NCBI RefSeq assembly: GCF_000021945.1
Contig: NC_011831.1
Location: forward strand, 3,919,353 to 3,983,352
Source: Chloroflexus aggregans DSM 9485
GTDB taxonomy: Bacteria > Chloroflexota > Chloroflexia > Chloroflexales > Chloroflexaceae
Reading direction: 5' to 3'
Length of the DNA stretch: 64,000 nucleotides
Translations under genes and position numbers: made by a program
Part shown: positions 1 to 64,000 of the stretch, in pieces
How positions within the stretch are numbered: position 1 is the first letter of the stretch
How the letters are laid out: each line of letters begins with the position of its first letter
The notes under the pieces: model-generated
Seen by the model: the letters and a program-made list of their open reading frames with translations, nothing else
What the model was told of the DNA's origin: nothing
The model's database searches: none

Positions 1-146
1 AGGTTGTACGAAACGACCGAAGTTGACGAGATGTGCAGATCGCGTTGGATATCTCGGATGGATGGCGAAATGCCACGCTCGCGGATAAAATCAACAATGT
101 ATTGGTAAATCTCCGCTTGTCGATCAGACATCTCATGTCTTCGCAT
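1..146 (-). CDS. lexA: LexA repressor, N-terminal part (gene runs off the window start)
   Basis: Read on the minus strand from ATG at 146, the first 48 codons give a LexA-type winged-helix DNA-binding domain: MSDRQAEIYQYIVDFIRERG, then SPSIRDIQRDL and SSTSVVSYNL. This matches the family pattern of an initial helix, a helix-turn-helix and the conserved S-S-T-S-V-V stretch. LexA represses the SOS regulon and is inactivated by RecA-stimulated self-cleavage; the cleavage site and the Ser-Lys protease domain lie outside the window. GAAAGGAT lies just upstream of the ATG as a ribosome binding site. The divergent gene begins at 329, so the shared 180 bp region probably holds both promoters, and two LexA-box-like sequences lie there. 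The assignment rests only on the N-terminal domain, but this pattern is distinctive. Confidence 0.85.
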   Translation of the reverse strand, partial: MRRHEMSDRQAEIYQYIVDFIRERGISPSIRDIQRDLHISSTSVVSYN

Positions 147-226
147 GGCCGCTATCCTTTCAGTAGGCCGCGGCCCTGGCGGACTGCGGCAGACAAAACT
201 AGAACTTATGAGCAATTATAACTTCC

Positions 227-256
227 GAACACTTGTTTTGTCAAGTACGGATGTTC
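227..256. promoter_or_regulatory. Two LexA (SOS) box-like sites in the lexA upstream region
   Basis: GAAC-ACTT-GTTT (227-238) and GTAC-GGAT-GTTC (245-256) each fit the GAAC-N4-GTTC type SOS box with one mismatch, centre to centre 18 bp. They lie between lexA (minus) and the gene at 329 (plus), where LexA autoregulation would be expected. The box form used in this phylum is taken from general knowledge, so this is a weak to moderate call. Confidence 0.4.
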
Positions 257-328
257 AAGTATATGCCGATGGCGCTGCTTATGGCGGTGTTGCTGAGCTG
301 TTAGTCGCTTCGAGTATAATGACGAGGT

Positions 329-1744
329 ATGGGAACACCAACAATTATTCCGCATGATCGCATAACCGCTCAACGTCGCACGTTGCGAATTGCGTGGCTA
401 ACCCTGTTTGTTTTTTTTGCACTGTTCCTCACCATTGTCACCATGGTCGTTCTGAGCCTCAGACAATGGTATCTGACGGTCACCGATGCCCATCAGGCAG
501 TGTTAATCGTGCGAAGTTCTAACGAGAGTATTGTTTGGCAACCGGCCGGGCGCACGATCTTTCAGGGGACGCGCGATCAGCAAGAGTTAGGTGAAGGCGA
601 CGTTTTGCGTGCATTACCGAATGCCGGATACGGTCAGGTCGCTTCGTTACGTTTATTTGAGGGTAGCCAGCTCGATCTCTGGGCCGGGGCTGAGCTGCGC
701 TTAGTCGAACTCCGTACTACGCGCTGGCATAGTGGAACGTTACAGATTACTCTCGAACAGACGGGTGGCTACATCCGGTACGACTTGCGCGGTGATCAGT
801 CGTTTCAAACGGTACGATTTACCGTGCTCGTCGGTGATACGCGCGTCGAGTTGTTGCCCGGTGGTAGTTACAGCATCGGGCTGTTTCCGCCCGAACGGCG
901 GGTTATTCGAGTTGACGACCGTCCGGCATTAGTGGCCGATGTCGCGGTACGGTCCGGTAGGGCAACCGTGACCGGCGTGGTCGGTCAGGCGGTACGGCTA
1001 ACTGCCGGTCAGCGTATCGAGATTGATCCGGCCGGTTTGCCCGGTCTTCCGGTGCCGGCACGGTGGGAATTGATCCGCGATGGTGGCTTTTCCCGCTTTT
1101 CAGAGGTGGAGTATAACAATACGACGCGCACCGATGACCCAACGCTGACACGCGCAACGACGTGGCAGGTGTCGGGAACGCCAAGTTTGCCGTTGGCTGA
1201 ACGAGGCTTCTTTCGGCTCGCTGCGATTTGTCGACCACCGAACGAGACCCTCGTTTGTCGCCCCGAAGATTGGCGTACTGCGGCGTGGTTCTACCGTGTC
1301 GGAGGGCAGGTAAACGGCTTTGTTACCAGTATTCGGCAAAACTTAGGCGTCCAGGGAACCGGGGTAGATGTGTCGGAATTCCGGTCGCTTGTCTTTTCGC
1401 TGTGGGCGCGGGTCGATTATCAGTCGCTCCCGGCAGCCGGCGATCGAGGGACCGAGTGTCCGGTTATGATTCGGATCGTGGCCCGTCGGACCAGCCCGAC
1501 CGACCCTGATGAAGAACGGGTAGTGTGTATCTACACGGCGGCTAGTGACGATGCGTTACGGGTACGGGCTGATGGTGTTTTCTACGTGCGGATTGAGCCG
1601 TCGAAGTGGTCGCAATTTCGGGTAGATTTGCGTGATTCGGGTTGGTTGCCCGATTATCGTTATCTGCGCAGTGTTGAAATCTATGCCAACGGGCACGATT
1701 ATGACTCGCGGGTCGCAGAAGTCTCGCTGATCGGAACGCAGTAG
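329..1744 (+). CDS. FecR-like membrane-anchored protein
   Basis: 471 residues. There is a single N-terminal transmembrane segment at about residues 20-46 (LRIAWLTLFVFFALFLTIV, then TMVVLSL), and the rest should be extracytoplasmic. Residues about 60-240 look like a FecR-type beta-rich domain: short strands around an RVELLPGGSYSIG stretch and a closing VGQAVRLTAGQRIEI segment. The C-terminal half (about 245-471) is a beta-sandwich-like region without a motif I can name. The gene is divergent from lexA and lies 8 bp before acpS, so the two may be co-transcribed. FecR domains usually sense or transmit envelope signals, but no sigma factor or TonB receptor is adjacent, so the role here is unknown. 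The start at 329 is chosen because it just precedes the membrane segment. Confidence 0.7.
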   Translation: MGTPTIIPHDRITAQRRTLRIAWLTLFVFFALFLTIVTMVVLSLRQWYLTVTDAHQAVLIVRSSNESIVWQPAGRTIFQGTRDQQELGEGDVLRALPNAGYGQVASLRLFEGSQLDLWAGAELRLVELRTTRWHSGTLQITLEQTGGYIRYDLRGDQSFQTVRFTVLVGDTRVELLPGGSYSIGLFPPERRVIRVDDRPALVADVAVRSGRATVTGVVGQAVRLTAGQRIEIDPAGLPGLPVPARWELIRDGGFSRFSEVEYNNTTRTDDPTLTRATTWQVSGTPSLPLAERGFFRLAAICRPPNETLVCRPEDWRTAAWFYRVGGQVNGFVTSIRQNLGVQGTGVDVSEFRSLVFSLWARVDYQSLPAAGDRGTECPVMIRIVARRTSPTDPDEERVVCIYTAASDDALRVRADGVFYVRIEPSKWSQFRVDLRDSGWLPDYRYLRSVEIYANGHDYDSRVAEVSLIGTQ

Positions 1745-1752
1745 GCTGTTCG

Positions 1753-2175
1753 ATGTTGTACCATGGGGTTGATCTGGTTGAGGTGAGACGGATCCGGCAG
1801 GCGGTGATGCGCTACGGGCAGCGTTTTTTGGCCCGTGTCTATACCGCTGCCGAACGGGCCGATTGTGAGATTGCCCCTCAGGTGATGCGCTATGAGGCGT
1901 TGGCAGCGCGATGGGCAGCTAAAGAGGCGTGTGCCAAAGCGTTGGGGATCGGGTTGCGAGGCTTAGGGGCATTTACCGTGGATTATCCGCGTGCCGGCTT
2001 GCACGATATTGAGGTAGTGCGTGATGCCGCCGGTCGTCCTACGTTGCATTTGAGCGGGGTAGCCGCCCAGACGGCCAACGCTTTGCAGATCCGTGCGTTA
2101 GCAGTGAGTTTGTCTCATACCGATGAGTTGGCAATAGCGAGTGTTGTAGCTTGGGTCGATCTTAGTGGGGTGTAA
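1753..2175 (+). CDS. acpS: Holo-[acyl-carrier-protein] synthase
   Basis: 140 residues, the normal length for AcpS. The enzyme transfers 4'-phosphopantetheine from CoA to a serine of acyl carrier protein, activating it for fatty acid synthesis. The N-terminal GVDLVEVRRI carries the conserved magnesium-binding Asp, RVYTAAERADC corresponds to the usual F-T-x-x-E segment, and RWAAKEACAKALGIG is the signature W-A-A-K-E-A-x-x-K-A-L-G-x-G. The C-terminal LAVSLSHTDELAIASVV matches the conserved S-(I/L)-S-H stretch. It starts 8 bp after the FecR-like gene and precedes the NAD(P)HX repair gene, a neighbour pairing often seen in bacteria. The family call is firm. Confidence 0.96.
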   Translation: MLYHGVDLVEVRRIRQAVMRYGQRFLARVYTAAERADCEIAPQVMRYEALAARWAAKEACAKALGIGLRGLGAFTVDYPRAGLHDIEVVRDAAGRPTLHLSGVAAQTANALQIRALAVSLSHTDELAIASVVAWVDLSGV

Positions 2176-2207
2176 CAGTATTTGTTGTTTATCCCACGAT
2201 TGGGGAG

Positions 2208-2235
2208 TTGTCGTCTACGCCAGGCCTACTATAAC
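2208..2235 (+). promoter_or_regulatory. Putative sigma-70-type promoter before nnrE/nnrD
   Basis: TTGTCG (2208-2213), a 16 bp spacer, then TATAAC (2230-2235) lie about 70 bp upstream of the bifunctional NAD(P)HX repair gene. The 130 bp between acpS and that gene has no other obvious signal. The call rests on hexamer similarity only. Confidence 0.4.
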
Positions 2236-2305
2236 AATAAGTACGATGGACAAACCGGAGAGCGGTTAACCAATAATAACATCAGCTTTCATTTGGGAGC
2301 AGCGA

Positions 2306-3946
2306 ATGGAAACGGAGTTGCCATTTGTCGTGACCGCAGCACAAATGCGCGCGGCTGAAGAGGCAGCAGTAGCTCGGGGCGACGATTGGACAGTGTTGAT
2401 GGAACGAGCTGGTGTCGGTGTGGCGACTGCGGCGTTGCACCATTTTGCCCCGTTAGGCGGTCGTGATGTGTTGGTGTTGGTTGGTCCTGGGAACAATGGT
2501 GGTGATGCGTTAGTGGCAGCGCGTCATTTGGCCGATGCCGGCGCGCAGGTTCTGCTCTATTGCTGGCGACGGACACAAGTCGATGCAAATTTGTCGGCGT
2601 GTCGCGCACGTCATCTGCGTGAAGTCCACGCGACCGATGATCCCGATGGTAAGCTGCTGAGCGCTGCATTGCAGACGGCGGTCTTAGTCATTGACGGCCT
2701 GCTCGGTACCGGTGCGCGTCCACCACAAGCCGATCTGGCGGCAATTATTACTACAGTGAATGAGGTGCGTTCCCAACGTACCGATCTGCGCGTCCTGTCA
2801 ATCGATATACCAAGTGGCGTTGCTGCCGATGATGGTCGGGTTGCGACCGTGGCGATCAAGGCCGATCTGACGGTTGCAACCGGTCTGCTCAAACGGGGGG
2901 TATTGCTCTGGCCGGGTCGTGGCTATGCCGGGACACTTGTCGTTGCACCGATTGGGTTGGGGGCATTAGATGGAGCATTAACTATGAGTACACGATTGAC
3001 CGCTGCCCAGGCTCGTTTGCTGTTGCCGGCACGCCCGGCTGATGCGCACAAAGGAGTGTTTGGCAAGGTATTGGTACTGGCCGGTTCGATCAACTATCCC
3101 GGCGCAGCGGTGTTAGCTTGTGCGGGTGCTCAGCGGGTTGGGGCCGGCTTAGTCACCCTGGCAACCGGGCGGAATGTATTGGCGTTAGCTTCGTTGCCAC
3201 CGGAAGTGACCTTGTTACCGGTGGCCGAAGGTGATTGGGGAGCGATTGGGCCGGCAGCGATCGAAGAACTAGCCGATGATTTACCGCGCTATCAAGCACT
3301 CTTGATTGGGCCGGGGCTGGGGCAAGCTGAAGCGACCCGTTCACTGGTGCTGCGCCTATTTGGATTAGATCAGGTACGTAGCCGCACGCGGGTTGGGTTT
3401 GTAGCGGTAGGTGAAACCGAAGATCATACACCGCCCCACACGGTAGAATTGCCTCCTACCGTCATTGATGCCGATGGCCTAAACTTGTTGGCGAGTGCTC
3501 ATGGCTGGTTCGAGCGTTTACCGCCGGAACGGTGTGTACTGACCCCGCATCCCGGTGAAATGCGTCGGTTGCTCGGCGTAGCGGAATTGCCGCCGGATGT
3601 CGTAGCGGTAGCGGCGGAGGCGGCCCAGCGCTGGCGGCAAACGGTGGTGCTGAAAGGTGCGACAACGGTGATCGCCGCACCCGATGGGCGTACTGTGATT
3701 CACGACGGTGCCAACCCGGCGTTGGCGACTGCCGGTGCGGGTGATGTGTTGGCCGGTGCAATTGCCGGGCTGATCGCCCAAGGGTGTGGGCTATATGACG
3801 CGGCGGTGCTAGGCGTCTATCTGCATAGTGCTGCCGGTGCAAAGGCCCGGTTGACGTTGGGTGATGCCGGTGTTGTGGCCGGCGATCTACTCCCGCTCTT
3901 GCCGCAAGCGATCCGTGATTTGCGAGCAAACGTAAGCACCGGGTGA
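2306..3946 (+). CDS. nnrD: Bifunctional NAD(P)H-hydrate epimerase / ADP-dependent NAD(P)H-hydrate dehydratase
   Basis: 546 residues. The N-terminal YjeF_N epimerase (about 1-220) interconverts R and S forms of hydrated NAD(P)H, and the C-terminal ribokinase-like dehydratase (about 230-540) restores NAD(P)H using ADP. GPGNNGGDALVAARHL is the epimerase dinucleotide motif, and DGLLGTGA and SIDIPSGVAADDG are further epimerase motifs. In the dehydratase half, VIDADGLNLLA, LTPHPGEMRRLLG, VVLKGATTVIA and GAGDVLAGAIAGLIAQG are the hallmark segments, the last carrying the catalytic Asp of the G-A-G-D anion hole. The fused form is usual. It is followed 21 bp later by the nucleoside phosphorylase gene, so the two are probably in one operon. 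The enzyme is cytosolic and repairs metabolite damage. Confidence 0.95.
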   Translation: METELPFVVTAAQMRAAEEAAVARGDDWTVLMERAGVGVATAALHHFAPLGGRDVLVLVGPGNNGGDALVAARHLADAGAQVLLYCWRRTQVDANLSACRARHLREVHATDDPDGKLLSAALQTAVLVIDGLLGTGARPPQADLAAIITTVNEVRSQRTDLRVLSIDIPSGVAADDGRVATVAIKADLTVATGLLKRGVLLWPGRGYAGTLVVAPIGLGALDGALTMSTRLTAAQARLLLPARPADAHKGVFGKVLVLAGSINYPGAAVLACAGAQRVGAGLVTLATGRNVLALASLPPEVTLLPVAEGDWGAIGPAAIEELADDLPRYQALLIGPGLGQAEATRSLVLRLFGLDQVRSRTRVGFVAVGETEDHTPPHTVELPPTVIDADGLNLLASAHGWFERLPPERCVLTPHPGEMRRLLGVAELPPDVVAVAAEAAQRWRQTVVLKGATTVIAAPDGRTVIHDGANPALATAGAGDVLAGAIAGLIAQGCGLYDAAVLGVYLHSAAGAKARLTLGDAGVVAGDLLPLLPQAIRDLRANVSTG

Positions 3947-3967
3947 GCAAGGTGGAAAGGAAAGATC

Positions 3968-5275
3968 ATGATGCGGATGGTTGAAATTATTGCCGCGAAA
4001 CGTGATGGTCGCGCATTGACTACGGCAGAGATCGAGTGGGTCGTGCAAGGATACGCTGCCGGTGAGATTCCCGATTATCAGATGGCGGCCTTGGCGATGG
4101 CGATAGTGTTACGCGGCATGGACGATCGCGAAACCGCCGATTTGACGATGGCAATAGCGCGCAGCGGCGACATGCTCGATTTACACGATGTCGCACCTTT
4201 AACGGTTGATAAGCATTCAACCGGTGGGGTCGGCGATAAAACAACGCTCGTGTTGGCACCGATGGTGGCGGCGGTTGGTTTGCCGGTGGCGAAGATGAGC
4301 GGTCGCGGGCTTGGCTTTAGTGGCGGTACTATTGATAAGCTGGAAAGTATTCCCGGGTTTCGCGCCAACCTGAGCGCTGAAGAGTTTCGCCGCGCCGTCC
4401 GCGAGCCTGGCCTGGTCGTTGCTGCGCAAAGTGGTGATCTGGCACCGGCCGATAAAAAGCTGTATGCGTTGCGTGATGTGACCGCAACCGTCGAGTCCAT
4501 TCCTCTGATTGCGGCAAGTGTGATGAGCAAAAAGCTGGCTGCCGGGGCCGATTGTATCGTACTTGACGTAAAGTATGGACGTGGTGCCTTTATGCATACC
4601 CTCGACGATGCGCGGCAATTGGCACGCACAATGGTCGCGATCGGGCGACACGCCGGCCGGAAGGTGACGGCCGTGATCAGCAGTATGCAGCAGCCGCTCG
4701 GTTTCGCCATCGGTAATGCGCTGGAAGTGCGTGAAGCAGTGGCGGCATTGTGTGGCTCAGGCCCCTCCGATTTGGTGGAGTTGTGTCTCGTTCTTGGCAG
4801 TGAATTGGTGTGCATGGCCGGCTTGCGGGATGACCCTGACACAGCGCGTGCCTTGTTGGTCGAAGCGTTGAGCAGTGGTGCAGCATGGGAAAAGTTCCGG
4901 GCGATGGTTGCCAATCAGGATGGTGATGTGACAACGCTTGACCATCCTGATCGATTGCCGAATGCACCGGTTCAAGTTGATCTGGCAGCACCGCGCGCTG
5001 GATTTGTCACTGCAATTGATGGTCAAACGTTGGGGTTCGTCGTGAATGCGTTAGGTGGTGGTCGGGTGCGGAAGGAAGATACGATTGACCACTCAGTCGG
5101 GTTGGTTTTACGGGCAAAGGTTGGTGCGCGCGTTGCCGCCGGTGATCCGCTGGTAACCATCCATGCAGCGCGTCAGAGTGATGTAGACGCAGTTGCCGAA
5201 CGGCTTGCCAACGCCTATACTATTCATGACACGCCACCACCATCGTTACCCCTCGTCGAGGAGATTATTCGGTGA
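3968..5275 (+). CDS. pdp: Pyrimidine-nucleoside (thymidine) phosphorylase
   Basis: 435 residues, the usual length. It splits uridine, thymidine or deoxyuridine with phosphate into base and (deoxy)ribose-1-phosphate in pyrimidine salvage. The N-terminal helical domain is followed by the phosphate-binding [15 protein letters not shown] and the family signature [18 protein letters not shown] (about residues 115-133). The C-terminal alpha/beta domain ends in [16 protein letters not shown], a biotinyl-like fold usual in the family. The broad-specificity Pdp type fits better than a dedicated DeoA because the active-site segments resemble Gram-positive Pdp; this is a judgement from memory. Two ATGs lie in tandem at 3968 and 3971, and AAGGAAAG upstream is the ribosome binding site. 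Confidence 0.93.
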
Positions 5276-5340
5276 CGTGTGCGTGATTGTTGGTGGCATC
5301 TGCTGCTCGCTACCACACACTGAGTCGTGCGAGGTTAACC

Positions 5341-5730
5341 ATGCCGATCTATGAATACATATGCCCGGCTTGTAATGGGCAGTTTCAAAAACTAGTACAC
5401 GGATTTAGCGATCCGGCCGGTTTGGCCTGCCCGCGTTGTGGGAATACCGAGGTTCGCCGGGCGATTTCGCGTTTTGCGACTCTCAAGTCAGAAGATGACC
5501 GGATCGAATCGCTGGCCGATCCGGCAAACTTTATGGGGCTTGACGAAAGCGATCCGCGATCGATTGCCCGTTGGGCAAAACGTCTGGGGAAGGAGCTAGG
5601 TGAAGATGCCGGTGAAGATTGGGACGAGATGGTCGATCAGATGCTCGAAGAAGAGCTAAGCGGCAAGAAGGACGAGGACGATAGTGGTAGTGGTTCGACC
5701 GGTAAGCCCGATGATCTCGGCTGGGCCTAA
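5341..5730 (+). CDS. FmdB-family zinc ribbon protein
   Basis: 129 residues from ATG at 5341. This start is preferred to an upstream in-frame one at 5287 because MPIYEYICPACN is the canonical FmdB N-terminus. The first 45 residues form a zinc ribbon with two knuckles, CPAC and CPRC, about 24 residues apart, followed by the family's R-x-A-I-S-R-F segment. The C-terminus is acidic and low in complexity (EDAGEDWDEMVDQMLEEELS, then GKKDEDDSGSG), probably disordered. FmdB proteins are regulators or partners of unclear function, first named after formamidase gene clusters. It lies 65 bp after the nucleoside phosphorylase gene and before the ArsA-like ATPase. Confidence 0.85.
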   Translation: MPIYEYICPACNGQFQKLVHGFSDPAGLACPRCGNTEVRRAISRFATLKSEDDRIESLADPANFMGLDESDPRSIARWAKRLGKELGEDAGEDWDEMVDQMLEEELSGKKDEDDSGSGSTGKPDDLGWA

Positions 5731-5738
5731 ATCTCGCT

Positions 5739-5767
5739 TTGCATAAAAGACAATGTAGCGGTATTAT
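5739..5767 (+). promoter_or_regulatory. Promoter for the ArsA-like ATPase gene
   Basis: TTGCAT (5739-5744), a 17 bp spacer and TATTAT (5762-5767) lie 34 bp upstream of the ATG at 5802. Spacing is ideal and both hexamers are near consensus. Confidence 0.55.
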
Positions 5768-5801
5768 AAAGCAAAGTCGCTTCTAGAATGAACGGTCGAG
5801 T

Positions 5802-6974
5802 ATGCGCATCCTCTTCTATACCGGCAAAGGTGGCGTTGGCAAAACGAGTGTTGCAGCGGCTAGCGCCCTCCGCTGTGCCCAACTCGGATATCGGACAATT
5901 GTGCTCTCGACCGATGCAGCTCACTCGTTGGGCGATTCGCTAGGGGTCGATTTGCGCGCAGAACCCTTGCAAGTAGCGCCCAATTTATGGGCGCAAGAGA
6001 TCAATGCCCTCCATGAGCTTGAGTCGAGTTGGGGTGTCGTCTCGCGCTATCTAGCCGATCTATTGGCATGGCAAGGTGTAGAAACGATTGCACAGGGCGA
6101 GTTGTCGGTTATTCCCGGCACCGAGGAACTTTTTAGTTTACTTCAGATCAAGCGTCACTACGATGAAGGAAAGTACGATGTAATCGTCGTCGATGCGGCT
6201 CCAACCGGCGAAACGTTGCGCTTGCTGTCGTTGCCCGATGTGATGCGGTGGTGGATTGCCCGCCTGTTTCCAATTGCACGGGCCTTGCTGCGCGTTGTTC
6301 GTCCGGTGGCGCGGCGGGTGACCGACATGCCGATTGCCGATGATGATGTGTTGGCTTCGGCGCAGCAAGCAATTGATGCCTTGATCGATGTGCGTCAGTT
6401 GCTGACCAACCAGCAGATCTGTACGGCGCGGATCGTGATGAACCTCGAAAAGATGGTTATCCGTGAGGCGCAGCGCTCATTGACTTATCTGAGTCTGTTT
6501 GGCTACGCCGTCGATGCGATTATCGTCAATCGAATTTTGCCGCCGAATGTTGATGCTCACTTTGGGCAGTGGCGCGAGATGCAGCAACAGTATGCACCAA
6601 TGGTGCAAGAGATGTTTGAGCCGTTGCCGATCTTGCGTGCGCCGCACTTTTCGCAAGAGATCGTCGGCGTAGAATTGTTATCGCAGTTGGCCGATCATCT
6701 GTTTGGGCGGCGTGACCCGGCGGCATTCCTATACCAGGGTCCAACGCAGCGTCTCGAGAAGACGCCGGATGGGTACGACTTGATCGTGCCGTTGCCGTTT
6801 GCTTCGGAAGATCAGGTGCATTTAGCCCAAAGCGATGATGAGTTGCTGATATCCGTTGGTTGGCATCGGCACCGTATTGTGTTACCACAGTCGCTGGCGC
6901 GGCTGCGGGCCCAAGATGCTTTCTTCGAGGACTCGTCGCTGCGGGTGGTCTTCCGACGCGAAGCGGCGGCTTGA
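5802..6974 (+). CDS. ArsA/GET3-family ATPase
   Basis: 390 residues. The N-terminus MRILFYTGKGGVGKTSVAAA is the deviant Walker A (K-G-G-V-G-K-T) of SIMIBI ATPases, with STDAAHSLGDSLG as switch I and VVDAAPTGETLRLLSLP as the A-loop/Walker B region, all typical of ArsA/Get3. The C-terminal 80 residues (DGYDLIVPLPFASEDQVHLA onward) resemble the small alpha-crystallin/HSP20-like domain appended to ArsA-like proteins in phototrophs and Chloroflexi. There is one ATPase domain, not the duplicated form of arsenite pumps, and no arsB or arsR nearby. A role in protein targeting or chaperoning is therefore at least as likely as arsenite export. It has its own promoter and is monocistronic. Confidence 0.85.
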   Translation: MRILFYTGKGGVGKTSVAAASALRCAQLGYRTIVLSTDAAHSLGDSLGVDLRAEPLQVAPNLWAQEINALHELESSWGVVSRYLADLLAWQGVETIAQGELSVIPGTEELFSLLQIKRHYDEGKYDVIVVDAAPTGETLRLLSLPDVMRWWIARLFPIARALLRVVRPVARRVTDMPIADDDVLASAQQAIDALIDVRQLLTNQQICTARIVMNLEKMVIREAQRSLTYLSLFGYAVDAIIVNRILPPNVDAHFGQWREMQQQYAPMVQEMFEPLPILRAPHFSQEIVGVELLSQLADHLFGRRDPAAFLYQGPTQRLEKTPDGYDLIVPLPFASEDQVHLAQSDDELLISVGWHRHRIVLPQSLARLRAQDAFFEDSSLRVVFRREAAA

Positions 6975-6998
6975 TACGTGTCGTTGTTTCTACAGTAG

Positions 6999-7027
6999 TT
7001 GCTTGCACTAGCCCAGTGTGGTATACT
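6999..7027 (+). promoter_or_regulatory. Promoter for rpmG
   Basis: TTGCTT (6999-7004), a 17 bp spacer and TATACT (7022-7027) lie 60 bp before the rpmG start. This is one of the clearest sigma-70-type promoters in the window. Confidence 0.65.
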
Positions 7028-7086
7028 AGGCGCTAGTGTGCCGTAACGGCGCAATTTCGTGTGTAGTTCTGGGAAGAGGGATCGCT

Positions 7087-7251
7087 ATGGCCAGCAAGAA
7101 GGGTAACCGCATCGTGATTAAGCTGAAGAGCACCGAGAGCGGTCACACCTATACCACCGAGAAGAATCGGCGCAACGATCCGAACCGTCTGGAGTTGCGC
7201 AAGTACGATCCGATTGTGCGCCGCCACGTGCTCTATCGTGAGACGAAGTAG
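7087..7251 (+). CDS. rpmG: 50S ribosomal protein L33
   Basis: 54 residues: [20 protein letters not shown], then [20 protein letters not shown] and [14 protein letters not shown]. The sequence fits L33 throughout, with the conserved Y-T-T-x-K-N-R-R-N and L-E-L-R-K-Y-(D/C)-P segments. The usual zinc-binding cysteines (C-x-x-C ... C-x-x-C) are all absent, so this is a C-minus form, common in bacteria that save zinc. The start at 7087 is chosen over an upstream ATG at 7036 because GGGAGAGGATCGCT gives a binding site just before it and the extension is unlike L33. The gene stands alone, with a promoter before it and a hairpin after it. Confidence 0.95.
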
Positions 7252-7283
7252 GCGGATACAGGTTCGTCTGCGACGGTACTGCG

Positions 7284-7306
7284 GGGGCACAGCATCGCTG
7301 TGCCCC
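7284..7306. terminator. GC-rich hairpin after rpmG
   Basis: GGGGCACAGC (7284-7293), loop ATC, GCTGTGCCCC (7297-7306) form a perfect 10 bp stem. Only a weak T-rich stretch follows. It probably terminates rpmG but may instead belong to the dispersed GC-palindrome family seen elsewhere in the window. Confidence 0.55.
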
Positions 7307-7329
7307 TGCCGAATTTTGAATACTAGATT

Positions 7330-8718
7330 ATGCTCCGGTTTGTACGTATCGTTTTGCTGGTAGCCTTTGAAGCCACCGTAGTTGCGCTGTCGTTGTTAGC
7401 CCTCACCGGTGTCGCTTTGCCGTGGCTGGGATTGGCCGGTGCAGTGTTGGTCGGTTGGTTGGCCGATACTGCGAGTCGGCGGTTGCGTTGGCCGTGGCAT
7501 CGCCTCGTCCTGGCGGTGGCTCCTCCGGTAGCCGCAACCGGCTTAGTCGGGTTGGCGTTCGGGCCGGCGCCGGTGGCCGTGTGGGCCGCGCTGCTGCCGG
7601 GTCATCCGCAGAGCGGCCTTGTCTATCTCACAGTTCTTTGTGCCTTTTTTCTGGTTTGGCGTGGGGTTAGGTTGGCCGAACACGACAGTGCCACACTGCT
7701 ATCACTGGCCGGTAAAATAGAGGTAGTGGTGGTGGCTGCACTCTTGCTTGGCCCGCTGCTCCGCGCCGGTGCTGTCCCACAGCGTGAGTTGCTGTTGGGG
7801 TATGTGGTTACGCTGGTCGGAACGGGCCTGGCAGCTTTAGCACTTACCCACCTGGTTGAGACGGCAACCGTTCACGGGCAAAAACTCGATCTGCGCTGGA
7901 CTATGTTGCTTGTCGGGATTATCGGCAGTGTCTTACTGGTAAGTGTTGTACTGACGGCAACACTCAGCGGTGATGTGACGCTAGATGCGGTCGTGACCGT
8001 CTTGCGCTGGTTGCTGTTGCCGTTTGCGCTTGTCGGTGCGGGACTTGTCTACCTCCTTACAACCGTCTTTGGTGATCTGATCCGCTCACTCTTCGCGTTG
8101 TTAGGACAGGCATTGGCGCAGATGAATCTTCGCCCTGAGCCACCACCAACACCTGATACAGTACCGGTCGATGATAGTTCTTTATCGGCAGTGGTCACGT
8201 TGGCGCAGCAGGCAACATTTGTGTTGGCGTTGATCCCGCTGGCTGTACTGTTGATTGCCGTGTTACTGTGGCAGCGACGAGGACGGCGTGTTGCTATCGA
8301 TGAAGAGCGCGAATCGCTGGATGTCGGACAAAGCGTGTTGAACGATCTACGCGATTTGTTGGGTTTGTTGCGAAACCCTTTTCAGCGTCGGTTGCATGGG
8401 TTACAGGCCGTGTTAGCGGCGTTGCGGGGGAACGACCCGGTAACGCGAGTCCGCCGTGCGTATGTACAGGTGTTGTTAATGCTCGAACAGCGTGGGTTGC
8501 GTCGTGCGCCGGCCCAAACCCCGGCGGAATGGTACGCTACTGTTGCGCCAACCTTATCCAACCCGGTGCCGCTAGCCGACCTGACAGCGGCTTACGAGCA
8601 GGCGCGATACCGGCCTGACGGTGTTGATGCGGCAGAGGCCGGGCGGGCGGAGCAGGCAGCGCAAGCGTTGTATGAACAGAAAGATCAGATACGGCGTGAT
8701 GACGGGGGATCGGTATGA
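7330..8718 (+). CDS. Multi-pass membrane protein with C-terminal DUF4129 domain
   Basis: 462 residues. There are roughly eight hydrophobic segments, most in the first 260 residues (LVAFEATVVALSLLALTGVA, LGLAGAVLVGWLAD, LVLAVAPPVAATGLVGLAFG and others), plus one at about 295-315 (FVLALIPLAVLLIAVLLW). A cytoplasmic tail of about 145 residues follows. The last 90 residues (VRRAYVQVLLMLEQRGLRRA, then PAQTPAEWY and later LTAAYEQARY) match DUF4129, a domain of transglutaminase-like and von Willebrand-type operons in Chloroflexi and actinobacteria. No transglutaminase gene is adjacent. Function unknown. The gene ends in a hairpin shared with the convergent glmS. Confidence 0.75.
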   Translation: MLRFVRIVLLVAFEATVVALSLLALTGVALPWLGLAGAVLVGWLADTASRRLRWPWHRLVLAVAPPVAATGLVGLAFGPAPVAVWAALLPGHPQSGLVYLTVLCAFFLVWRGVRLAEHDSATLLSLAGKIEVVVVAALLLGPLLRAGAVPQRELLLGYVVTLVGTGLAALALTHLVETATVHGQKLDLRWTMLLVGIIGSVLLVSVVLTATLSGDVTLDAVVTVLRWLLLPFALVGAGLVYLLTTVFGDLIRSLFALLGQALAQMNLRPEPPPTPDTVPVDDSSLSAVVTLAQQATFVLALIPLAVLLIAVLLWQRRGRRVAIDEERESLDVGQSVLNDLRDLLGLLRNPFQRRLHGLQAVLAALRGNDPVTRVRRAYVQVLLMLEQRGLRRAPAQTPAEWYATVAPTLSNPVPLADLTAAYEQARYRPDGVDAAEAGRAEQAAQALYEQKDQIRRDDGGSV

Positions 8719-8724
8719 TCCCCC
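8704..8724. terminator. Bidirectional terminator hairpin between the DUF4129 gene and glmS
   Basis: GGGGGATC (8704-8711), loop GGTAT, GATCCCCC (8717-8724), followed on the plus strand by TCTTT. The stem contains the stop codon of the DUF4129 gene (8716-8718). Its place between convergent genes fits a two-way terminator. Confidence 0.6.
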
Positions 8725-8752
8725 CTCTTTGACGTTGTTGCCCGATCGGTCA

Positions 8753-10615
8753 CTACTCAACGGTAACGCTTTTAGCGAGGTTGCGCGGCTGATCGGCATC
8801 GCATCCGCGTAGTACGGCGACGTGGTAGGCAAAAATCTGCAACGGGATGACGTTCAGTACCGGCTGCAAGAGGGGCAACGTTGCCGGCACGCCGATCAGA
8901 TGATGAGCCTTTTCGGCGAGCAACTCATCGCCAAGGTGACCGATAGCGATCACCTGACCGTGGCGCGCACGCACCTGTTCGATGTTACTCACCATCTTCT
9001 CGTAGATGTGGTCACGCGGGGCGATGCAGATGACCGGCATTTGCTCATCAATCAGCGCAATGGGGCCGTGTTTCATTTCGCCTGCCGGATACCCCTCGGC
9101 GTGGATGTAGCTGATTTCTTTCAGTTTGAGGGCGCCTTCGAGAGCAATCGGGTAATTGATCTGGCGGCCAAGGAAGAGCGCGTTACTCGCCTTGTGGTAA
9201 CGTTCGGCTAGCTTGATACAGAGCGGCGTTGTCTGTTCGATCGTTTGGGCTGCCTTACCGGGCAATTCGATCAGGGCCTGAATATGTTCGCGGATTTGGG
9301 CCGGGGTGAGTGTACCACGCGCCTGGGCAAGCCGTAACGCAAACAGGTAGGCCGCCACCAGCATCGAGGTAAAGGCTTTGGTCGAAGCCACCCCGATTTC
9401 CGGGCCGGCGTGGAGATAGATCGGGCCACCGTCGGCCAACCGCGCCGCTTGACTACCGATGGCATTCACAATGGCCACGCTCGATACCCCTTGGTTACGC
9501 GCCTCCTCCATCGCAGCCAGGGTGTCGACCGTCTCACCGCTTTGCGTGATCGCCAGGAGTAAAGCATCACGCTCATCATCACTCTGCAAAATCGGGTTAC
9601 GGTAACGAAACTCGCTGGCGTAATCGACTTCAACCCGCACTCTGGCGAGTTGCTCGATTAAAAACTTTGCTACTAGGCCGGCATGCCACGCAGTACCACA
9701 GGCAACTGCATAAATACGACGCACCCGACGCAGATCGGCATCGCTCAGGCGAATATCCGTCAGTTCGATCCGTCCGTGTTCTTGGTCGATGCGCCCGCGT
9801 AACACGTCCATCAGTGCGCGTGGTTGTTCATCGATCTCCTTCTGCATAAAGTGGCGATAATCGCCTTTAGCAGCCGCAATCGGGTCCCATGGAATGGCGT
9901 GGATTGCGCGTTCGACCGGAGTTCCATCGAGGTGCGTTATAGTGACCTCGTGGCGGCGCACGACTGCTACATCCCGATCCTCCAGAAAGATCAAATTGCG
10001 GGTATAGTCGAGAATAGCCGGGATGTCCGAGGCAATAAACTGCTCATTATCGCCAAGGCCGATGACCACACCGCCCGCATTACCGAGACGTGCCGCTACC
10101 AGTGTGTCCGGCTCGTGGATGCAGAAGGCAACGATAGCGTTACCACCACGTAATTCCTGTAGCGTTTGGCGCACCGCAGTGACCAGATCGCGGTGCTGAT
10201 GGTAATAAAGCCCGACCAGCTTGGCAATAACTTCGGTGTCGGTCTGCGACTCGAACTGGTAGCCCAGCTCGATCAGCCGTCCCTTGAGTTGCAGGTAATT
10301 TTCGACGATGCCGTTCTGAATTACCACAATTGTGCCGCTCGCGTCACGATGCGGATGGGCATTGATTTCGGTCACACCACCGTGGGTTGCCCAGCGGGTA
10401 TGGCCGATCCCAATCTGCCCGCGAGTTGGTTCAGCGGCCAGTCGCTGCTGCAAATTGTGCAACTTGCCGACGCTCCGGCGTAATTGCAAGCCGATAGTAG
10501 GGTCGTAGATCGCAATACCTGCCGAATCGTAGCCGCGATATTCCAGACGTTGCAAGCCGTTAATCACGACTTCGGTCGCGTCACGTGAACCAACATAGCC
10601 AACAATGCCACACAT
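8753..10615 (-). CDS. glmS: Glutamine--fructose-6-phosphate aminotransferase (isomerizing)
   Basis: 620 residues from the ATG at 10615. GlmS makes glucosamine-6-phosphate from fructose-6-phosphate and glutamine, the first step to UDP-GlcNAc for peptidoglycan and glycans. MCGIVGYVGSRDATEVVING starts with the catalytic Cys2 exposed after Met removal. GIGHTRWATHGGVTEINAHP is the glutamine-binding segment of the Ntn amidotransferase domain (1-240). Two SIS isomerase domains follow, with ACGTAWHAGLVAKFLIE and AITQSGETVDTLAAMEEA. The C-terminus LAKSVTVE matches the conserved L-A-K-S-V-T-V-E. An open extension reaches 10891, but it reads through the ribozyme leader and is not coding. Expression is probably controlled by glucosamine-6-phosphate through that ribozyme. 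Confidence 0.97.
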   Translation of the reverse strand: MCGIVGYVGSRDATEVVINGLQRLEYRGYDSAGIAIYDPTIGLQLRRSVGKLHNLQQRLAAEPTRGQIGIGHTRWATHGGVTEINAHPHRDASGTIVVIQNGIVENYLQLKGRLIELGYQFESQTDTEVIAKLVGLYYHQHRDLVTAVRQTLQELRGGNAIVAFCIHEPDTLVAARLGNAGGVVIGLGDNEQFIASDIPAILDYTRNLIFLEDRDVAVVRRHEVTITHLDGTPVERAIHAIPWDPIAAAKGDYRHFMQKEIDEQPRALMDVLRGRIDQEHGRIELTDIRLSDADLRRVRRIYAVACGTAWHAGLVAKFLIEQLARVRVEVDYASEFRYRNPILQSDDERDALLLAITQSGETVDTLAAMEEARNQGVSSVAIVNAIGSQAARLADGGPIYLHAGPEIGVASTKAFTSMLVAAYLFALRLAQARGTLTPAQIREHIQALIELPGKAAQTIEQTTPLCIKLAERYHKASNALFLGRQINYPIALEGALKLKEISYIHAEGYPAGEMKHGPIALIDEQMPVICIAPRDHIYEKMVSNIEQVRARHGQVIAIGHLGDELLAEKAHHLIGVPATLPLLQPVLNVIPLQIFAYHVAVLRGCDADQPRNLAKSVTVE

Positions 10616-10767
10616 TGCAAACACTCCTCGTCTAGGCCGCACGTAGTGCGCCCCTACACCGAATTCGTCGGCACCATCGAACGGTACGGCGAACACCTTT
10701 GGTTCAAACGCCGCTACCGTGGTGATGCAACTACGAGAGATAGGCTTGGGTGGGGGAAGACCAGGTG

Positions 10768-10962
10768 GTGGGTCGCTACCGATGGCTTTGTCCTTGCCCG
10801 TTACCGGGAGGCGTTGCCCCATCGGTTTACCGGTGGCGCCCTGCACCGGGGAGGCTTCCGCTGATCTATCGATGTTCCGGGTGGCTATCACCCGTTAGCT
10901 CCGGCTCGCGCCGGGAACCTCCGTCCTCGTCAACTTCACCGTGGTGAAGTCCATGCGCTAGA
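10768..10962 (-). ncRNA. glmS glucosamine-6-phosphate-activated ribozyme (riboswitch)
   Basis: On the minus strand, about 150 nt before glmS, the leader reads TCTA-GCGCATGGACTTCAC, a short loop, GTGAAGTTGACGAGGACGG. This reproduces the start of known glmS ribozymes: A|GCGC cleavage site (here between 10959 and 10958), P1 stem ACTTCAC/GTGAAGT, and invariant GACGAGG(ACGG). Further on come GCGGAAGCCTCCC, comparable to the family's GCGGAUGACUCCC core, and CAAGGACAAAGCC (about 10786-10796), comparable to the GUGGACAAAGG of P4. Glucosamine-6-phosphate binding triggers self-cleavage, destabilising the mRNA and lowering GlmS. The 3' limit is approximate. The class is best known from Firmicutes. Seen directly are the motif order and the glmS context; function is inferred. 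Confidence 0.85.
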
Positions 10963-11042
10963 CTTATTAGTAGTACGTTCGAGCGTTTCCTTCCTCCCGG
11001 TTGCACCCCCGCGCAACCATAACCGGCTCATCTGATGCTCAG

Positions 11043-11048
11043 AGTATA
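11043..11048 (-). promoter_or_regulatory. Likely -10 element of the glmS leader
   Basis: On the minus strand TATACT (11048-11043) lies about 80 nt upstream of the ribozyme cleavage site. No good -35 is seen at 16-18 bp, so only the -10 is proposed. Confidence 0.35.
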
Positions 11049-11185
11049 CCATACTCTCTGTCGGTCATCGTGACAGTTTGCTCATCAGATTGCTGATAAT
11101 TTCCTTATAAATTGACTGTTGCTTTGTTCGGAAAAGAGTTCGATAGGTATATGTTGACACAGATTTTTGGTAAAGAACAACAAAA

Positions 11186-11220
11186 AACTCGCATGTTATG
11201 CAAAGAATGATATGCGAGTT
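11186..11220 (-). terminator. Rho-independent terminator of the DsbB/BdbC gene
   Basis: On the minus strand AACTCGCAT (11220-11212), an intervening loop, ATGCGAGTT (11194-11186) and then a run of six T. A perfect 9 bp stem with a T-tract directly after the gene at 11241 makes this a textbook intrinsic terminator. Confidence 0.8.
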
Positions 11221-11240
11221 CTGAATCAGTGTGCAGAATC

Positions 11241-11804
11241 TTAGATCATCATGCCCAACCCAACGAAGATCGCACTCGTCACCATCACAATCGCCACAGC
11301 AACGATACGGGCCACACGCCCATGTGCAGGTGGCAGATCGGCGAGAGCCAGATTGGCCATCATCACACTAATAATAATGAAAGCAACGAGAGCCAAAAAT
11401 GGAATCTTGAGAAAACTCAAGACACCGGGGATATTAATATAATCGAAAGCACACGGTACCGCACCGGCGCAAGGGGCTGGCGGAATAATCAACATCACCA
11501 TCAGGTAGTGGTAGAGCGAAACCGCAATTCCAGCGAGGGCTAACGGCAATACATAGAGATAGACCTTACGGTCGTCACGCCAGATTCCAACGAAAAGGAT
11601 AACCGTCAGTGGATACATGAGAATCCGCTGATACCAGCACAATTCGCATGGAATCCAGCGTAACACTTCACTGAAAAACAAACTACCCGCGGTCGCAATC
11701 ATTGCTGCCAGGAGCGCGATGTGGCGACAACTAAGGGTAAGCCAGTCGAGTATACCGGCCGGAGCAGTTGTTATTGCCGAATCTAAGGATTGAGCGCGAT
11801 TCAT
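11241..11804 (-). CDS. DsbB/BdbC-type disulfide bond formation protein
   Basis: 187 residues from ATG 11804. An ATG at 11831 is also open but has a poor ribosome binding site, while GTGGAG lies 7 nt before 11804. Four hydrophobic helices are visible. The first periplasmic loop has PCELCWYQR, the C-x-x-C motif of DsbB-like quinone oxidoreductases, and the second has PCAGAVPC, the pair that re-oxidises the thiol partner. The protein passes electrons from a DsbA-like oxidase to quinone and so drives disulfide formation outside the membrane. No DsbA-like thioredoxin is adjacent; Bacillus-type BdbC is usually next to BdbD. It ends in a strong terminator. Confidence 0.87.
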   Translation of the reverse strand: MNRAQSLDSAITTAPAGILDWLTLSCRHIALLAAMIATAGSLFFSEVLRWIPCELCWYQRILMYPLTVILFVGIWRDDRKVYLYVLPLALAGIAVSLYHYLMVMLIIPPAPCAGAVPCAFDYINIPGVLSFLKIPFLALVAFIIISVMMANLALADLPPAHGRVARIVAVAIVMVTSAIFVGLGMMI

Positions 11805-11868
11805 CACTGAACTCCACAGACTAATTTTCATCCTGTCAACATTGTATCATTAAACAATAGCCAAATGC

Positions 11869-11915
11869 TTGAAGTGACAATAAATAGAGCGTATAATTAG
11901 CCATATTAGGCTAAT
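11869..11915 (+). promoter_or_regulatory. Promoter of the hybrid kinase gene with overlapping inverted repeat
   Basis: TTGAAG (11869-11874), 17 bp, TATAAT (11892-11897) is a near-ideal promoter. An inverted repeat ATTAGCC (11896-11902) - N6 - GGCTAAT (11909-11915) overlaps the end of the -10 and the expected start of transcription, a usual place for a repressor site. No regulator for it is known here. Confidence 0.6.
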
Positions 11916-11935
11916 GCAAACAAGTACAGTGGATT

Positions 11936-14518
11936 ATGCAAGAACAGTGGAACGCGACTCAGGCTCGTTTGCTCGCCGATGTCGGTGTATTTCTCGTCTC
12001 GCTAGGTCGGTCTGAGGCGTTTCAACAGATTGCTCGTCGTCTTGTCCCTTTGTTAGGTGATTGGTGCATTATCATCATCCGTGATGAACACCACCAACCG
12101 CGTCGCGTTGCCGTAGCCTGTGCCGATCCAAGCAAGCAGGCGTTAGCTGCTCGACTTATCCAAGAGGCGGTTCTTCAAGAGACGTACTCACCGCCGGTAC
12201 AGGTATTGACTACCGGACAACCGCTTTTGCTGCTCGATCTCCCGGACGATTATAGTGAGAATCCGAATTTTTCGCCAGCTTACCGCGAGCTTGTACGACA
12301 AATCAAGCCTCGCCAAGTGTTGTCCCTGCCGATATGGGTACGAGATCGGGTGGTAGGAGTATTGGTTTTGCTCATTACCGCCCCCTCGCAGCGGCACTTT
12401 GCGCAAGATGATCTCATCTTAGCTGCTGAGATAGCTAAACGGCTAGCACTGGCCGTAGAGAATCTCCTCCTCTATCGCTCGATGCAGCGTCGTCTCGACC
12501 AATTGTTGCTCGTGCAACGGGTTGCCGGTCTGGTCAATTCAGTATTGCAGACTGAAAAGCTCTGCCGGTTAGTCGTGCAGCAATTGCACGATACCTTCGG
12601 GTATCATCTGATAAGTATTTACCTGCTGCAAGACGGTGTATTACGGCAGCAAGCGGTGGTCGGTTACGATCAGGTATTGCCGGTCATCCAGTTGCATGAA
12701 GGGGTAGCCGGGCGAGTGATGCGCACCGGTCAAGCTGAGTTTGTGCGTGATACAACGGGTGACCCTGATTTTATTGAGGTGTATCCGGGAACAACCCAAT
12801 GTATTGTGGTACCGTTGCGCCACGGTGAGGCGAAGCCTGTCGGTGTGATTATTGTCGAGTCACTCGGCAATCCGACGCTTGATGACGAAGACTTCTTGTT
12901 GCTCTCGTTGCTGGCCGATCAGATTAGCATCGCTCTGCTCAATACGATGTTGTTCGCCCGCATAATAGAATCGTTTGAGCGGTTTCGCTCTCTGATCGAA
13001 CTGGCCGGTAACGCGATTATTTGTCTCAGCCCGCAGTTGCGCATCACCGAATTCAATCGCATGGCAGAGCAGTTGTTTGGGTACATGCGCAGTGCGATGA
13101 TCGGAGCCGACTTCTCAACGACACTCTTGTCGGAAGCCGAACGACCGCTGTTTTTGGCGTTGGTGCGCGAAGTTGAGCAGCGTGGTAGCAGTCGGTCGTT
13201 TGAAACAATCCTTTGTAAGGCAGATCGCAAACATTATTTGACGTGGACGGTGACGTGTCGGCGACACCTGAGTGGCGAACTTGCCGAACTACTACTTGTT
13301 TGCCAGGACTTGACCGAGCAGCGAGAGATGACGGCTGAGTTGCTTCAGTATGAACGTCGCTTACAGAACCTTGAGCGGTTAGAGAGTTTAGCGATTATGG
13401 CAGGTGGTATCGCCCACGATTTTAACAATCTGCTCACTGTCATTGAGGGTAATGCTAATTTTCTTAAAAATGCCATAACAGCAACACATCCGGTCGATCA
13501 ATATTTGCAAAATCTCCTCACTGCAACGCAGCAAGCCGGTGGATTGGTAGAGCAATTGCTGCGGTTTGCCGTTGCCGATCCGCTTAAACTACAGCAAATT
13601 GACCTAAACCGGTTGATTGAGAAAGCCATACCGATACTTCAAACCACGTTGAAACATCCCGCAGTGATACGGCTCGATCTTGATCCGGCTTTGCCACCGA
13701 TTCGGGCCGACCCGACGCAGATTCGGCAAGTGCTGCTGAATCTCTTTATGAATGCGGTTGATGTGTTGCCGGAGCAGAACGGTTGCATCTGTATACAGAC
13801 AGCGTTGCGCGCGATTGATGCCAACGAGTTCGTCGGTTTTATCTCTCCCCACCGGCTCACGTCCGGTAAGTATGTGACGATGTCAGTACACGACAACGGG
13901 CATGGGATTGATCCGAAGATGCAGCAACAGATTTTTGAACCATTCTTTACGACAAAGGTGCATGGACATGGTCTAGGATTACCGAGTGTACTGAACATCG
14001 TCCGTCAGCATGGCGGTGCAATTGAAGTCAAGAGCCGACCCGGAGAAGGGAGTACTTTCACCGTCTGGTTCCCACCTTTGCAGCCAAGTACTGAACAAGG
14101 AGCACTACCAGGTACCGTTATCGGTAGTGAGTCACCGTGCGTTTTGGTGGTTGACGATAACAAGGATGTTCGCTCACTCATCGAACGGCTGTTACGTCAG
14201 GCCGGTTATCGTGTTAAGGCGATGGCCAATGGCAGTGAAGCGCTGCACCTTGTGACGCAGGGACAGGCAATTGCGTGTGCTTTGGTTGATATTACGCTCG
14301 CCGACATCAGTGGTTATGACGTTTGTCGTCGGATTGCCGAACTTAACCCATGCATTCCCTTGGCATTGATCAGTGGGTATCCGGTGGAAGCAGCGAGTAT
14401 TGGTGAGGTCTCGGTGGCGGCAACGTTACAAAAGCCGTTTCGGGCGCAGGAGTTATTGTCGGTGGTGCAGCGATTGATCGAAATCCGGGCCGAGTTATTG
14501 AGAAAACAGAGATGCTAG
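11936..14518 (+). CDS. Hybrid sensor histidine kinase (GAF-GAF-PAS-HisKA-HATPase-REC)
   Basis: 860 residues, no membrane segment, so a cytosolic sensor. Two GAF-like domains occupy about 20-175 and 195-340, and a PAS domain about 345-465 (FRSLIELAGNAIICLSPQLR). The kinase core follows: AGGIAHDFNNLLTVIEG with phospho-accepting His494, then the ATPase with DNGHGIDPKMQQ, FEPFFTTK, GLGLPSVLNIV and GEGSTFTVWFP. A C-terminal receiver (about 735-855) has VLVVDDNKDVRS, Asp785 in ALVDITLADISGYD, and the KPF lysine. The H-D-F-N-N kinase type with an attached receiver is often an internal phosphorelay. No output regulator is adjacent. The start at 11936 lies 39 nt after the -10 of a good promoter. Confidence 0.9.
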   Translation: MQEQWNATQARLLADVGVFLVSLGRSEAFQQIARRLVPLLGDWCIIIIRDEHHQPRRVAVACADPSKQALAARLIQEAVLQETYSPPVQVLTTGQPLLLLDLPDDYSENPNFSPAYRELVRQIKPRQVLSLPIWVRDRVVGVLVLLITAPSQRHFAQDDLILAAEIAKRLALAVENLLLYRSMQRRLDQLLLVQRVAGLVNSVLQTEKLCRLVVQQLHDTFGYHLISIYLLQDGVLRQQAVVGYDQVLPVIQLHEGVAGRVMRTGQAEFVRDTTGDPDFIEVYPGTTQCIVVPLRHGEAKPVGVIIVESLGNPTLDDEDFLLLSLLADQISIALLNTMLFARIIESFERFRSLIELAGNAIICLSPQLRITEFNRMAEQLFGYMRSAMIGADFSTTLLSEAERPLFLALVREVEQRGSSRSFETILCKADRKHYLTWTVTCRRHLSGELAELLLVCQDLTEQREMTAELLQYERRLQNLERLESLAIMAGGIAHDFNNLLTVIEGNANFLKNAITATHPVDQYLQNLLTATQQAGGLVEQLLRFAVADPLKLQQIDLNRLIEKAIPILQTTLKHPAVIRLDLDPALPPIRADPTQIRQVLLNLFMNAVDVLPEQNGCICIQTALRAIDANEFVGFISPHRLTSGKYVTMSVHDNGHGIDPKMQQQIFEPFFTTKVHGHGLGLPSVLNIVRQHGGAIEVKSRPGEGSTFTVWFPPLQPSTEQGALPGTVIGSESPCVLVVDDNKDVRSLIERLLRQAGYRVKAMANGSEALHLVTQGQAIACALVDITLADISGYDVCRRIAELNPCIPLALISGYPVEAASIGEVSVAATLQKPFRAQELLSVVQRLIEIRAELLRKQRC

Positions 14519-14606
14519 CAATTTATCAGATGACGTTTATTGACATGTTTTGGTGGCAACGGTATAGTAAAGCGTCAGACAAAAGATGGTAGGGGAGGAG
14601 GTTTGG

Positions 14607-16640
14607 GTGTCGGTCCAGCAGCCTTTCAATCCAGCACACGAGCACGGTTCAAATGAGGTTTTGGCATCAGCGATGTCCGATGCTGTGGACTGGCCAGATC
14701 AAGCAGTTCAGCCACCGGTGTCATCACGGCGTGTATTCAGACGGGCGCAGCACAGTGCATGGCAGATTGTAAAATGGTTGTTCTTGATAGCCCTTTTGAG
14801 TGGGGGGGTAGTCGTCGGTGGGATGCTGTACTTTGAACGCAGCTATGCCGGTCGCATCCTCCCGAATGTTACTGTGCATGGTGTGCCCGTTGGAAGTCTC
14901 ACCCGTGAAGAAGCTCGGGCAAAAATTGAATCTCATTTTGCACCGTTCTTGGCCCAGCCGGTCATGTTGACCTACAGCGGTCGTACATGGACACCGACGC
15001 TTGCCGAGTTGGGTGCCGAACTGGCGATTGATGAAGCGGTTGACAAAGCCGTTGCCGTCGGTCGTGGTCACGATCTGTTCACTAATCTACAGCAGATCGG
15101 TGCAGTGTGGCAGCGTGGGTTGGAGTTACCTTTACATCTCTCCATCGACCAAGATGCCCTCCAACGCTACCTACTCGATCGGGTTGCCGAGGTTGAACGT
15201 CCGGCGGTGGATGCGCGACTCGTGCTGCACGGGACAACGGTGCGGGTAGAGCCAAGTGCCTTCGGTCGGCAAGTGTTGGTTAATGACACACTCCACGAGA
15301 TAGTAGCCGCTCTCCAAGATCTCAATCCCGACACGATAGCGTTGCGCACGCGCACGTTAGAACCGGCGTTGCGTGACGATGCTGCGATTGTAGCTCAAGA
15401 TCAAATTGCAGCGTTGCTGGCCGGGCCGATCACGCTGCTCATCGATGATCGGCCATTTGTGTGGTCACTTGATGAGTTGGCGCGGATGGTGCGGGTTGAG
15501 CGCATTCCCGATCCGGCCGGTGATCGACTGGTAGTGAGTATCGATCACGAACTAGTACGAGCCAGAATCCGCGAGATCGGTGATGCCACGGAAGTAAAAG
15601 GTACGTATCCTCGGTTGAACTGGAACGATGGACGTTTAGAGATCTTTCAAGAGGGAAAACCGGGGCGACGGATCGATGAAGATCAAGTGTTTGCCGCCGT
15701 GTTGGACGCACTGACCAAACCGGCCGAGCAGCGCACGGTCACTGTGGCATTTCGTGAGATCCCGCCGCCGATTACCGCTGCGAATCTCGATCAGTTGGGG
15801 ATTACCACCTTGATCGGTGTTGGTCGCAGTGATTTTACCGGTTCGGCGGCCTATCGCGTTACCAATATTCAGGCCGGGATGCGCTTATTGCACGGTGTGT
15901 TAATCGCCCCGGGTGAAGAATTCTCGTTCAATCAGACAATTGGCCGGATCGATCGTTCAAACGGTTTTGTCGAAGGGTACGCGATTATCCAAAATCGTAC
16001 TCAATTGGAGTGGGGTGGTGGGATTTGTCAAGATAGCACCACCATGTTTCGGGCGGCATTTTGGGCCGGTTTACCGATTACCGAACGGTGGGGGCACTCA
16101 TTTTACATAAGTTGGTACGATCGCTATGCCTTCGGCCCCTATGGCGATGGGCCGGGTATGGATGCAACCATTTTTACCGGTGGCCCCGATCTGAAGTTTC
16201 TCAACGATACCGGCGGCTGGCTTTTGATCCAGACACTCGTAGATACGCACCGGCATTTGGCCGAAGTGCGATTGTACGGCCCGGATACAGGCCGCAAGGT
16301 GTTGCTAGAAGGTCCGATCATCACCAATCGCACGCCACCGCCGGAAGAACCGGTCTACGTTGCATCACCGGATCGGCCGGTCGGTCAGCCACGGCAAAGC
16401 GATACAGCTCGCGGTGGTATGGATATTCTCTTTACGCGAATTGTGCTCGGGCCCGATGGTAAAGAGATCGAGCGTCGCCAGTTTGTGACGCGATTTAAAC
16501 CGTGGCCGAATATCTTTGAGTACAATCCGGCGGATCTAGGTCCTGACGGCAAACCGTTGCCGACACCAACCCCACCACCTGAAGAGTTACCACCGCCAGA
16601 ACAGCCACCGGCTGAGCCGGCCCCGAACGTGACCGAGTAA
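14607..16640 (+). CDS. VanW family membrane-anchored protein with peptidoglycan-binding-like domains
   Basis: 677 residues from GTG at 14607. That start is favoured over ATG 14586 because GGGGAGGAGG (14592-14601) sits 5 nt before it. A membrane anchor occurs at about residues 50-75 (IVKWLFLIALLSGGVVVGGM). Next are YAGRILPNVTVHGVPVGSLT and two repeats of the YkuD/PG_binding_4-like fold (about 85-380), then the VanW domain with FTGSAAYRVTNIQAGMRLLH, PGEEFSFN and GGGICQDSTTMFRAAFWAGL. The C-terminus is a Pro-rich tail rich in PPPEELPPPEQPP. VanW proteins are cell-wall associated with no proven reaction; the name comes from a vanB-type cluster. A terminator hairpin follows. Export across the membrane is inferred from the anchor. 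Confidence 0.85.
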   Translation: MSVQQPFNPAHEHGSNEVLASAMSDAVDWPDQAVQPPVSSRRVFRRAQHSAWQIVKWLFLIALLSGGVVVGGMLYFERSYAGRILPNVTVHGVPVGSLTREEARAKIESHFAPFLAQPVMLTYSGRTWTPTLAELGAELAIDEAVDKAVAVGRGHDLFTNLQQIGAVWQRGLELPLHLSIDQDALQRYLLDRVAEVERPAVDARLVLHGTTVRVEPSAFGRQVLVNDTLHEIVAALQDLNPDTIALRTRTLEPALRDDAAIVAQDQIAALLAGPITLLIDDRPFVWSLDELARMVRVERIPDPAGDRLVVSIDHELVRARIREIGDATEVKGTYPRLNWNDGRLEIFQEGKPGRRIDEDQVFAAVLDALTKPAEQRTVTVAFREIPPPITAANLDQLGITTLIGVGRSDFTGSAAYRVTNIQAGMRLLHGVLIAPGEEFSFNQTIGRIDRSNGFVEGYAIIQNRTQLEWGGGICQDSTTMFRAAFWAGLPITERWGHSFYISWYDRYAFGPYGDGPGMDATIFTGGPDLKFLNDTGGWLLIQTLVDTHRHLAEVRLYGPDTGRKVLLEGPIITNRTPPPEEPVYVASPDRPVGQPRQSDTARGGMDILFTRIVLGPDGKEIERRQFVTRFKPWPNIFEYNPADLGPDGKPLPTPTPPPEELPPPEQPPAEPAPNVTE

Positions 16641-16646
16641 AGCTAT

Positions 16647-16683
16647 AGTTGGGGCAACCATCCTAAGAATGGTTGCCCCAACT
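16647..16683. terminator. Perfect 15 bp hairpin between the VanW gene and murI
   Basis: AGTTGGGGCAACCAT (16647-16661), 7 nt loop, ATGGTTGCCCCAACT (16669-16683). Convergent flanking genes suggest a two-way terminator. The core GGGGCAACC/GGTTGCCCC recurs inside the giant gene at 59128-59150, so it may belong to a dispersed palindrome family. Confidence 0.65.
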
Positions 16684-16707
16684 GATTGTGTCCTTGATAC
16701 GGTTATC

Positions 16708-17508
16708 TCAACAGATGACGAGAGACGGTGCGGTCGGAACAGACTCAATCCGAACCGCGGTTAAGGGGAGCGGTTCACCCCATACATGAACAAGCGCTTG
16801 TGCAATTGCCTCCGGATCACCGGTCGTGAAGCAGCGTAGCGTTCCCTCACCGCGGGGAAGCCCAATTCGTTCGGCGATGCGAGCAGTTTGAGCTGCAACG
16901 GCCGGTCCGGTATCGATAATCGTTACCTCTGGGCCGGCACATGCTCTAATGAGAGGGGTCAGTGGGGGAAAGTGGGTACATCCCAACACGATCACATCTG
17001 CATCGGCGGCGGCGGCAAGGTGGTTGGCGATGAGCGTTTTGGTGTATTCATCAGCAATCGCACCGGCCTCAACTTGCTCGACTAAATCAGGGCAAGCCAG
17101 CGCATAAACCTCGACCTCAGCGGCATAGGCATTAATCAATGCACGAAAGCGGTCGCTAGCTAAGGTGCCGCTGGTCGCCATCACGGCCACTTTGCCACGG
17201 CGAGTAGCAGCGACTGCGGGTTTGACGCCCGGTTCCATCCCTACTACCGGCACCGGCAACGTACTGCGCAACACTTCAATCGCGGCGGCCGTCGCTGTAT
17301 TGCAAGCGACCACCACGATCTGTGCGCCCTGTTCGACCAGCCATTGTCCACAGGCGAGAGCACGCGCACGAATTTCCTCAACCGGACGTGGACCATACGG
17401 GCAATAGGCGCTGTCGGCCAGATAAAGGAGATCGGCGGTTGGCAATCGTTCATGGATAGCCCGTGTTACCGTTAGTCCACCGAGACCGGAATCGAAAATG
17501 CCAATCAT
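16708..17508 (-). CDS. murI: Glutamate racemase
   Basis: 266 residues, family length. It interconverts L- and D-glutamate, supplying D-Glu for peptidoglycan. The N-terminal GIFDSGLGGLTVTRAI carries the Asp-Ser pair, VVACNTATAAAIEVLR the first catalytic Cys, and VIVLGCTHFPPLTPLIRA the second Cys with the conserved T-H. The protein is cytosolic. Its start lies 6 bp after the stop of the upstream glutamine amidotransferase-like gene, so they are probably one operon (C26 peptidase - C26 peptidase - murI), which may link glutamate or gamma-glutamyl handling to wall synthesis. All key residues are present. Confidence 0.96.
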   Translation of the reverse strand: MIGIFDSGLGGLTVTRAIHERLPTADLLYLADSAYCPYGPRPVEEIRARALACGQWLVEQGAQIVVVACNTATAAAIEVLRSTLPVPVVGMEPGVKPAVAATRRGKVAVMATSGTLASDRFRALINAYAAEVEVYALACPDLVEQVEAGAIADEYTKTLIANHLAAAADADVIVLGCTHFPPLTPLIRACAGPEVTIIDTGPAVAAQTARIAERIGLPRGEGTLRCFTTGDPEAIAQALVHVWGEPLPLTAVRIESVPTAPSLVIC

Positions 17509-17514
17509 ACGACA

Positions 17515-18270
17515 TCAAGCTAGCTGCCATTGCCGGCACGCAGCAACAAAATCGGTAAAGAGGGCGCGCCAGCGTGGTTCACTAGTGTCCCAGAGATGTT
17601 CAGGGTGACACTGAACGGCCAACAAATAATGATCGTCGGTCGTCTCAAATGCCTCGATAATTCCATCAGGGGCATAAGCGACGGGGCGCAAACCGGGAGC
17701 GAGAGTCTTGACCGCCTGATGGTGCATCGTATTACAGCCAATGTGTTCGGTGGTCAAGATGGTTGCCAAACGTGAGTCGGGGACGATAGTCAACGGATGG
17801 GTGAGTTCGGTCCAGGCGCGAGTACGGGTATTGGCGCGATGATCGAGCGTGGTAGCGACCTGAGAAGGAATATCCTGGTAGAGTGAGCCACCGAGTGCGA
17901 CATTAATCACTTGCAAGCCACGGCAAATACCGAGCAGCGGCTTACCGTCGGTGGCGGCCCAACGCGCGAGCGCCAACTCAACCGCATCGCGTTGTCGATC
18001 AACTGTGCCGAGGTGCGGATGTGGTTCTTCACCGTAATAGGCCGGATCGACATCATCGCCGCCGGGCAACAGAATACCGGCACAGCGATCGTACAGGGAT
18101 CGGATTGCGTCGAGGTCATCGGTAAGGTAAATAATCAGTGGAACGGCGCCGGCTGTTTCAAGCGCACGCAGATATGTAGGACGTACCGCCTGCAACTCGC
18201 GGTTGTCAGTGCCGACAACGCTTGACATAAGAGTAATACCGATGAGGGGACGTTGTGCGTGTATCATCAT
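17515..18270 (-). CDS. Gamma-glutamyl-gamma-aminobutyrate hydrolase family protein (peptidase C26)
   Basis: 251 residues, class I glutamine amidotransferase fold without a synthetase partner. The catalytic triad is visible: nucleophile Cys in PLLGICRGLQVINVALGG, and His-Glu in AVQCHPEHLWDTSE. DVDPAYYGEEPHP and DLDAIRSLYDRCAGILLPGG are family segments. PuuD-like enzymes release glutamate from gamma-glutamyl compounds such as gamma-Glu-GABA or polyglutamyl folates; the substrate here is unknown, and no other putrescine-catabolism genes are near. A close paralogue is directly upstream (18283-19035), so the pair is a tandem duplication. Start taken at 18270 (Met-Met); the second Met at 18267 is equally possible. 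Confidence 0.88.
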   Translation of the reverse strand: MMIHAQRPLIGITLMSSVVGTDNRELQAVRPTYLRALETAGAVPLIIYLTDDLDAIRSLYDRCAGILLPGGDDVDPAYYGEEPHPHLGTVDRQRDAVELALARWAATDGKPLLGICRGLQVINVALGGSLYQDIPSQVATTLDHRANTRTRAWTELTHPLTIVPDSRLATILTTEHIGCNTMHHQAVKTLAPGLRPVAYAPDGIIEAFETTDDHYLLAVQCHPEHLWDTSEPRWRALFTDFVAACRQWQLA

Positions 18271-18282
18271 TTGGTTTGCTGT

Positions 18283-19035
18283 TCAAGCTGCTCGACTTTG
18301 GCGGTGCATATCACGGCAACTTTCGACAAAAGCCGCAAAGAGGCCTTGCCAGCGTGGATCGGTCTCAGCTTGGAGGGCTTCAGGATGGCATTGCACACCG
18401 ACAATAAACCGAGTATCTTCGCTTTCAAGGGCTTCAATCACGCCATCTGGCGCCCACGCGACGGCACGTAGGCCGGGGGCGACACGACGGACTGCCTGGT
18501 GGTGGAGCGAATTGATCATCAAGTCGGTTGTACCCAAGAAGCGGGCGAGGCGGGCATCGGGCGTAATGGTCATCGTATGGGCCAAAAACGTCCAATCCTC
18601 GCGCACATACGACTCGTTATGGTCGATGGTGGATCCGAGTTGCGAAGGAATATCCTGATAGAGCGAGCCACCGAGTGCGACATTGATCAACTGGACACCA
18701 CGACAGATACCGAGCAACGGCTTATGATCGGCGGCGGCCCAGCGCGCAAGGCGTAGTTCGGCCATATCACGAGGCAGATCGATCACACCTAGTCGCTCGT
18801 GAGGTTGGTCGCCGTAGTGATTAGGCGATATATCGCCACCACCGGCGAGGAGCAACCCATCCAGACGGTCGTAAATGGCGCGCAGCGCAGTTGAGTCGAG
18901 CAGTGGTGGGATGAGTAATGGTGCGCCACCGGCGTGCAGCACAGCATCAACGTAGGTTTTGCGGTGACCATAGGAAGGTGGGCACCAGTCGCGGTCGTGG
19001 AAAGTACCGCACGATATTCCAATCAGAGGCGTCAT
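18283..19035 (-). CDS. Gamma-glutamyl-gamma-aminobutyrate hydrolase family protein, paralogue
   Basis: 250 residues from ATG 19035, chosen over 19050 because GGAGGA lies 7 nt before it and MTPLIGISCG is the usual N-terminus. The triad is complete: Cys in PLLGICRGVQLINVALGG, His-Glu in GVQCHPEALQAETDP. It is clearly similar to the next gene (LYQDIPSQ, RARWAA-type segments and the last 60 residues line up), but the substrate-facing N-terminal loop differs (TFHDRDWCPPSYGHR), which suggests altered specificity. It is first in a three-gene run ending in murI, with 12 bp between the paralogues. A role in cleaving gamma-glutamyl amides is inferred from the family. Confidence 0.87.
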   Translation of the reverse strand: MTPLIGISCGTFHDRDWCPPSYGHRKTYVDAVLHAGGAPLLIPPLLDSTALRAIYDRLDGLLLAGGGDISPNHYGDQPHERLGVIDLPRDMAELRLARWAAADHKPLLGICRGVQLINVALGGSLYQDIPSQLGSTIDHNESYVREDWTFLAHTMTITPDARLARFLGTTDLMINSLHHQAVRRVAPGLRAVAWAPDGVIEALESEDTRFIVGVQCHPEALQAETDPRWQGLFAAFVESCRDMHRQSRAA

Positions 19036-19120
19036 GCGCGCTTCCTCCATCGTAGCGATCCGTTATTATGAGTGCGCATTATAACACAAGACGCTTGCGA
19101 ATCATCGGTCGAGCGGCTGA

Positions 19121-21763
19121 TTAAGCCCGTTCGGCAGCAACCGGAAGCGCAATATAGAAGGTACTCCCTTGACCAACTGTGCTCTCAACCCAGATGTGCC
19201 CACCGAGCAATTGCACCAGTGGTTTAACAATCGACAGACCGAGACCGGTTCCACCGGCTTCTACTTTAAGCGGGTTTTCGGCGCGGAAGAAGCGGTCGAA
19301 AATGCGCGGGAGATCTTCAGGGCGAATCCCCACACCGGTATCACTGATACTGAGCAACAGATAGCGGTGATTCGTATGCAGTATACTACGCACCGGTTCA
19401 GGAAAATCAACATTCAGAATTTCGCGGGCGGCAATGGTGATTTTGCCACCGGCAGGCGTGTACTTTACGGCATTGAGTAGCACGTGATAGAGGATTTGGT
19501 GCAAGCGCATTGCGTCGGCCCGGATGAGTGGTAAACCGGGTGGAATCGAAATAGTCAATTGATGCTGGCGTTGGCTAATGTGCGATTGTAATTCGGCAAT
19601 CACACCACTTAGCGCCTCGGCAAGATGGAGTGAGCGCCATTCGAGTTCGATACTACCCGACTCGATCTTGGTAATTTCGAGCACATCGTTGATAAGGTTG
19701 ATCATGCGCTCGGTATTATTGTAAATCGTATTCACAAACTCGCGTTGGGTGTCATTCAACTGACCAAGACCACCCATCGCCAACAACTGGGTAAACCCTT
19801 TGATGGCCGTCATGGGGGTACGCAGTTCGTGTGACATCGTGCCGATAAACTCGTTTTTCATCCGGTCGGCCTCGACCTCGCGGGTAATATCGCGCAGTAC
19901 CAGCAACGCACCGAGGGTACGGTCATTTTCGTTGAGCACCGGACTCAGTGAAACATTGATCGTCGCATTCCCAATCGTCGTCGTCGTCGAAAAGGTACGC
20001 GGTGTGCCATCAGTGGTCAATGGCCGACGAAAGAGTTCCTCGAGCGGCAAGTCCGCAGCGTGGGTGCTGAGGCAATGCTGAATCAGATCGTGCATATTCC
20101 AGAGCAGGAGTTCTTCAATTGGACGGTGCAAAATGCGACCGGCTGCCTGATTCACGCTGAGGATACTACCGTGGATGTCGCATACCAGTACACCATCGAG
20201 CAGGCTTTGCAGGATGGCCGTAATCTGGCTCGTCTCACGCTGTTGACGTTCGAGCAATTCAGAGCGCCGGTTCGACTCATCGATAATCATACGGTACAGC
20301 TTTGCGTTATTGATCCCAATCGCGATGGTACCGGCGCAGGCGTTGAGCAACCGCACGTGCCCTTCGTGAAAAAAGTTGGGGCGCGAATGGGAGAGGGTCA
20401 TCACACCGAGCACCTCACCCTGCACGAAGAGTGGGACCGCGATCATCGAGCCTTCACGCTTGCGGTTACTACCGGGTATCGTTACCCACCGATCGTCTTG
20501 TTGCACATCGTTCACCAACACCGTCTGCCCGTGTTGCGCGGCCCAGCCGGCAATTCCCTGCCCAATTGCAAAACGAACCGTATTATCCGGGGTGACTTTT
20601 CGCCCCAAAATAGCCCGTGTTGCCAGCAAGCTCGGCGATTCCTCTTCGGTGAGTAAGATCGAGGCATGTTCAGCTTGCACGATATGTGCCAGCATTTCGA
20701 GCGAATTATTCAGAATAAGGTCAAGATCAAGCGAGCGATTTACTTCAGAGGCAATCGCGTGGAGGGTCGCGAGGCGATCTTTCTCCTCCTCCAATTCGTG
20801 TGTGCGTTCGATCACACGCTGTTCAAGTTCGGCGTTGAGGGTCCGGATCGTATGGTACAAATCAGCATTCTGCAATGCAATTGCAGCCTGGCTGGCGATG
20901 CTCTGCGCCAAATCCTGCATAAAGCGTAGATCGAGTGGATTATGACGTTCTTGCAGGGTCACTGCACCGATCACCCCTTCGCCACCGGTCATTGGAATCA
21001 CCAGCACGCTACATCCGGCTAAAAGCCATTGATGGCTGGGATCGGTTGGTGCAGTCGGCCAAAATGTGCCGGACGTACCGGTAAATGCAGCCTGGATCAC
21101 CGGGTTGGTCTCCGGTAAGACATACCCGACGGAAGGCCCTTCGGTGCTCCCACGACAGGCAACTACTCGAAACCGCCGGTCGCTATCGGTCAGCCAAAGG
21201 GCAACGTGATAAGCATCGGTGAGGCGGTGTAGGCTATCGATCACGATCTCGATCAATGCATCGTGGTCGAGCGTTGCCGAAAGACGTTGTGAAATGTCAT
21301 TCAGCGCTTTTAGTTGGAGGGCACGCTGGTCGGCGGCGGCTGAGGCAGCATCGAGACTAGCGGCAATAAATTCGCGCTCATGGATCAATTGGTTCGTGTG
21401 TTCCGACCATACCTCGGCCAGGGTTACAAGCGCGTGCTCGAACAACTGGGCGAGCGAATCGAGCGTAGCCGGATCGGCATGATCGTGCAGCAGGGCTGTG
21501 CGTGCAATCCGATGCAACTGATTGAGATGGCGCACAAGCGTGGGCAAATCAGCATCGCTTTGATCGGCGATCAACTCGCTGAACAACGCACGGAGCGATT
21601 GGTCATCGCCATTCGCCGCAGCAGTGAGCGCACGAGCAAACCGTTGGGGATCAAGGTAAGACAGAATCGCCACTGAACCTGTCGTGACATCGTGTAGATG
21701 AGACCACCATTGCAACAGGTTGTTTTGCTGCGTTTGTAACCAGTGGTTTAAGACGTGTTTCAT
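19121..21763 (-). CDS. Sensor histidine kinase (GAF-GAF-PAS-HisKA-HATPase)
   Basis: 880 residues, apparently cytosolic. A helical N-terminus of about 150 residues resembles an RsbR/globin-like sensor region but is not certain. Two GAF domains lie at about 165-310 and 345-490, joined by a coiled coil (LNAELEQRVIERTHELEEEK). A PAS domain lies at about 515-620, with the kinase core FIGTMSHELRTPMTAIKGFT (His645) and SDTGVGIRPEDLPRIFDRFF, then GGTGLGLSIVKPLVQLLGGH. No receiver is attached. It is the last gene of a run radA - PIN/TRAM - dtd - RsbT-like - PP2C - kinase, 21 bp after the phosphatase. The context ties it to a partner-switching module; the partner response regulator is not in this operon. 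Confidence 0.87.
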   Translation of the reverse strand: MKHVLNHWLQTQQNNLLQWWSHLHDVTTGSVAILSYLDPQRFARALTAAANGDDQSLRALFSELIADQSDADLPTLVRHLNQLHRIARTALLHDHADPATLDSLAQLFEHALVTLAEVWSEHTNQLIHEREFIAASLDAASAAADQRALQLKALNDISQRLSATLDHDALIEIVIDSLHRLTDAYHVALWLTDSDRRFRVVACRGSTEGPSVGYVLPETNPVIQAAFTGTSGTFWPTAPTDPSHQWLLAGCSVLVIPMTGGEGVIGAVTLQERHNPLDLRFMQDLAQSIASQAAIALQNADLYHTIRTLNAELEQRVIERTHELEEEKDRLATLHAIASEVNRSLDLDLILNNSLEMLAHIVQAEHASILLTEEESPSLLATRAILGRKVTPDNTVRFAIGQGIAGWAAQHGQTVLVNDVQQDDRWVTIPGSNRKREGSMIAVPLFVQGEVLGVMTLSHSRPNFFHEGHVRLLNACAGTIAIGINNAKLYRMIIDESNRRSELLERQQRETSQITAILQSLLDGVLVCDIHGSILSVNQAAGRILHRPIEELLLWNMHDLIQHCLSTHAADLPLEELFRRPLTTDGTPRTFSTTTTIGNATINVSLSPVLNENDRTLGALLVLRDITREVEADRMKNEFIGTMSHELRTPMTAIKGFTQLLAMGGLGQLNDTQREFVNTIYNNTERMINLINDVLEITKIESGSIELEWRSLHLAEALSGVIAELQSHISQRQHQLTISIPPGLPLIRADAMRLHQILYHVLLNAVKYTPAGGKITIAAREILNVDFPEPVRSILHTNHRYLLLSISDTGVGIRPEDLPRIFDRFFRAENPLKVEAGGTGLGLSIVKPLVQLLGGHIWVESTVGQGSTFYIALPVAAERA

Positions 21764-21784
21764 ATGTGCGCCAGGAGGCTTCCG

Positions 21785-22363
21785 TTATTCACAGCGTACC
21801 ACCACAACGGTTGCGTCATCGTTCTCTTTACCAAAGCGGGTCAGGATTTCTTCAGCAATCTGCTGTGGCGGTTGGCGTAGATCGGGTGGCGGTTCGGTAA
21901 CAAACCGACTGGTGATTCCATCACTGTATAAAACGAAAATGTCTCCCGAATTGTAGGTGTACGTGAGCCGTAGGAGTTGGGGTAAACGATAACCAACAAT
22001 ACCGTTTTTCGAGATCGGTTTAATCACGAGGTTGCTATACACGTGGACGCCGATATTACCGACACCGACGAATTCTGCCGTGCGGTTACGGTCGTCTATC
22101 CTCAGCAGCGCCATTACTGCACCACGGCTACCGGCGAGGGCGCGATCGGCACGTTGCATCAAGTCATTCAGATCAAGGTTCGGATGGCGCTCTAATACGG
22201 TGACTGCACGGCGAGCTGCGTCGGCAGCCGCGTCACCGCCGCCCAACCCGTCGATCACCGACACAAGCACCTGATCGGTATCGTATGGTAAGACAAGATA
22301 GGCATCACCGCTCACGTGCTGGCCTAGTTTCGGGCGTAATGCCGCTCCCCACGTAATCGTCAT
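21785..22363 (-). CDS. PP2C/SpoIIE-type serine phosphatase (RsbX-like)
   Basis: 192 residues, only a phosphatase domain. SGDAYLVLPYDTDQVLVSVI then DGLGGGDAAADAARRAV holds the metal-binding Asp-Gly, FVGVGNIGVHVYSNL is the central G-x-G-N-x-G strand, and DIFVLYSDGITSRF carries the second Asp-Gly motif. Small PP2C proteins of this type (RsbX, also seen in stressosome clusters) dephosphorylate antagonist proteins in partner-switching. The RsbT-like kinase gene ends 9 bp upstream, consistent with a kinase/phosphatase pair acting on a shared STAS-domain substrate. No STAS protein is encoded nearby, so the substrate must be elsewhere. Confidence 0.82.
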   Translation of the reverse strand: MTITWGAALRPKLGQHVSGDAYLVLPYDTDQVLVSVIDGLGGGDAAADAARRAVTVLERHPNLDLNDLMQRADRALAGSRGAVMALLRIDDRNRTAEFVGVGNIGVHVYSNLVIKPISKNGIVGYRLPQLLRLTYTYNSGDIFVLYSDGITSRFVTEPPPDLRQPPQQIAEEILTRFGKENDDATVVVVRCE

Positions 22364-22372
22364 ACTGCCTCA

Positions 22373-22792
22373 TCAACGGTGGCTTGTCCGCCATTTCACC
22401 GCCCGGACCGTCGTTCCGACGCCGGGTGTCGAATCAATATGAAAGTCATCCATCAACCGGCGTACTCCGGGCAACCCCGCGCCGAGTGAATGGATCGTGC
22501 TGTAGCCATCACGCAAGGCCAGCTCGACATCGGGGATGCCGGGACCGGTATCGCGTGACTCTACGGCCAGCCCGATCTGGGCGGGATCACGATGAACTTG
22601 GGTAAGCGTGATCTCACCGCCACCGGCGTGACGAATCAGATTGTGCGCCAGTTCGAGAATGCAGATTTCGATCCGAGTACGGTCGGTCTCACTAAATTGT
22701 AGTTCGTTAGCGAGTCGGCGACCGGCACTCAGCGCAACATAGACATCTGCTTCACGCTGAATGCGAAACGTTATCGATTCCATGCCCTTCAT
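22373..22792 (-). CDS. RsbT/RsbW-type anti-sigma serine kinase
   Basis: 139 residues, a single GHKL ATPase domain. EICILELAHNLIRHAG is the N-box (E-L-x-x-N), SRDTGPGIPDVELALRDGYS the G1 box, and HSLGAGLPGVRRLMDDFHID the G2/lid region typical of RsbT-like switch kinases. Such kinases phosphorylate STAS-domain antagonists to release or sequester a sigma factor or another partner. An ATG at 22783 is also possible. A TATAAT overlaps the first start codon on the minus strand (the run TATAATG), but the gene is more likely read through from dtd, 38 bp upstream. Together with the PP2C gene it forms a compact switch module. Confidence 0.83.
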   Translation of the reverse strand: MKGMESITFRIQREADVYVALSAGRRLANELQFSETDRTRIEICILELAHNLIRHAGGGEITLTQVHRDPAQIGLAVESRDTGPGIPDVELALRDGYSTIHSLGAGLPGVRRLMDDFHIDSTPGVGTTVRAVKWRTSHR

Positions 22793-22830
22793 TATACCGG
22801 AATTCGGAGAAAGGGGGTGTAACCATACGA

Positions 22831-23298
22831 CTACTTTGCCCGACGTGGTAAGCGTAATTCGGCACTATCCATCACAATCGTGACCGGGCCATCGTTGACG
22901 AGAGCAACCTGCATCATAGCACCAAAGACGCCGGTGGCAACCGGGATGCCGTATGTACGTAGCGCTGTGGTGAACGTATCGACCAGAGGAGCAGCGATTT
23001 CGGGTCGGGCAGCGGCGGTAAAACTCGGACGGCGGCCCTTGCGGGTGTCGGCATAGAGGGTAAACTGCGACACGACCAAGGCTGCGCCACCGGTATCGAG
23101 CAGCGAGAGATTAAATTTGCCTTCTTCATCGCTAAAAATACGAAGATGGGCGATCTTTTCGGCAAGGAGCGCAACATCGTCGAGCGTATCGGTCTGGTTG
23201 ACACCTAATAGAATAAGGAGACCGGGGCCAATCGCTCCTACAACTTGACCGGCTACCGTCACCGATGCTTCGGTGACACGCTGAATGACGGCACGCAT
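22831..23298 (-). CDS. dtd: D-aminoacyl-tRNA deacylase
   Basis: 155 residues, family length. It hydrolyses D-amino acids from mischarged tRNAs, keeping D-residues out of protein. [20 protein letters not shown] is the standard start, [19 protein letters not shown] holds the S-Q-F-T-L motif with the catalytic Thr region, and [12 protein letters not shown] the N-x-G-P-V-T motif of the cross-subunit Gly-cisPro pocket. The start overlaps the stop of the PIN/TRAM gene (TAATG), so translational coupling is likely. Confidence is high. Confidence 0.96.
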
Positions 23299-24398
23299 TA
23301 TTCCTCCTCAACTGGGACGGCAAACACCAGGCGACCGGTTTGGGTTTGGTGAATGCGGGTCACAATCACTTCAATCGTTTGTCCGATCAGATGACGGGCA
23401 TTTTCTACAATCACCGGCGTACCATCATCGAGATAACCAACCCCTTGCTGGCGCGTATTGCCCTCGTTGCGAATCAGCACGTGCAGTCGTTGGTCTTGCA
23501 TAACCGGTGGGCGGAGGGCATCACTCAACTGATTCATATTCAGGACAGTTATCCCTTGCAGACCGGCGACCCGATTGAGATTGTAATCGTTGGTGATAAT
23601 CGGGCAGTGGTATTGGCGCGCCAATTCGATCAGTTTGTCGTCAACCCGCAGTGCATCGGGTAGATCGTGGTTGATAATCTCGATAGGCAGCGGTGACGAT
23701 TGTTGCATCTGATTAAGCAACTCAAGCCCGCGGCGTCCCTTTTGGCGGCGGAGATCGTCGTTCGAGTCGGCCAATAGCTGAAGTTCGGTAAGAACAAACG
23801 AAGGCACCAAGAACATTCCCTCTAAAAATCCGGTACGGGCGACGGCAGCGATACGACCGTCGATGATTGCGCTCGTATCGAGCAAGTACCGACGTTGAGG
23901 TGTTTCTGGTGCTATTGGCGATACAGCTTCAGGTGAAGGTTTCGTTGGTGGAGTGGAAGCAGCGCGTTGTTGGCGGATGAGCGTGATCAGCTCTATCAGA
24001 TCATGTTTACGCAAGTACAAAATCGATGCACCGAAATAGACAAGAATTGCGGTAACAATGGTAGGGAAAAGGTTGCCATACGGTGCGGGTAATGTAGATA
24101 ATGGAACAGTTGCAAAGACACCGGCGAATAGACCGAGCATACACCCCATGATCACCAATATAACGTCGCTGAGTGGCACCGTGCGGGCTTGGCGAAAAAG
24201 TGAGCGAAGCGGATTGATAATTAAGCGCTGGGTGAGAATAAGACCAATCGAACCGCCGGCGATCGTGAGGAGCACCGTTGCCCAAATCTGCTCTGCATTC
24301 GGATTTGGGCCTGAGAGGGTACGGCCTAGCCAAAAACCGAGATAGGCCATCCAGCCGAAGCCGAGCCAACGCACAATAAAGTCGAGACTCAGTCGCAT
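23298..24398 (-). CDS. YacL-like integral membrane PIN/TRAM-domain nuclease
   Basis: 366 residues. Four hydrophobic segments lie in the first 150 ([68 protein letters not shown]). A PIN domain follows (about 178-300: [47 protein letters not shown]) with the acidic residues expected of a metal-dependent RNase. A TRAM domain (about 305-366) ends the protein. The architecture is that of Bacillus YacL and its homologues, which are usually next to radA and cluster with ispD/ispF; here it directly follows radA with a 3 bp gap. Membrane-tethered RNA cleavage is inferred from the domains. Confidence 0.9.
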
Positions 24399-24401
24399 GT
24401 C

Positions 24402-25799
24402 TCACCCTTGATCGGTTTCAGTCTGCGATGCGTTAGGTTTGCGGGTGAGGAGTTCAACAGCTTCAGTCAGCGACCGCACCGGCGTGATTGTCAAACCGGG
24501 GGGGGGTTCGAGCGTCGTATGGGCCGGTACCACTGCGTGGCGAAAGCCGAGTTTCGCCGCTTCGCTGAGGCGACGATCGATCTGGCTCACGCTACGCAAT
24601 TCTCCCGATAGACCAACTTCACCAAGACAGACCACGTCGGGGTCGATGCGCTGATTGCGGTACGACGAGGCAATTGCCAATGTCACGGCAAGATCGGCAG
24701 CCGGTTCACCGATCCGTAGTCCACCGACAATATTGACGTACAGGTCTTGATTAAACAGCGGTAAGCCAACCCGCTTCATCAACACGGCGGTCAGCATCAG
24801 CAAGCGGTTCAGGTCAAAGCCATTGGTCGTGCGGCGAGGTTGGGCATTAGCTGTATGAGAGGTTAGGGCCTGCACTTCAACCAGCAACGGGCGGGTCCCT
24901 TCGAGGGTCACGGCGACGGTGGAGCCGGGACTGTGGGTGTTGCGTTCGGCAAGAAAGACTTGTGATGGGTTGCGTACTTCGCGCAACCCATCACCGGCCA
25001 TTTCAAACACGCCAACCTCGTTGGTGCTCCCGAAGCGATTCTTCACGCCGCGCAAGAGACGAAATTGGTGAAATCGATCACCTTCGAGGTAGAGCACTAC
25101 ATCGACAATATGCTCCAGTACGCGCGGGCCGGCAATTGCCCCTTCTTTGGTAACATGACCGACTAACACTATCGGAATTGCCGTCTCTTTCGCCAGTTGC
25201 ATCAGGCGCAGCGCACCTTCGCGGACTTGCGAGACACTCCCGGCAGCGCTCGTCAATTCTGGCAGGTAAACGGTCTGGATCGAGTCGACGATCACCAGAC
25301 GTGGGCGCAGGGTACGGATGTGCTCGATAATCAAATCGAGTGACGTTTCGGCCAATATGAAGAGGTCATCGGCGGTAAGGCCAAGTCGTTCGGCACGCAT
25401 ACGAATCTGTTGAGCCGACTCTTCGGCGCTGACGTACAGGGCCGGGCCAACGCTGGCAGCAAAATGGGCGGCCACTTGGCCGAGTAACGTTGATTTTCCA
25501 ACACCGGGATCACCGCCGATCAAGACGACTGAACCGGGAACTAACCCGCCACCGAGGACGCGGGCGAACTCTTCAGCATAAACAGGTAATCGTTGAAAAT
25601 CGGCCAGTGGAATATCGCGTAGGCGCGTGGGTTGGTTCTGGCCGAGAGCAGTCGGGCGACCGGTACCGGTTGCGCGAGCAGGAGCGATCAATTGCTCAAC
25701 TAAACTATCCCATGCACCGCATTCTGGGCATCTGCCCATCCAGCGACTCTGCTGAGCACCACATTGTTGACAGACGAAGATAGTACGTGTTTTTGCCAT
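24402..25799 (-). CDS. radA: DNA repair protein RadA
   Basis: 465 residues. The N-terminal zinc finger reads FVCQQCGAQQSRWMGRCPEC (C-x2-C ... C-x2-C). The RecA-like core has GGDPGVGKSTLLGQVA (Walker A), VIVDSIQTVYLPE (Walker B) and the RadA-specific GVKNRFGSTNEVGVFEM (K-N-R-F-G). A C-terminal Lon-like domain follows (DLAVTLAIASSYRNQRID, EVGLSGELRSVSQI). RadA is a hexameric helicase that promotes branch migration in recombination. It heads a six-gene minus-strand run ending in the large histidine kinase at 19121. All signature motifs are present. Confidence 0.97.
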   Translation of the reverse strand: MAKTRTIFVCQQCGAQQSRWMGRCPECGAWDSLVEQLIAPARATGTGRPTALGQNQPTRLRDIPLADFQRLPVYAEEFARVLGGGLVPGSVVLIGGDPGVGKSTLLGQVAAHFAASVGPALYVSAEESAQQIRMRAERLGLTADDLFILAETSLDLIIEHIRTLRPRLVIVDSIQTVYLPELTSAAGSVSQVREGALRLMQLAKETAIPIVLVGHVTKEGAIAGPRVLEHIVDVVLYLEGDRFHQFRLLRGVKNRFGSTNEVGVFEMAGDGLREVRNPSQVFLAERNTHSPGSTVAVTLEGTRPLLVEVQALTSHTANAQPRRTTNGFDLNRLLMLTAVLMKRVGLPLFNQDLYVNIVGGLRIGEPAADLAVTLAIASSYRNQRIDPDVVCLGEVGLSGELRSVSQIDRRLSEAAKLGFRHAVVPAHTTLEPPPGLTITPVRSLTEAVELLTRKPNASQTETDQG

Positions 25800-25882
25800 A
25801 TGCTCATTATACCACCGCGCTTGCTCACCGATGGCATGTCCAGATAGTGGGAGATTTCAGGCGGCGGAGCGGTCTCGGCACA

Positions 25883-28800
25883 TTATGTTTGGGCCGGCGA
25901 TGATTGAGCAAGCGCTGATGAACTTAGCCCGATTCGGCTACTCATTACGAGGAGCCAGAAGCTCATCGCCAAATCGGGCCAGAAATAGAACGCATCGACT
26001 AATCCATGCGCGAGTGCCCCGGCCATTGTTGCGGTAATCCCAACGGCGAGTGGTAAAGTGGGGTAGCGAGCTGCGGTACGGATCATACACCACGTAGCCC
26101 AGCCTAACCCGATGAGCAGAAGAGGGCCGCCGCGCAAGAGGAGATCGAGTATCAGGTTATGCGGATGGGCAGTGTAGATCTCGTTGGTATTCGTCAGGGC
26201 CGGATCGGTGTAACGAGGATAGACAACGAGAAACTGATCGAGACCTATCCCCAGCGGATGATCGACCAACATTGCCAATGCGGCGCGCCATGTGGCGAGG
26301 CGAATGGTGCTGCTGCCGGTCATGAGACTAAGCCGTTCGATACCGATGATAAGGCTAGCTCCGGCTGCGAGAACGATGACAATGCCACCGGCGATCAGCG
26401 ACAGGCAACGATAGCGCGGGGGTGTGGCGAAAAAGAGGAGTACCCCGCCGGCAACGATTGCGCCAAGATATGCACCACGGGAAAATGAAACGCCAAGAGC
26501 AGCGAGGCTAAGGATTGCACAGGATGCCAACACCATTGCCAACCAACGTTGTTGCCGCTGCCATACAGCCCACGCCAACGCTGCCGCCAACGGCCAAACC
26601 CGCCCCATCGCCAGACCGAGGTTGTTGGGATGACCGTAGAAACCGGTGGCGCGTATCACACCTTCGGTGGCGATCAGGTCTTCGCTATACCCGATTTTGC
26701 TACCGAACAACGGTACAAGATTGATCCCGCCGGCTTGAGCGATCGCTACCAGGGCCGAGACGGCGCCGGCGGCGATCCAACCGATCAGCGTTGGCATCAG
26801 CGTGGGGCGGCCTTGTCGCTCGTGCCACCAGAGCAAGGCCGCGAACAGCAACGGTTCGACGATCATCCAACGTAGTTCGCGCAAGGCTGGGCCGCGCGCT
26901 TCGGCGATCAGCACACCCCACACGCCGGCGATCAAGACGAGCAATGCAGGTGTGAGTGCGATGAGGGTGGCTCGTGAGCGGAGGATGGTAGGATTAAGGT
27001 GCAGGAGATGTGAACGATCGCGCACCACCGTCGCAAGAGCGGCAATGAGCAAGACTACTTCGTGGAGTGGCAGATAGATACCGCTCTCGCGAATGCCAAA
27101 CCGAGCGTCAAACAGACCTTTCGGCAAAAAGTAGAGTGGCACCGTGATAGCTACCCAACGCACGGCAAGTGCAGGATAGGCAATAGCTAAACCGATAAAC
27201 GGTAGGAGACCAAGCATCGTGAGCGGGAGTTGTGCCGAAGCACGATAGGCCACTGCGAGGGTGAGACCTTGGGCGAGAAAGATGATCCATTCGCGCCAAT
27301 GGGCAGGGAGCGTTTGCCAACGCATCAGCAGATGATCGAGCACGTGCAGGGCCGTGCGCATTGTCAGCGCAGCGGTCACCGCTAAAGCCACAATCAGCAC
27401 CAACGGCCCGTAATCGGCAAGCGGACGCCATGGCAAGCTCCGCACCACGGAGAACTCGGTTGGCGGCGTGCCGCCGCGTAGTTCGAGGGTATGCACCGCA
27501 TCGGGCAAACCGCGCAATGCATTGCCGTCTAGTGCGACCGGCACACCATCGAGCAGCGCCGCAGTAGGCGTGCCGCCACGCAACTCGATGCCGGTGCCGG
27601 CAAATCGCACCTGCCAGCCGGTGGGAGTTGTCGTCACTGCCGGATGATCCCAGCGATGCACACCAACATGAGCGACTGCCGGTGATTTGACATAATCTTG
27701 CAGGATGTCATACGAAGGCAAGGGCTGCCAATCGCGGCTCACCAGTGCAAAGTAGGGGGTAGGATCATCGGGATGCGGCTCGGCATAGCCGCCGTAGCGC
27801 AACATCCAGACATTCATCACCCCCATCCACGGCCATTCGCGGCGGGCGCGCTCAATCTGAGCGACCAGATACGCACCTTTTGTCAGCTCATCAACCGGCG
27901 GTCCCCAGACAAAGCGATGCTCAGACGGAATCCGATCCGGCGCAGCGTTATAACCAAACTCCGTCACCCAGACCGGTGTCGCCAGATCGCCGTGGCGTTC
28001 CATCACCTCGCGCAGCAGCACCACCCGGCTCACATCGTTGCGGGTATCGATAGGGCGATCCCAGCGCCAATTGTCGCGTCCGCGCAAAAAGACATAGCGA
28101 TGTTCAGAGGGGGGCTGGCCGAGGCCATAATTCTGGGCGGCCATAATATCGAAATAGGCAGCGCCGCCAAGCCGATAGATTTCATCGAGATACTCCAACT
28201 CGGTCATTGGCGCCCGCGGATCGAGACCGTCGGTGGGGGCTAGACCGGGGAAGAGCACGACTGCATCGGGGTTTGCCGTCTTCACCGCTTCGTAAGCAAG
28301 GCGGAGCAGCGCGAGAAAATCGGCAGGTTTGGGTGTTTGCCAACCCCATTCATTCTTGAGATTCGGCTCATTCCAAATCTGAAAATAGCGTACTTGGCCG
28401 CGGTAACGTTCAACGAGGATGGCGAGAAAGCGAGCATAATCGGTCAGATCATCGGGTGGGGCCATCGAGTTGCCATCGATTGCCAAACCTGCCTGAAACT
28501 CCGGGGTCGAGCATGCAGCGGCGCAGGCCCACGGGGGAGGCCGGTCGACACGCATAATCAACTCGATATTGTGGGCAACGGCAGCAGCGACAATGCGGTC
28601 GTACTTATCCCAACTCGACACCACACCGATCGTCGCAGCGTTACGGCGGTCGGTAAAATCACCGCGGCTATGAATCTCGATGTCATCCCAGGGTACCTGC
28701 ATACGAGCATAGCGTGCGCCGAGATCGCGGGCAAGGGCGAAGGTCCGGTCAACTGCGACGGGGTCAGGCTCCAGGTGGAGGTTAAAGACGTTCACCCCCA

Positions 28801-28960
28801 GCGCCGGGCCATCGCTGTAGGGGAAGGGGGCCGTGATAGGCGAACGTTCGGCGACACCGCGCAAGGAGGCATTGTCGACCCAGACGGCAACACCGAGCGC
28901 AGCGATGAGCAGTGCGCTGAGCGCAACAAGCAGGATAAGGCGGAGGGCAACAGTACGCAT
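25883..28960 (-). CDS. Fusion of a glycoside-hydrolase-like TIM barrel and an O-antigen ligase/polymerase
   Basis: 1025 residues from ATG 28960, which starts directly with a signal anchor (VALRLILLVALSALLIAALG). The open frame continues upstream to 29254, but the extension is not protein-like. Residues about 60-430 form a clan-A TIM barrel: FQIWNEPNLKNEWGW has the acid/base Asn-Glu after strand 4, and PVWVTEFGYN the candidate nucleophile Glu after strand 7. A beta-rich piece (about 440-520) follows, then ten or more membrane helices and a Wzy/WaaL-type domain containing ATGFYGHPNNLGLAMG and YTAHPHNLILDLLLRGG. WaaL/Wzy proteins join lipid-linked glycans. The fusion suggests trimming and ligation or polymerisation of a surface glycan at one site. 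No glycosyltransferases are adjacent. Confidence 0.82.
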   Translation of the reverse strand: MRTVALRLILLVALSALLIAALGVAVWVDNASLRGVAERSPITAPFPYSDGPALGVNVFNLHLEPDPVAVDRTFALARDLGARYARMQVPWDDIEIHSRGDFTDRRNAATIGVVSSWDKYDRIVAAAVAHNIELIMRVDRPPPWACAAACSTPEFQAGLAIDGNSMAPPDDLTDYARFLAILVERYRGQVRYFQIWNEPNLKNEWGWQTPKPADFLALLRLAYEAVKTANPDAVVLFPGLAPTDGLDPRAPMTELEYLDEIYRLGGAAYFDIMAAQNYGLGQPPSEHRYVFLRGRDNWRWDRPIDTRNDVSRVVLLREVMERHGDLATPVWVTEFGYNAAPDRIPSEHRFVWGPPVDELTKGAYLVAQIERARREWPWMGVMNVWMLRYGGYAEPHPDDPTPYFALVSRDWQPLPSYDILQDYVKSPAVAHVGVHRWDHPAVTTTPTGWQVRFAGTGIELRGGTPTAALLDGVPVALDGNALRGLPDAVHTLELRGGTPPTEFSVVRSLPWRPLADYGPLVLIVALAVTAALTMRTALHVLDHLLMRWQTLPAHWREWIIFLAQGLTLAVAYRASAQLPLTMLGLLPFIGLAIAYPALAVRWVAITVPLYFLPKGLFDARFGIRESGIYLPLHEVVLLIAALATVVRDRSHLLHLNPTILRSRATLIALTPALLVLIAGVWGVLIAEARGPALRELRWMIVEPLLFAALLWWHERQGRPTLMPTLIGWIAAGAVSALVAIAQAGGINLVPLFGSKIGYSEDLIATEGVIRATGFYGHPNNLGLAMGRVWPLAAALAWAVWQRQQRWLAMVLASCAILSLAALGVSFSRGAYLGAIVAGGVLLFFATPPRYRCLSLIAGGIVIVLAAGASLIIGIERLSLMTGSSTIRLATWRAALAMLVDHPLGIGLDQFLVVYPRYTDPALTNTNEIYTAHPHNLILDLLLRGGPLLLIGLGWATWCMIRTAARYPTLPLAVGITATMAGALAHGLVDAFYFWPDLAMSFWLLVMSSRIGLSSSALAQSSPAQT

Positions 28961-29150
28961 AGCGGAGAGAGTATAGACGGGTGGGGGGATGGTGTCAAGG
29001 GGGGAGTAATTGCGCTGAAAGGGAGAATGCTTCGGTCGAGTGGTGTCAGCTCCGCCGGATACCGCCACTCCCTCGCAATGACATAAGGGCTGCACATTCA
29101 GCAAATTAAGGTTTGTGAGGAGCACCACATCTTTGAGGAAAGACGCTCTC

Positions 29151-30806
29151 TTACGGCGACCACCTTGGCAAGCCACGAGTAGTGGCGATGCGTTCGATGA
29201 TTTCTTCGAGACCGGCAAAAGCGAGATACGGCCAATCTGGGCGATTGGGGTCACAGTTTAAGGCGCGGCGAATCTGGATCGCGAAGCGTGGCTGGAACTC
29301 ACTGATCTGCGCGTAGCGTTGCCAGTAATCGATAATCACATTTTTTCGTTTGATAAGGAGCGAGCGAGCTGGAAGCGCATCGCTCTTTGCCAGATTTACT
29401 TGCGGGAGGGCAGGGAGCAGATTCCACAGGTCGTTATTTCCCCAAACGGCATACGGAATCATATGATCGATGGCATAATTGTGTCGCAACGGCTTGCCAG
29501 TCCAGACGCATTGTAAGTTGTGGATGTTGCTCAATGCTTGCCGCACTTCAGATGTATCACGTTCATCTTGTGGTGATGCCATCAAAAGAGCAAGGTAACG
29601 TCCGGGGTTAGCAGTGCGATTGATTTCATCGGTGAGCCGCGCCCAGCGCACAATGATACTATCTTCAATCCAGTGTTCAAACCGGCAAATATCGAGCCAG
29701 ATATCGGTGGGAACGCCTACCCAGCCGAAAGTTTCGCTATTGCCGGGGCGATAGGTGAAAAGAGGAGCGTTAATACTGCCAGCATGAGTCACCGGGCCTT
29801 TGCGGATGGTTTGAGCAATCAACTTGAGCACGCTATCGTATCGGTGCGGATTCTCTTCGAGATCGCGCAAGATATTGTAGAGGCTACTTGAGCCACCGGC
29901 GTCTTTTGCTAATTTAGCGATAGCTGACCGAAAGGCGATGGTGATTGGTTTCGGCGTGTTCGAATACTCACCGCGAATCTGGGCAATGTGTTCGGAGGCG
30001 GTCACGATTGGCCAATAGAAGATAAGCCATTGGATCGCAATTGCACGGAGGAGAACGTAAACCCGATCAGCACCCCATTCAACCGGATTGACCGAGTTGC
30101 GGGCAATCGCGCAAAGAGCGCGCAGCAAAGCGAGCTTGTAGGTGGCCGTCTTGCGATCATGGGCGAGAACGGCCTCAATACGTTCGAGACCACGAGCGGT
30201 ATCGCGTTCGCCTCTCTCCCCCACCACATTCACCCACCGAATGCCCGGTCGGGTCTGATCGGGCATCTCTTCTACTAACAACACTCGTATGCCGACCGAT
30301 TCAAGCAGCAAGGTGAGGTGGGCAGGCGGGATGGCGGTGTAGAGCCGGCCATCGGCGGCGCGTTCGCCTTCGGGCGGTGGGGTACGATACGAGACAATCA
30401 GGCGTCCGCCGGGGCGGAGGATGCGGGCGAGGTTGACCGCTGCCCCAATCAGTTCGGCGGCCGGCAGGTGCATAAGGACGGCGACGCAGAGCACGTTGTC
30501 GAAGCTGCCATCTTTGACGCCGGCGAGGTCGGGGAGGGCGGCTTGTTGGACGTTGATGCCGGCGTAGGCGGCGCGGGCTTCGTTGATCATGCCCTGCGAT
30601 GGTTCAAAGCCGATGGTAGGGTAGCCGTGCTGTTCGAGCCATGCCACATCGCGCCCGCTGCCGCTGCCAATGTCGGCGGTGGGCCGGCCATGGTGGAAGA
30701 ATGCCGTGATCAGGCGGTAGATCGATTCCGGGCGCTGGTGGCGCTGGAATGCGGCCTGTTGGCGGGCCAGTTCGTCGTAGGTGCGAATGGTTTGTTCGTC
30801 GGGCAT
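29151..30806 (-). CDS. SAM-dependent methyltransferase fused to an HNH endonuclease
   Basis: 551 residues from ATG 30806. Residues about 1-200 are a class I methyltransferase of the Methyltransf_11/25 kind: TADIGSGSGRDVAWLEQHGY (motif I, about 44-61), GFEPSQ, LPDLAGVKDGSFDNVLCVAV and ILRPGGRLIVSYRTP. A linker holds TYKLALLRALCAIA, a helix common in HNH restriction-like proteins, within a helical middle region (205-420). An HNH motif lies near the C-terminus: Cys433 in CVWTGKPLRHNYAIDHMIPY with Asp447-His448, then NNDLWNLLPALPQVNLAKSD. There is no N-P-P-Y or C5-methylase motif, so the methylase half looks like a small-molecule, tRNA or protein enzyme. No ribosome binding site precedes the ATG. 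A cluster of palindromic repeats lies just upstream. Confidence 0.8.
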   Translation of the reverse strand: MPDEQTIRTYDELARQQAAFQRHQRPESIYRLITAFFHHGRPTADIGSGSGRDVAWLEQHGYPTIGFEPSQGMINEARAAYAGINVQQAALPDLAGVKDGSFDNVLCVAVLMHLPAAELIGAAVNLARILRPGGRLIVSYRTPPPEGERAADGRLYTAIPPAHLTLLLESVGIRVLLVEEMPDQTRPGIRWVNVVGERGERDTARGLERIEAVLAHDRKTATYKLALLRALCAIARNSVNPVEWGADRVYVLLRAIAIQWLIFYWPIVTASEHIAQIRGEYSNTPKPITIAFRSAIAKLAKDAGGSSSLYNILRDLEENPHRYDSVLKLIAQTIRKGPVTHAGSINAPLFTYRPGNSETFGWVGVPTDIWLDICRFEHWIEDSIIVRWARLTDEINRTANPGRYLALLMASPQDERDTSEVRQALSNIHNLQCVWTGKPLRHNYAIDHMIPYAVWGNNDLWNLLPALPQVNLAKSDALPARSLLIKRKNVIIDYWQRYAQISEFQPRFAIQIRRALNCDPNRPDWPYLAFAGLEEIIERIATTRGLPRWSP

Positions 30807-30827
30807 ATGGTTTCGGTTGGATTTGGT

Positions 30828-30963
30828 TGTGGAGATGGAGACGCACTGCCGTGCGTCTGTGGAGATGGAGACGCACTGCCGTGCGTCTGTACGTAATGGT
30901 TGTGGAGATGGAGACGCACTGCCGTGCGTCTGTGGAGATGGAGACGCACTGCCGTGCGTCTGT
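30828..30963. repeat. Four copies of a 30 bp palindrome-bearing repeat in two tandem pairs
   Basis: Units start at 30828, 30858, 30901 and 30931. Each reads TGTGGAGATGGAGACGCACT then GCCGTGCGTC, carrying the hairpin GACGCAC-TGCC-GTGCGTC. Pair one is followed by TGTACGTAATGG and pair two by TGTACAATTATGG, so a 73 bp block is itself duplicated. The unit length is a multiple of three, which keeps a false frame open upstream of the methyltransferase-HNH gene. It lies between that gene and the small gene at 30968. Confidence 0.9.
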
Positions 30964-30967
30964 ACAA

Positions 30968-31312
30968 TTATGGGTGTGGGAATGGGATCAAATTCCCGGC
31001 GTCGTCTAGTGTCCATACGGTGCCGTCGTTGGCGGTGATGCCGGTTTGGGTGCGCCAGCGTTCGGGCAGGGGGCGCGGTATGGCCAGCATCCCGCCAGAT
31101 GGTGTGCTGAGTAGGGTGAAATCGAGGGTACCGGTGGTTTTTCCCTGCACGGTGACCCGTACCTTCCAGCAGCCGTTCCATTCACGGTAGAAGTCGTAGT
31201 CGAGTTCAACCGGGCCAAGCAGGCCGGTGAGCAGATCGGCGATCAGTTTTTTGGCTTCCGGTACTCGTTTGCGCAAATCGGTGAGCGGTTGCGGTGTTGA
31301 CATATCGTTCAT
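30968..31312 (-). CDS. Small conserved-looking hypothetical protein
   Basis: 114 residues from ATG 31312 (MNDMSTPQ); ATG 31303 is also possible. No family recognised. The sequence opens with a charged helix (LTDLRKRVPEAKKLIADLLT), followed by a beta-rich part with a regular pattern (VELDYDFYREWNGCWKVRVT, TLDFTLLSTPSGGMLAI) ending in GTVWTLDDAGNLIPFPHP. No signal peptide or membrane segment. It is upstream of the methyltransferase-HNH gene on the same strand, separated by the 30 bp repeat cluster, and may be co-transcribed with it. It looks real because codon use matches its neighbours and the alternative frames are poor. Confidence 0.55.
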   Translation of the reverse strand: MNDMSTPQPLTDLRKRVPEAKKLIADLLTGLLGPVELDYDFYREWNGCWKVRVTVQGKTTGTLDFTLLSTPSGGMLAIPRPLPERWRTQTGITANDGTVWTLDDAGNLIPFPHP

Positions 31313-31376
31313 ACCGTTATATGTGTGTGCAGTTGTGGAATGGTTTGGCTCCATAGTAAGCCTGTCGCAGGCCACA

Positions 31377-31973
31377 TTAGAACGGACGTGCGATGCCGTT
31401 GCGGTTGAGCTTTGCTTCGCGCCAGATGCGGACCGCGCCGCGGATGAGTCGGTAGGCGACGAAGGCGAGGATGAGTGTGATAATGAAGGCTATGACCGGC
31501 AGGAAGATAGCGAGAAGACTGAGTACGAACGCGAGAGCGTCTTCAAAGAAACTGAGGAGTGAGTTGGCGGTGCCGCCGGTGGCGGCGGTGACGGCGGGCC
31601 GGATGCTGGCGCGGGCACTTTGGGTGCCGGCGGCAGCAATGATCGCGGCGATGGCGACGACTGCCGGGTGGATGGCGACGACATCTTGGGCGGCAGCGAG
31701 GGCGACAATCGCGCCGGCGATAGGGCTGATCACTAGCCCGATAATGTGGAAGACGCTGTCAACCGCCGGTACTTTGTCGCCGATGAAGTCGAGGATGGCA
31801 AGGACGGCAAGGACGATCATCGTGATCGGGTGGGCGAGTAGATCGAACGGTTCGCTGAGCTGAATGAGACCGAGGCGGGAAAGTACGCTGACGGTGAGAA
31901 GGGGTAGGTATGCGTTGAGGCCGGTGGCGGTGGCGAGGCCAAGCGAGCTGGCAAGCGCAATTATCGTCTCCAT
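31377..31973 (-). CDS. DUF4126 domain membrane protein
   Basis: 198 residues. The N-terminus METIIALASSLGLATATGLN, then AYLPLLTVSVLSRLG, matches the DUF4126 family start (S-G-x-R-A/N-Y-L-x-L). About five hydrophobic helices follow, two of them very Ala/Ile rich (GAIVALAAAQDVVAIHPAVV, IAAIIAAAGTQSARASIRPA), and the segment DFIGDKVPAVDSVFH is characteristic of the family. The C-terminus is basic and cytoplasmic (YRLIRGAVRIWREAKLN). Function unknown; the proteins are integral membrane. Its upstream region (31974-32160) is shared with the divergent ABC exporter and contains two hairpins. Confidence 0.82.
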   Translation of the reverse strand: METIIALASSLGLATATGLNAYLPLLTVSVLSRLGLIQLSEPFDLLAHPITMIVLAVLAILDFIGDKVPAVDSVFHIIGLVISPIAGAIVALAAAQDVVAIHPAVVAIAAIIAAAGTQSARASIRPAVTAATGGTANSLLSFFEDALAFVLSLLAIFLPVIAFIITLILAFVAYRLIRGAVRIWREAKLNRNGIARPF

Positions 31974-32078
31974 GGCAATACTCCGGTAGCGGGTGAATTG
32001 TGGAACAACCGCGTTCGACCCTCTTGCACCGAGGAGAATGGTATGCGTTGCTCCGGCGGCAATTTGCTCCTTTTCCCC

Positions 32079-32148
32079 ATCAGACGTGCAACCTGCGCGA
32101 AAAGTTGCGCGTCTGATCGCATATCATGCTACCACGTTTCGGTAGCAT
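32079..32148. promoter_or_regulatory. Two adjacent hairpins in the divergent region before the ABC exporter
   Basis: ATCAGACGTGCAAC (32079-32092) pairs with GTTGCGCGTCTGAT (32104-32117), 14 bp with one T-G wobble. ATGCTACC (32126-32133) pairs with GGTAGCAT (32141-32148). They occupy most of the leader between DUF4126 (minus) and the exporter start at 32165 (plus). They could be a terminator or attenuator pair, or protein-binding palindromes; neither is followed by a T-tract. Confidence 0.4.
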
Positions 32149-32164
32149 ATCGTGGGGATAAGGT

Positions 32165-34036
32165 ATGACAGAACCTCCACGTGGTCGTCCGCGACCGCTT
32201 CCGACCCCTACTCGCCCACAGACGTTGCGACAATGGTTGGAAGAGACGCGCCGGGCGTTGCGGAATATCCCGGCGTCGTTTCGGTTAGTGTGGCAGGCCG
32301 ATCGCCGACATACCGTGGTGATGGCGATGATTACGTTGCTCAACGCCGGGTTGCCGTTGGCGCAGGCGTATGTCGGTAAGTTGATTGTGGATGCCGTGGT
32401 TGCTGCGGTGCAGGGTGGAGTTGATGCGATCGGTGGCGTGCAGCAGGCCTTGCCGTGGTTGTTGAGTGAATTTGGTCTGATCACGTTGGGGGCCGTGTTG
32501 ATGCAAGGACGGTCGTTGAGCGAACACATCTTGCATGCCCGTTTGAGCAATCTGGTCAATCTGTTGATTATGCGGAAGGCACTGCTGCTCGATCTGCATT
32601 ATTTTGAAGATGCGCAATACTATGACAAATTGCAGAATGCGCGCCGCGAGACAAATTGGCGGGCGATGGCGATGGTCAACACCGTATTTAGCGCTATTCA
32701 GCAAGGGTTGACCTTGATCTCGTTTGCAGCCAGTTTGCTTTGGTTTAGTCCGTTGATTGCATTGATATTATTTGGGGCTACGATCCCGGCTTTTCTCGCG
32801 CAAACCCATTTTAGTCGGCTGCGTTTTCGGCTGCTCACGTGGCGGGCGCCGGAGTTTCGCCGGATGCAGTACCTTGAACATCTCTTGACGGTGGATACGG
32901 CAGTGAAAGAGGTCAAGTTGTTTGCGCTCGGTGAGCCGTTGTTGCAGCGTCACCAAGCGTTGTTTCATCACTTCTTTCACGAAGATGAGGTGTTGGCACG
33001 GAAGCGTTCGTTGATCAGTATGCTGTGGGGAGTAGTCGCGAGCGCCGGCTATTATGTGGCCTATGGATGGATCATCTGGCAGACGGTGGCCGGGGTGATT
33101 ACCATTGGTGGAATGACCTTCTACCTCACCCTTTTTCGGCAGAGTCAATCGGTGGTGCAAACGCTGTTTGCTAATCTGAGCCAATTGTACGAGGGCGGAC
33201 TGTTTTTGACGAATCTCTTTGATTTTTTAGCGCTTGAGCCGCGGATGCAAGAGGGCCGTAATCTCCCGGTGCCACGTCCGATTCGGTGGGGAATTGAGTT
33301 TCGGAATGTGAGCTTTCGTTATCCTGATCGCGACGAATGGGCGTTGCGCGAGATCAATCTGCGGATAGCGCCGGGTGAAAAGATTGCATTGGTTGGCGCG
33401 AATGGGGCCGGCAAGACGACGTTGATTAAGCTATTGACCCGTTTGTACGACCCGACCGAAGGCCAGATTTTGCTCGACGGGGTTGATCTGCGCGATTACA
33501 ATGTTGATGAACTGCGGCAACGGATTGGTGTCATTTTTCAAGATTTTGTACGCTATCAGACGACTGCCCGTGAGAATATCGGGTTTGGCCAGATCGACGA
33601 ATTAGCGAACGAACCGCGCATTCGCTCGGCGGCGGTGCGAGGCGGGGCCGATGAGGTGTTGTCACAACTGCCCCACGGCTATGATACGATGCTAGGGCGG
33701 TGGTTTGAGAACGGGGCCGAGCTGTCCGGCGGACAATGGCAGAAGATTGCGTTAGCCAGAGCTTTTATGCGCGAGAGCGAAGTATTGGTGCTCGATGAGC
33801 CGACGGCGGCGCTCGATGCTGAACGCGAGTATGAGATTTTTCAACGCTTTCGCGATCTGACTGCCGGTAGGATTGCCGTCCTGATCAGCCACCGCTTTTC
33901 GACCGTGCGCATGGCCGACCGGATTGTGGTGCTCGAACATGGCCGGATCACCGAAATGGGAACCCATGAGGAGTTGTTAGCCCGCGGCGGGATGTATGCC
34001 CGTTTGTTCAATATGCAGGCCGAAGGCTATCGTTGA
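32165..34036 (+). CDS. ABC transporter, fused permease and ATP-binding protein
   Basis: 623 residues, type IV ABC exporter half-transporter. The permease domain (about 45-340) has six hydrophobic helices. The ATPase domain (about 370-610) has Walker A VGANGAGKTTLIKLL, signature ELSGGQWQKIALARAF, Walker B VLVLDEPTAALD and H-loop LISHRFSTVRMADRI. Half-transporters dimerise; no second half is encoded here, so a homodimer is likely. The substrate is unknown; similarity to the lipid, drug or peptide exporter group is all that can be said. The next gene, a membrane protein, starts 16 bp later with its own ribosome binding site and is probably in the same transcript. Confidence 0.93.
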   Translation: MTEPPRGRPRPLPTPTRPQTLRQWLEETRRALRNIPASFRLVWQADRRHTVVMAMITLLNAGLPLAQAYVGKLIVDAVVAAVQGGVDAIGGVQQALPWLLSEFGLITLGAVLMQGRSLSEHILHARLSNLVNLLIMRKALLLDLHYFEDAQYYDKLQNARRETNWRAMAMVNTVFSAIQQGLTLISFAASLLWFSPLIALILFGATIPAFLAQTHFSRLRFRLLTWRAPEFRRMQYLEHLLTVDTAVKEVKLFALGEPLLQRHQALFHHFFHEDEVLARKRSLISMLWGVVASAGYYVAYGWIIWQTVAGVITIGGMTFYLTLFRQSQSVVQTLFANLSQLYEGGLFLTNLFDFLALEPRMQEGRNLPVPRPIRWGIEFRNVSFRYPDRDEWALREINLRIAPGEKIALVGANGAGKTTLIKLLTRLYDPTEGQILLDGVDLRDYNVDELRQRIGVIFQDFVRYQTTARENIGFGQIDELANEPRIRSAAVRGGADEVLSQLPHGYDTMLGRWFENGAELSGGQWQKIALARAFMRESEVLVLDEPTAALDAEREYEIFQRFRDLTAGRIAVLISHRFSTVRMADRIVVLEHGRITEMGTHEELLARGGMYARLFNMQAEGYR

Positions 34037-34052
34037 AGCAAGAGAGGTCATC

Positions 34053-35024
34053 ATGGAGATCGGCGCGCTGCTCAAGCGAGGGTTCGCGGTTTGGTGGCGG
34101 TACAAGATGTTGTGGGGGCTGGGGATTTTGTTGGCGTTAGTAGGGCGGAGCGGATACGGTGTGACGATCAATTTTGGCGTGAGCGATCCGGGCCAGTCGC
34201 CGGATGAAGCCGTAAGCCGGATACTGCTGGCCTTTATCCCAGAAGACTTAACCCCGGAGGCGGTGACCGGCTGGGTGTTGTCGTTAGGGCTGATTGTACT
34301 GGTGGGTTGGCTCGTGATGCTGTTTGTAGGGAGTATTGTGGAAGGGGCGGCAATCGTGCAGACTGATCTGCTCGATCAGCGCGGGCAATTTGATCTGAGC
34401 AACAGCTTTGCGATTGGGGTCAGCCGGATGGTGCCGTTGGCGCTGATGGATGTGCTGTTGGCGCTGCCCGTTCTGGTGGTATGGATTGGTATTCTGGTGG
34501 CGTTTGGCGCCGTGGTTGCCAGTGTCTTAACCATAGCGAGAGAGGGGCCGTCAGCTTCGATGCTGGGACTGGGGGTGCTCACAATCTTGGGTCTCATAGT
34601 TTGTCTGGCAATTCCGATCCTGCTATGGAGCCTCTTCCTTGCCGTCTTCCGCCCGCTGGCGACGCGGGCGTGCGTGCTAGAGGGGCAAGGGCCGGTGGCT
34701 AGCATCAAGCGTGGCTGGCAGGTCTTGCGGCGCAATTTGGGGCAGGCGGTTGTGGTTTGGTTGGTGACATTCGGGATCGGACTGGTCTATAGCTTGCCGG
34801 TGGGGGCGATTGGGGGGGCGTTGTTGTTTGCAACTGGTGCCAATCCGGTGACGAGTTTCGGTGCATGGGTCATCATCACCGTGTTGTTTAACGTGATCTT
34901 TGCGATCATTCTGGGCGGGTTGTTGGCTAGCCTGAATGTGGCGCTTTGGACAGTTGGCTACCGGCAGTGGACGATGGCGACGCCGGCGATGCAGCAGGCG
35001 TATGCGCCGGTGCAGATACGATAA
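34053..35024 (+). CDS. Multi-pass membrane protein of unknown function
   Basis: 323 residues from ATG 34053 with AGAGAGG upstream; an in-frame start at 33996 lies inside the exporter gene and is not used. Six or so hydrophobic helices: MLWGLGILLALVG, GWVLSLGLIVLVGWLVMLFV, LPVLVVWIGILVAFGAVVAS, ILGLIVCLAIPILLWSLFLA, VVVWLVTFGIGLVYSLPVGA, ILFNVIF-like and ILGGLLASLNVALWTVGYRQ. A Gly-x-x-x-L-K-R-G-F N-terminus and the segment RACVLEGQGPVASIKRGWQV resemble the membrane-domain proteins often annotated DUF7544 or glycerophosphodiesterase membrane domain. It probably works with the ABC exporter 16 bp upstream. Function not known. Confidence 0.7.
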   Translation: MEIGALLKRGFAVWWRYKMLWGLGILLALVGRSGYGVTINFGVSDPGQSPDEAVSRILLAFIPEDLTPEAVTGWVLSLGLIVLVGWLVMLFVGSIVEGAAIVQTDLLDQRGQFDLSNSFAIGVSRMVPLALMDVLLALPVLVVWIGILVAFGAVVASVLTIAREGPSASMLGLGVLTILGLIVCLAIPILLWSLFLAVFRPLATRACVLEGQGPVASIKRGWQVLRRNLGQAVVVWLVTFGIGLVYSLPVGAIGGALLFATGANPVTSFGAWVIITVLFNVIFAIILGGLLASLNVALWTVGYRQWTMATPAMQQAYAPVQIR

Positions 35025-35042
35025 GCGGTGTATGTGACCGAT

Positions 35043-35072
35043 CTGCCCCTCCTCGTCAATAAGGAGGGGCAG
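35043..35072. terminator. Bidirectional terminator hairpin
   Basis: CTGCCCCTCCT (35043-35053), 8 nt loop, AGGAGGGGCAG (35062-35072): a perfect 11 bp stem between convergent genes. Confidence 0.7.
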
Positions 35073-35095
35073 TTCATTGATAGCGAAGTTATCAG

Positions 35096-36217
35096 TCAGG
35101 GTGCGTAGGCCTGAATTGTCTCACCAAAAGCGCGCTCGGCGGTGGCAGCGTGACGGAGCAACGCCGCGATCTGACTCGGCTCGGTTGCGGTTGATGCCTG
35201 TTCATAGTAGGTTGCGGCTTCGGCAAGATACGTCGCTGCCCGCACAATATCCGGTTCGGCGGCAAAAGCTGTACGGAGGAAGGTGGCATTCTCACGACGT
35301 AAGCGAGCGGTTAAGGCTAACGTTTCTCGAATCTGCTGTGGAGCAATGTGGCCGTGTTCAAGCGCCACGATGAGTTGCTCAAGGGCGGCCAGACCGGTTG
35401 GCGGACCATACTGCTGATTGCCGAGCGTAACGCGAGCAATTTGCTGCCACACCGGCTCTATATCGGTCGAGGGAGTAGTCGGCAGAAAGATGGTTAGGTT
35501 GTACCGCCACGGATATCCAAACGCCGCCGCGTGTGCCTCCATTGCCGCCAGTACCCGCTCGTTAGTAACATAAAGACCGGTCTCGCCGGCTCGATGGTGA
35601 CCGGCTTGGCAATTAGCGGGCGCGACGCAAACCGTTTCGTAGACGAAAAACCCTTGTTGATCGTAACCGGCGAGGACATCGCTGTGCGGAATGAGTTCGT
35701 TAGCGTCATAGAGCTGCCCCATATCGAGGGCTACCCGTACCGGATGGCCCTGAGCGATAAACGAGCGGGCAGCCGTGAGCCAGAGATTGGGGTCATCGGT
35801 GGTGTAATAGCGACGTTGCAAGCCAAGGTAAGGTGCAGCTACCCGCAGACCGATTTCGGGGTCTTGACCGAAGGGAGTCACTTCGACGCTATCAGGCAGA
35901 GCGGAGAAGCCATACGTAAACGCCATCAACCAATCAATGGCCGGACGAGGTTGAAGATTACCGTGGTGGGCAGCAATCATCTGCAAACTTGTTGATTGAC
36001 AAACCGGCAAATCGGCAGCAATCCACGGTGTATCAACCAATATCCACGAATCAGGTGCGGAAACAAGCGTGGCTGTGGTTAACGGTTGTGGCTCATACGT
36101 TGACGAAAAATACCAATGAAGCAGTGCCCGATTGAACCATTGTCGACCAACTATCAGTACAGTGGTGAGCAAGACGAGACTGATACCAACAATAAGTGTA
36201 ATCCGATACCGGCGCAT
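35096..36217 (-). CDS. Membrane-anchored C39-like cysteine peptidase-fold protein
   Basis: 373 residues from ATG 36217; the open frame extends to 36343 but MRRYRITLIVGISLVLLTTV is the natural signal-anchor start. The exported part has a papain-like C39/BtrH-type pattern: Cys in ADLPVCQSTSLQMIAAHHG (about residue 78), then His in LIPHSDVLAGYDQQGFFVYE with a following Asp. The VDTPWIA segment before the Cys resembles the usual Q-G-P lead-in only loosely. The last 110 residues are helical and Ala-rich (AALEQLIVALEHGHIAPQQI and others), like the tail of DUF4872-type proteins. The substrate is unknown and no ABC exporter with a peptidase domain is adjacent. It is convergent with the membrane protein gene at 34053. 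Confidence 0.65.
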   Translation of the reverse strand: MRRYRITLIVGISLVLLTTVLIVGRQWFNRALLHWYFSSTYEPQPLTTATLVSAPDSWILVDTPWIAADLPVCQSTSLQMIAAHHGNLQPRPAIDWLMAFTYGFSALPDSVEVTPFGQDPEIGLRVAAPYLGLQRRYYTTDDPNLWLTAARSFIAQGHPVRVALDMGQLYDANELIPHSDVLAGYDQQGFFVYETVCVAPANCQAGHHRAGETGLYVTNERVLAAMEAHAAAFGYPWRYNLTIFLPTTPSTDIEPVWQQIARVTLGNQQYGPPTGLAALEQLIVALEHGHIAPQQIRETLALTARLRRENATFLRTAFAAEPDIVRAATYLAEAATYYEQASTATEPSQIAALLRHAATAERAFGETIQAYAP

Positions 36218-36339
36218 AGTTTTTTCCTTACATAGCCCAATATACAGAGCCAGCATAGCACCGACAAAGTGGTGTGTGGCGAAACATTCAGCTACTGTAA
36301 GGAAAAAACCTCTCTCGTACCAAAGGAGGCAGGAGGGTA

Positions 36340-36516
36340 TCAACTTTCGTGATGGGACCAGAATGGAGCAGGTCGGCGGGTTGTATGTGGTGGTAGTGCG
36401 CGCCGAGGACGACGTTGGCGGGTGCGACTGGTCAGGGCCACGAGCGGCCAGACCAACCCGGCGATGATGAGGACCCCAAGACCCTGGACAAGCGCGATCA
36501 AGCCGGCCATTTCCAT
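36340..36516 (-). CDS. 58-residue single-span membrane protein
   Basis: Found on the minus strand: ATG at 36516, preceded by GAGGAGATACCATT, a good binding site. The product starts MEMAGLIALVQGLGVLIIAG, then LVWPLVALTSRTRQRRPRRA and LPPHTTRRPAPFWSHHES. One membrane helix (about 4-28) is followed by a very basic, Pro-rich tail that should stay in the cytoplasm. No family recognised. It lies 123 bp upstream of the C39-like gene on the same strand. A strong ribosome binding site and typical small membrane protein composition support it, but no homologue is known to me. Confidence 0.6.
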   Translation of the reverse strand: MEMAGLIALVQGLGVLIIAGLVWPLVALTSRTRQRRPRRALPPHTTRRPAPFWSHHES

Positions 36517-36825
36517 AATGGTATCTCCTCGAATACGACGATGCTCATGGTTTAATTAAGTATATGCTAACCTTTGCTGAGACGTAGTATACCGCAATAA
36601 AGTGAATTTGTAAACCATTTACTGTAAAAACCTTGCAACTGACAGCACAGGGTCTGGTAAGAGGCGCAGCGTGTAAGCGAAGCGGTATTGACGTAGGCGT
36701 GACGTAACACCGACCTTCTTCAGAAGATCTTCAGCTTTTTCTCGATTTTCATTAAGCCTTGCTTGCTATACTACCTGTGCCGGCAATAATTGAGGTCAAC
36801 GTCTTATAGGCATAAAGGAGTAGCT
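36517..36825. promoter_or_regulatory. Regulatory region with an 11 bp-period direct repeat
   Basis: About 300 bp between the 58-residue gene (minus) and the secreted protein (plus). TTCTTCAG (36716-36723) and ATCTTCAG (36727-36734) are direct repeats with an 11 bp period, the arrangement bound by OmpR/PhoB-type dimers. A -10 TATACT lies at 36767-36772. A similar repeat (ATCTTGAG twice) occurs at 41432-41450. The response regulator gene at 37526 is the obvious candidate binder. Nothing else is seen in this stretch. Confidence 0.5.
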
Positions 36826-37437
36826 ATGCGAACGATGATTGCGATACTATGTATTACTATGTTCGGGATATGGGCTATCTCGCCGCGGACTGCTCAAGCG
36901 CAGCCGGCTTCGCCCCCGGCTTTTTCCGATACACCGGTGATAGTTACCGGCAGCGTGACAGCGTTTAAATACACGCGACGAGGCGAGGTGGATGGGTTCT
37001 ACCTTAACGATGGGACGGAAGTACGTTTTCCCAAGCACCGGGCCTGGGAAGTAATGCAAGTGGTAGCGGTTGGCGCATCTGTGGAAGTCGATGGCGTCCA
37101 GCGATTTGGGCGACGGGGCGACATTCACGTGAAAGCGCAGGTCATTACCAATCTGACGACCAATGCCCAAGTCGTCATCGAAGAGGTAGTGTCGGTTCGC
37201 GGTCAAATCCAGAACTACACGTATAGCCGTAGCGGTCGGATAGACGGTCTTATCCTTAGCACCGGTGATACAGTGAAAATACCAAAGCACATGAGCGCTT
37301 TGGTCAGTAGTCGCTTACCGATTGGCACACCGGTACAAGTCGATGGAGTCCGTAAAATCGGCAAGTATGGTGATGTTCATATCGATCCCGACACAATAAC
37401 CAATCTCACTACCGGTGAGGTGTTCGTTATCCCATAG
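36826..37437 (+). CDS. Secreted protein with two tandem copies of a beta-barrel-like domain
   Basis: 203 residues from ATG 36826; AAAGGAG lies 7 nt upstream. A signal peptide (MRTMIAILCITMFGIWAISP, cut after AQA at about residue 25) is followed by two repeats of about 75 residues. The first has VIVTGSVTAFKYTRRGEVDG and ASVEVDGVQRFGRRGDIHVK, the second VSVRGQIQNYTYSRSGRIDG and TPVQVDGVRKIGKYGDVHID; each ends T-I/V-T-N-L-T-T. This resembles DUF5666-like OB-fold repeats, often found near two-component systems. It is followed by a hairpin and an OmpR-type pair, and its upstream region has a candidate operator, so it may be a target of that system. Confidence 0.7.
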   Translation: MRTMIAILCITMFGIWAISPRTAQAQPASPPAFSDTPVIVTGSVTAFKYTRRGEVDGFYLNDGTEVRFPKHRAWEVMQVVAVGASVEVDGVQRFGRRGDIHVKAQVITNLTTNAQVVIEEVVSVRGQIQNYTYSRSGRIDGLILSTGDTVKIPKHMSALVSSRLPIGTPVQVDGVRKIGKYGDVHIDPDTITNLTTGEVFVIP

Positions 37438-37471
37438 CAATCGGCTAGAGTCAGACCATTTGCCGGTATGG

Positions 37472-37501
37472 TGTGGGTGCGACATTCACGTCGCATCCAC
37501 A
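37472..37501. terminator. Hairpin between the secreted protein and the response regulator
   Basis: TGTGGGTGCGAC (37472-37483), loop ATTCAC, GTCGCATCCACA (37490-37501), a 12 bp stem with one G-T wobble. No T-tract. Terminator or dispersed palindrome. Confidence 0.5.
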
Positions 37502-37525
37502 TTCCTGTATTGCGGGAGGTGAACA

Positions 37526-38263
37526 GTGAACACAACCGAAGAAACCGTACACCTGATCAACGAGGGGCGCGAGTTGCATGTCGTGGTCATCGAAGATGAG
37601 TTGACGATTGCCGAGTCGTTACGAGTTGGCCTTACCTATGAGGGTATGCGGGTAACAGTTGCTTCTGAAGGGCGGAGTGCTCTTCAAATCGTTGAAGAGC
37701 AGGGAGCCGATCTTGTTATTCTCGATTTAATGTTACCTGACATTGATGGCATGGTTGTTTGTCGGCGGTTGCGTGCATGGTCGGAGAAATTGCCTATCAT
37801 CATCCTGACTGCGCGCGGTGAAGTGCAAGAACGGGTGAAAGGCTTGCAATTGGGAGCCGACGATTACATTGTCAAACCGTTCAGTTTCGATGAATTACTG
37901 GCGCGGGTGAATGCTATTTTTCGACGGGCGGGCATCTCACGTCCGGTAACGGTACTGCAGGTAGCCGGACTGAGCCTTAATCTGGAGACGCGCGAAGTAA
38001 CGCTGCATGGTCGCGCTATCGAATTGACGCCGACCGAGTTTGCATTACTCGAACAATTTATGCGTCATCCACGACGTGTTTTCACCCGCCAGACCTTACT
38101 GAGTCGGGTGTGGGGGTTTACTTACGTCGGTGATTCGAACATCGTCGAAGTTCATATCAGCAATCTTCGCGAGAAAATTGGAGATCATGAGCGGAAACTC
38201 ATTCGCACCGTCTACGGTGTCGGTTATACCTTGCGACCCGACGATGAAACAATGGTGGCATAA
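37526..38263 (+). CDS. OmpR/PhoB-family response regulator
   Basis: 245 residues from GTG 37526 with GGGAGGTG upstream. The receiver domain (about 17-130) has the acidic pair in VVIEDELTIAES, phospho-acceptor Asp67 in LVILDLMLPDIDGM, Thr in IIILTARGE and Lys in DYIVKPFSFDELLARV. The C-terminal winged helix (about 150-240) has ELTPTEFALLEQFMRHPRRV, then RQTLLSRVWG and SNIVEVHISNLREKIG, as in the MprA/PhoB group. It is followed by its kinase with a 20 bp overlap. Two direct repeats of 11 bp period (36716 and 41432) are candidate targets. Confidence 0.93.
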   Translation: MNTTEETVHLINEGRELHVVVIEDELTIAESLRVGLTYEGMRVTVASEGRSALQIVEEQGADLVILDLMLPDIDGMVVCRRLRAWSEKLPIIILTARGEVQERVKGLQLGADDYIVKPFSFDELLARVNAIFRRAGISRPVTVLQVAGLSLNLETREVTLHGRAIELTPTEFALLEQFMRHPRRVFTRQTLLSRVWGFTYVGDSNIVEVHISNLREKIGDHERKLIRTVYGVGYTLRPDDETMVA

Positions 38264-39674
38264 CTTACCGTTGCGGCAGCGACTAGCCGTTCTCTACAGC
38301 GGCTTGTTGGCATTATTGCTTGGGTTGTTGGGGTTTGGATTCTACATCGACATCCAACAATTCCTGTTTAGCAGTACCGAACTACGGATTCGAGCACAAG
38401 CCAAGCCGGTCATTGAGCAATACGTTTTTACATCAGCCGATCCGGTCATTCATCTACCTCGCATCGCGCAGCAGTTGAGTCGTGATCTCACCTCACGCGA
38501 TACAACGGCGCTGGTGTTTGATCGTGACGGAAGGCTATTGGCCGATGGGCGTAAGTTGCCGGAAGAACCGGTCGCGATACCGGTAAGTGCCGATTATCTA
38601 GCGCTGGCGCTGTCCGGGGACAACAACGTTACGATCATCCAGCCGGTCGGTGAGCAGCGGATGCTCAGCCTCCTCATCCCGTTACGAACAGCACCGGCAT
38701 CATCGGAAATATTGGGTGTGGTGCAGATGACGACGCCACTGACGATGATTGAAATAACGCTACAGCGACAGGGTTTTACCATTTTGTTTGGCGTCATAAT
38801 AATGTTGGTCGTGGGGGTTATTGTTGGGTATTGGCTAACCAGTTCAACATTGCGACCACTAAACGATCTGATCGTTGCTTGTCGGAACATCGCGCAGGGG
38901 AATCTCCGCCAGCGCGTGCCGGTGGTTGCCCCGTATGATGAGGTAGGGCAATTAACGGCAGCCTTTGCCGAGATGGTTGAACAGTTGGAAAAGAACTTCC
39001 AAGCGCAACAACGGTTTATTGCCGATGCAGCGCATGAGATGCGCACCCCGCTGACGGCATTACGGAGTGGGCTAGAGGTGTTGTTGCGCGGTGCGCAGGA
39101 TGATCCGCAGACAGCCTTTCGCTTGATCCAGAGCATGCACTGCGATGTGGTGCGCTTATGTGGGGTAAGTGAGCAGCTTCTTGATCGAGCACGCTACGAA
39201 TCGGGCCGAGCGTTGATGTTGCGGTTAGTAGCCATTGCCGAGATGATGGACGAGTTTGCCGCGCAAGCTCGTCTATTGGTCGGTGAGCGGACGCTGATCG
39301 TAGCGCATGGCCCGGCGGTGTCGGTCTTGATCGATAGTGATGGGATCAAGCAAGCATTATTTCATCTGATCGATAATGCAATTCAGCACACCACGCCGCA
39401 GGGCGAAATCAGGCTGGGCTGGTCGGTTGAGCGAGGGATGGTGCAGTTTTGGGTGGCTGACAACGGTGAAGGGATTGCCGAAGCCGATCTGCCACACGTA
39501 TTCACTCCCTTTTACCGCGGCAGCCGATCACGTTCGCGACGAACAGGCCGGGCCGGCTTAGGATTGACGTTAGTGCAGAGTGTGGCCCGTGCGCATAGTG
39601 GTGAGGTAACGATAACGAGTCGGTTAGGGGAGGGGACGCAGGTCGTCATTGCGATACCCTACCGGGTGGAGTAG
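38244..39674 (+). CDS. Membrane-bound sensor histidine kinase
   Basis: 476 residues from ATG 38244, which overlaps the response regulator gene by 20 bp. TM1 (about 15-35, VLYSGLLALLLGLLGFGFYI), a periplasmic sensor of about 135 residues, and TM2 (about 178-198, FTILFGVIIMLVVGVIVGYW) are followed by a HAMP domain (LRPLNDLIVACRNIAQGNLR) and HisKA with AAHEMRTPLTALRSGL (His264). The ATPase domain contains DNAIQHT, DNGEGIAEADLPHVFTPFYR and GRAGLGLTLVQSVARAHSGE. The periplasmic domain has no known ligand motif. It forms a pair with the preceding regulator; the secreted protein upstream may be its output or input partner. Confidence 0.92.
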   Translation: MKQWWHNLPLRQRLAVLYSGLLALLLGLLGFGFYIDIQQFLFSSTELRIRAQAKPVIEQYVFTSADPVIHLPRIAQQLSRDLTSRDTTALVFDRDGRLLADGRKLPEEPVAIPVSADYLALALSGDNNVTIIQPVGEQRMLSLLIPLRTAPASSEILGVVQMTTPLTMIEITLQRQGFTILFGVIIMLVVGVIVGYWLTSSTLRPLNDLIVACRNIAQGNLRQRVPVVAPYDEVGQLTAAFAEMVEQLEKNFQAQQRFIADAAHEMRTPLTALRSGLEVLLRGAQDDPQTAFRLIQSMHCDVVRLCGVSEQLLDRARYESGRALMLRLVAIAEMMDEFAAQARLLVGERTLIVAHGPAVSVLIDSDGIKQALFHLIDNAIQHTTPQGEIRLGWSVERGMVQFWVADNGEGIAEADLPHVFTPFYRGSRSRSRRTGRAGLGLTLVQSVARAHSGEVTITSRLGEGTQVVIAIPYRVE

Positions 39675-39814
39675 TGAGTGGGTAGGGTACAATCGTCGTT
39701 TGTTTTCGGCGAGAGCGCACTCCGGTGTGCTGTTTGTGTTTGATTGAGGGTGAACACCATCTCGTTCAGGCCGATGAGGTGATCGAATTGAGCAATTAAG
39801 TATGGCTTCCCCAC

Positions 39815-39901
39815 TTGACAGCCGTCGTATCATTTGTTTAGAATAACTAAATACATTATCAGTCTTAGTTTCATACTTTCAAGATATTTAGATATACTAA
39901 A
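39815..39901 (+). promoter_or_regulatory. MarR promoter region with two identical TTTAG-N5-CTAAA operators
   Basis: TTGACA (39815-39820), 18 bp, TAGAAT (39839-39844) is a good promoter. TTTAG-AATAA-CTAAA (39837-39851) overlaps its -10, and TTTAG-ATATA-CTAAA (39887-39901) lies just before the ATG at 39906, exactly 50 bp downstream. The second overlaps a TATACT (39893-39898) that could start a leaderless transcript at the ATG, which has no ribosome binding site. Autoregulation by the MarR protein is inferred. Confidence 0.6.
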
Positions 39902-39905
39902 TACT

Positions 39906-40529
39906 ATGTCACCTTTCGATCCCACCCACCGACGTACATCAACCGAGCGTAGTGTGATTGCACTGTACCGGATTGCCCACGCCATCGAAGTGTTGCTGCG
40001 TCGGCGGGGTAAAGCGGCCCGTCTGACGACAACCCAAATCGATACCCTCCTGTTTTTGAAATATGCCCGTCTGGATGTGCGGACGGTCGGTGGGTTGGCG
40101 CAACGGTTGGGGGTGTCGTATGCGACGGCGAGTATGGTGGTGGATGGGCTTGAGCGGCGAGGGTTGGTAGCCCGTCACGGCTTGCCGAACGATCTGCGCT
40201 TGGTTGGGTTACGGTTGACCGAAAAGGGTGAAGCGCAATTGGCCGAGATTGAAGGGGCGCTCGATGGCTTACAGGCGGCGTTAACAGAGTTGACCCCGAA
40301 TGAGCAGGCATATCTGGATAGTATGCTGCAGAGGGTGGTACGTTCGTTGCAGCAGATCGGCGCCGTTCAGGTGTACGAGATGTGCTGGGGCTGCCAGTTT
40401 TTCCGGGCGTATGCGCATCCCGATAATGCAGCGACACCGCATCATTGCGCCTTTGTTGATGCACCGCTTGCCGATAATGAGACGCGGTTTGAGTGTCCTG
40501 ATTTTGTGCCGATGCCTGAAAGGAGGTGA
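39906..40529 (+). CDS. MarR-family regulator with a cysteine-rich C-terminal tail
   Basis: 207 residues. Residues about 20-150 are a MarR winged helix: LTTTQIDTLLFLKYARLDVR, VGGLAQRLGVSYATASMVVD, GLERRGLVARH and the wing DLRLVGLRLTEKGEAQL. The last 55 residues are unusual: MCWGCQFFRAYAH, then HHCAFVDAPLADNETRFECP, giving Cys-x2-Cys, His-His-Cys and a last Cys, which looks like a metal or Fe-S site rather than a standard MarR dimer tail. Two matching inverted repeats precede it. It is first in an operon with a glutaredoxin-like protein (4 bp gap) and a protoglobin, so a response to NO, redox or metal stress is plausible. Confidence 0.85.
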   Translation: MSPFDPTHRRTSTERSVIALYRIAHAIEVLLRRRGKAARLTTTQIDTLLFLKYARLDVRTVGGLAQRLGVSYATASMVVDGLERRGLVARHGLPNDLRLVGLRLTEKGEAQLAEIEGALDGLQAALTELTPNEQAYLDSMLQRVVRSLQQIGAVQVYEMCWGCQFFRAYAHPDNAATPHHCAFVDAPLADNETRFECPDFVPMPERR

Positions 40530-40533
40530 GCGT

Positions 40534-40854
40534 ATGTGGCAATTGACGCTCTACGGTGCAGCCGATTGCGACGATACTGCTCAGACACGGGCATTGCTGC
40601 ACGAGCGTCAGATCGTGTTTCACGAGCATGCGATCGATAATGATCCGGTGGCCGAACAGTTTGTCGTGTTTATCAACGGAGGCTATCGTAGCACGCCAAC
40701 CTTGGTCTTTACGGCAGGGCGGTTTAAGCTGGTCGTGACCGAACCAACCGCAGATGAGTTGATGCTGGCATTGCAGATCGCTAACCGTTTGCCGTCGCCG
40801 GTGACTGAGCGAGGAGGAGGTCACAATGACAGCGACAGCGATTCCCGGTTATGA
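40534..40854 (+). CDS. Glutaredoxin-like thiol protein (monothiol variant)
   Basis: 106 residues from ATG 40534 with AGGAGGTGAG upstream. MWQLTLYGAADCDDTAQTRA places a thioredoxin-fold active site at C-D-D-T, where the second cysteine of the usual C-x-x-C is missing. INGGYRSTPTLVF contains the cis-Pro motif (T-P). The rest fits a small glutaredoxin fold, and the C-terminus is a short acidic tail (GGGHNDSDSDSRL) that overlaps the protoglobin start by 29 bp. NrdH or glutaredoxin activity on one thiol is inferred. It is co-transcribed with the MarR gene before and the protoglobin after. Confidence 0.75.
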   Translation: MWQLTLYGAADCDDTAQTRALLHERQIVFHEHAIDNDPVAEQFVVFINGGYRSTPTLVFTAGRFKLVVTEPTADELMLALQIANRLPSPVTERGGGHNDSDSDSRL

Positions 40855-41416
40855 CTACGGAACGGCGCAGGTAGCACACGCACCGTTGAGCTTGGCCGAT
40901 TTTGAACTGCTGAAACAGGCGGTCATGTTTGGGCCTGACGACGAGCGTTATCTCCGGATGGCCGGTGAGGTACTGGCCGATCAGATTGATGATGTGCTCG
41001 ATCTCTGGTATGGGTTTGTCGGCTCGCATCCGCATCTGCTTTACTATTTCACCGATGGGCAAGGCCATGCGCAGAATGAATACCTGGCTGCGGTACGTCG
41101 CCGCTTTGGGCAGTGGATCCTCGATACATGCCGGCGACCCTACGATCAGGTGTGGCTGGATTATGCCTATGAAATCGGGTTGCGCCATCATCGCCACAAG
41201 AAGAATCAGACCGATCACGTGCAGGCTGTTCCGCACATCCACTTCCGCTATATGGTAGCCTTCATGTATCCGATTACGGCAACCATTAAGCCGTTTCTCG
41301 CAAAGAAAGGACATTCGCCTGAAGAAGTGGAGGCTATGTATCAGGCATGGTTTAAGTCGGTGGTGATGCAAGTAGCGCTCTGGAGTGCGCCTTACGTGGC
41401 ATCGGAAGATTTCTAA
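40826..41416 (+). CDS. Protoglobin-family heme protein
   Basis: 196 residues, a single-domain globin of the protoglobin type. IPGYDYGTAQVAHAPLSLAD then FELLKQAVMFGPDDERYLRM is the family's N-terminal extension and Z helix. IGLRHHRHKKNQTDHVQAVP lies in the region that normally carries the proximal His (the F helix), and HIHFRYMVAFMYPITATI follows. Protoglobins bind O2, CO and NO in a recessed heme; roles in gas sensing or nitrite/NO chemistry are proposed in the literature. It overlaps the glutaredoxin-like gene by 29 bp and ends the MarR operon. Confidence 0.82.
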   Translation: MTATAIPGYDYGTAQVAHAPLSLADFELLKQAVMFGPDDERYLRMAGEVLADQIDDVLDLWYGFVGSHPHLLYYFTDGQGHAQNEYLAAVRRRFGQWILDTCRRPYDQVWLDYAYEIGLRHHRHKKNQTDHVQAVPHIHFRYMVAFMYPITATIKPFLAKKGHSPEEVEAMYQAWFKSVVMQVALWSAPYVASEDF

Positions 41417-41431
41417 GCCCACCCTCAGCGT

Positions 41432-41450
41432 ATCTTGAGCAAATCTTGAG
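41432..41450 (+). promoter_or_regulatory. Direct repeat ATCTTGAG-N3-ATCTTGAG
   Basis: ATCTTGAG at 41432-41439 and 41443-41450 (11 bp period), 10 bp before TATCCT (41461-41466) and 50 bp before the short gene at 41500. It is the same geometry as TTCTTCAG-N3-ATCTTCAG at 36716, and their distances to the -10 differ by two helical turns. Confidence 0.5.
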
Positions 41451-41499
41451 TTACACGCTGTATCCTTCCTACCGTGTCGGCTCGATATGGAGGAAGTGT

Positions 41500-41616
41500 A
41501 TGCAGCGTGTTGTTTTGTTGTGGCCTGGTTGGCTGACAAATTTTAGCCGGTGTCAGGCACTGTTACAAATGCAAAGCGCCGGTGAGGTTGCTGCGCGAGG
41601 CTCACGCCGGTTCTGA
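41500..41616 (+). pseudogene. 5' remnant of a gene cut off by an IS4-like element
   Basis: ATG 41500 follows GGAGGAAGTGT, a strong ribosome binding site, and the 11 bp-period repeat upstream. The 38 codons read MQRVVLLWPGWLTNFSRCQA, then stop. Transposase remains on the other strand begin at once (stop codon of that frame at 41602), so the gene is probably broken by the insertion, and no continuation was found beyond it. The product is not recognised. A real short peptide cannot be excluded. Confidence 0.45.
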
Positions 41617-42478
41617 GTCTGGATCAGGAGACAGTGCTATACGATTCGGTACAGGTGTGCCCTGGGCCAAACAGTGGCGTATCCGGCGCCAACCGATCTG
41701 AAAATAACTCAAGCCACGATCCCAATGTGGATCTACCAACCGGCGCAGTTGGTTCTTTACGACTTCTTCACCCGTGCCGACCGGGTATAGCGTGGCCACT
41801 GCCGGTACCAAGAACCGTCGAGACAAGGCAGGCACGGAGCGGATTTCACGCTCTTGTCCCTGGAAGGCATTGGATTTGTCGTCCAAAAAGCTTTCTTCGA
41901 TGTCGAACCTCAGGCCATATTCGTCGAACGTGGTCAGGTCGGTGGGTTCATCGCTGATGACGATCCAGGGATCAGGGGTATGTTGACCGGCGGCGGGACA
42001 GGCCGGGGCAAGATGTGCCGGCCCGATGCAGCGACAAGTGAGCGTGACCTGATGGACAAAACGTGCCTGACCACGTCTTGGCAGCATCCGTTCGACCGGG
42101 CAGCCTCTGTGTTGTCCGGCTCGTATAGACCGTCAAGGATTGTTTGACCCGGATGCGATAGTGCCATCCAAGTTTCTTGAGAGCCAGGAGCAACTCGACA
42201 TCACAGAAACCGCGGTCGGCGAACAAGACAATCCGTTGACCTGGTGTGAACAGCGCGGCAGCGCGGTAGAGCACCTCCCGGTAGTCAGCAAAGGCGACGC
42301 GGGTACCGGTGTGTGCCGGCACAGTCTAGGCTAAGGGAATGGCCCGGCCGCGATAGATCAGTGAAACGCATATGAGCGCGTACCGATTCCCGAGCATCGA
42401 AGAGCCCAAGGCGAGATGGATGCACGCTTCTGCCCGGCGGGTTAGTGCGGCTTGCACCAGGGGAGCATAGTGGGCATG
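41602..42478 (-). pseudogene. Decayed IS4-family transposase
   Basis: Transposase pieces lie in three frames on the minus strand. The N-terminal piece (about 42478-42330) has RAEACIHLALGSSMLGNRYA, then VSLIYRGRAIPLA. The middle piece (42322-42110) has ALFTPGQRIVLFADRGFCDV with the first catalytic Asp region, and KKLGWHYRIRVKQSL. The C-terminal piece (42087-41602) has TTFDEYGLRFDIEESFLDDK, the Y-x2-R-x3-E-x6-K signature of IS4, and WDRGLSYFQIGWRRIRHCL. At least two frameshifts and an in-frame stop separate them, so it is inactive. No clear terminal inverted repeats were found. It abuts a truncated group II intron at about 42478. Confidence 0.8.
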
Positions 42479-43361
42479 TATGTCCGGCGTATCGGCGCAA
42501 TCTGCCATTCGGTCAGGTTTGCCAGTTCCCGCGCCAGGCATATCCTCTGCCGGGGCGTAAGGTTCTTTACCCCATCCACCCCTGCCGTGCGCTTGCCCCG
42601 GTTCTCCTGGCTTACCCGTCGAACGGCCAGACAGCGCGCCGACCACGAACGAAGCAGCAGCCGTTGTAACTTGTGGACACGCCGCCGGTCACCTTGCCGT
42701 GTCGCTCGGTAGATGCACCTTTGGAGTCGGTAGACGTTGCGCCGGTATTCCTTCCGGCGTAGCGTCTTCCAGTCCTCAGTCCGTTGTCTTTGGATGTTTC
42801 GCTTTATCCGTCTGACCACGTCTGCCCAAGACCTGAACCCCGCCGATACCTCTACCTTCCCACGTGCCGGGCTCACGTCAGCTTATCCCCGGCGTTACCC
42901 AGGGCCTTTGCTTCTTGAGCCATCCTCCTCCCTCGCCATATCCGGCCGGTTGCCTGCTCACTATTGGGTGAGAACGGCGAGGGGTTTCCCCGTTCCGTGT
43001 GTCCATTTTGCGCGACCGTAGGACGGTGCTTTACGCCGTGTCCCTCGTATCGGGCAGTTACCCTGTGACGGATGAGCACGTGGCCGAATGGGGACAGTTC
43101 CCTGTTTGGGCCTGCCGCTCGGCCGCTTTGGCAGGGTCTGTACGGGCGTAGCGTCGCTACGCCCCTACCACCACACCTTCGCTTGCGCTGTCCATCGTCG
43201 CCTGCCGGGGGTGTCGCCGCCTGCGGCCGGCCGCTGAACCCCTTTTCACCCTTGCACTCCGCCGTGCATTTACCAGGTGCATAACGTGGGGTGATGCGGT
43301 CACTCCTCTGCCTGGAGGTCGGGAGTTGGTGAGTTCTCTCACTGCACCCGAATGGACACAC
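42442..43361 (-). mobile_element. Truncated group II intron (5' ribozyme part plus start of the reverse transcriptase)
   Basis: On the minus strand GTGTGTCC at 43361 matches the G-U-G-Y-G 5' end of group II introns, followed by about 480 bp of structured non-coding sequence (domain I-like) containing a dispersed palindrome (43144-43164). The intron protein begins at GTG 42876: RNVYRLQRCIYRATRQGDRR, then RLLLRSWSARCLAVRRVSQE and NRGKRTAGVDGV, the N-terminal region of a chloroplast-like-class reverse transcriptase. It stops near 42478, where IS4-like sequence starts, so the YADD active site, maturase domain and 3' ribozyme domains are absent. Splicing is not expected. Confidence 0.75.
43144..43164. 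repeat. GC-rich palindrome of the dispersed family
   Basis: GGGCGTAGC (43144-43152), loop GTC, GCTACGCCC (43156-43164), followed by CTAC. It resembles GTAGGGGCGAAG...CTTCGCCCCTAC at 59834-59871. Confidence 0.6.
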
Positions 43362-43456
43362 AGTTGTCAAAGTTCAGAATGTGCCGGTCATCCTTCCCTT
43401 TGCTACCCATCCCACGTTCTCGCGGTTTCGGGTAAACGGGTCGCACCAAGCGCGTG

Positions 43457-43463
43457 TTGGGCG
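43457..43463 (-). other. Possible half attC site after the GH10 fragment
   Basis: On the minus strand GCCCAAC (43463-43457) starts 4 bp after the stop of the GH10 fragment. It fits R-Y-Y-Y-A-A-C, the 5' box of an attC, and is identical to the box of the site at 44152. No 3' partner was found before the intron start at 43361, so if it is an attC it is broken. Tentative. Confidence 0.3.
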
Positions 43464-43466
43464 GCT

Positions 43467-44130
43467 CTATGGTGATGTCTGCCGCGTACTTCTCAGGTAT
43501 TCAAGCAACACGCTACTTACCGCGTAATATGCTGGTTTATGGTTAAGATTGCGATCAAACAAGAGGGGTTCCGCATTCTGATGGCCTAAACTCTCAGGAA
43601 AGGAAAATCCATCTACGGCACCCCAGAAGGATATGCTTCTACAGACGCCAGAAGCCAACATGGCATCTGTCACGATCTTGTACATTGCTGCCTGCCTAAG
43701 TATTCTCGATTCTTGGGTCCCACCTAAACTACTCATGTCCATATCCAATTCTGTGACATATACAGGCACGCCGTATGATCGCAATGTTCTCATCACAATC
43801 ATAGCGATTCTTCACGTGCCGATGTTGTGCCCATAACTCAAGAGGCCGCTCCGCACGGTATCTGCCATCAGATGTGATCTGATAAAAGACATCCCCGCCC
43901 TTGCCGGCAAATGCCTTAACACATTGCTCTTGGCTCAGAAAGTCAATCACCGACTTCCACCCACGCTTTTGGTCTTCAGATTCGGGCCGGATATAATAAT
44001 CTCCAACCACAATGGTACCATCCCACCCAGACACCCAAAAGGATCCACCGCCAGTTACTGTGACCGGCAACAAAAGATACTTGGCATCTGGACAAGTGTG
44101 ATGTCGAACGTGACTCTCCACCGGTTTACT
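43467..44130 (-). pseudogene. GH10 endo-xylanase C-terminal fragment with a frame-disrupted upstream part
   Basis: On the minus strand the last 111 codons (43802-43467) read RTLRSYGVPVYVTELDMDMS, SLGGTQESRILRQAAMYKIV, SGVCRSISFWGAVDGFSF and NLNHKPAYYAVSSVLLEYL. This is the end of a GH10 beta-1,4-xylanase, with the catalytic Glu of V-T-E-L-D and the conserved F-W-G segment. The part before it (44130-43810; FWVSGWDGTIVVGDYYIRPE, GWKSVIDFLSQEQ) is open in another frame and not recognised, either a shifted and deleted N-terminus or a second short gene. No full barrel is present. It lies directly left of an attC-like site and reads as a cassette gene in the integron. Confidence 0.65.
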
Positions 44131-44151
44131 CTGAATTCGGTAGGAGCCGCC

Positions 44152-44221
44152 GCCCAACGGCCTGCCGCTCAGCCGCACGCGGAGCACAGCGGAGCGTGTC
44201 GGCTGAAGCGGCGGGTTAGCC
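44152..44221. repeat. attC-like integron recombination site 1
   Basis: Outer boxes GCCCAAC (44152-44158) and GTTAGCC (44215-44221) share the A-A-C/G-T-T triplets. Inner arms GCCGCTCAGCCGCACGC (44165 on) and GCGTGTCGGCTGAAGCGGC pair except for two unpaired bases on the 3' arm. The site differs in sequence from site 2 but has the bulges in the same places, as attC sites do. Confidence 0.7.
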
Positions 44222-44348
44222 GCTTCCCCATCCTGTCTGCGAGGACACGGCCGTATGCCTGCCCGCGGCTCGACCCCCACGTTATTGCACCGACCGACCA
44301 ACCCCTGTATGGATATTCCCTTTATGCACCCCGCGACTCCTCTCCCGC
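44222..44348. other. ORF-poor integron cassette between two attC-like sites
   Basis: About 127 bp bounded by attC-like sites 1 and 2. No open frame with a start and ribosome binding site was seen. Short cassettes without genes are common in chromosomal integrons. I see no promoter or RNA structure that I can name. Confidence 0.45.
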
Positions 44349-44426
44349 GGCTAACGGCTCGCGCATCAGCCGCACGCGGAGCGAGCGAAGCGAGCGGAGC
44401 GTGTCGGCTGGATGCGCTGGTTAGCC
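44349..44426. repeat. attC-like integron recombination site 2
   Basis: Outer boxes GGCTAAC (44349-44355) and GTTAGCC (44420-44426) are perfect complements. Inner arms GCGCATCAGCCGCACGC (44361-44377) and GCGTGTCGGCTGGATGCGC (44400-44418) pair with two extrahelical bases on the 3' arm; the central part is variable. It lies 28 bp after the stop of the DsrE gene, the expected position of a cassette attC. Confidence 0.75.
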
Positions 44427-44454
44427 TGCTTATGACTTTGGAAACCATTACTGT

Positions 44455-44808
44455 TCAAAACACAAGCACCTTATCTGCTTCAACCGTCCATTGCACCAAT
44501 TGGCTCATTGTGCTGATTTCAACTCCGTCGAGTAAGGCAAGCCCTTTTATTCCACGCGCTTCCGAGCAAGTCCCACAAGCCTTTACCTGCCCACCTTTGC
44601 TGATAACTGCTTTGAGCATACGCTCAATGTTGTAGTACCCTTGAGGAGTTGTTTGATTCGGCAACGCGCAGGTTACTGCATCTGCCATCAGAAAGACGCG
44701 AACTTCCACATCGGGATAGTCCTTTTGTAACGCCATTGCCATCCGCAAAGCGTTATACGCTTTTTCGGAACCATAGGGAGCGTCGTTGAGTATGAATAGC
44801 GCCTTCAT
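44455..44808 (-). CDS. DsrE/YchN-family protein
   Basis: 117 residues. MKALFILNDAPYGSEKAYNA, then LRMAMALQKDYPDVEVRVFL and MADAVTCALPNQTTPQGYYN, GGQVKACGTCSEARGIKGL and LVQWTVEADKVLVF. It has the DsrE fold of small sulfur-relay or peroxiredoxin-like proteins, with a conserved Cys-Gly-x-Cys near residue 85 (ACGTC). Typical members form homo-oligomers and may bind persulfide; the true role here is unknown. It overlaps the methyltransferase gene by 4 bp (ATGA), so the two are translated together. It is the last gene of the integron cassette that ends in attC-like site 2. Confidence 0.83.
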   Translation of the reverse strand: MKALFILNDAPYGSEKAYNALRMAMALQKDYPDVEVRVFLMADAVTCALPNQTTPQGYYNIERMLKAVISKGGQVKACGTCSEARGIKGLALLDGVEISTMSQLVQWTVEADKVLVF

Positions 44809-45467
44809 TTCTTATCTCCTGCGCTATAGAGTTTTGTTGCACTGAGGGCGACAAATGCACCTTTGCCGAAACCATCGTGGACTTGATAAGCCATCGGGTC
44901 GTTGCCTGGAAGACCAAAAACCGTTTGACAAAACTGCAATTCTCCAAAACCAACTCGACGAACAAGGGAGAGAATTTCTGGCACGGAATAGAAGTGCGCT
45001 TCTCTATAGAACTTGTCGGTATCTTTGCGTGACTGGTACAATTGCCCCAACGGACTGTCCCTATCAATAAAACCGATGACAACCTTTCCGCCAACCTTTA
45101 TGACTCTTTTGACTTCACGGAGTAATCGGGTTACGTCCTTTGCAAAGCAGATAACAGTGACCAATAGGGCGAAATCAAATTGATTATCACGAAAAGGCAA
45201 GCGTTCTCCTATCGCTTGACAAATAGAGATATTTCTTGCCTTCGCTATTCGCGCCATCATTCTGGATGGCTCAACGCCTATTCGTATCCCGAAAGGCATT
45301 GAAAACCGTCCCGTGCCAGCGCCGATTTCAATACCGACTCCTGTGGTCGGGACAAGCCTTCGCAAGGCATTGACTTCGGCTTGATAGATTGTTTCGTTTT
45401 CATCGAACCAACGGTCATACTCATTTGCGTGTTTATCGAAGACTGATACTCCATCCATCAGTGACAC
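44805..45467 (-). CDS. SAM-dependent methyltransferase in an integron cassette
   Basis: 220 residues, class I Methyltransf_11-type. VGIEIGAGTGRFSMPFGIRI is motif I, GVEPSRMMARIAKARNISIC motif II and ERLPFRDNQFDFALLVTVIC motif IV, with LLREVKRVIKVGGKVVIGFI after it. The N-terminus (VSVFDKHANEYDRWFDENET) is the usual substrate-cap region. The acceptor is unknown. It starts 26 bp from a GTTAGCC core (45499-45493, minus), which I take as the cassette's 5' boundary, and overlaps the DsrE gene by 4 bp. Codon choice is less GC-rich than the neighbouring core genes, in line with acquired cassette DNA. Confidence 0.83.
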   Translation of the reverse strand: MSLMDGVSVFDKHANEYDRWFDENETIYQAEVNALRRLVPTTGVGIEIGAGTGRFSMPFGIRIGVEPSRMMARIAKARNISICQAIGERLPFRDNQFDFALLVTVICFAKDVTRLLREVKRVIKVGGKVVIGFIDRDSPLGQLYQSRKDTDKFYREAHFYSVPEILSLVRRVGFGELQFCQTVFGLPGNDPMAYQVHDGFGKGAFVALSATKLYSAGDKK

Positions 45468-45492
45468 TACTCCCCTGCTGCGGCAAAGAGCA

Positions 45493-45499
45493 GGCTAAC
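45493..45499 (-). other. GTTAGCC half core site at the cassette 5' boundary
   Basis: On the minus strand GTTAGCC (45499-45493) lies 26 bp before the methyltransferase start, with no partner arm to its right. It equals the core of attC site 2. This fits the point where the cassette joined attI or an earlier attC. Confidence 0.5.
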
Positions 45500-45716
45500 T
45501 ACTATTAGACGGAAATTGCATCTATCCCTAGATGCTACTATATACATTTGTATACTTTTTGCCTGCTATCACTCCTGCATATAGCCCTGGATACTTGTAT
45601 CTATTGCTATATGCTTGCATCTAGATATATATACTTTTCTGCGCATCTCTAATGTGCCACCTCCATATCCCGCCCGTCTAGAACAACCTTCCTTCCCCCG
45701 CCGGCTCAAGATTCAG
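45500..45716. repeat. AT-rich region with many short repeats, candidate attI/leader
   Basis: 217 bp without a gene. Recurrent words GCATCTA (45519, 45611), TAGATGC (45530), GTATAC/ATATAC followed by TTTT (45550 and 45629), and GGATACTTGTATCTATTGC (45589-45607). It is much AT-richer than the surroundings and is next to the cassette boundary on the intI side, so an attI-like landing site with the cassette promoter is possible. No specific promoter can be assigned. Confidence 0.4.
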
Positions 45717-46064
45717 CTATCCCACTTCTCCCACAATCCGCCCTTCCAGCCCCAAGTCCACCACTTGATCGTAGCGCAACTCCCACACCTTCTTCTGCCT
45801 GTTCCATGTCCCGCCGGCTTCCTTCACCCGACGCGCCACCTCCACCTCCCCCCACTTGACCTGCACATACACCATCCTATCCCTCTCCGTCAGTGCAGGC
45901 GGCGGTTGCCAATCCACCTCTTCAACAATCAATTCAACCGTCTTGTACCGCTTCTGTTTCTCTTCATCATACCGGTACCGCACACACACCAGCCGGTCGC
46001 CATATTCGTTCGCTAACCGCTTCGTCCCCCGTTTTCCGGGTTGCAACGTCAATCCGATCCGCAT
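45717..46064 (-). CDS. Small conserved-looking protein divergent from the integron integrase
   Basis: 115 residues from ATG 46064; the frame is open to 46124 but that would overlap the integrase start. [20 protein letters not shown], then [55 protein letters not shown] and [20 protein letters not shown]. No signal or membrane segment. The V-x-V-x-W-G-E-x-E and W-N[11 protein letters not shown] pattern looks like a conserved family; I have met similar proteins near mobile elements but cannot name one. It lies between the cassettes and the integrase, divergent from intI, 50 bp apart. Confidence 0.6.
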
Positions 46065-46103
46065 CCGTCCCTTGCCTGCCTTTTTCAAAATCCGCGCACC
46101 GGA

Positions 46104-46109
46104 GTATAA
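46104..46109 (+). promoter_or_regulatory. -10-like TATAAT before the first integrase pseudogene
   Basis: TATAAT at 46104-46109 lies 5 bp before ATG 46114, too close for a leader with a ribosome binding site. It suggests a leaderless start near ATG 46129 or is left over from the damaged promoter. No clear -35. Confidence 0.3.
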
Positions 46110-46113
46110 TACT

Positions 46114-47085
46114 ATGAGTAGCATACAAATGAGTCAAGCAATAAAAACTGCTCGACCGGGTACGCGACGTGCTGCGCGTCAAGCACTACTCCCCCCGCAC
46201 CGAGGAAGCCTACGTGGATTGGATCACCCGCTTCATCCGCTTCCACGACAAACGCCACCCCGCCGAAATGGACGCCCCGGAGATCGAGGCATTTCTCACC
46301 CACCTGGCTGTCAAAGAAAAAGTCGCCGCCTCCACCCAGAATCAAGCCCTCGCCGCCATCCTCTTCCTCTACCGCGAAGTCTTTCTATGGACCTCGATGG
46401 CCGTATCGAACCCCTCCGCGCCTCCACTCCTCAGCGTCTGCCCACCGTCCTCTCCAAAGACGAGGTGCAGCGCCTTCTCGCGCAAATGACCGGCATCTAC
46501 CGCCTGATGGCCCAACTCCTCTACGGTGCCGGCCTGCGCGTTATGGAATGTGTCCGCCTGCGCGTCAAAGACCTAGATTTTGCCCGCAGGCAGATCATCG
46601 TGCATGACGGCAAAGGAATGAAGGATCGGGTCACACTCCTGCCAGACTGCCTCGTCGTACCACTTCAGGAGCACCTGCAAATGGTGAAACGTATTCATGA
46701 ACATGACCTGGCGCAGGGATACGGCGCGGTCGCGCTCCCCTTCGCCCTCAACGGCAAGTATCCCAACGCCGCCCGCGAATGGCTCTGGCAATACGTCTTC
46801 CCCTCTGACCGGTTGACCCCCGACGCTGCCGGCATCTTGCGCCGCCCACACCTCGACGTTAGCGGACTCCAGAAAGCCGTTAAGTCCGCCGCCCGGCAGG
46901 CCGGCATTACCAAACGGGTCAGTTGTCACACCTTCCGCCACTCCCTCGCCACCTACCTGCTCGAAAACGGCTACGACATCCGCGTCGTTCAGGAACTCCT
47001 CGGCCACAAAGACGTGCGCACGACCATGATCTACACCCACGTGCTCGACCTTGGCCCCCCGGCCGTGCGCAGTCCCCTGGATTAG
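46114..47085 (+). pseudogene. intI: Integron integrase IntI (copy 1), frameshifted
   Basis: About 320 codons of an integron-type tyrosine recombinase. The N-terminal part is in frame two ([40 protein letters not shown]) and the catalytic half in frame three ([80 protein letters not shown]). [20 protein letters not shown] is the extra segment between patches that marks IntI against XerC/D. All catalytic residues (Arg, H-x-x-R, His, Tyr) are present. One extra A in the run 46143-46147 and a lost base near 46380 break the frame. The divergent cassettes with attC-like sites on its left complete the integron layout. Confidence 0.85.
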
Positions 47086-47133
47086 AGAATAAGGGGCTTG
47101 CCTCCTGCTTCCTGCATCTTTATTCTAACTAAA

Positions 47134-48128
47134 ATGGATCAACAACTCTCAAAACTACTCGACCAGGTTCGCGATGTATTGCGCGAACGACACTACTCCA
47201 TCCACACCGAACGTTCCTATGTGGATTGAATCACCCGCTTCATCCTCTTCACAACAAACGCCACCCCCGCGAGATGAGCGCCGCCGAGATCAACGCCTTC
47301 CTCATCCACCTGGCCTCCATGTGGCCGCCTCTACCTAGGAACAGGCCACCGGCGCCCTCCTCTTCCGCTACCGCGAGGTCCTGGAGATGGACATCGGCTT
47401 TGTCGGCGTCCTTCGCTCCCAAAAGCCCGCACACCGCCCCGATCTGCTGACCCGCGCCGAGGTCAAGCTCGTGCTCGACGCCGTTCCGGATGGCGTCAAT
47501 AAACTGATCTTTGGCCTGCTCTACGGCGCGGGGCTGCGCCTGATCGAATGTCTGCGCCTGCGCGTCGGCGACGTGGATTTCGCCCACCGCCAGATCACCG
47601 TCCGTGACGAAAAAGGAAAGCCCGACCATCTGACCCTTCTTCCGGTCAGCCTGATCGGGCCGCTACAAAACCGGCTCCGATATGCCCGCATGCTTCACCA
47701 ACAGGATTTGGCCGCCGGCTATGGTGACGTTTATCTCCCGCCCGCCGTCCAAGAGGAGTACCCCGACATAACCGAACGCGCCTCACTCGCCCGCCAATGG
47801 CGCCGGCAATACATCTTTCCCGCCGCCCACCTCTCCACCGATCCGCGCTCCGGCCTCACCCGCCGCCATCGTGTAGATGAGAGCGTCCCCCAGAAAGCCC
47901 TCCGTCAGGCCGCCCTCTCGACCGGTATCCCCAAGCGCGTCAACTGCCGCGCCCTCCGCGACGCCTTCGCCGCCCACCTGCTCGAATCCGGCTACGGACG
48001 TCCGCACCATCCAGGAGCTCCTCGGCCACAAAGACGTGGCGACCACGATGGAACGCTACACCCACGTCCTCAACCGCCCCGGCCCGGCTATCCGCAGCCC
48101 GCCGGATGAGCACCTCGAACCGCAATGA
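47134..48128 (+). pseudogene. intI: Integron integrase IntI (copy 2), nonsense and frameshift mutations
   Basis: A second tandem IntI starts at ATG 47134 (MDQQLSKLLDQVRDVLRERH, then SYVD), 48 bp after copy 1. A TGG to TGA change breaks it at codon 32 (47227-47229), at least two frameshifts follow (about 47250 and 47320), and another is near 48000. Pieces read [78 protein letters not shown] and [20 protein letters not shown]. The usual H-x-x-R-H is [14 protein letters not shown], losing both histidines, so it is dead even if the frame were restored. Divergence from copy 1 shows this is not a recent duplication. Confidence 0.82.
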
Positions 48129-48177
48129 CCGCCCCGCCTCCAGCTTCCACTCCATTCTCCACCACACGCTCTCCTGC

Positions 48178-48256
48178 CCATCCGTCCCTGCTCGCCGACG
48201 CGCCACACGCGCAGGAGATAGAAGATGTAGTGAAATGGAACACCATCGGCTAACAT
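48178..48256 (-). pseudogene. Remnant of the 80-residue REP-associated small protein
   Basis: From ATG 48256 on the minus strand: MLADGVPFHYIFYLLRVWRV, then divergence. It is the N-terminus of the same family as 60321-60566 and 63492-63737. GACGGAGGCCCA, like the copies, precedes it and the palindrome 48277-48302 lies just upstream. It is cut off towards the end of the intI pseudogene. Confidence 0.65.
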
Positions 48257-48276
48257 TGGGCCTCCGTCGTAGCACT

Positions 48277-48302
48277 GTAGCACAGGATGAATCCTGTGCT
48301 AC
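48277..48302. repeat. REP-like palindrome, copy 1
   Basis: GTAGCACAGGAT (48277-48288), GA, ATCCTGTGCTAC (48291-48302). It contains the stop codon (TAG, 48301-48299) of the giant minus-strand gene and precedes the small-protein remnant. Confidence 0.8.
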
Positions 48303-51300
48303 CCTCCGTTCCTGTACACCAGCGGCAGGTATAACCGCACCGGCCCGATGACGAAGCGCTGTTCGGCATACAGCCCCGCCTGATCGGTCACCCGCAGCAC
48401 GACCCAGTTGTTGCCGCGATCCAAATCGGCCTGCGTCGGCGTGCCGGAGAGGGTGGCCGTACCGTCGCCGTGGTTCACGAGCGTCAGCCAGGCCGGCAAC
48501 GTCGGCGCGGTGAGGGTGAGCGCGTCGCCGTAGGCCAGGTCGTCGTCATCGGCGATGATCTCGTAGGTGTACGGCACGCCGGCCCGCACCTCGCCATCCG
48601 GCGGCCAGGTGATGAAGCGCGGCGCGTCGTTGCGGTTTTTTGCCAGGAGCGTGAACGGCCCGGCCACCGTCCAGTTGCCGGCGCGGTCCACAGCGCGCAC
48701 GGTGATGGTGTGCACGCCGGGCATGGAAAAGTCCAACTGCGGCACGCCGTGCCAACGTCCGTCCGGGAAGCGTACTAGGTCGGTCGTCCACAGGCGGCCG
48801 TCCGGCTGTTCGATGCGTAGATCGGCCCAGGCCAGCGCCGCTTCGCTCAGCGTGCCGGTAAAGACCGGCACTGCGTCGGTGATGGGCTTCCAGTACCAGG
48901 AATTGAAACTCCAGCCTGTGTAGTCCTCACGCCAGACCTCGGTGAGGACCTGCGTGACGGTGAGGCGCGGCGCAAGTGTATCCACGCGCAGGGTGCGCGT
49001 CAGCGGTTGCGAGCGGTTGCCCGCGCCGTCCACGGCGTAAAAGCGCACCGTCTCGGTCACACCTTCGCCCGTCGCGCCGATGGTGTAGGGTAGCCACCAG
49101 TTGCGGCTCGTCTGCGGCCAGGGGATGAGCGCCCCGTCGCTCTGGCAGGATTCGGCGCCCTCGTCCACGCGGCAAGCCTGTACACCGGCCACGCTCAGGT
49201 CGTCGGTGATGACGCCGTAGAGGTTGATCGTCGGCCAGTTCAGCCCGCCAAAGATGGAGTTGGCCAGGATGGCCTCGCTGTTGGCATCCAGCGCGATCTG
49301 CGGCGGGGTGAGGTCCACGGCGACGGTGATCGGCTCGCTCCACGCGCTCCAGTTACCCGCCGCGTCCTGTGCGCGTGCTCGTAGGCGGAATTGCGCGCTG
49401 CTCGTGCCGGCGTCCCAGGTGCACGTCCAGGCATAGCCGCCCGCGTAGGGGCAGGTGAAGGTGCGCGGACTGTCCGTCGACAGGGGTTGCGCTTCCAGTT
49501 GCAGGCGGGCCACGTCAGCGTCATAGACCCAGCCCCTGACGGTGTTGGTGAGGGGCGAGGCAAGCGCCCAGCCCAGTTGCGAACTGACCGGCAGCGGCTC
49601 GACGATGCGCGGCGCCTGCGGCGGGGCGTTGTCCACCGCGTGGTGCACCCAGAACCACTCAAAGGGCCGATGGGTGGCGTCGTCCACCGTTAGCATCAGT
49701 TCGGCGGCGTTGGGGTTGAGCGCGGTGTTCACGGTTGCCGTAATCGTCAGCGTTGCCACCTGGCCCGGTGCAACAGTCCCCAGGTTGTAGTTGTAGGGGT
49801 TTGGCGTGCCAAACTCCAACGCCCCGCGCGCCGTGGCGGTGACGACCACGCCGGGCATTGCGCCATCGCCGCTGTTGTGGATCACGATGGTATAGGTCAT
49901 CGTCTGCCCGTTTCCCACCACGCCCGACGCTACGCCGGTGATGGGATAGTCAATGCTGCCGTCCAGGTCGGCGTCAATCGGCTGGCCGGGCGTGAGCACA
50001 TCGTAGCGGTCGCTGTGCAGATAGCCGACCACGCCGCCGCGCGGCTGCGCGTCCACAATGATGGACGGAACTGCGCCGCTGTAGCGTCCGGCGTTGGGCA
50101 GGATACCGGCCGGCAGGCTGTCAAAGGCCAGGGCTTGCGTCAGCGTGAGGGCGTGAATATCGCCCACGCGCGCCAGCGGGTTCCGGTCGGCAGCGCAGTT
50201 GAGCGGGTTGAGGTCCGGCGCGCCGACGAGCAGGCAGGGCAGCGCGCCGCTGCTGTATGCTTCGTTGGCGACAAAGGCCGCGATCTGCAGCGGGTTGCCG
50301 GCATTTGTGCCCAGCGCGCCCAGCGGGATATAGAGGTCGGTGCGGCGCGGGATTTGATCGCTCGTCAGGCGGTAGACCGGCGGGCCGGCGGGCGTGGGCA
50401 GGGTTGTGGTGGACATTGTCGTGGCCGTGATCCACGCGCTGCCGTTCCACTGCTTGATGACAGCCGTGGCCGCATCGCGCACGTGGACAAGGTAGTCGGC
50501 CTCAAAGGGCAGGGTCACGGCTACAGCGTCCTGCCATCCCTGAGGCGGATAGGGTTGGTCGGCGGCCGTCGTGCCGCCGGCTTGCGTGTCAAAGTAGAAC
50601 CACAGGTCGCCGTGCACGTCCCAGTCGCCATCCTCGGCGATCCAGGTCAGTTGCAGCGCGTCGGCGTTCCACGAGCCGTAGAGCCGATGTACGCCCTGAC
50701 CGCTGCGCTCGCGGCTGAGCAGCGATGCGCCGCTTTCCAGCCAGTGCGAGTACCAGATGCCGTCCGCCGCTGCGCCGATCAGGTCGGGCGTGAGGGGCGA
50801 ATCTACCAGATACGGCCCAAAGGTCTGCACGCGCGCGTTGCCCAGCCCGTCGCGGATGACCAGGTGGGCGTAAGCCACCTGCGCCTCGCCGACGACTTGC
50901 TCGTGGCGGCGCGGGGCATCGGGCGCGTAGCGCTGTAGGGACGCAAGGCCTTGCGCATCCACCGTGACCGTGGGGCTGCTCGTCCAGCCGACATAGTAGC
51001 CCTCGATACCGCTGCCGTCGCTGGCCGCGTCCCATTCCACGATGAGCGGGCGGTTTGCTTCGCGGACCACCGGGTTGGCCCGCGAAAGCGGCACGCGCTG
51101 ACCCAGGCTATCGGTGTAGGCCAGGGTAACGGTCACAGGCTCCGGCGGGGAGAGGTCCACGGTGAGCGTGGGGGTGATAATGGTCACTTGTCCGGCCAGG
51201 TCGGTGGCACGGATGGTGATGGTGAACGGCGTCGCGCCGGCCGGCGCGGTCATCGCCAACTGCCACCCGCACGCCGGGCAGGGGTTGGCGTCCAGTTGGG

Positions 51301-54300
51301 CGACCCTTGCGCTCGTCCCTACCTCTACTACCTCTACGCGGGCGATGCCGCTGTCGTCGCCGGCGCTGCCGGTGAGCATAAAGGCGTTGAAGCCGGACAG
51401 GGCGTGCGTGGACGTGTAGACTACGGGCGCCACCGTGACCGTCGGCGGAGTCGCATCCACGATCACGCGCACCGGCGCGCTCTCGGCGGTGTCGCCGTTG
51501 CGGTCGCGGACCTGGGCGCGCAGCGTGTGCAGCCCTGCCGCCGCCGTCCAAGTGTGCGTTTCGCTCGCTTCGGTCAGTCCGGGGCCATAGGTCCAGGTCT
51601 GCGCAAGCGTGTCGTCTATGCTGAGGGTGAGGCTGTAGACCTCGTGCAGGGCATAGCCGCTCACGGTGATCGGAACGGCGCCCGGCGCGACGATGGTGTT
51701 ATCCGCCGGCGCGTTGACGGCGGCAAAGACCGGCACGGCAGGCCAGACGTTCAGGATGACCTCGCCGGTCGCCCCCGCGCCGCGATTGTCCTCCACGCGG
51801 TAGGTGAAGCGATCCTGCCCGACGAACCCGACGGTTGGGGTATAGGTAACTGTGGCGGCGAGATTTATCTCGCCTTCCGGCCCGTCCAGCAGCGTAAAAG
51901 TCAGCGGATTGGCGTTGGGATCGCGCGCCTCCAGCGTAAAGGTGGTCGGTGTGTTGTGCGCCACCTGCACGATCTGCGCCGTGGTCGTGGGCGGATGGTT
52001 GATGTCCAAATCCAGGCTCAGCGACCAGAACAAGTGATCGGGCGCAGTATAGACTGTCTCCAGGTCGCTGCCGTCCAGGTTGGCGCGGCGCAGCGTGGCC
52101 GTGTAAGGGCCACTGCCGTCCAGCGTGGCAAAGTAGAGTTTGCCTCCGCCGCTGTCCACCGCCAGGCTGGCAAGCGCCAGGTAGAGGTTGGAGGGCACGA
52201 CCAGCGTCGCTTCGGTGTAGGTGTGCGCACCGCTCCAGGCCGGCGGGTAAGGGATGCGCAGGATGCCCGATCCGCTGCCGGTGCGCTCGCCGGCCACATA
52301 GAGCATCCGCGCCTGTGGGTCAACGGCCATCCCGTTGTCCAGCAGCGTCTGCACGATGGGCTGCCCCAGTTCTTTAATCGGGTCCATATACCCGCTCTCG
52401 CCGCTTTCGGCGTAGAAGCGGATGCGCCCGCCGACGTTTTCGGCCACAAAGACCACGCCGGCAAAGGGATCGGCAGCCAGTCCCACCGGGCTGCTCAGCG
52501 CAGTGGTCAGGGTGACTACGTCGCTGCCGTCCAGGTTGGCGCGCAGCAACGTCCCCGTTCCGCCGCCAGCCTCCAGCCAGTAGAGATGGTCGCGCGTGAG
52601 GGCGATGGCCCGAATGTCGCCGCCGATGGTGCGGGTGATGATCTGTTCGGGGTCGCTGCCGTCCAACCCCAGGTGCCAGATGCGGTCATCGCTTGCAGTG
52701 GGCAGCGCCGCATACAGCCGTTCGCTGTGCGGATGTACTTTGAGATTCTGGTAGCTGTAGAGGGTATTGTGTCCCAGCGCCAGGAGGTCGAGCAGGTGCG
52801 TATGCGCTGCCGTGTTCAGGTCCAGGCGATAGAGCGCGCCGTCGTTGTTGGGGCTATAGTTCCAATAGATGCCGCGCGTGTTCGGCAGCTCGGGCGGGGA
52901 CGCGCTGAGCGTGGCGACGTGGCCGTAGCGGTCGTAGGCGGTCACCGTCGGCGGCGTCGTCACATAGCCGGGCACGCTGCACTCGCCGTACAGTTGATAG
53001 AGACGGGTGGTCTCGCCAAAGATTTCGCGCCACCAGGCGGTGTCGTAATAGTAGGGGCGCAACGCCGCTGTGCCTCCAGGGCAGGGGGATTGCAGCCCCT
53101 CTTCCACCAGGTTAAAGTCGTTGACCCAGACGCGATAGCGGGTCTGGGCGGTGCTGCCCACGCCGGTGTAACTCACGTCCAGGGCGATGCGCGGCGCGGC
53201 GGTGTCTATCTCGCCGCGCCAGGCCGCGCCGGTCAGCGCATTGCCTAGCACGTCGGCGGCGCGCGCATCCAGCCGGTAGAGACCCTCCATAGCACAGGAT
53301 GAATCCTGTGCTACGCAGGGGGTGTATTCCCAGGTCGTGGCGAGCACGCCCACGCCGCTCTGCGCCAGGGTGACGGCCTGCCAGTCGGCCTCGGCGAGTT
53401 CGGCGCGGAAACGCAGGCGCGCCTCACCGGTCGCCTCGTTGTAGCGCAGGCGCAGCGGATGGACGCCGGCGCCCAGCGTCAGCGTGAGCACGGCGCTGGT
53501 CTGGCCGTCGGGCGCGCTCAAGCGCAGCGCGCCGTCCACCCACAGCGCGGCGGTGGAATCGGCGTCTTTGGTGACGGTCAAGGTGTACACACCCGGCACG
53601 CGGAAGAGCGCCTCCTGCTGCCATTCGGCGATGAAATGGTCGGCAGTGAGGCCAGGGGCCGGCGCGCCGACGCCCCAGTCCACATCAATTTCAGGGGTGA
53701 CGGTGTACACGGTCGTTTGCGAGCCGCTCCGGTCGTACAGGCGCCCGCGCCACAGCCCCGGCGCCACGCCCAGGTCGGCCGGCGTCAGGCGCACGTCCAG
53801 CGATTGCACGCCGCTGCGCACGTCTCCCATTTCATAAACCGTGCCGGTGAAGGGCAGACTGCCGGTGATGGGCTGTGGCGGCGGGTAGAGCACCAGCGTA
53901 TCCGAGATGACGGTCACTTCGCTGCGCGGCGGTTGCTGTACCTCCACGCGCGGGGCCGTGCCGTCCACCTGATAGGCGAAGGCAAAGGCGTCGGAGACAT
54001 TGCCCACCGTATCGGCGGCGCGCACCAGCGCGGTGTAGACGCCGTTCGGCTCCAGGAGTGGCAGGCCGTCGGCGTCTGCGGCGGGCAGGGTCAGGGTGTA
54101 GGTGACCACCCACTCGCTGCCGATCCGGGTCGCTGCCTGCCAGCCGGCGCTGTACGGACGCAGGTCCATCTCCACGCTATCTACGCCGCTGCCGGGGATG
54201 GAGCCGGGCAGGTTCGGGTCGGCGGCGGTGAAGCGCAGGACCAGTTGCCGGCGGCCATCCTCTAGCGCGATGGGCGCCAGCACCGTGTACGGCGCGATGA

Positions 54301-57300
54301 CGGCGTTGACGGAGGGCGGCGTACCGTCGGCGTAAACGGCAATGCTCTGCTCGGATTGCGACGCCGCCGACTGCACGTTGCCCACGGCGTCGGTCGCGCG
54401 CACCCAGAGGGTGTGGATGCCCTCGGCGGCGGGGATGGGGACGGCGGCGCTCCACCGTTCCCGCCCGTTGGCCGTCTGCCATGCGCCGTTGTCGGCGCGC
54501 GCCTCCACTCGTGCGATGTACGAGGTCGGTTCGCTCGCCGTGCCGCCGATGACCACGCTCCGCCCGGCGGGCAGGTAGGCATGCACCGTCGGCCAGGTGA
54601 TGGCGGCAGTGGGCGTATCGGCGTCTACGGTGACGGTCAACTCTGCCGAGGCGGTCAGGTCGCCGGGCAGCCGGCTGCCATCGGGGTTGATGCCGGTGGC
54701 GCGCAGGGCGGCCTGCAGCGCCGTGACCTGCGTGGGGGCGGAAAGGGCCACGCGCGCGCTGCTCTCGAACCACACTTGCGCGCCCGGCGCCAGAGCGGGG
54801 TTATTGCCGAACGTCCAGACCGTTGCGCCGCCGCCCAGGTCGGTCGGGCGGGTGAGGGTGAGCGTCCCCTGCGCCGCGATCTGATCCATCGTGTTGCGCA
54901 CGGTGGTTGTGATGGCGAGGGACTGACCGCGCGCCAGGTAACCGTCGGCGTCGTTGTGAGCCAGCGTAACCGCCAGGCCAAAGGGATTGTAGACCTGCGG
55001 ATGGAAGGGGTAGGCCGCCGGGTCGCTCAGGTGCAGCGTGCGCTCCAGCCGGTCGCTGATGCCGTCACCGTCGCTGTCGGCGATCAGCGGGTTGGAGGTG
55101 ACGAGCGTGGTCCGCGTGGGGTTCGTGCTGTAGGTGAACGTCCAACCCCGCACCTCTTCGAAATCGGTCAGGCCGTCGCCGTCGGTGTCGGCGCGGGCCG
55201 GATCGGCGCCCATGCGCAGTTCCTCGGCGTCGCTCAGGCCGTCTCTATCGGTGTCGGCGGCGGTTGGCGAAATCGGCGAGCCGCTCTGCTGCCAGCGCAG
55301 TTCGATCAGGTCGGAGATGCCGTCGCCGTCGCTATCCCACAGCGCGTCGTTCGGGTCGTTGCCGCCGCGCGCCGCCGCGAGCAGGCCGTCGCCGTCGCCA
55401 TCGCGCAGAGGCGGCAGGTGGGGGTCCCAGGTCCAGGCCACAAATTCGTCCAGCGTGGGTGGCAGGACATCCAGCACCAGGTTGATAGGGAAATCCTGAT
55501 TGGCCTGCATCTGATTGATGCTGCAATTGGCCTGCGTCTCGGTAGAGAGCCAGCACTCGGCAGTGGGCAGGGCGAAAGCAGTGGAGAGCCATAGCACGTG
55601 CTGGCGGTTGAGGCCGGTGGTCAGTTGGATCGCCTGCGTGCTGGAGATGACACGGTCGGCGCGCAGGGCGTACAGGCGATACGTCGTGGTGCGCCAATCG
55701 TTATAGCGCACCTCGCGGGTGTACTCTGCCTGGCCGAAGCTATGCCAGTCGCCCCACGTGTTCCTCATCTCGTTCAACTGCGCCTGACCGACGTTTTGGG
55801 TGAACGGCCCTAACGCATAGCGCAGGGCGACGCCACGCTGCGTGGTCTCGTTGGGCGCGGAGGCCAGGTATTCGTGGAATAAAATCTCGCTGACATCTTC
55901 ATAGCGCGGCGTCTTGGCCCAGTGGCGCAGGTGCAGGCCCGGTATGACGGCGCTGCCGCCGGTCAACATCGGCTGCGCGCCGTTGACGGGCAACAGATCA
56001 ATGCCGCGAATGTTCAACAGGTCGTTGCCGGTTTCGGTCACCACGCCGACGCGGTAAAAGGCGCGCCGCAGGAACGAGTTGATGGAACCGGCGATGCTGA
56101 AATGGCAGGCTGCCTCCCACACGCCGGTCTGACACAGGGCAGTGGCGACCAGGTCAATGAGCGCCAGCACAGACAGCGCAATCCCCATGACCGCCAGAAG
56201 GGCGCCGAAAATCCAGCCCTGCGGGCCGGCTCCTAGGCCGGCGATGATCAACGCCAAGAGGATGCTCTCGGTGACCAGGAGCACGAAAATATCGGCGACC
56301 GTCTCGGCCAGCAGGATGTGGCCGGCGACGCTACTAATCGCCACCGTCCCGCTCAGGTAGACGTAGAGCAGAAAGGCGATGCGCGCGGCGACTTGCAGGA
56401 TCAACCCGATCACTTCCAGTACCAGCATCGCTTTGGTGATGGCAAAGGCCACCGTGGCGAATCGGGTCAGCGAGGCGATGATTTGATGCGTTTTATAGAT
56501 GGCGTAGAGCATCTTGCCGATTTGAATCAGCAGCGAGACGTTCTTGATGAGCATATAGACCACAGAAGTGATCAGCGAAAGGCCAACACCGGCGACCACT
56601 TTGGTCCACGTTGGGCCGCCGAGTTGGGCGGCGATGAATGAGGTAATGAACACGGCGGCGACCGTCACCAGGATGAACACCACTACCAGCACGGCGCCGA
56701 CGATGACCAGACCCTTGAAGAGTGAGAGCGCTCTGAGTTTGGCGCCCAGCGTCCCCAGCGCATCCTGCACCTTGCTGACCACGCCACGCGCCAGGTCGCG
56801 CGCCGTTTCCGTCGCAGCCTTGGTCAGCGCCGTTTTGAGGTCGCCAAACACCCAGAAGGCGGAGACAAAATTGACTCTGACCAGTGGCCCGATTTCTTCG
56901 ACGAGCAATTTCCCGATTTTGGTCGTCACCGAGAGCAGCGCGCTGGACGCCGTCCCGCTGAGTTTGATGATCTTGGCGACAATGCCGGTATCGGCGGCAA
57001 AGGTGTAGCGCACGATCTGATCGCCCACCTGCACCAGTTGCACCACGCCTTTGTAGAGCGCCAGATAGTACAACTGATAGATGAATTGCTTGCCTTCGGC
57101 CTCGCGCTGCGTCTCGCCCGGCTCAATGAGGGTCGCTGCCGGATAGCGCTGCTCGATTTCCTGCCAGTAATCCTCCACGGAGACGGTTTGCCAGGCGGCT
57201 TGCGCGGCGTTGTAGCGATAGGGCGTCCACTTGAGGCCGGCGTGGACGCGCACGGCGTTGACCGACGGGCTGGCGAAATCCACCGTCACCTGCGTGCCAT

Positions 57301-60300
57301 TCCAATTCACCGCCTGCGTCTCGGTGGGTAGGGCCGTGCTTTGCAGGTTGATGAGGCGGAAACGCTCCTCGGTGGCAAACAAAAGCGTGGGGGTGATCGG
57401 GCGATAGGCGTCAAAAGCGGACAGCGCCGCTGCTACGTCTGTGCTGGCCAGCGCCTCCAGCGCCGCGTCCAGGTGCGCGTAGGTGTGCGTTTCCACCTGA
57501 AGCGTGTCGGGAATGGCCCATTGCCGCGTTTCGTCGTAAGGCCAGTCGTTGTCGCGGTCAAAGCGGCGATAGATTTCCCCCACGGTGATGTCGCGTTGTC
57601 CGTCACTCTGGCACGCGCCTGTGGCCGTGAGCGTGCAATCCCGCCCGGAGAGGAAGCCCTCCTCCAACCCCATCGTCAGCAGCGTCAGTTCGCGGTCATC
57701 GGCGCGGTCGGGATCCACCGCCGGGTCTTCGTAGATGATGGCCGCATCCACGCCGTGATCCTCGCGCACGTTCAGGCCGGTCAACTGCCAGGCGTCGGGA
57801 TAGACCATCAGCACCTGCGTCTCGTTGTAGGTACAGTCGTTGCCGTTGCACGAGTCATTCAGGCCGACCACGGCCCACACCAGGCGCACCTGATGCGGCG
57901 CGCCCCACGTCCCGCCCTGGGGACGGTAGATCATCCGCGCCTGAAAGGCCATCTGCGCGCCGGTCGTCGGATCGCTGATCAGTTGCAGGGGCACATAGAC
58001 CGAGCGCCCCTTCCCCGCCCCCAGGCCGTTGACCGCAATGCCATATTGCTGATAAAAGTTCAGATTGGCCATCTGCGCGGGCGTGCTCTCAAAGGGAAGC
58101 AGGGCGGGGATGTCGGCGCAGGCATAGTTGGCGTTGAGATGGCGCGGGTTAAAATTGTTCCAAAAATCCTCGTAGAACAGCAACGCGCGTGGTTCACCGA
58201 ACAGGCTGTCAAAGCGGATATCGGCGCTATTGAACGCGCGGTTCACCTCTGTCCCTTCCACGGGCAGGCGCGCCAGCCGGGTTTCGGGTCGTTCGCACGT
58301 CCCGCTGTAGAGGGCCAGGTAGTGTGCCACGTCGCTGCCGTAGCCCGCACGCGAGACGGTCCCGTTCACTTGCACTTCGCCCCCATTGCTGCGCGTCAGC
58401 GTCACCGTGCCGGTGAAGGGCGTGCCGACGCGGAAGCGCGGGTCAGTGTATTCGCGCAACGTCAGGTTGAAGGAGGGGTTGTTGGTGGTGACCAGTTGGC
58501 TGGGCGTGCCGGGGATATGAATCTCCAGCATCGGCACCAAGCGCACGTCGCCATAGGCGTCCTGCGGGCGCGTCGAGTTGGGGTTCACGTTCTGGAAAGT
58601 TTTGCCGTCGCGGTCCTGCATCTGCCCATCCTCATCGCGCGGCCAGTCGCGCGTGGTGAGGGCGTACCACAGGTGATTGGGGTTGGTGGGGCGCAGTTGA
58701 TACTCCACGTAGAGGTATTTGCCGGCAGTGATGTTGGCAACGCTGAACGCCAGGGGGTTGGTCTGTGAAAAGACCGTCGTCTGCTGGGAGAAGGGCGACA
58801 GGTCGTAGCGGTCAGGCACGCCGTCGCCGTCGTTGTCGTCGTCGTAGAGGTCAGGCGTGCCATCGTTGTCGGTGCCCACGTCCCATTCCAGCCCATCGGG
58901 CAGGCCGTCGTTGTTCGTATCGGTCAGCAGCGGATCGCCGTACCACCAGCGCCCGTTGTAGAAAAAGCCGGTCACCTCGTCATAGTCGGAGATGCCATCG
59001 TTGTCGCTGTCGCGCCCGTCGGGGATACCGTCCTCGTCCCTATCCACGGTGATGGACAGCGTCCCCAGGCGTTCTTCCTCGGTGTTGGTCAGCCCGTCGC
59101 CGTCGTCATCACCGTTGGGGTTCTGTTGGGGCAACCCTTGCGGTTGCCCCGCAAAGGCCGAGGGCTGCGCAGCAGCAGGCAAATTGACGTTCAGCGCGCC
59201 CGCGCGAGCGGACTCTAACGGCGAGATGCCCGCCACGGCCAACCTGCCGGCAGGGGAGGGTTCGGCCAGCGTCTCTTGCAAGGCGGTCATCGCCTCGGCG
59301 CGGGCCTGTTGCGCCTGCTGACGGGCCTGCGTCGCCTGCCGGCGTTCGGCGGCGGCCACGGCGCGCTCCGATTGCGCCAGCGGGCCGAACAGGGTGCTGG
59401 TGATGACCAGCACGCTCACCACCGTGCGGATGCGGGGCGAGCGTCCTCCGCGCGCCACGACTAGCGCGCCCAGCGCAACCAGTGCGGCCGACAGCGCGCA
59501 CGTCCCCACTTCCGGCGCGGTGGGCAGGCGGGCCACGCCCAACGCCCGTGCCACCGGTGACGCGGCCAGGCGCACATCGCTGAAATCCACCTGCATCGTC
59601 AGGCGCGTCATCCCGCCGTTCTCGCCGGGCAGGTCGTAGGTGAGCGTGTTACGCACGGGAAGGCCCTGCTCATCCATCCACAGTTCGCCCATCCCCGCGA
59701 TGTTCCGAAAAGCGGCGGGAAGTTCAACCTCCGCGCCGGGCGGCAGTTCGCCGCGGGCGGTCAGGGCGGCGACGGTCCATTCTTGCAGCGCGCGGGCTAG
59801 GCGCGCGCCGTCCAGACGATACGGGTGGCGGGTGTAGGGGCGAAGCGCCGCTTCGTCCTCTTCGCCCCTACCCTCCGGCACGATGGTTTCCTGCGCCGCT
59901 GTCAGCAGGGCCAGCCAGTCGCCCTGCGGGGCAAAGGCGGCGCTGAAATCGTCCAGCGGCTCCCAGTCCCCATCGGTGCGGATCCAAGTGTGGCCGTTTT
60001 CCAGGCGCAGGTCTATCTTACCCTCGCCGGTGAGCAGATTGCCGCCCTGCGTCCAGAGACTGGCCTCCATTCGCCGCTCGGCAGGCCAGGATTGGCCGGA
60101 AAGGTAAAAGCGGTGTCGCTGCCCCACCTGTCCGACGGTGGTCACATCGGCGATGGGGATGCGCTCCTGATCCAGCGTGGCGGAAAAACGGTAGTATTCC
60201 ACGGTGTCCCATTGGCGCTGCGCATCCGCCAGGGAGGGGGTGGGTGAGGCCCCCCGTGCCGTGCGGTGTGCGCCCACGCCGAGAAGGGCGATCATCAACA

Positions 60301-60328
60301 CAATGATCAGGGTTAGTTTTTTATGCAT
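48299..60328 (-). CDS. Giant secreted multidomain protein with internal membrane region
   Basis: 4009 residues from ATG 60328, with GGAGG 5 nt upstream. A signal peptide (KKLTLIIVLMIALLGVGA) starts it. Early parts are Ala-rich and helical, with a TSP3-like calcium repeat stretch at about 400-470 (DDDGDGLTNTEEERLG, DRDEDGIPDGRDSDNDG, DYDEVTGF). Residues about 1190-1400 hold a block of several hydrophobic segments, odd in a secreted protein, and a second calcium-repeat stretch lies at about 1640-1730. After that come Ig-like and PA14-like domains (about 2220-2320), a YWTD-type beta-propeller (about 2490-2770), CARDB/DUF11-like and Ig-like repeats, and a final He_PIG-like domain. Probably a surface adhesin or gliding-type filament. 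It is coupled to the small protein at 60321. Confidence 0.85.
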   Translation of the reverse strand: MHKKLTLIIVLMIALLGVGAHRTARGASPTPSLADAQRQWDTVEYYRFSATLDQERIPIADVTTVGQVGQRHRFYLSGQSWPAERRMEASLWTQGGNLLTGEGKIDLRLENGHTWIRTDGDWEPLDDFSAAFAPQGDWLALLTAAQETIVPEGRGEEDEAALRPYTRHPYRLDGARLARALQEWTVAALTARGELPPGAEVELPAAFRNIAGMGELWMDEQGLPVRNTLTYDLPGENGGMTRLTMQVDFSDVRLAASPVARALGVARLPTAPEVGTCALSAALVALGALVVARGGRSPRIRTVVSVLVITSTLFGPLAQSERAVAAAERRQATQARQQAQQARAEAMTALQETLAEPSPAGRLAVAGISPLESARAGALNVNLPAAAQPSAFAGQPQGLPQQNPNGDDDGDGLTNTEEERLGTLSITVDRDEDGIPDGRDSDNDGISDYDEVTGFFYNGRWWYGDPLLTDTNNDGLPDGLEWDVGTDNDGTPDLYDDDNDGDGVPDRYDLSPFSQQTTVFSQTNPLAFSVANITAGKYLYVEYQLRPTNPNHLWYALTTRDWPRDEDGQMQDRDGKTFQNVNPNSTRPQDAYGDVRLVPMLEIHIPGTPSQLVTTNNPSFNLTLREYTDPRFRVGTPFTGTVTLTRSNGGEVQVNGTVSRAGYGSDVAHYLALYSGTCERPETRLARLPVEGTEVNRAFNSADIRFDSLFGEPRALLFYEDFWNNFNPRHLNANYACADIPALLPFESTPAQMANLNFYQQYGIAVNGLGAGKGRSVYVPLQLISDPTTGAQMAFQARMIYRPQGGTWGAPHQVRLVWAVVGLNDSCNGNDCTYNETQVLMVYPDAWQLTGLNVREDHGVDAAIIYEDPAVDPDRADDRELTLLTMGLEEGFLSGRDCTLTATGACQSDGQRDITVGEIYRRFDRDNDWPYDETRQWAIPDTLQVETHTYAHLDAALEALASTDVAAALSAFDAYRPITPTLLFATEERFRLINLQSTALPTETQAVNWNGTQVTVDFASPSVNAVRVHAGLKWTPYRYNAAQAAWQTVSVEDYWQEIEQRYPAATLIEPGETQREAEGKQFIYQLYYLALYKGVVQLVQVGDQIVRYTFAADTGIVAKIIKLSGTASSALLSVTTKIGKLLVEEIGPLVRVNFVSAFWVFGDLKTALTKAATETARDLARGVVSKVQDALGTLGAKLRALSLFKGLVIVGAVLVVVFILVTVAAVFITSFIAAQLGGPTWTKVVAGVGLSLITSVVYMLIKNVSLLIQIGKMLYAIYKTHQIIASLTRFATVAFAITKAMLVLEVIGLILQVAARIAFLLYVYLSGTVAISSVAGHILLAETVADIFVLLVTESILLALIIAGLGAGPQGWIFGALLAVMGIALSVLALIDLVATALCQTGVWEAACHFSIAGSINSFLRRAFYRVGVVTETGNDLLNIRGIDLLPVNGAQPMLTGGSAVIPGLHLRHWAKTPRYEDVSEILFHEYLASAPNETTQRGVALRYALGPFTQNVGQAQLNEMRNTWGDWHSFGQAEYTREVRYNDWRTTTYRLYALRADRVISSTQAIQLTTGLNRQHVLWLSTAFALPTAECWLSTETQANCSINQMQANQDFPINLVLDVLPPTLDEFVAWTWDPHLPPLRDGDGDGLLAAARGGNDPNDALWDSDGDGISDLIELRWQQSGSPISPTAADTDRDGLSDAEELRMGADPARADTDGDGLTDFEEVRGWTFTYSTNPTRTTLVTSNPLIADSDGDGISDRLERTLHLSDPAAYPFHPQVYNPFGLAVTLAHNDADGYLARGQSLAITTTVRNTMDQIAAQGTLTLTRPTDLGGGATVWTFGNNPALAPGAQVWFESSARVALSAPTQVTALQAALRATGINPDGSRLPGDLTASAELTVTVDADTPTAAITWPTVHAYLPAGRSVVIGGTASEPTSYIARVEARADNGAWQTANGRERWSAAVPIPAAEGIHTLWVRATDAVGNVQSAASQSEQSIAVYADGTPPSVNAVIAPYTVLAPIALEDGRRQLVLRFTAADPNLPGSIPGSGVDSVEMDLRPYSAGWQAATRIGSEWVVTYTLTLPAADADGLPLLEPNGVYTALVRAADTVGNVSDAFAFAYQVDGTAPRVEVQQPPRSEVTVISDTLVLYPPPQPITGSLPFTGTVYEMGDVRSGVQSLDVRLTPADLGVAPGLWRGRLYDRSGSQTTVYTVTPEIDVDWGVGAPAPGLTADHFIAEWQQEALFRVPGVYTLTVTKDADSTAALWVDGALRLSAPDGQTSAVLTLTLGAGVHPLRLRYNEATGEARLRFRAELAEADWQAVTLAQSGVGVLATTWEYTPCVAQDSSCAMEGLYRLDARAADVLGNALTGAAWRGEIDTAAPRIALDVSYTGVGSTAQTRYRVWVNDFNLVEEGLQSPCPGGTAALRPYYYDTAWWREIFGETTRLYQLYGECSVPGYVTTPPTVTAYDRYGHVATLSASPPELPNTRGIYWNYSPNNDGALYRLDLNTAAHTHLLDLLALGHNTLYSYQNLKVHPHSERLYAALPTASDDRIWHLGLDGSDPEQIITRTIGGDIRAIALTRDHLYWLEAGGGTGTLLRANLDGSDVVTLTTALSSPVGLAADPFAGVVFVAENVGGRIRFYAESGESGYMDPIKELGQPIVQTLLDNGMAVDPQARMLYVAGERTGSGSGILRIPYPPAWSGAHTYTEATLVVPSNLYLALASLAVDSGGGKLYFATLDGSGPYTATLRRANLDGSDLETVYTAPDHLFWSLSLDLDINHPPTTTAQIVQVAHNTPTTFTLEARDPNANPLTFTLLDGPEGEINLAATVTYTPTVGFVGQDRFTYRVEDNRGAGATGEVILNVWPAVPVFAAVNAPADNTIVAPGAVPITVSGYALHEVYSLTLSIDDTLAQTWTYGPGLTEASETHTWTAAAGLHTLRAQVRDRNGDTAESAPVRVIVDATPPTVTVAPVVYTSTHALSGFNAFMLTGSAGDDSGIARVEVVEVGTSARVAQLDANPCPACGWQLAMTAPAGATPFTITIRATDLAGQVTIITPTLTVDLSPPEPVTVTLAYTDSLGQRVPLSRANPVVREANRPLIVEWDAASDGSGIEGYYVGWTSSPTVTVDAQGLASLQRYAPDAPRRHEQVVGEAQVAYAHLVIRDGLGNARVQTFGPYLVDSPLTPDLIGAAADGIWYSHWLESGASLLSRERSGQGVHRLYGSWNADALQLTWIAEDGDWDVHGDLWFYFDTQAGGTTAADQPYPPQGWQDAVAVTLPFEADYLVHVRDAATAVIKQWNGSAWITATTMSTTTLPTPAGPPVYRLTSDQIPRRTDLYIPLGALGTNAGNPLQIAAFVANEAYSSGALPCLLVGAPDLNPLNCAADRNPLARVGDIHALTLTQALAFDSLPAGILPNAGRYSGAVPSIIVDAQPRGGVVGYLHSDRYDVLTPGQPIDADLDGSIDYPITGVASGVVGNGQTMTYTIVIHNSGDGAMPGVVVTATARGALEFGTPNPYNYNLGTVAPGQVATLTITATVNTALNPNAAELMLTVDDATHRPFEWFWVHHAVDNAPPQAPRIVEPLPVSSQLGWALASPLTNTVRGWVYDADVARLQLEAQPLSTDSPRTFTCPYAGGYAWTCTWDAGTSSAQFRLRARAQDAAGNWSAWSEPITVAVDLTPPQIALDANSEAILANSIFGGLNWPTINLYGVITDDLSVAGVQACRVDEGAESCQSDGALIPWPQTSRNWWLPYTIGATGEGVTETVRFYAVDGAGNRSQPLTRTLRVDTLAPRLTVTQVLTEVWREDYTGWSFNSWYWKPITDAVPVFTGTLSEAALAWADLRIEQPDGRLWTTDLVRFPDGRWHGVPQLDFSMPGVHTITVRAVDRAGNWTVAGPFTLLAKNRNDAPRFITWPPDGEVRAGVPYTYEIIADDDDLAYGDALTLTAPTLPAWLTLVNHGDGTATLSGTPTQADLDRGNNWVVLRVTDQAGLYAEQRFVIGPVRLYLPLVYRNGG
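53290..53313. repeat. REP-like palindrome inside the giant gene, copy 2
   Basis: TAGCACAGGAT (53290-53300), GA, ATCCTGTGCTA (53303-53313). It is translated in frame in the giant gene (the CVAQDSSCAM stretch), so the coding sequence absorbed the element. Confidence 0.8.
59128..59150. repeat. Palindrome GGGGCAACC-CTTGC-GGTTGCCCC in the giant gene
   Basis: Arms 59128-59136 and 59142-59150. The same core makes the hairpin after the VanW gene (16651-16660), which suggests a dispersed family rather than a coding accident. It encodes a Gln-Pro-Gln-Gly-Leu-Pro-Gln segment. Confidence 0.6.
59834..59871. repeat. Palindrome GTAGGGGCGAAG...CTTCGCCCCTAC in the giant gene
   Basis: 12 bp arms at 59834-59845 and 59860-59871, with an inner hairpin CGAAGC/GCTTCG. 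It is in frame in the giant gene and is a relative of the element in the group II intron (43144-43164). Confidence 0.6.
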
Positions 60329-60566
60329 CTTGGCCTCCGTTATCCGTCCCGGTGGCACATGATTCATTCTGTGCTACTTCGTTACAGGTATCCGGCGTTT
60401 GCTTCTCCAAAAAGACCGGCAGCCCGTCCAGATCGCTGAACCCCACGCGCTCGCCCGTGGCGATGTTCTCCAACAGCGCGCGGCAGGTCGTCCGTTCCGA
60501 CCTGGCGATGCGCCACACGCGCAGGAGGTAGGAAGTGTAATGAGATGGAACACCATCGGCTGACAT
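60321..60566 (-). CDS. 80-residue family protein coupled to the giant gene
   Basis: 81 residues from ATG 60566: MSADGVPSHYTSYLLRVWRI, then ARSERTTCRALLENIATGER and VGFSDLDGLPVFLEK. No family recognised. The last codons run into the giant gene start, with ATG at 60328 and stop TAA at 60321-60323 (run ATGCATAA), so the two are translated together. The upstream order is palindrome (60585-60608), ACGGAGGTTCC and ATG. A second intact copy lies at 63492-63737 and a remnant at 48178-48256. No signal peptide, so it is probably cytoplasmic, perhaps a chaperone or control factor for the exported partner; this is an inference from position only. Confidence 0.75.
   Translation of the reverse strand: MSADGVPSHYTSYLLRVWRIARSERTTCRALLENIATGERVGFSDLDGLPVFLEKQTPDTCNEVAQNESCATGTDNGGQDA
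60352..60377. repeat. Degenerate REP-like palindrome, copy 3
   Basis: GTGGCACATGAT (60352-60363), TC, ATTCTGTGCTAC (60366-60377). It has the 3' arm of the family but two or three mismatches in the 5' arm, inside the small-protein gene (60321-60566). Confidence 0.5.
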
Positions 60567-60584
60567 GGAACCTCCGTAGCACTA

Positions 60585-60608
60585 TAGAACAGGATTAATC
60601 CTGTTCTA
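60585..60608. repeat. REP-like palindrome with compensatory change, copy 4
   Basis: TAGAACAGGAT (60585-60595), TA, ATCCTGTTCTA (60598-60608). Both arms differ from the main form in the same base pair (C to A with G to T), keeping the stem intact; this shows the hairpin itself is conserved. Confidence 0.75.
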
Positions 60609-60616
60609 CGCGCGCT

Positions 60617-61522
60617 TCAATATTGAACCCCTTGCAGCCGCACGCTGAACAGTTGTTGCTCCGGCGTGAGTGGGCAGGCCGAAATCGGCTGATCCGTCGG
60701 GCAATCGGTGTCGGCGCGGGGTTCCCAGGATGCCATCGCCACCAGCAGCGCCCTATCCCGCGTGAACGCCGTCATCGAAGCCGTGGGGCTATCGGCCGCG
60801 TAGAGTGGATTCTCCTGCCAGCCGGCCAAAACACTGCGCACTTTGGTCATCACTTCGGGGAGCGCGCCGAAATCGGCACCGGTGCCGTTGGCTTCCAGAG
60901 TACAGGCCATGCCGCTCGCCCCGGTGATCGGATCGGTAAACGGCGTGTCAATCAGGGTGAAACGCATCCCAAAGGCGCGCGTCAGGTCTGCCTGGAGCGT
61001 TTGGCAATCCTGGAGCGAGAGCGGCTGATAAGTAGGTATCGCCGCATGCACCGAGAGCGTGTAGGAGGCGTTGCCGCGCGTTGAGCCGACTACGATGCTG
61101 TGCGCGCCGCCAGCAGGCAGAATGACCGTCCAGCGGGTCACATCTCGTCCCTCTTCGGTGCCCGGCAGCGGTGGGCCATCGGGGCCCAGAATACTCAGCA
61201 CGGCGTTGCCTTCCAATGACATCAGCCACACATCCAACATCTCGCCCGGCACGACTTGCAATTCGTAACGGTCGCGCTGGCCGCCCAGCACTGCGCCTTC
61301 AGCCCTAAAGTCAAGCGGCTCGCTGTCGAAGCGAATCACTTGCTCGTGGGCATAGGCAGTGGCCGATGTTGGCTCTGTCGTCGCCGTCGGCGCCGGGGCA
61401 GCCGTTGCGGTCGCAGTGGGGAGTGCTGTTGGCGTGGCAACGGGCGCCGCTTGACATCCGCTATTCGATAGAACCCAAATCAATACGACGATCAACCCGT
61501 ATATCCTGTAAGCCGATTTCAT
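60617..61522 (-). CDS. Lipoprotein with a pre-peptidase C-terminal-like domain
   Basis: 301 residues from ATG 61522 (AGAAAGGAATAGAA upstream); an in-frame ATG 61570 would add a poor N-terminus. Signal sequence (YRIYGLIVVLIWVLSNSGC) with lipobox Ser-Asn-Ser-Gly-Cys, then a Thr/Ala/Pro-rich linker. A beta-sandwich at about 75-170 looks like a PPC domain (YELQVVPGEMLDVWLMSLEG then NAVLSILGPDG and SIVVGSTRGNASYTLSVH). The rest is a second, unrecognised globular domain with a QTLQADLTRAFGMRFTLIDT segment. PPC domains help secretion or binding of exported enzymes, but no protease is fused here. It lies upstream of the small-protein/giant pair on the minus strand. Function unknown. Confidence 0.75.
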   Translation of the reverse strand: MKSAYRIYGLIVVLIWVLSNSGCQAAPVATPTALPTATATAAPAPTATTEPTSATAYAHEQVIRFDSEPLDFRAEGAVLGGQRDRYELQVVPGEMLDVWLMSLEGNAVLSILGPDGPPLPGTEEGRDVTRWTVILPAGGAHSIVVGSTRGNASYTLSVHAAIPTYQPLSLQDCQTLQADLTRAFGMRFTLIDTPFTDPITGASGMACTLEANGTGADFGALPEVMTKVRSVLAGWQENPLYAADSPTASMTAFTRDRALLVAMASWEPRADTDCPTDQPISACPLTPEQQLFSVRLQGVQY

Positions 61523-61567
61523 TTCTATTCCTTTCTGAATCTGATGTTTGACTTCACTGTAAAAACT

Positions 61568-61640
61568 CACCGCAGAGGCGCCGAGAGTGCAGAGTTCTAC
61601 ATCAGTATGATCTCTGCGTACTCTGCGTCTTGGCGGTAAA
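61568..61640. repeat. Imperfect inverted repeat element (MITE-like)
   Basis: ACCGCAGAGGCGCCGAGAGT (61568 on) and CTCTGCGTACTCTGCGTCTT then GGCGGT (61612-61637) are imperfect inverted copies about 28 bp long. The motif (C)GCAGAGnnGCAGAG is a known wide-spread repeat type. It forms the end of the broken beta-helix gene. Confidence 0.5.
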
Positions 61641-62444
61641 AGAACCTTTTTGCAGTAGACTCCGTATTGCCAACGATAACGAGCTGAGCCAGGGTGGGAC
61701 TGCCGGCATAGCTGACAATCCCTCCACCGTTCCCCCCTGACCCCGATCCGTTCGACTGCCCGGCCGTAATCGCAAAGCCGTCCAGGATAGCGGTGCTATT
61801 CGTGCTGCCGCTGTTGACGACGTGGTAGGCGTTGCTGCCCTGGATATCGGCGGGCGTTTCGGCGATAAAGTTGCCGTCGGTGTTGATGTCGTTCTGGTCA
61901 ATGTCGCCGCTAAGGATGGTCTGATTCACGCGCGGGTTGCGCTGGTTGCGGCTGGTCTCCGTCCCAGCAAAGCCGCCATAGATCGCCACGCCGTTTTTCA
62001 GGGTGAAAGTGGCTGCACGGTTACCGGTTGCGCCGGGGTAATGCACGCCGGCCTTGACCCAGATTTCGTCTCCGCTGACGGCGTTGGTCAGCGCGGTTTT
62101 TAGGGTGCAGGCGTTGCCCAGTCAGAACAGTTGCCGCTGCCCGATGCCGTCGGCGCGGCGTAGCGGATGGCGGCATGCGGTGCAGTCGGCCCATACCAGA
62201 AGCCGCCGCCGAGCGTGTAACTGCCCCCGCTCAGCGTCCCGGCATCGGGTTACCCGATGGTGCCGCCCAGCGAGTACGTCCCACCGGTGCTGAACGTTGC
62301 GCCGCCGCCATCTATCGTGTTCCATTCCAGGTTGTACCCGCCGCCGGATTGGGCCAGGACAACCGACGGGAAAAGCAGCAGAGCGAGCAACGTGACCAGG
62401 CTCATTAACTTGGTTTTGGGATGGCTGATTCCAAAGGTTTTCAT
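61597..62444 (-). pseudogene. Broken exported beta-helix-type protein
   Basis: Starts at ATG 62444 with a signal peptide (LVTLLALLLFPSVVLAQSGG), then YNLEWNTIDGGGATFSTGGT and YSLGGTIG. A stop TAA replaces the expected Gln codon (the family continues G-x-P-D-A-G-T-L-S-G-G-S-Y-T-L-G-G-G-F-W), and after a second frame change the piece SNAYHVVNSGSTNSTAILDG, FAITAGQSNGSGSGGNGGG and SYAGSPTLAQLVIVGN follows, typical of right-handed beta-helix Chloroflexi proteins. The 3' end runs into an inverted repeat. At least two mutations; not functional as read. Confidence 0.7.
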
Positions 62445-62459
62445 CGCTGCTCCTTACTC

Positions 62460-63489
62460 TTACGGCACTGTCATGCAGATAGCATAGGCTCTAATCCACC
62501 AGTCGTTCAATGTTGGCGTATTCCTGCCGTAACCACATCTCCAGCCGTTTGTAACGGGATATGAATGAGTGATCAAATAGTTGTTACCTGAGTATTCGAC
62601 CTCACATCCGCCGCTAATCCGATAGGCATTGGAAGGACAGTAAGTAACGCAAAACCCATAACTGTCCGTTAAGGACATTTGACAATCACTAGATTGGACA
62701 AAAATGCCAAGCTCCCCGCAAACCACCGAACCATTAGCGTTGATGGCTTTGAGATAATGACCTACCGGGCCGGCGTCGTTCACGCGGCGCTGAAGGTAGA
62801 TGGTATACGCCGCGAGAGTGACATCGCCCCTCGCGCCGCCGCCGGTCAATCCCGTTCCCGCGGTGACGGCGGTGATGTCGCCGCTCCCGCCAGAAGCGCA
62901 CGTCCAGGCGCTGCCGTTCCACTGGGCCACCTGACCATTGGTACAGGTTTGCGGCAGTCGGTAGGATGTGGCAAGGCTGAACTGGTTGCCGCTTAAGGAC
63001 AGCCCCGTCCCGGCCGTGTAGGTGGTGTCGTTGTCCACCCCATCGGCAAAGCCGGCCGGGATGCCGGTCAACCCGCTCCACGGGGCGCGCAGGGTAAGCA
63101 GCGTAGGGCGCAGCGGTGAGCGGCTGGCGCGGCGTCAGCGTCGTGTACGCGCCGGTGTCACTGCCCGGGCGGACGCCGATTTCCAGATAGAGCGCCGTCC
63201 CGTCAAAGACGTCCCCAAAATCCAGCGTCACGGTGAACAAGCTGTCGCTCACATTCACGTTGTCCTTCGTCACCGTGCTACCGACTTGTGTGCCGGCGGT
63301 CGGGTCGTCGTAGAGCGTGAAGGTCGAGTCGTAGGCCCCGTTGGCGGGAGCGCCGCCGTCGGTCAGGCGGCCCTGATAGGTGAAGCCGGTGCCTGCGGGT
63401 GCCTGCAAATTCCGCGCCCGCCCTAGGCCCGCCGTCCCTGCCAGGTCCACATAGAGTAAGATGGTGACAAGCAAAGTCACATTTTTCAT
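62460..63489 (-). pseudogene. Exported protein gene with a frameshift
   Basis: ATG 63489 starts a signal peptide (KNVTLLVTILLYVDLAGTAG), and NLQAPAGTGFTYQGRLTDGG, APANGAYDSTFTLYDDPTAG and LEIGVRPGSDTGAYTTLTPR then read like phage-tail-collar or trimeric fibre-type domains. Near 63090 the frame changes, and the second half (62460-63071: FADGVDNDTTYTAGTGLSL, SGNQFSLATSYRLPQTCTN, GDITAVTAGTGLTGG) continues the same protein. The C-terminus is Cys-rich (CQMSLTDSYGFCVTYCPSN). A sequencing error cannot be excluded. The 80-residue gene ends 2 bp upstream, as in the giant pair. Confidence 0.7.
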
Positions 63490-63491
63490 TG

Positions 63492-63737
63492 TTAGTCTCC
63501 TATATCAGGTTCTTGAAATTTCGCTGCGAAATCTTGAGCGTTTTGAGACGCCTCTGGATTCTCAAGCCCCCCTGTCTCCAAAAACATCTTTAGCCCGTCC
63601 AGATCGCTGAATCCCATGCGCTCGCCCGTGGCGATGTTCTCCAGCAGCGCCCGGCAGGTCATCCGGTCCTGCTCGCAGACGCGCCACACGCGCAAAAGGT
63701 AAGACGTGTAGTGAGATGGAACACCGTCGGCTGACAT
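63492..63737 (-). CDS. 80-residue family protein, second copy
   Basis: 81 residues from ATG 63737: MSADGVPSHYTSYLLRVWRV, CRALLENIATGERMGFSDLD, GLKMFLETGG. Its first 60 residues are nearly identical to the copy at 60566-60321, and the tails differ. The stop lies 2 bp before the ATG of the exported-protein gene at 63489, so it too is coupled to an exported product. The palindrome (63747-63772) and GGAGGCCCC lie upstream. Two independent coupled cases support a functional link. Confidence 0.75.
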   Translation of the reverse strand: MSADGVPSHYTSYLLRVWRVCEQDRMTCRALLENIATGERMGFSDLDGLKMFLETGGLENPEASQNAQDFAAKFQEPDIGD

Positions 63738-63746
63738 GGGGCCTCC

Positions 63747-63772
63747 GTAGCACAGGATTAATCCTATGCTAC
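63747..63772. repeat. REP-like palindrome, copy 5
   Basis: GTAGCACAGGAT (63747-63758), TA, ATCCTATGCTAC (63761-63772), one mismatch. It lies 10 bp upstream of the second small gene. Confidence 0.75.
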
Positions 63773-63882
63773 AATGTACGCGATGGGCGTCAGGAAAACG
63801 TCAGGAGGAGGTAGAAGGAACGATACTGCTCCAGCTCATTCGGGCTTGACGTACCCAGAGGTATGACTACAATGTGTCATAC

Positions 63883-63908
63883 GTAGCACAGGATTAATCC
63901 TGTGCTGC
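63883..63908. repeat. REP-like palindrome, copy 6
   Basis: GTAGCACAGGAT (63883-63894), TA, ATCCTGTGCTGC (63897-63908). Placed just before the RAYT start at 63920, as REP elements typically flank their transposase gene. Confidence 0.75.
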
Positions 63909-63919
63909 GGGGAGGAAAT

Positions 63920-64000
63920 ATGGCTGCTTTTTACCGCCGCAATCTGCCGCACATCCATCCCAGCCATGCGGCCTTCTTCATCACCTTTCGGCTGGCGGGT
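63920..64000 (+). CDS. REP-associated tyrosine transposase (RAYT), start only
   Basis: ATG 63920 with GGAGG 4 nt upstream; the gene runs off the window end. The 27 residues seen are MAAFYRRNLPHIHPSHAAFF, then ITFRLAG. This matches the beginning of Y1-type REP-associated transposases of the TnpA_REP group, where a P-H-I-x-x-x ... F-F-V-T-F-R-(L/T) start is typical. RAYTs mobilise short palindromic REP elements, so it is a likely source of the six palindromes from 48277 to 63908. The catalytic H-U-H and Tyr lie outside the window. Confidence 0.7.
   Translation, partial: MAAFYRRNLPHIHPSHAAFFITFRLAG

Follow-up and report, generated by a model that had tools for sequence, protein, structure and literature searches.

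A decayed integron in Chloroflexus aggregans whose third attC site is interrupted by the relic of a group II intron from a probable attC-homing lineage

Integron genes and their state

The stretch of Chloroflexus aggregans DSM 9485 DNA analysed here, 64,000 nucleotides long and referred to as the window, holds at 43447-48107 two broken integrase genes in tandem on the plus strand, with cassettes on the minus strand leading away from them to the left (Table 1). A prior sequence-only reading had seen a degenerate chromosomal integron of canonical layout. The integron is borne out, but the picture was incomplete in that it missed a third attC, a conserved gene next to intI and clusters of attC sites elsewhere in the genome; the left boundary it had set, at 43457, falls within the split half of the third attC, which it did not name.

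Table 1. Features of the integron and of the sequence adjoining its left end
Feature	Position	Strand	Basis or remark
IntI integrase B, second gene of the tandem, heavily decayed	47155..48107	+	three TIGR02249 pieces
IntI integrase A, broken	46148..47085	+	TIGR02249; frame change between N-terminal and catalytic part
Conserved small gene, divergent from intI	45717..46124	-	homologues; start probably near 46067
GTTAGCC boundary, first cassette start, candidate attI crossover	45493..45499	-	sequence
Cassette 1, class I methyltransferase	44805..45467	-	Methyltransf_11 8.4e-16
Cassette 1, DsrE-like protein, overlaps methyltransferase gene	44455..44808	-	DsrE 2e-25
attC of cassette 1	44349..44426	-	79.4 bits (R1), 65.1 bits (R2)
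Cassette 2, ORF-poor, 197 bp	44158..44354	-	between the two R' cores
attC of cassette 2	44152..44221	-	84.4 bits (R1), 64.8 bits (R2)
Cassette 3, GH10 C-terminal fragment	43467..43802	-	Glyco_hydro_10 positions 221-309 of 311, 7.2e-17
Remaining R'' half (GCCCAACACGCGCTTG) of the cassette 3 attC, interrupted by intron	43447..43462	-	R'' core spacing
Group II intron relic	42471..43446	-	5' end, domain I region, N-terminus of reverse transcriptase
Transposase (DDE) relic, adjoins truncated intron	41972..42322	-	DDE_Tnp_1 2.9e-5

Both integrases match the integron integrase profile TIGR02249 (integrase_gron), and both are broken, as had been proposed. Integrase A is spread over two frames, one giving 322 bits over model positions 79-313 (cut-off 265), with a stop in the translation directly before the matched start, and the other, with the N-terminal part, 105.5 bits over positions 1-80. 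One piece of integrase B contains a TGA and another a TAG, and its translation reads CRALRD where the H-x-x-R-H box is expected. A search with the same profile found no intact IntI in this genome. Among solved structures integrase A is closest to IntI4 (2a3v, 222 bits vs 74 bits for XerD), and in a tree of the frame-read window proteins with 11 IntI and 10 Xer-type recombinases, the latter taken from relatives rather than from E. coli, the two fall with the IntI in one clade supported at 100/100. That both recombinases belong to ordinary XerC/D, with the palindromes arising by chance, has a negligible probability and the XerC/D identity is rejected: the profile does weakly match Xer-type proteins too, giving signal in 14/14 control genomes, but its cut-off is passed by the window and by none of those 14, the tree and the structural scores agree with this, and the attC sites score far above all else in the 64 kb.

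The conserved small gene separates intI from the first cassette boundary, where GGCTAAC is read in the sequence as the GTTAGCC claimed beforehand. Its near full-length homologues, in three other genomes (G012, G013, G039), are all divergent from IntI and adjoin it; the predicted fold of the protein is poor (mean pLDDT 62.6, single sequence).

The minus orientation of all cassette genes (the methyltransferase, DsrE, the ORF-poor piece and the GH10 fragment) stood up to inspection; in the frame crossing the second cassette, 43729-44448, no Pfam family was found. Both attC sites proposed earlier are real, being matched by two covariance models, R1, which includes the window's own sites, and R2, built from 11 attC sites of other genomes with this genome excluded. 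Over the 64 kb, R2 picks out exactly those two, the next places reaching 15.2 and 14.2 bits, the latter being the second cassette's own site read on the plus strand (18.8 bits with R1). In a rule-based search the two sites likewise occupy ranks one to four of 64, with the minus strand ahead, and the polarity of the sites, by their minus-strand scores, is that of the cassette genes. Neither outcome that would have refuted the prior reading, integrases branching with XerC/D or attC models without a match, came about. Elsewhere the genome has 22 further attC candidates, in clusters (E up to 0.0036).

The integron itself is ordinary. With chromosomal integrons and CALINs it shares intI, divergent cassettes, attC sites with R'', L'', L', R' and unpaired bases, and the pseudogenization of intI; nothing essential differs, the only point noted being the conserved small gene beside intI. 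Integron carriers include Chloroflexota (PMC8618304), and intI pseudogenes are described as common, nearly one third (PMC2426708). In an active phase, folded attC would have been recombined into attI by IntI, yielding the minus-strand array beside the two plus-strand intI genes, of which the present state is a decayed Chloroflexota remnant. That the array is frozen is plausible: it is probably immobile because all IntI copies detected in this genome are broken.

A split attC and the exons of related introns

At the left end of the integron the relic of a group II intron interrupts the third attC after GCCCAACACGCGCTTG. Its homology to two related copies, L112 and L139, extends from 43464-43465 to 42471, and the N-terminus of its reverse transcriptase (RT) is recognized at 1.6e-29 (RVT_N). 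The 5' end and this N-terminus are the group II hallmarks retained in the window copy. Its 3' half is gone, the truncated end adjoining a transposon relic; domain V and the 3' end were not found, RF00029 had no match in the window, and Rfam searched over 40500-48500 gave none up to E 1, as expected since this copy is without domain V.

A scan with the first 24 bases of the intron, exon excluded, gave 20 matches in 18 stretches. Of these, L138 (no exon, at a contig edge) and L133, L135 and L140, which are of the TTCACGCG type and are reported apart, are left out of the exon counts, which cover 17 copies: the one in the window and 16 others of its type in which the exon can be read. An attC R'' core stands 7-9 bases upstream of the intron start in 17/17; [CT]AAC at that spacing occurs in all 17 exons, compared with 0-1 of 17 for every one of 12 control windows, and in 0/3 of the TTCACGCG-type copies. 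The 5' exon ends in GCGCTT plus one base in 12 of the 17; it is not strictly one sequence, since the cut falls two bases earlier in L139 and L141, and deviating exons are seen in L130, L134 and one copy of L124. On the other side, the five 3' ends found (L126, L129, L131a, L139, L141), with domain V/VI scoring 41.9-61.3 bits with RF00029 and the termination CTGTAAC or CCGTAAC, all run into an attC L'' stretch; for L129 a matching 5' end was not identified. When joined, the exons of L126 and of L139 fold as attC, and those of L141 fold poorly. By eye, a domain I stretch of L131, GGAAGCGCCG, is complementary to that copy's own exon GCGCTTC; exon-EBS covariation could not be shown. The copies come mostly from fragmented MAGs, and a full-length RT is present in L139 alone, the remaining copies being incomplete, lacking an ORF or truncated at a contig or locus end. 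The exon-intron joint pattern occurred 20 times, in 17 of the 400 genomes searched, and its reversed control matched at 12 places; matches were traced to the intron in two genomes, this one and G167. Neither the scanned viral contigs nor a plasmid search yielded a copy of the intron 5' part.

Such a distribution could also arise if the intron had spread with one cassette or attC, through IntI recombination and duplication, with no attC homing of its own. Five copies each in G167 and Tumba.bins.32 are compatible with this, as are two truncated copies in G167, each followed by an attC of equal score (60.1 bits). A cassette gene and its attC move together; yet no two of the 17 copies share what precedes the attC half, the 60 bases upstream being unrelated (highest ungapped identity 0.40), and nine genomes are involved, making the passive route unlikely. 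The locus is very probably an integron remnant whose third attC was invaded by an attC-homing lineage of group II introns.

The intron lineage and its targeting

The complete relative, L139, is 2375 nt long, with the 5' GUGYG, domain V/VI and a maturase RT comprising RVT_N, RVT_1, GIIM and HNH; it matches no D1-D4 Rfam family. Against solved RTs its protein scores 357.7 bits with 6me0 (covering residues 27-562 of 566), 140.9 with 7uim and 131.6 with the GsI-IIC RT, so that, as judged by such bit scores, it is not nearest class C. The 6me0 intron, which we take to be T.el4h of class IIB, thus supplies the closest solved RT, the T. elongatus maturase, a likeness at the protein level alone; we know of no attC targeting by the T. 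elongatus intron. As regards a possible group IIB or chloroplast-like (CL) affiliation, nine of the ten best matches listed among plasmid RTs are cyanobacterial. In an RT tree of 23 rows, in which L076 (G023) is absent, the clade, relic included, is supported at 100/99. Its nearest relative outside, a sister lineage represented by one copy in G092, interrupts the R'' core of a partial attC, where it lies in the bottom strand with GGT preceding and TGGGC following; top-strand insertion therefore does not extend to the wider group as a whole.

Among group II introns, targeting of integron attC sites is already seen in the IIC-attC introns (S.ma.I2 type), which enter the bottom strand at TTGT/T within R'' and so face the opposite way from the cassettes (PMC7923331). 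That the present intron is one of these, entering attC through the hairpin, would fit its location within attC, and the bottom-strand R'' core site of the G092 sister resembles TTGT/T. The window-type intron instead has the orientation of the cassettes and occupies a top-strand position flanked by R'' and L'', and its lineage has an HNH domain and the RT similarity given above; membership in group IIC-attC is very improbable, and the strand, site and RT similarity led to its rejection. Likely, though with less assurance than the invasion itself, is a second lineage homing to attC, non-class-C and HNH-bearing, with a top-strand branch, which probably pairs with GCGCTTC, and the bottom-strand sister in G092. 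As an attC-homing lineage it looks new, the habit having so far been described mainly for another intron class. Targeting of attC has been presented as a class C speciality, other lineages having homing sites (PMC4424553). As cited in PMC7923331, the unusual intron of an Enterobacter cloacae integron is a single class IIC case, whereas 17 attC sites are occupied here by a non-class-C intron. UHB.I2 (CL1/IIB1), of a hypersaline integron (PMC7923331), is, like the present intron, non-class-C and lies within a cassette array in cassette orientation; it is just after attC with poorly conserved exons and without an endonuclease domain, in contrast to the intron here, which is inside attC and has HNH in L139.

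For the function of the system we infer a retrohoming route with recognition by base pairing. Intron RNA would reverse-splice into the attC top strand, after ..YAAC-N2-GCGCTTN (12 of 17 copies) and before L'' (CASCYGAC), the third attC of this array having presumably been hit in this way. Insertion between R'' and L'' places the intron in the cassette's non-coding end, in cassette orientation, where it may do little harm and could reach many other sites. If so, the Chloroflexota attC pool would be a multi-copy, horizontally moving landing site, and target choice would have switched strand within one intron clade. A different lineage on the same target, with the other strand and an endonuclease, would amount to convergent evolution on integrons. 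Whether introns shape cassette arrays or help cassette formation becomes testable, and a natural targeting device for attC could result.

As a separate matter, the G092 locus also holds an RT that appears to belong to a nested intron.

Integrases

The two tandem plus-strand integrases, which the sequence-only reading had taken for broken IntI, are both IntI and broken. In a profile search of the one-contig genome (4,684,931 bases; the window is 3919353-3983352), the catalytic part of the first, copy A, scores 322 bits with TIGR02249 (integrase_gron), above the cut-off of 265, with its N-terminal part in a different frame; the second, copy B, is matched as three pieces, with a TGA in one and a TAG in another. 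The same search yields a second place with two more broken copies and no intact IntI anywhere in the genome; above-cut-off IntI is present in 12 of 41 genomes, its own counted. The catalytic part of copy A gives 222 bits against IntI4 (2a3v) and 74 against XerD and, among the matches listed, is 60.8% identical to a cyanobacterial plasmid integrase and 52.4% to class 1 IntI1. In a tree of frame-corrected proteins, as the earlier reading had proposed, the genome's four copies fall together with the 11 IntI proteins and apart from the 10 of Xer type (support 100/100; the IntI of genome G030 is a long branch). In translation copy A retains the integrase motifs GLRVMEC, HTFRH and a YTH segment, and copy B has CRALRD where the H-x-x-R-H box is expected. 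An unbroken 4022-aa frame in the window (Ig-like, cadherin-like, PA14 and TSP3 domains) argues against attributing the damage in the integrases to a poor assembly.

Beside intI is a divergent gene for ~115-135 aa, matching no Pfam, NCBIfam or PHROG family. Among the 41 genomes, near full-length versions number four (the window's own and those of G012, G013 and G039), all divergent and within ~250 bp of an IntI gene; eight further genomes have partial matches only.

Features of the window, of the rest of its genome and of comparison loci
Feature	Position	Strand	Remark
glmS ribozyme	10769-10970	-	61.6 bits
Protoglobin gene	40826-41416	+	6.8e-35; adjoins transposase relic
Intron relic	42471-43446	-	homology stops at 42471
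Palindrome	43138-43167		GTAGCGACGCTACG
Third piece			GH10 C-terminal fragment; leftmost
Second attC	44152-44221	-	
Second cassette			197-bp piece; carries second attC
First attC	44349-44426	-	
First cassette			methyltransferase + DsrE; carries first attC
GTTAGCC	45493-45499		array read leftwards from here
Conserved gene	45717-46124	-	divergent from intI
Copy A	46148-47085	+	N-terminal part 46148-46387; catalytic part 46381-47082
Copy B	47155-48107	+	
4022-aa protein	48299-60367	-	
Second integron-like place (L009, L010)	genome 556852-568763		
IntI of the second place	genome 559761-564971		two broken copies
Sister intron	L113 (G092:C102) 912-5775	-	
Apparent double intron insertion	L131 7778-6061	-	
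Truncated intron 5' ends	L124 1677-1886; L125 2458-2668; L128 877-1016	-	

attC sites and cassettes

Both attC sites proposed from the sequence are borne out. They occupy ranks 1-4 of 64 window candidates in a rule-based search, the minus strand ranking above the plus in each, and this polarity is that of the cassette genes. A first covariance model, R1, was trained on 17 sites, six from the same genome (92.5% of pair cells standard, against 81.0% in shuffles, the sites having been chosen partly by pairing). Because circularity was to be avoided, a second, R2, was restricted to 11 sites from other genomes; it gives 65.1 and 64.8 bits for the first and second site, the next place in the window reaching 15.2. 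The GTTAGCC boundary and the cassette contents are likewise as described.

R1 finds 24 places in the genome at E 0.0036 or better, including two in the window and six training sites, grouped or single near 0.56, 0.85, 1.35, 2.74, 3.96, 4.00 and 4.05 Mb. From this spread, the genome carries several CALIN-like clusters, the window array being one among them; the second integron-like place has two broken IntI and eight attC candidates at the same threshold. At E 0.001 R1 has places in 18 of the 41 genomes, its own counted, and none in 23. The integron belongs to a known kind and was correctly identified; what the reading of its layout missed is a third attC at the left end, split by an intron.

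An intron within attC

On the minus strand, GCCCAACACGCGCTTG comes after the GH10 piece and leads into GTGCGACCCGTTTACCC, the 5' end of a group II intron; next stands the N-terminus of the intron's reverse transcriptase (RT; RVT_N, 1.6e-29, the sole match to that family in the genome). The closest homologue is in G167 (same phylum, other class), which has five intron 5' ends; in every one of them the alignment begins at the attC core. For an unbiased test the intron's first 24 bases, exon left out, were searched in one genome from each of 84,980 species, giving 20 matches in 18 stretches. Seventeen are TTTACCC-type copies, 16 with a readable exon, which with the window copy makes 17. [CT]AAC stands 7-9 bases upstream of the intron in all 17 exons, whereas each of the 12 control windows tried gives a count of 0 or 1 among the 17; none of the three TTCACGCG-type copies, all from Ktedonobacteria, has it. 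Twelve of the 17 exons terminate in GCGCTT plus one base, those of loci L139 and L141 stop at GCGCT, and L130, L134 and one L124 copy deviate. The copies originate from nine genomes, and the 60 bases ahead of the attC half are unrelated across the 17 (maximum ungapped identity 0.40).

At the other end, RF00029 (domain V/VI; Rfam) is present in L126, L129, L131 (two), L139, L141 and two Ktedonobacteria loci. Five 3' ends with final CTGTAAC or CCGTAAC pass directly into the L'' stretch of attC, that of L129 counted though its copy's 5' end was not identified. The L139 intron (Chloroflexi 626A.7) is complete: it spans 2375 nt and encodes a 566-aa RT (RVT_N, RVT_1, GIIM, HNH); those of L126 (251 nt) and L141 (870 nt) are below the length for a full RT. 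Joined exons fold as attC in L126 and L139 and only partly in L141. The window relic ends beside a DDE transposase relic; its domain V and second attC half were not found in the window. L131 apparently has two group II introns, each of its own type, within one attC, with the second one (group-II-D1D4-7) in the attC loop.

Against solved structures the intron RT scores 357.7 bits with 6me0 (T. elongatus maturase), 140.9 with 7uim and 131.6 with the GsI-IIC RT. Among the matches listed, the best 10 plasmid RTs are nine cyanobacterial ones at 50-52% identity and one from Hymenobacter, lower-ranked ones being mostly enterobacterial. In the RT tree, where the window row occupies just 21% of columns, window, G167 and L139 form one clade (100/99), joined next by genome G092 (also 100/99) and then by 19 others. 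The G092 intron, with 5' end GTGCGACCTGTTCGCTCGAAACC, seems interrupted by a nested intron; it begins after GTCGGCTTCATTGAGTGGT, and past domain VI comes TGGGCGGC, placing the insertion after GGT and before TGGGC. Its joined exons, in reverse complement, read GCCGCCCAACCACTCAATGAAGCCGACC, an R'' core plus L'', and match attC partially (14.9 bits) in antisense orientation to the intron, the R' side not being recognisable. This sister thus occupies a partial attC, in the bottom strand, at the R'' core, as a single case.

Proposed target recognition and known introns

Position, orientation, both exons and the RT clade support a predicted attC-homing intron lineage, the notable part of the locus. 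Its RNA probably pairs with GCGCTTC of attC: domain I of L131 carries the complementary GGAAGCGCCG, where L139 and L141 have GAAGCGTCG. (The palindrome in the window intron lies roughly at the position that the presumed loop of exon-binding sequence 1, EBS1, takes in its relatives.) The insert parts R'' from L'', lies outside coding sequence and should interfere with the bottom-strand fold required by IntI.

According to PMC7923331, group IIC-attC introns insert at TTGT/T in the bottom strand, in the reverse orientation to the cassettes, and one unusual IIC intron of Enterobacter cloacae is a top-strand insertion. UHB.I2, the one CL1/IIB1 case, directly follows an attC; it lacks an endonuclease and its exons are poorly conserved. 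The present lineage matches none of these. It is also unlike the scheme in a review, where attC is the target of class C introns and other lineages use homing sites (PMC4424553). The open-licence literature gave no paper combining group II intron, integron and Chloroflexi, or integron, CALIN and Anaerolineae, and papers on Chloroflexus with integron or with group II intron were, by title, none on the subject. In L124, L125 and L128, truncated intron 5' ends of ~60-125 nt have a complete attC directly after them, which may bear on a role of the intron in making cassettes.
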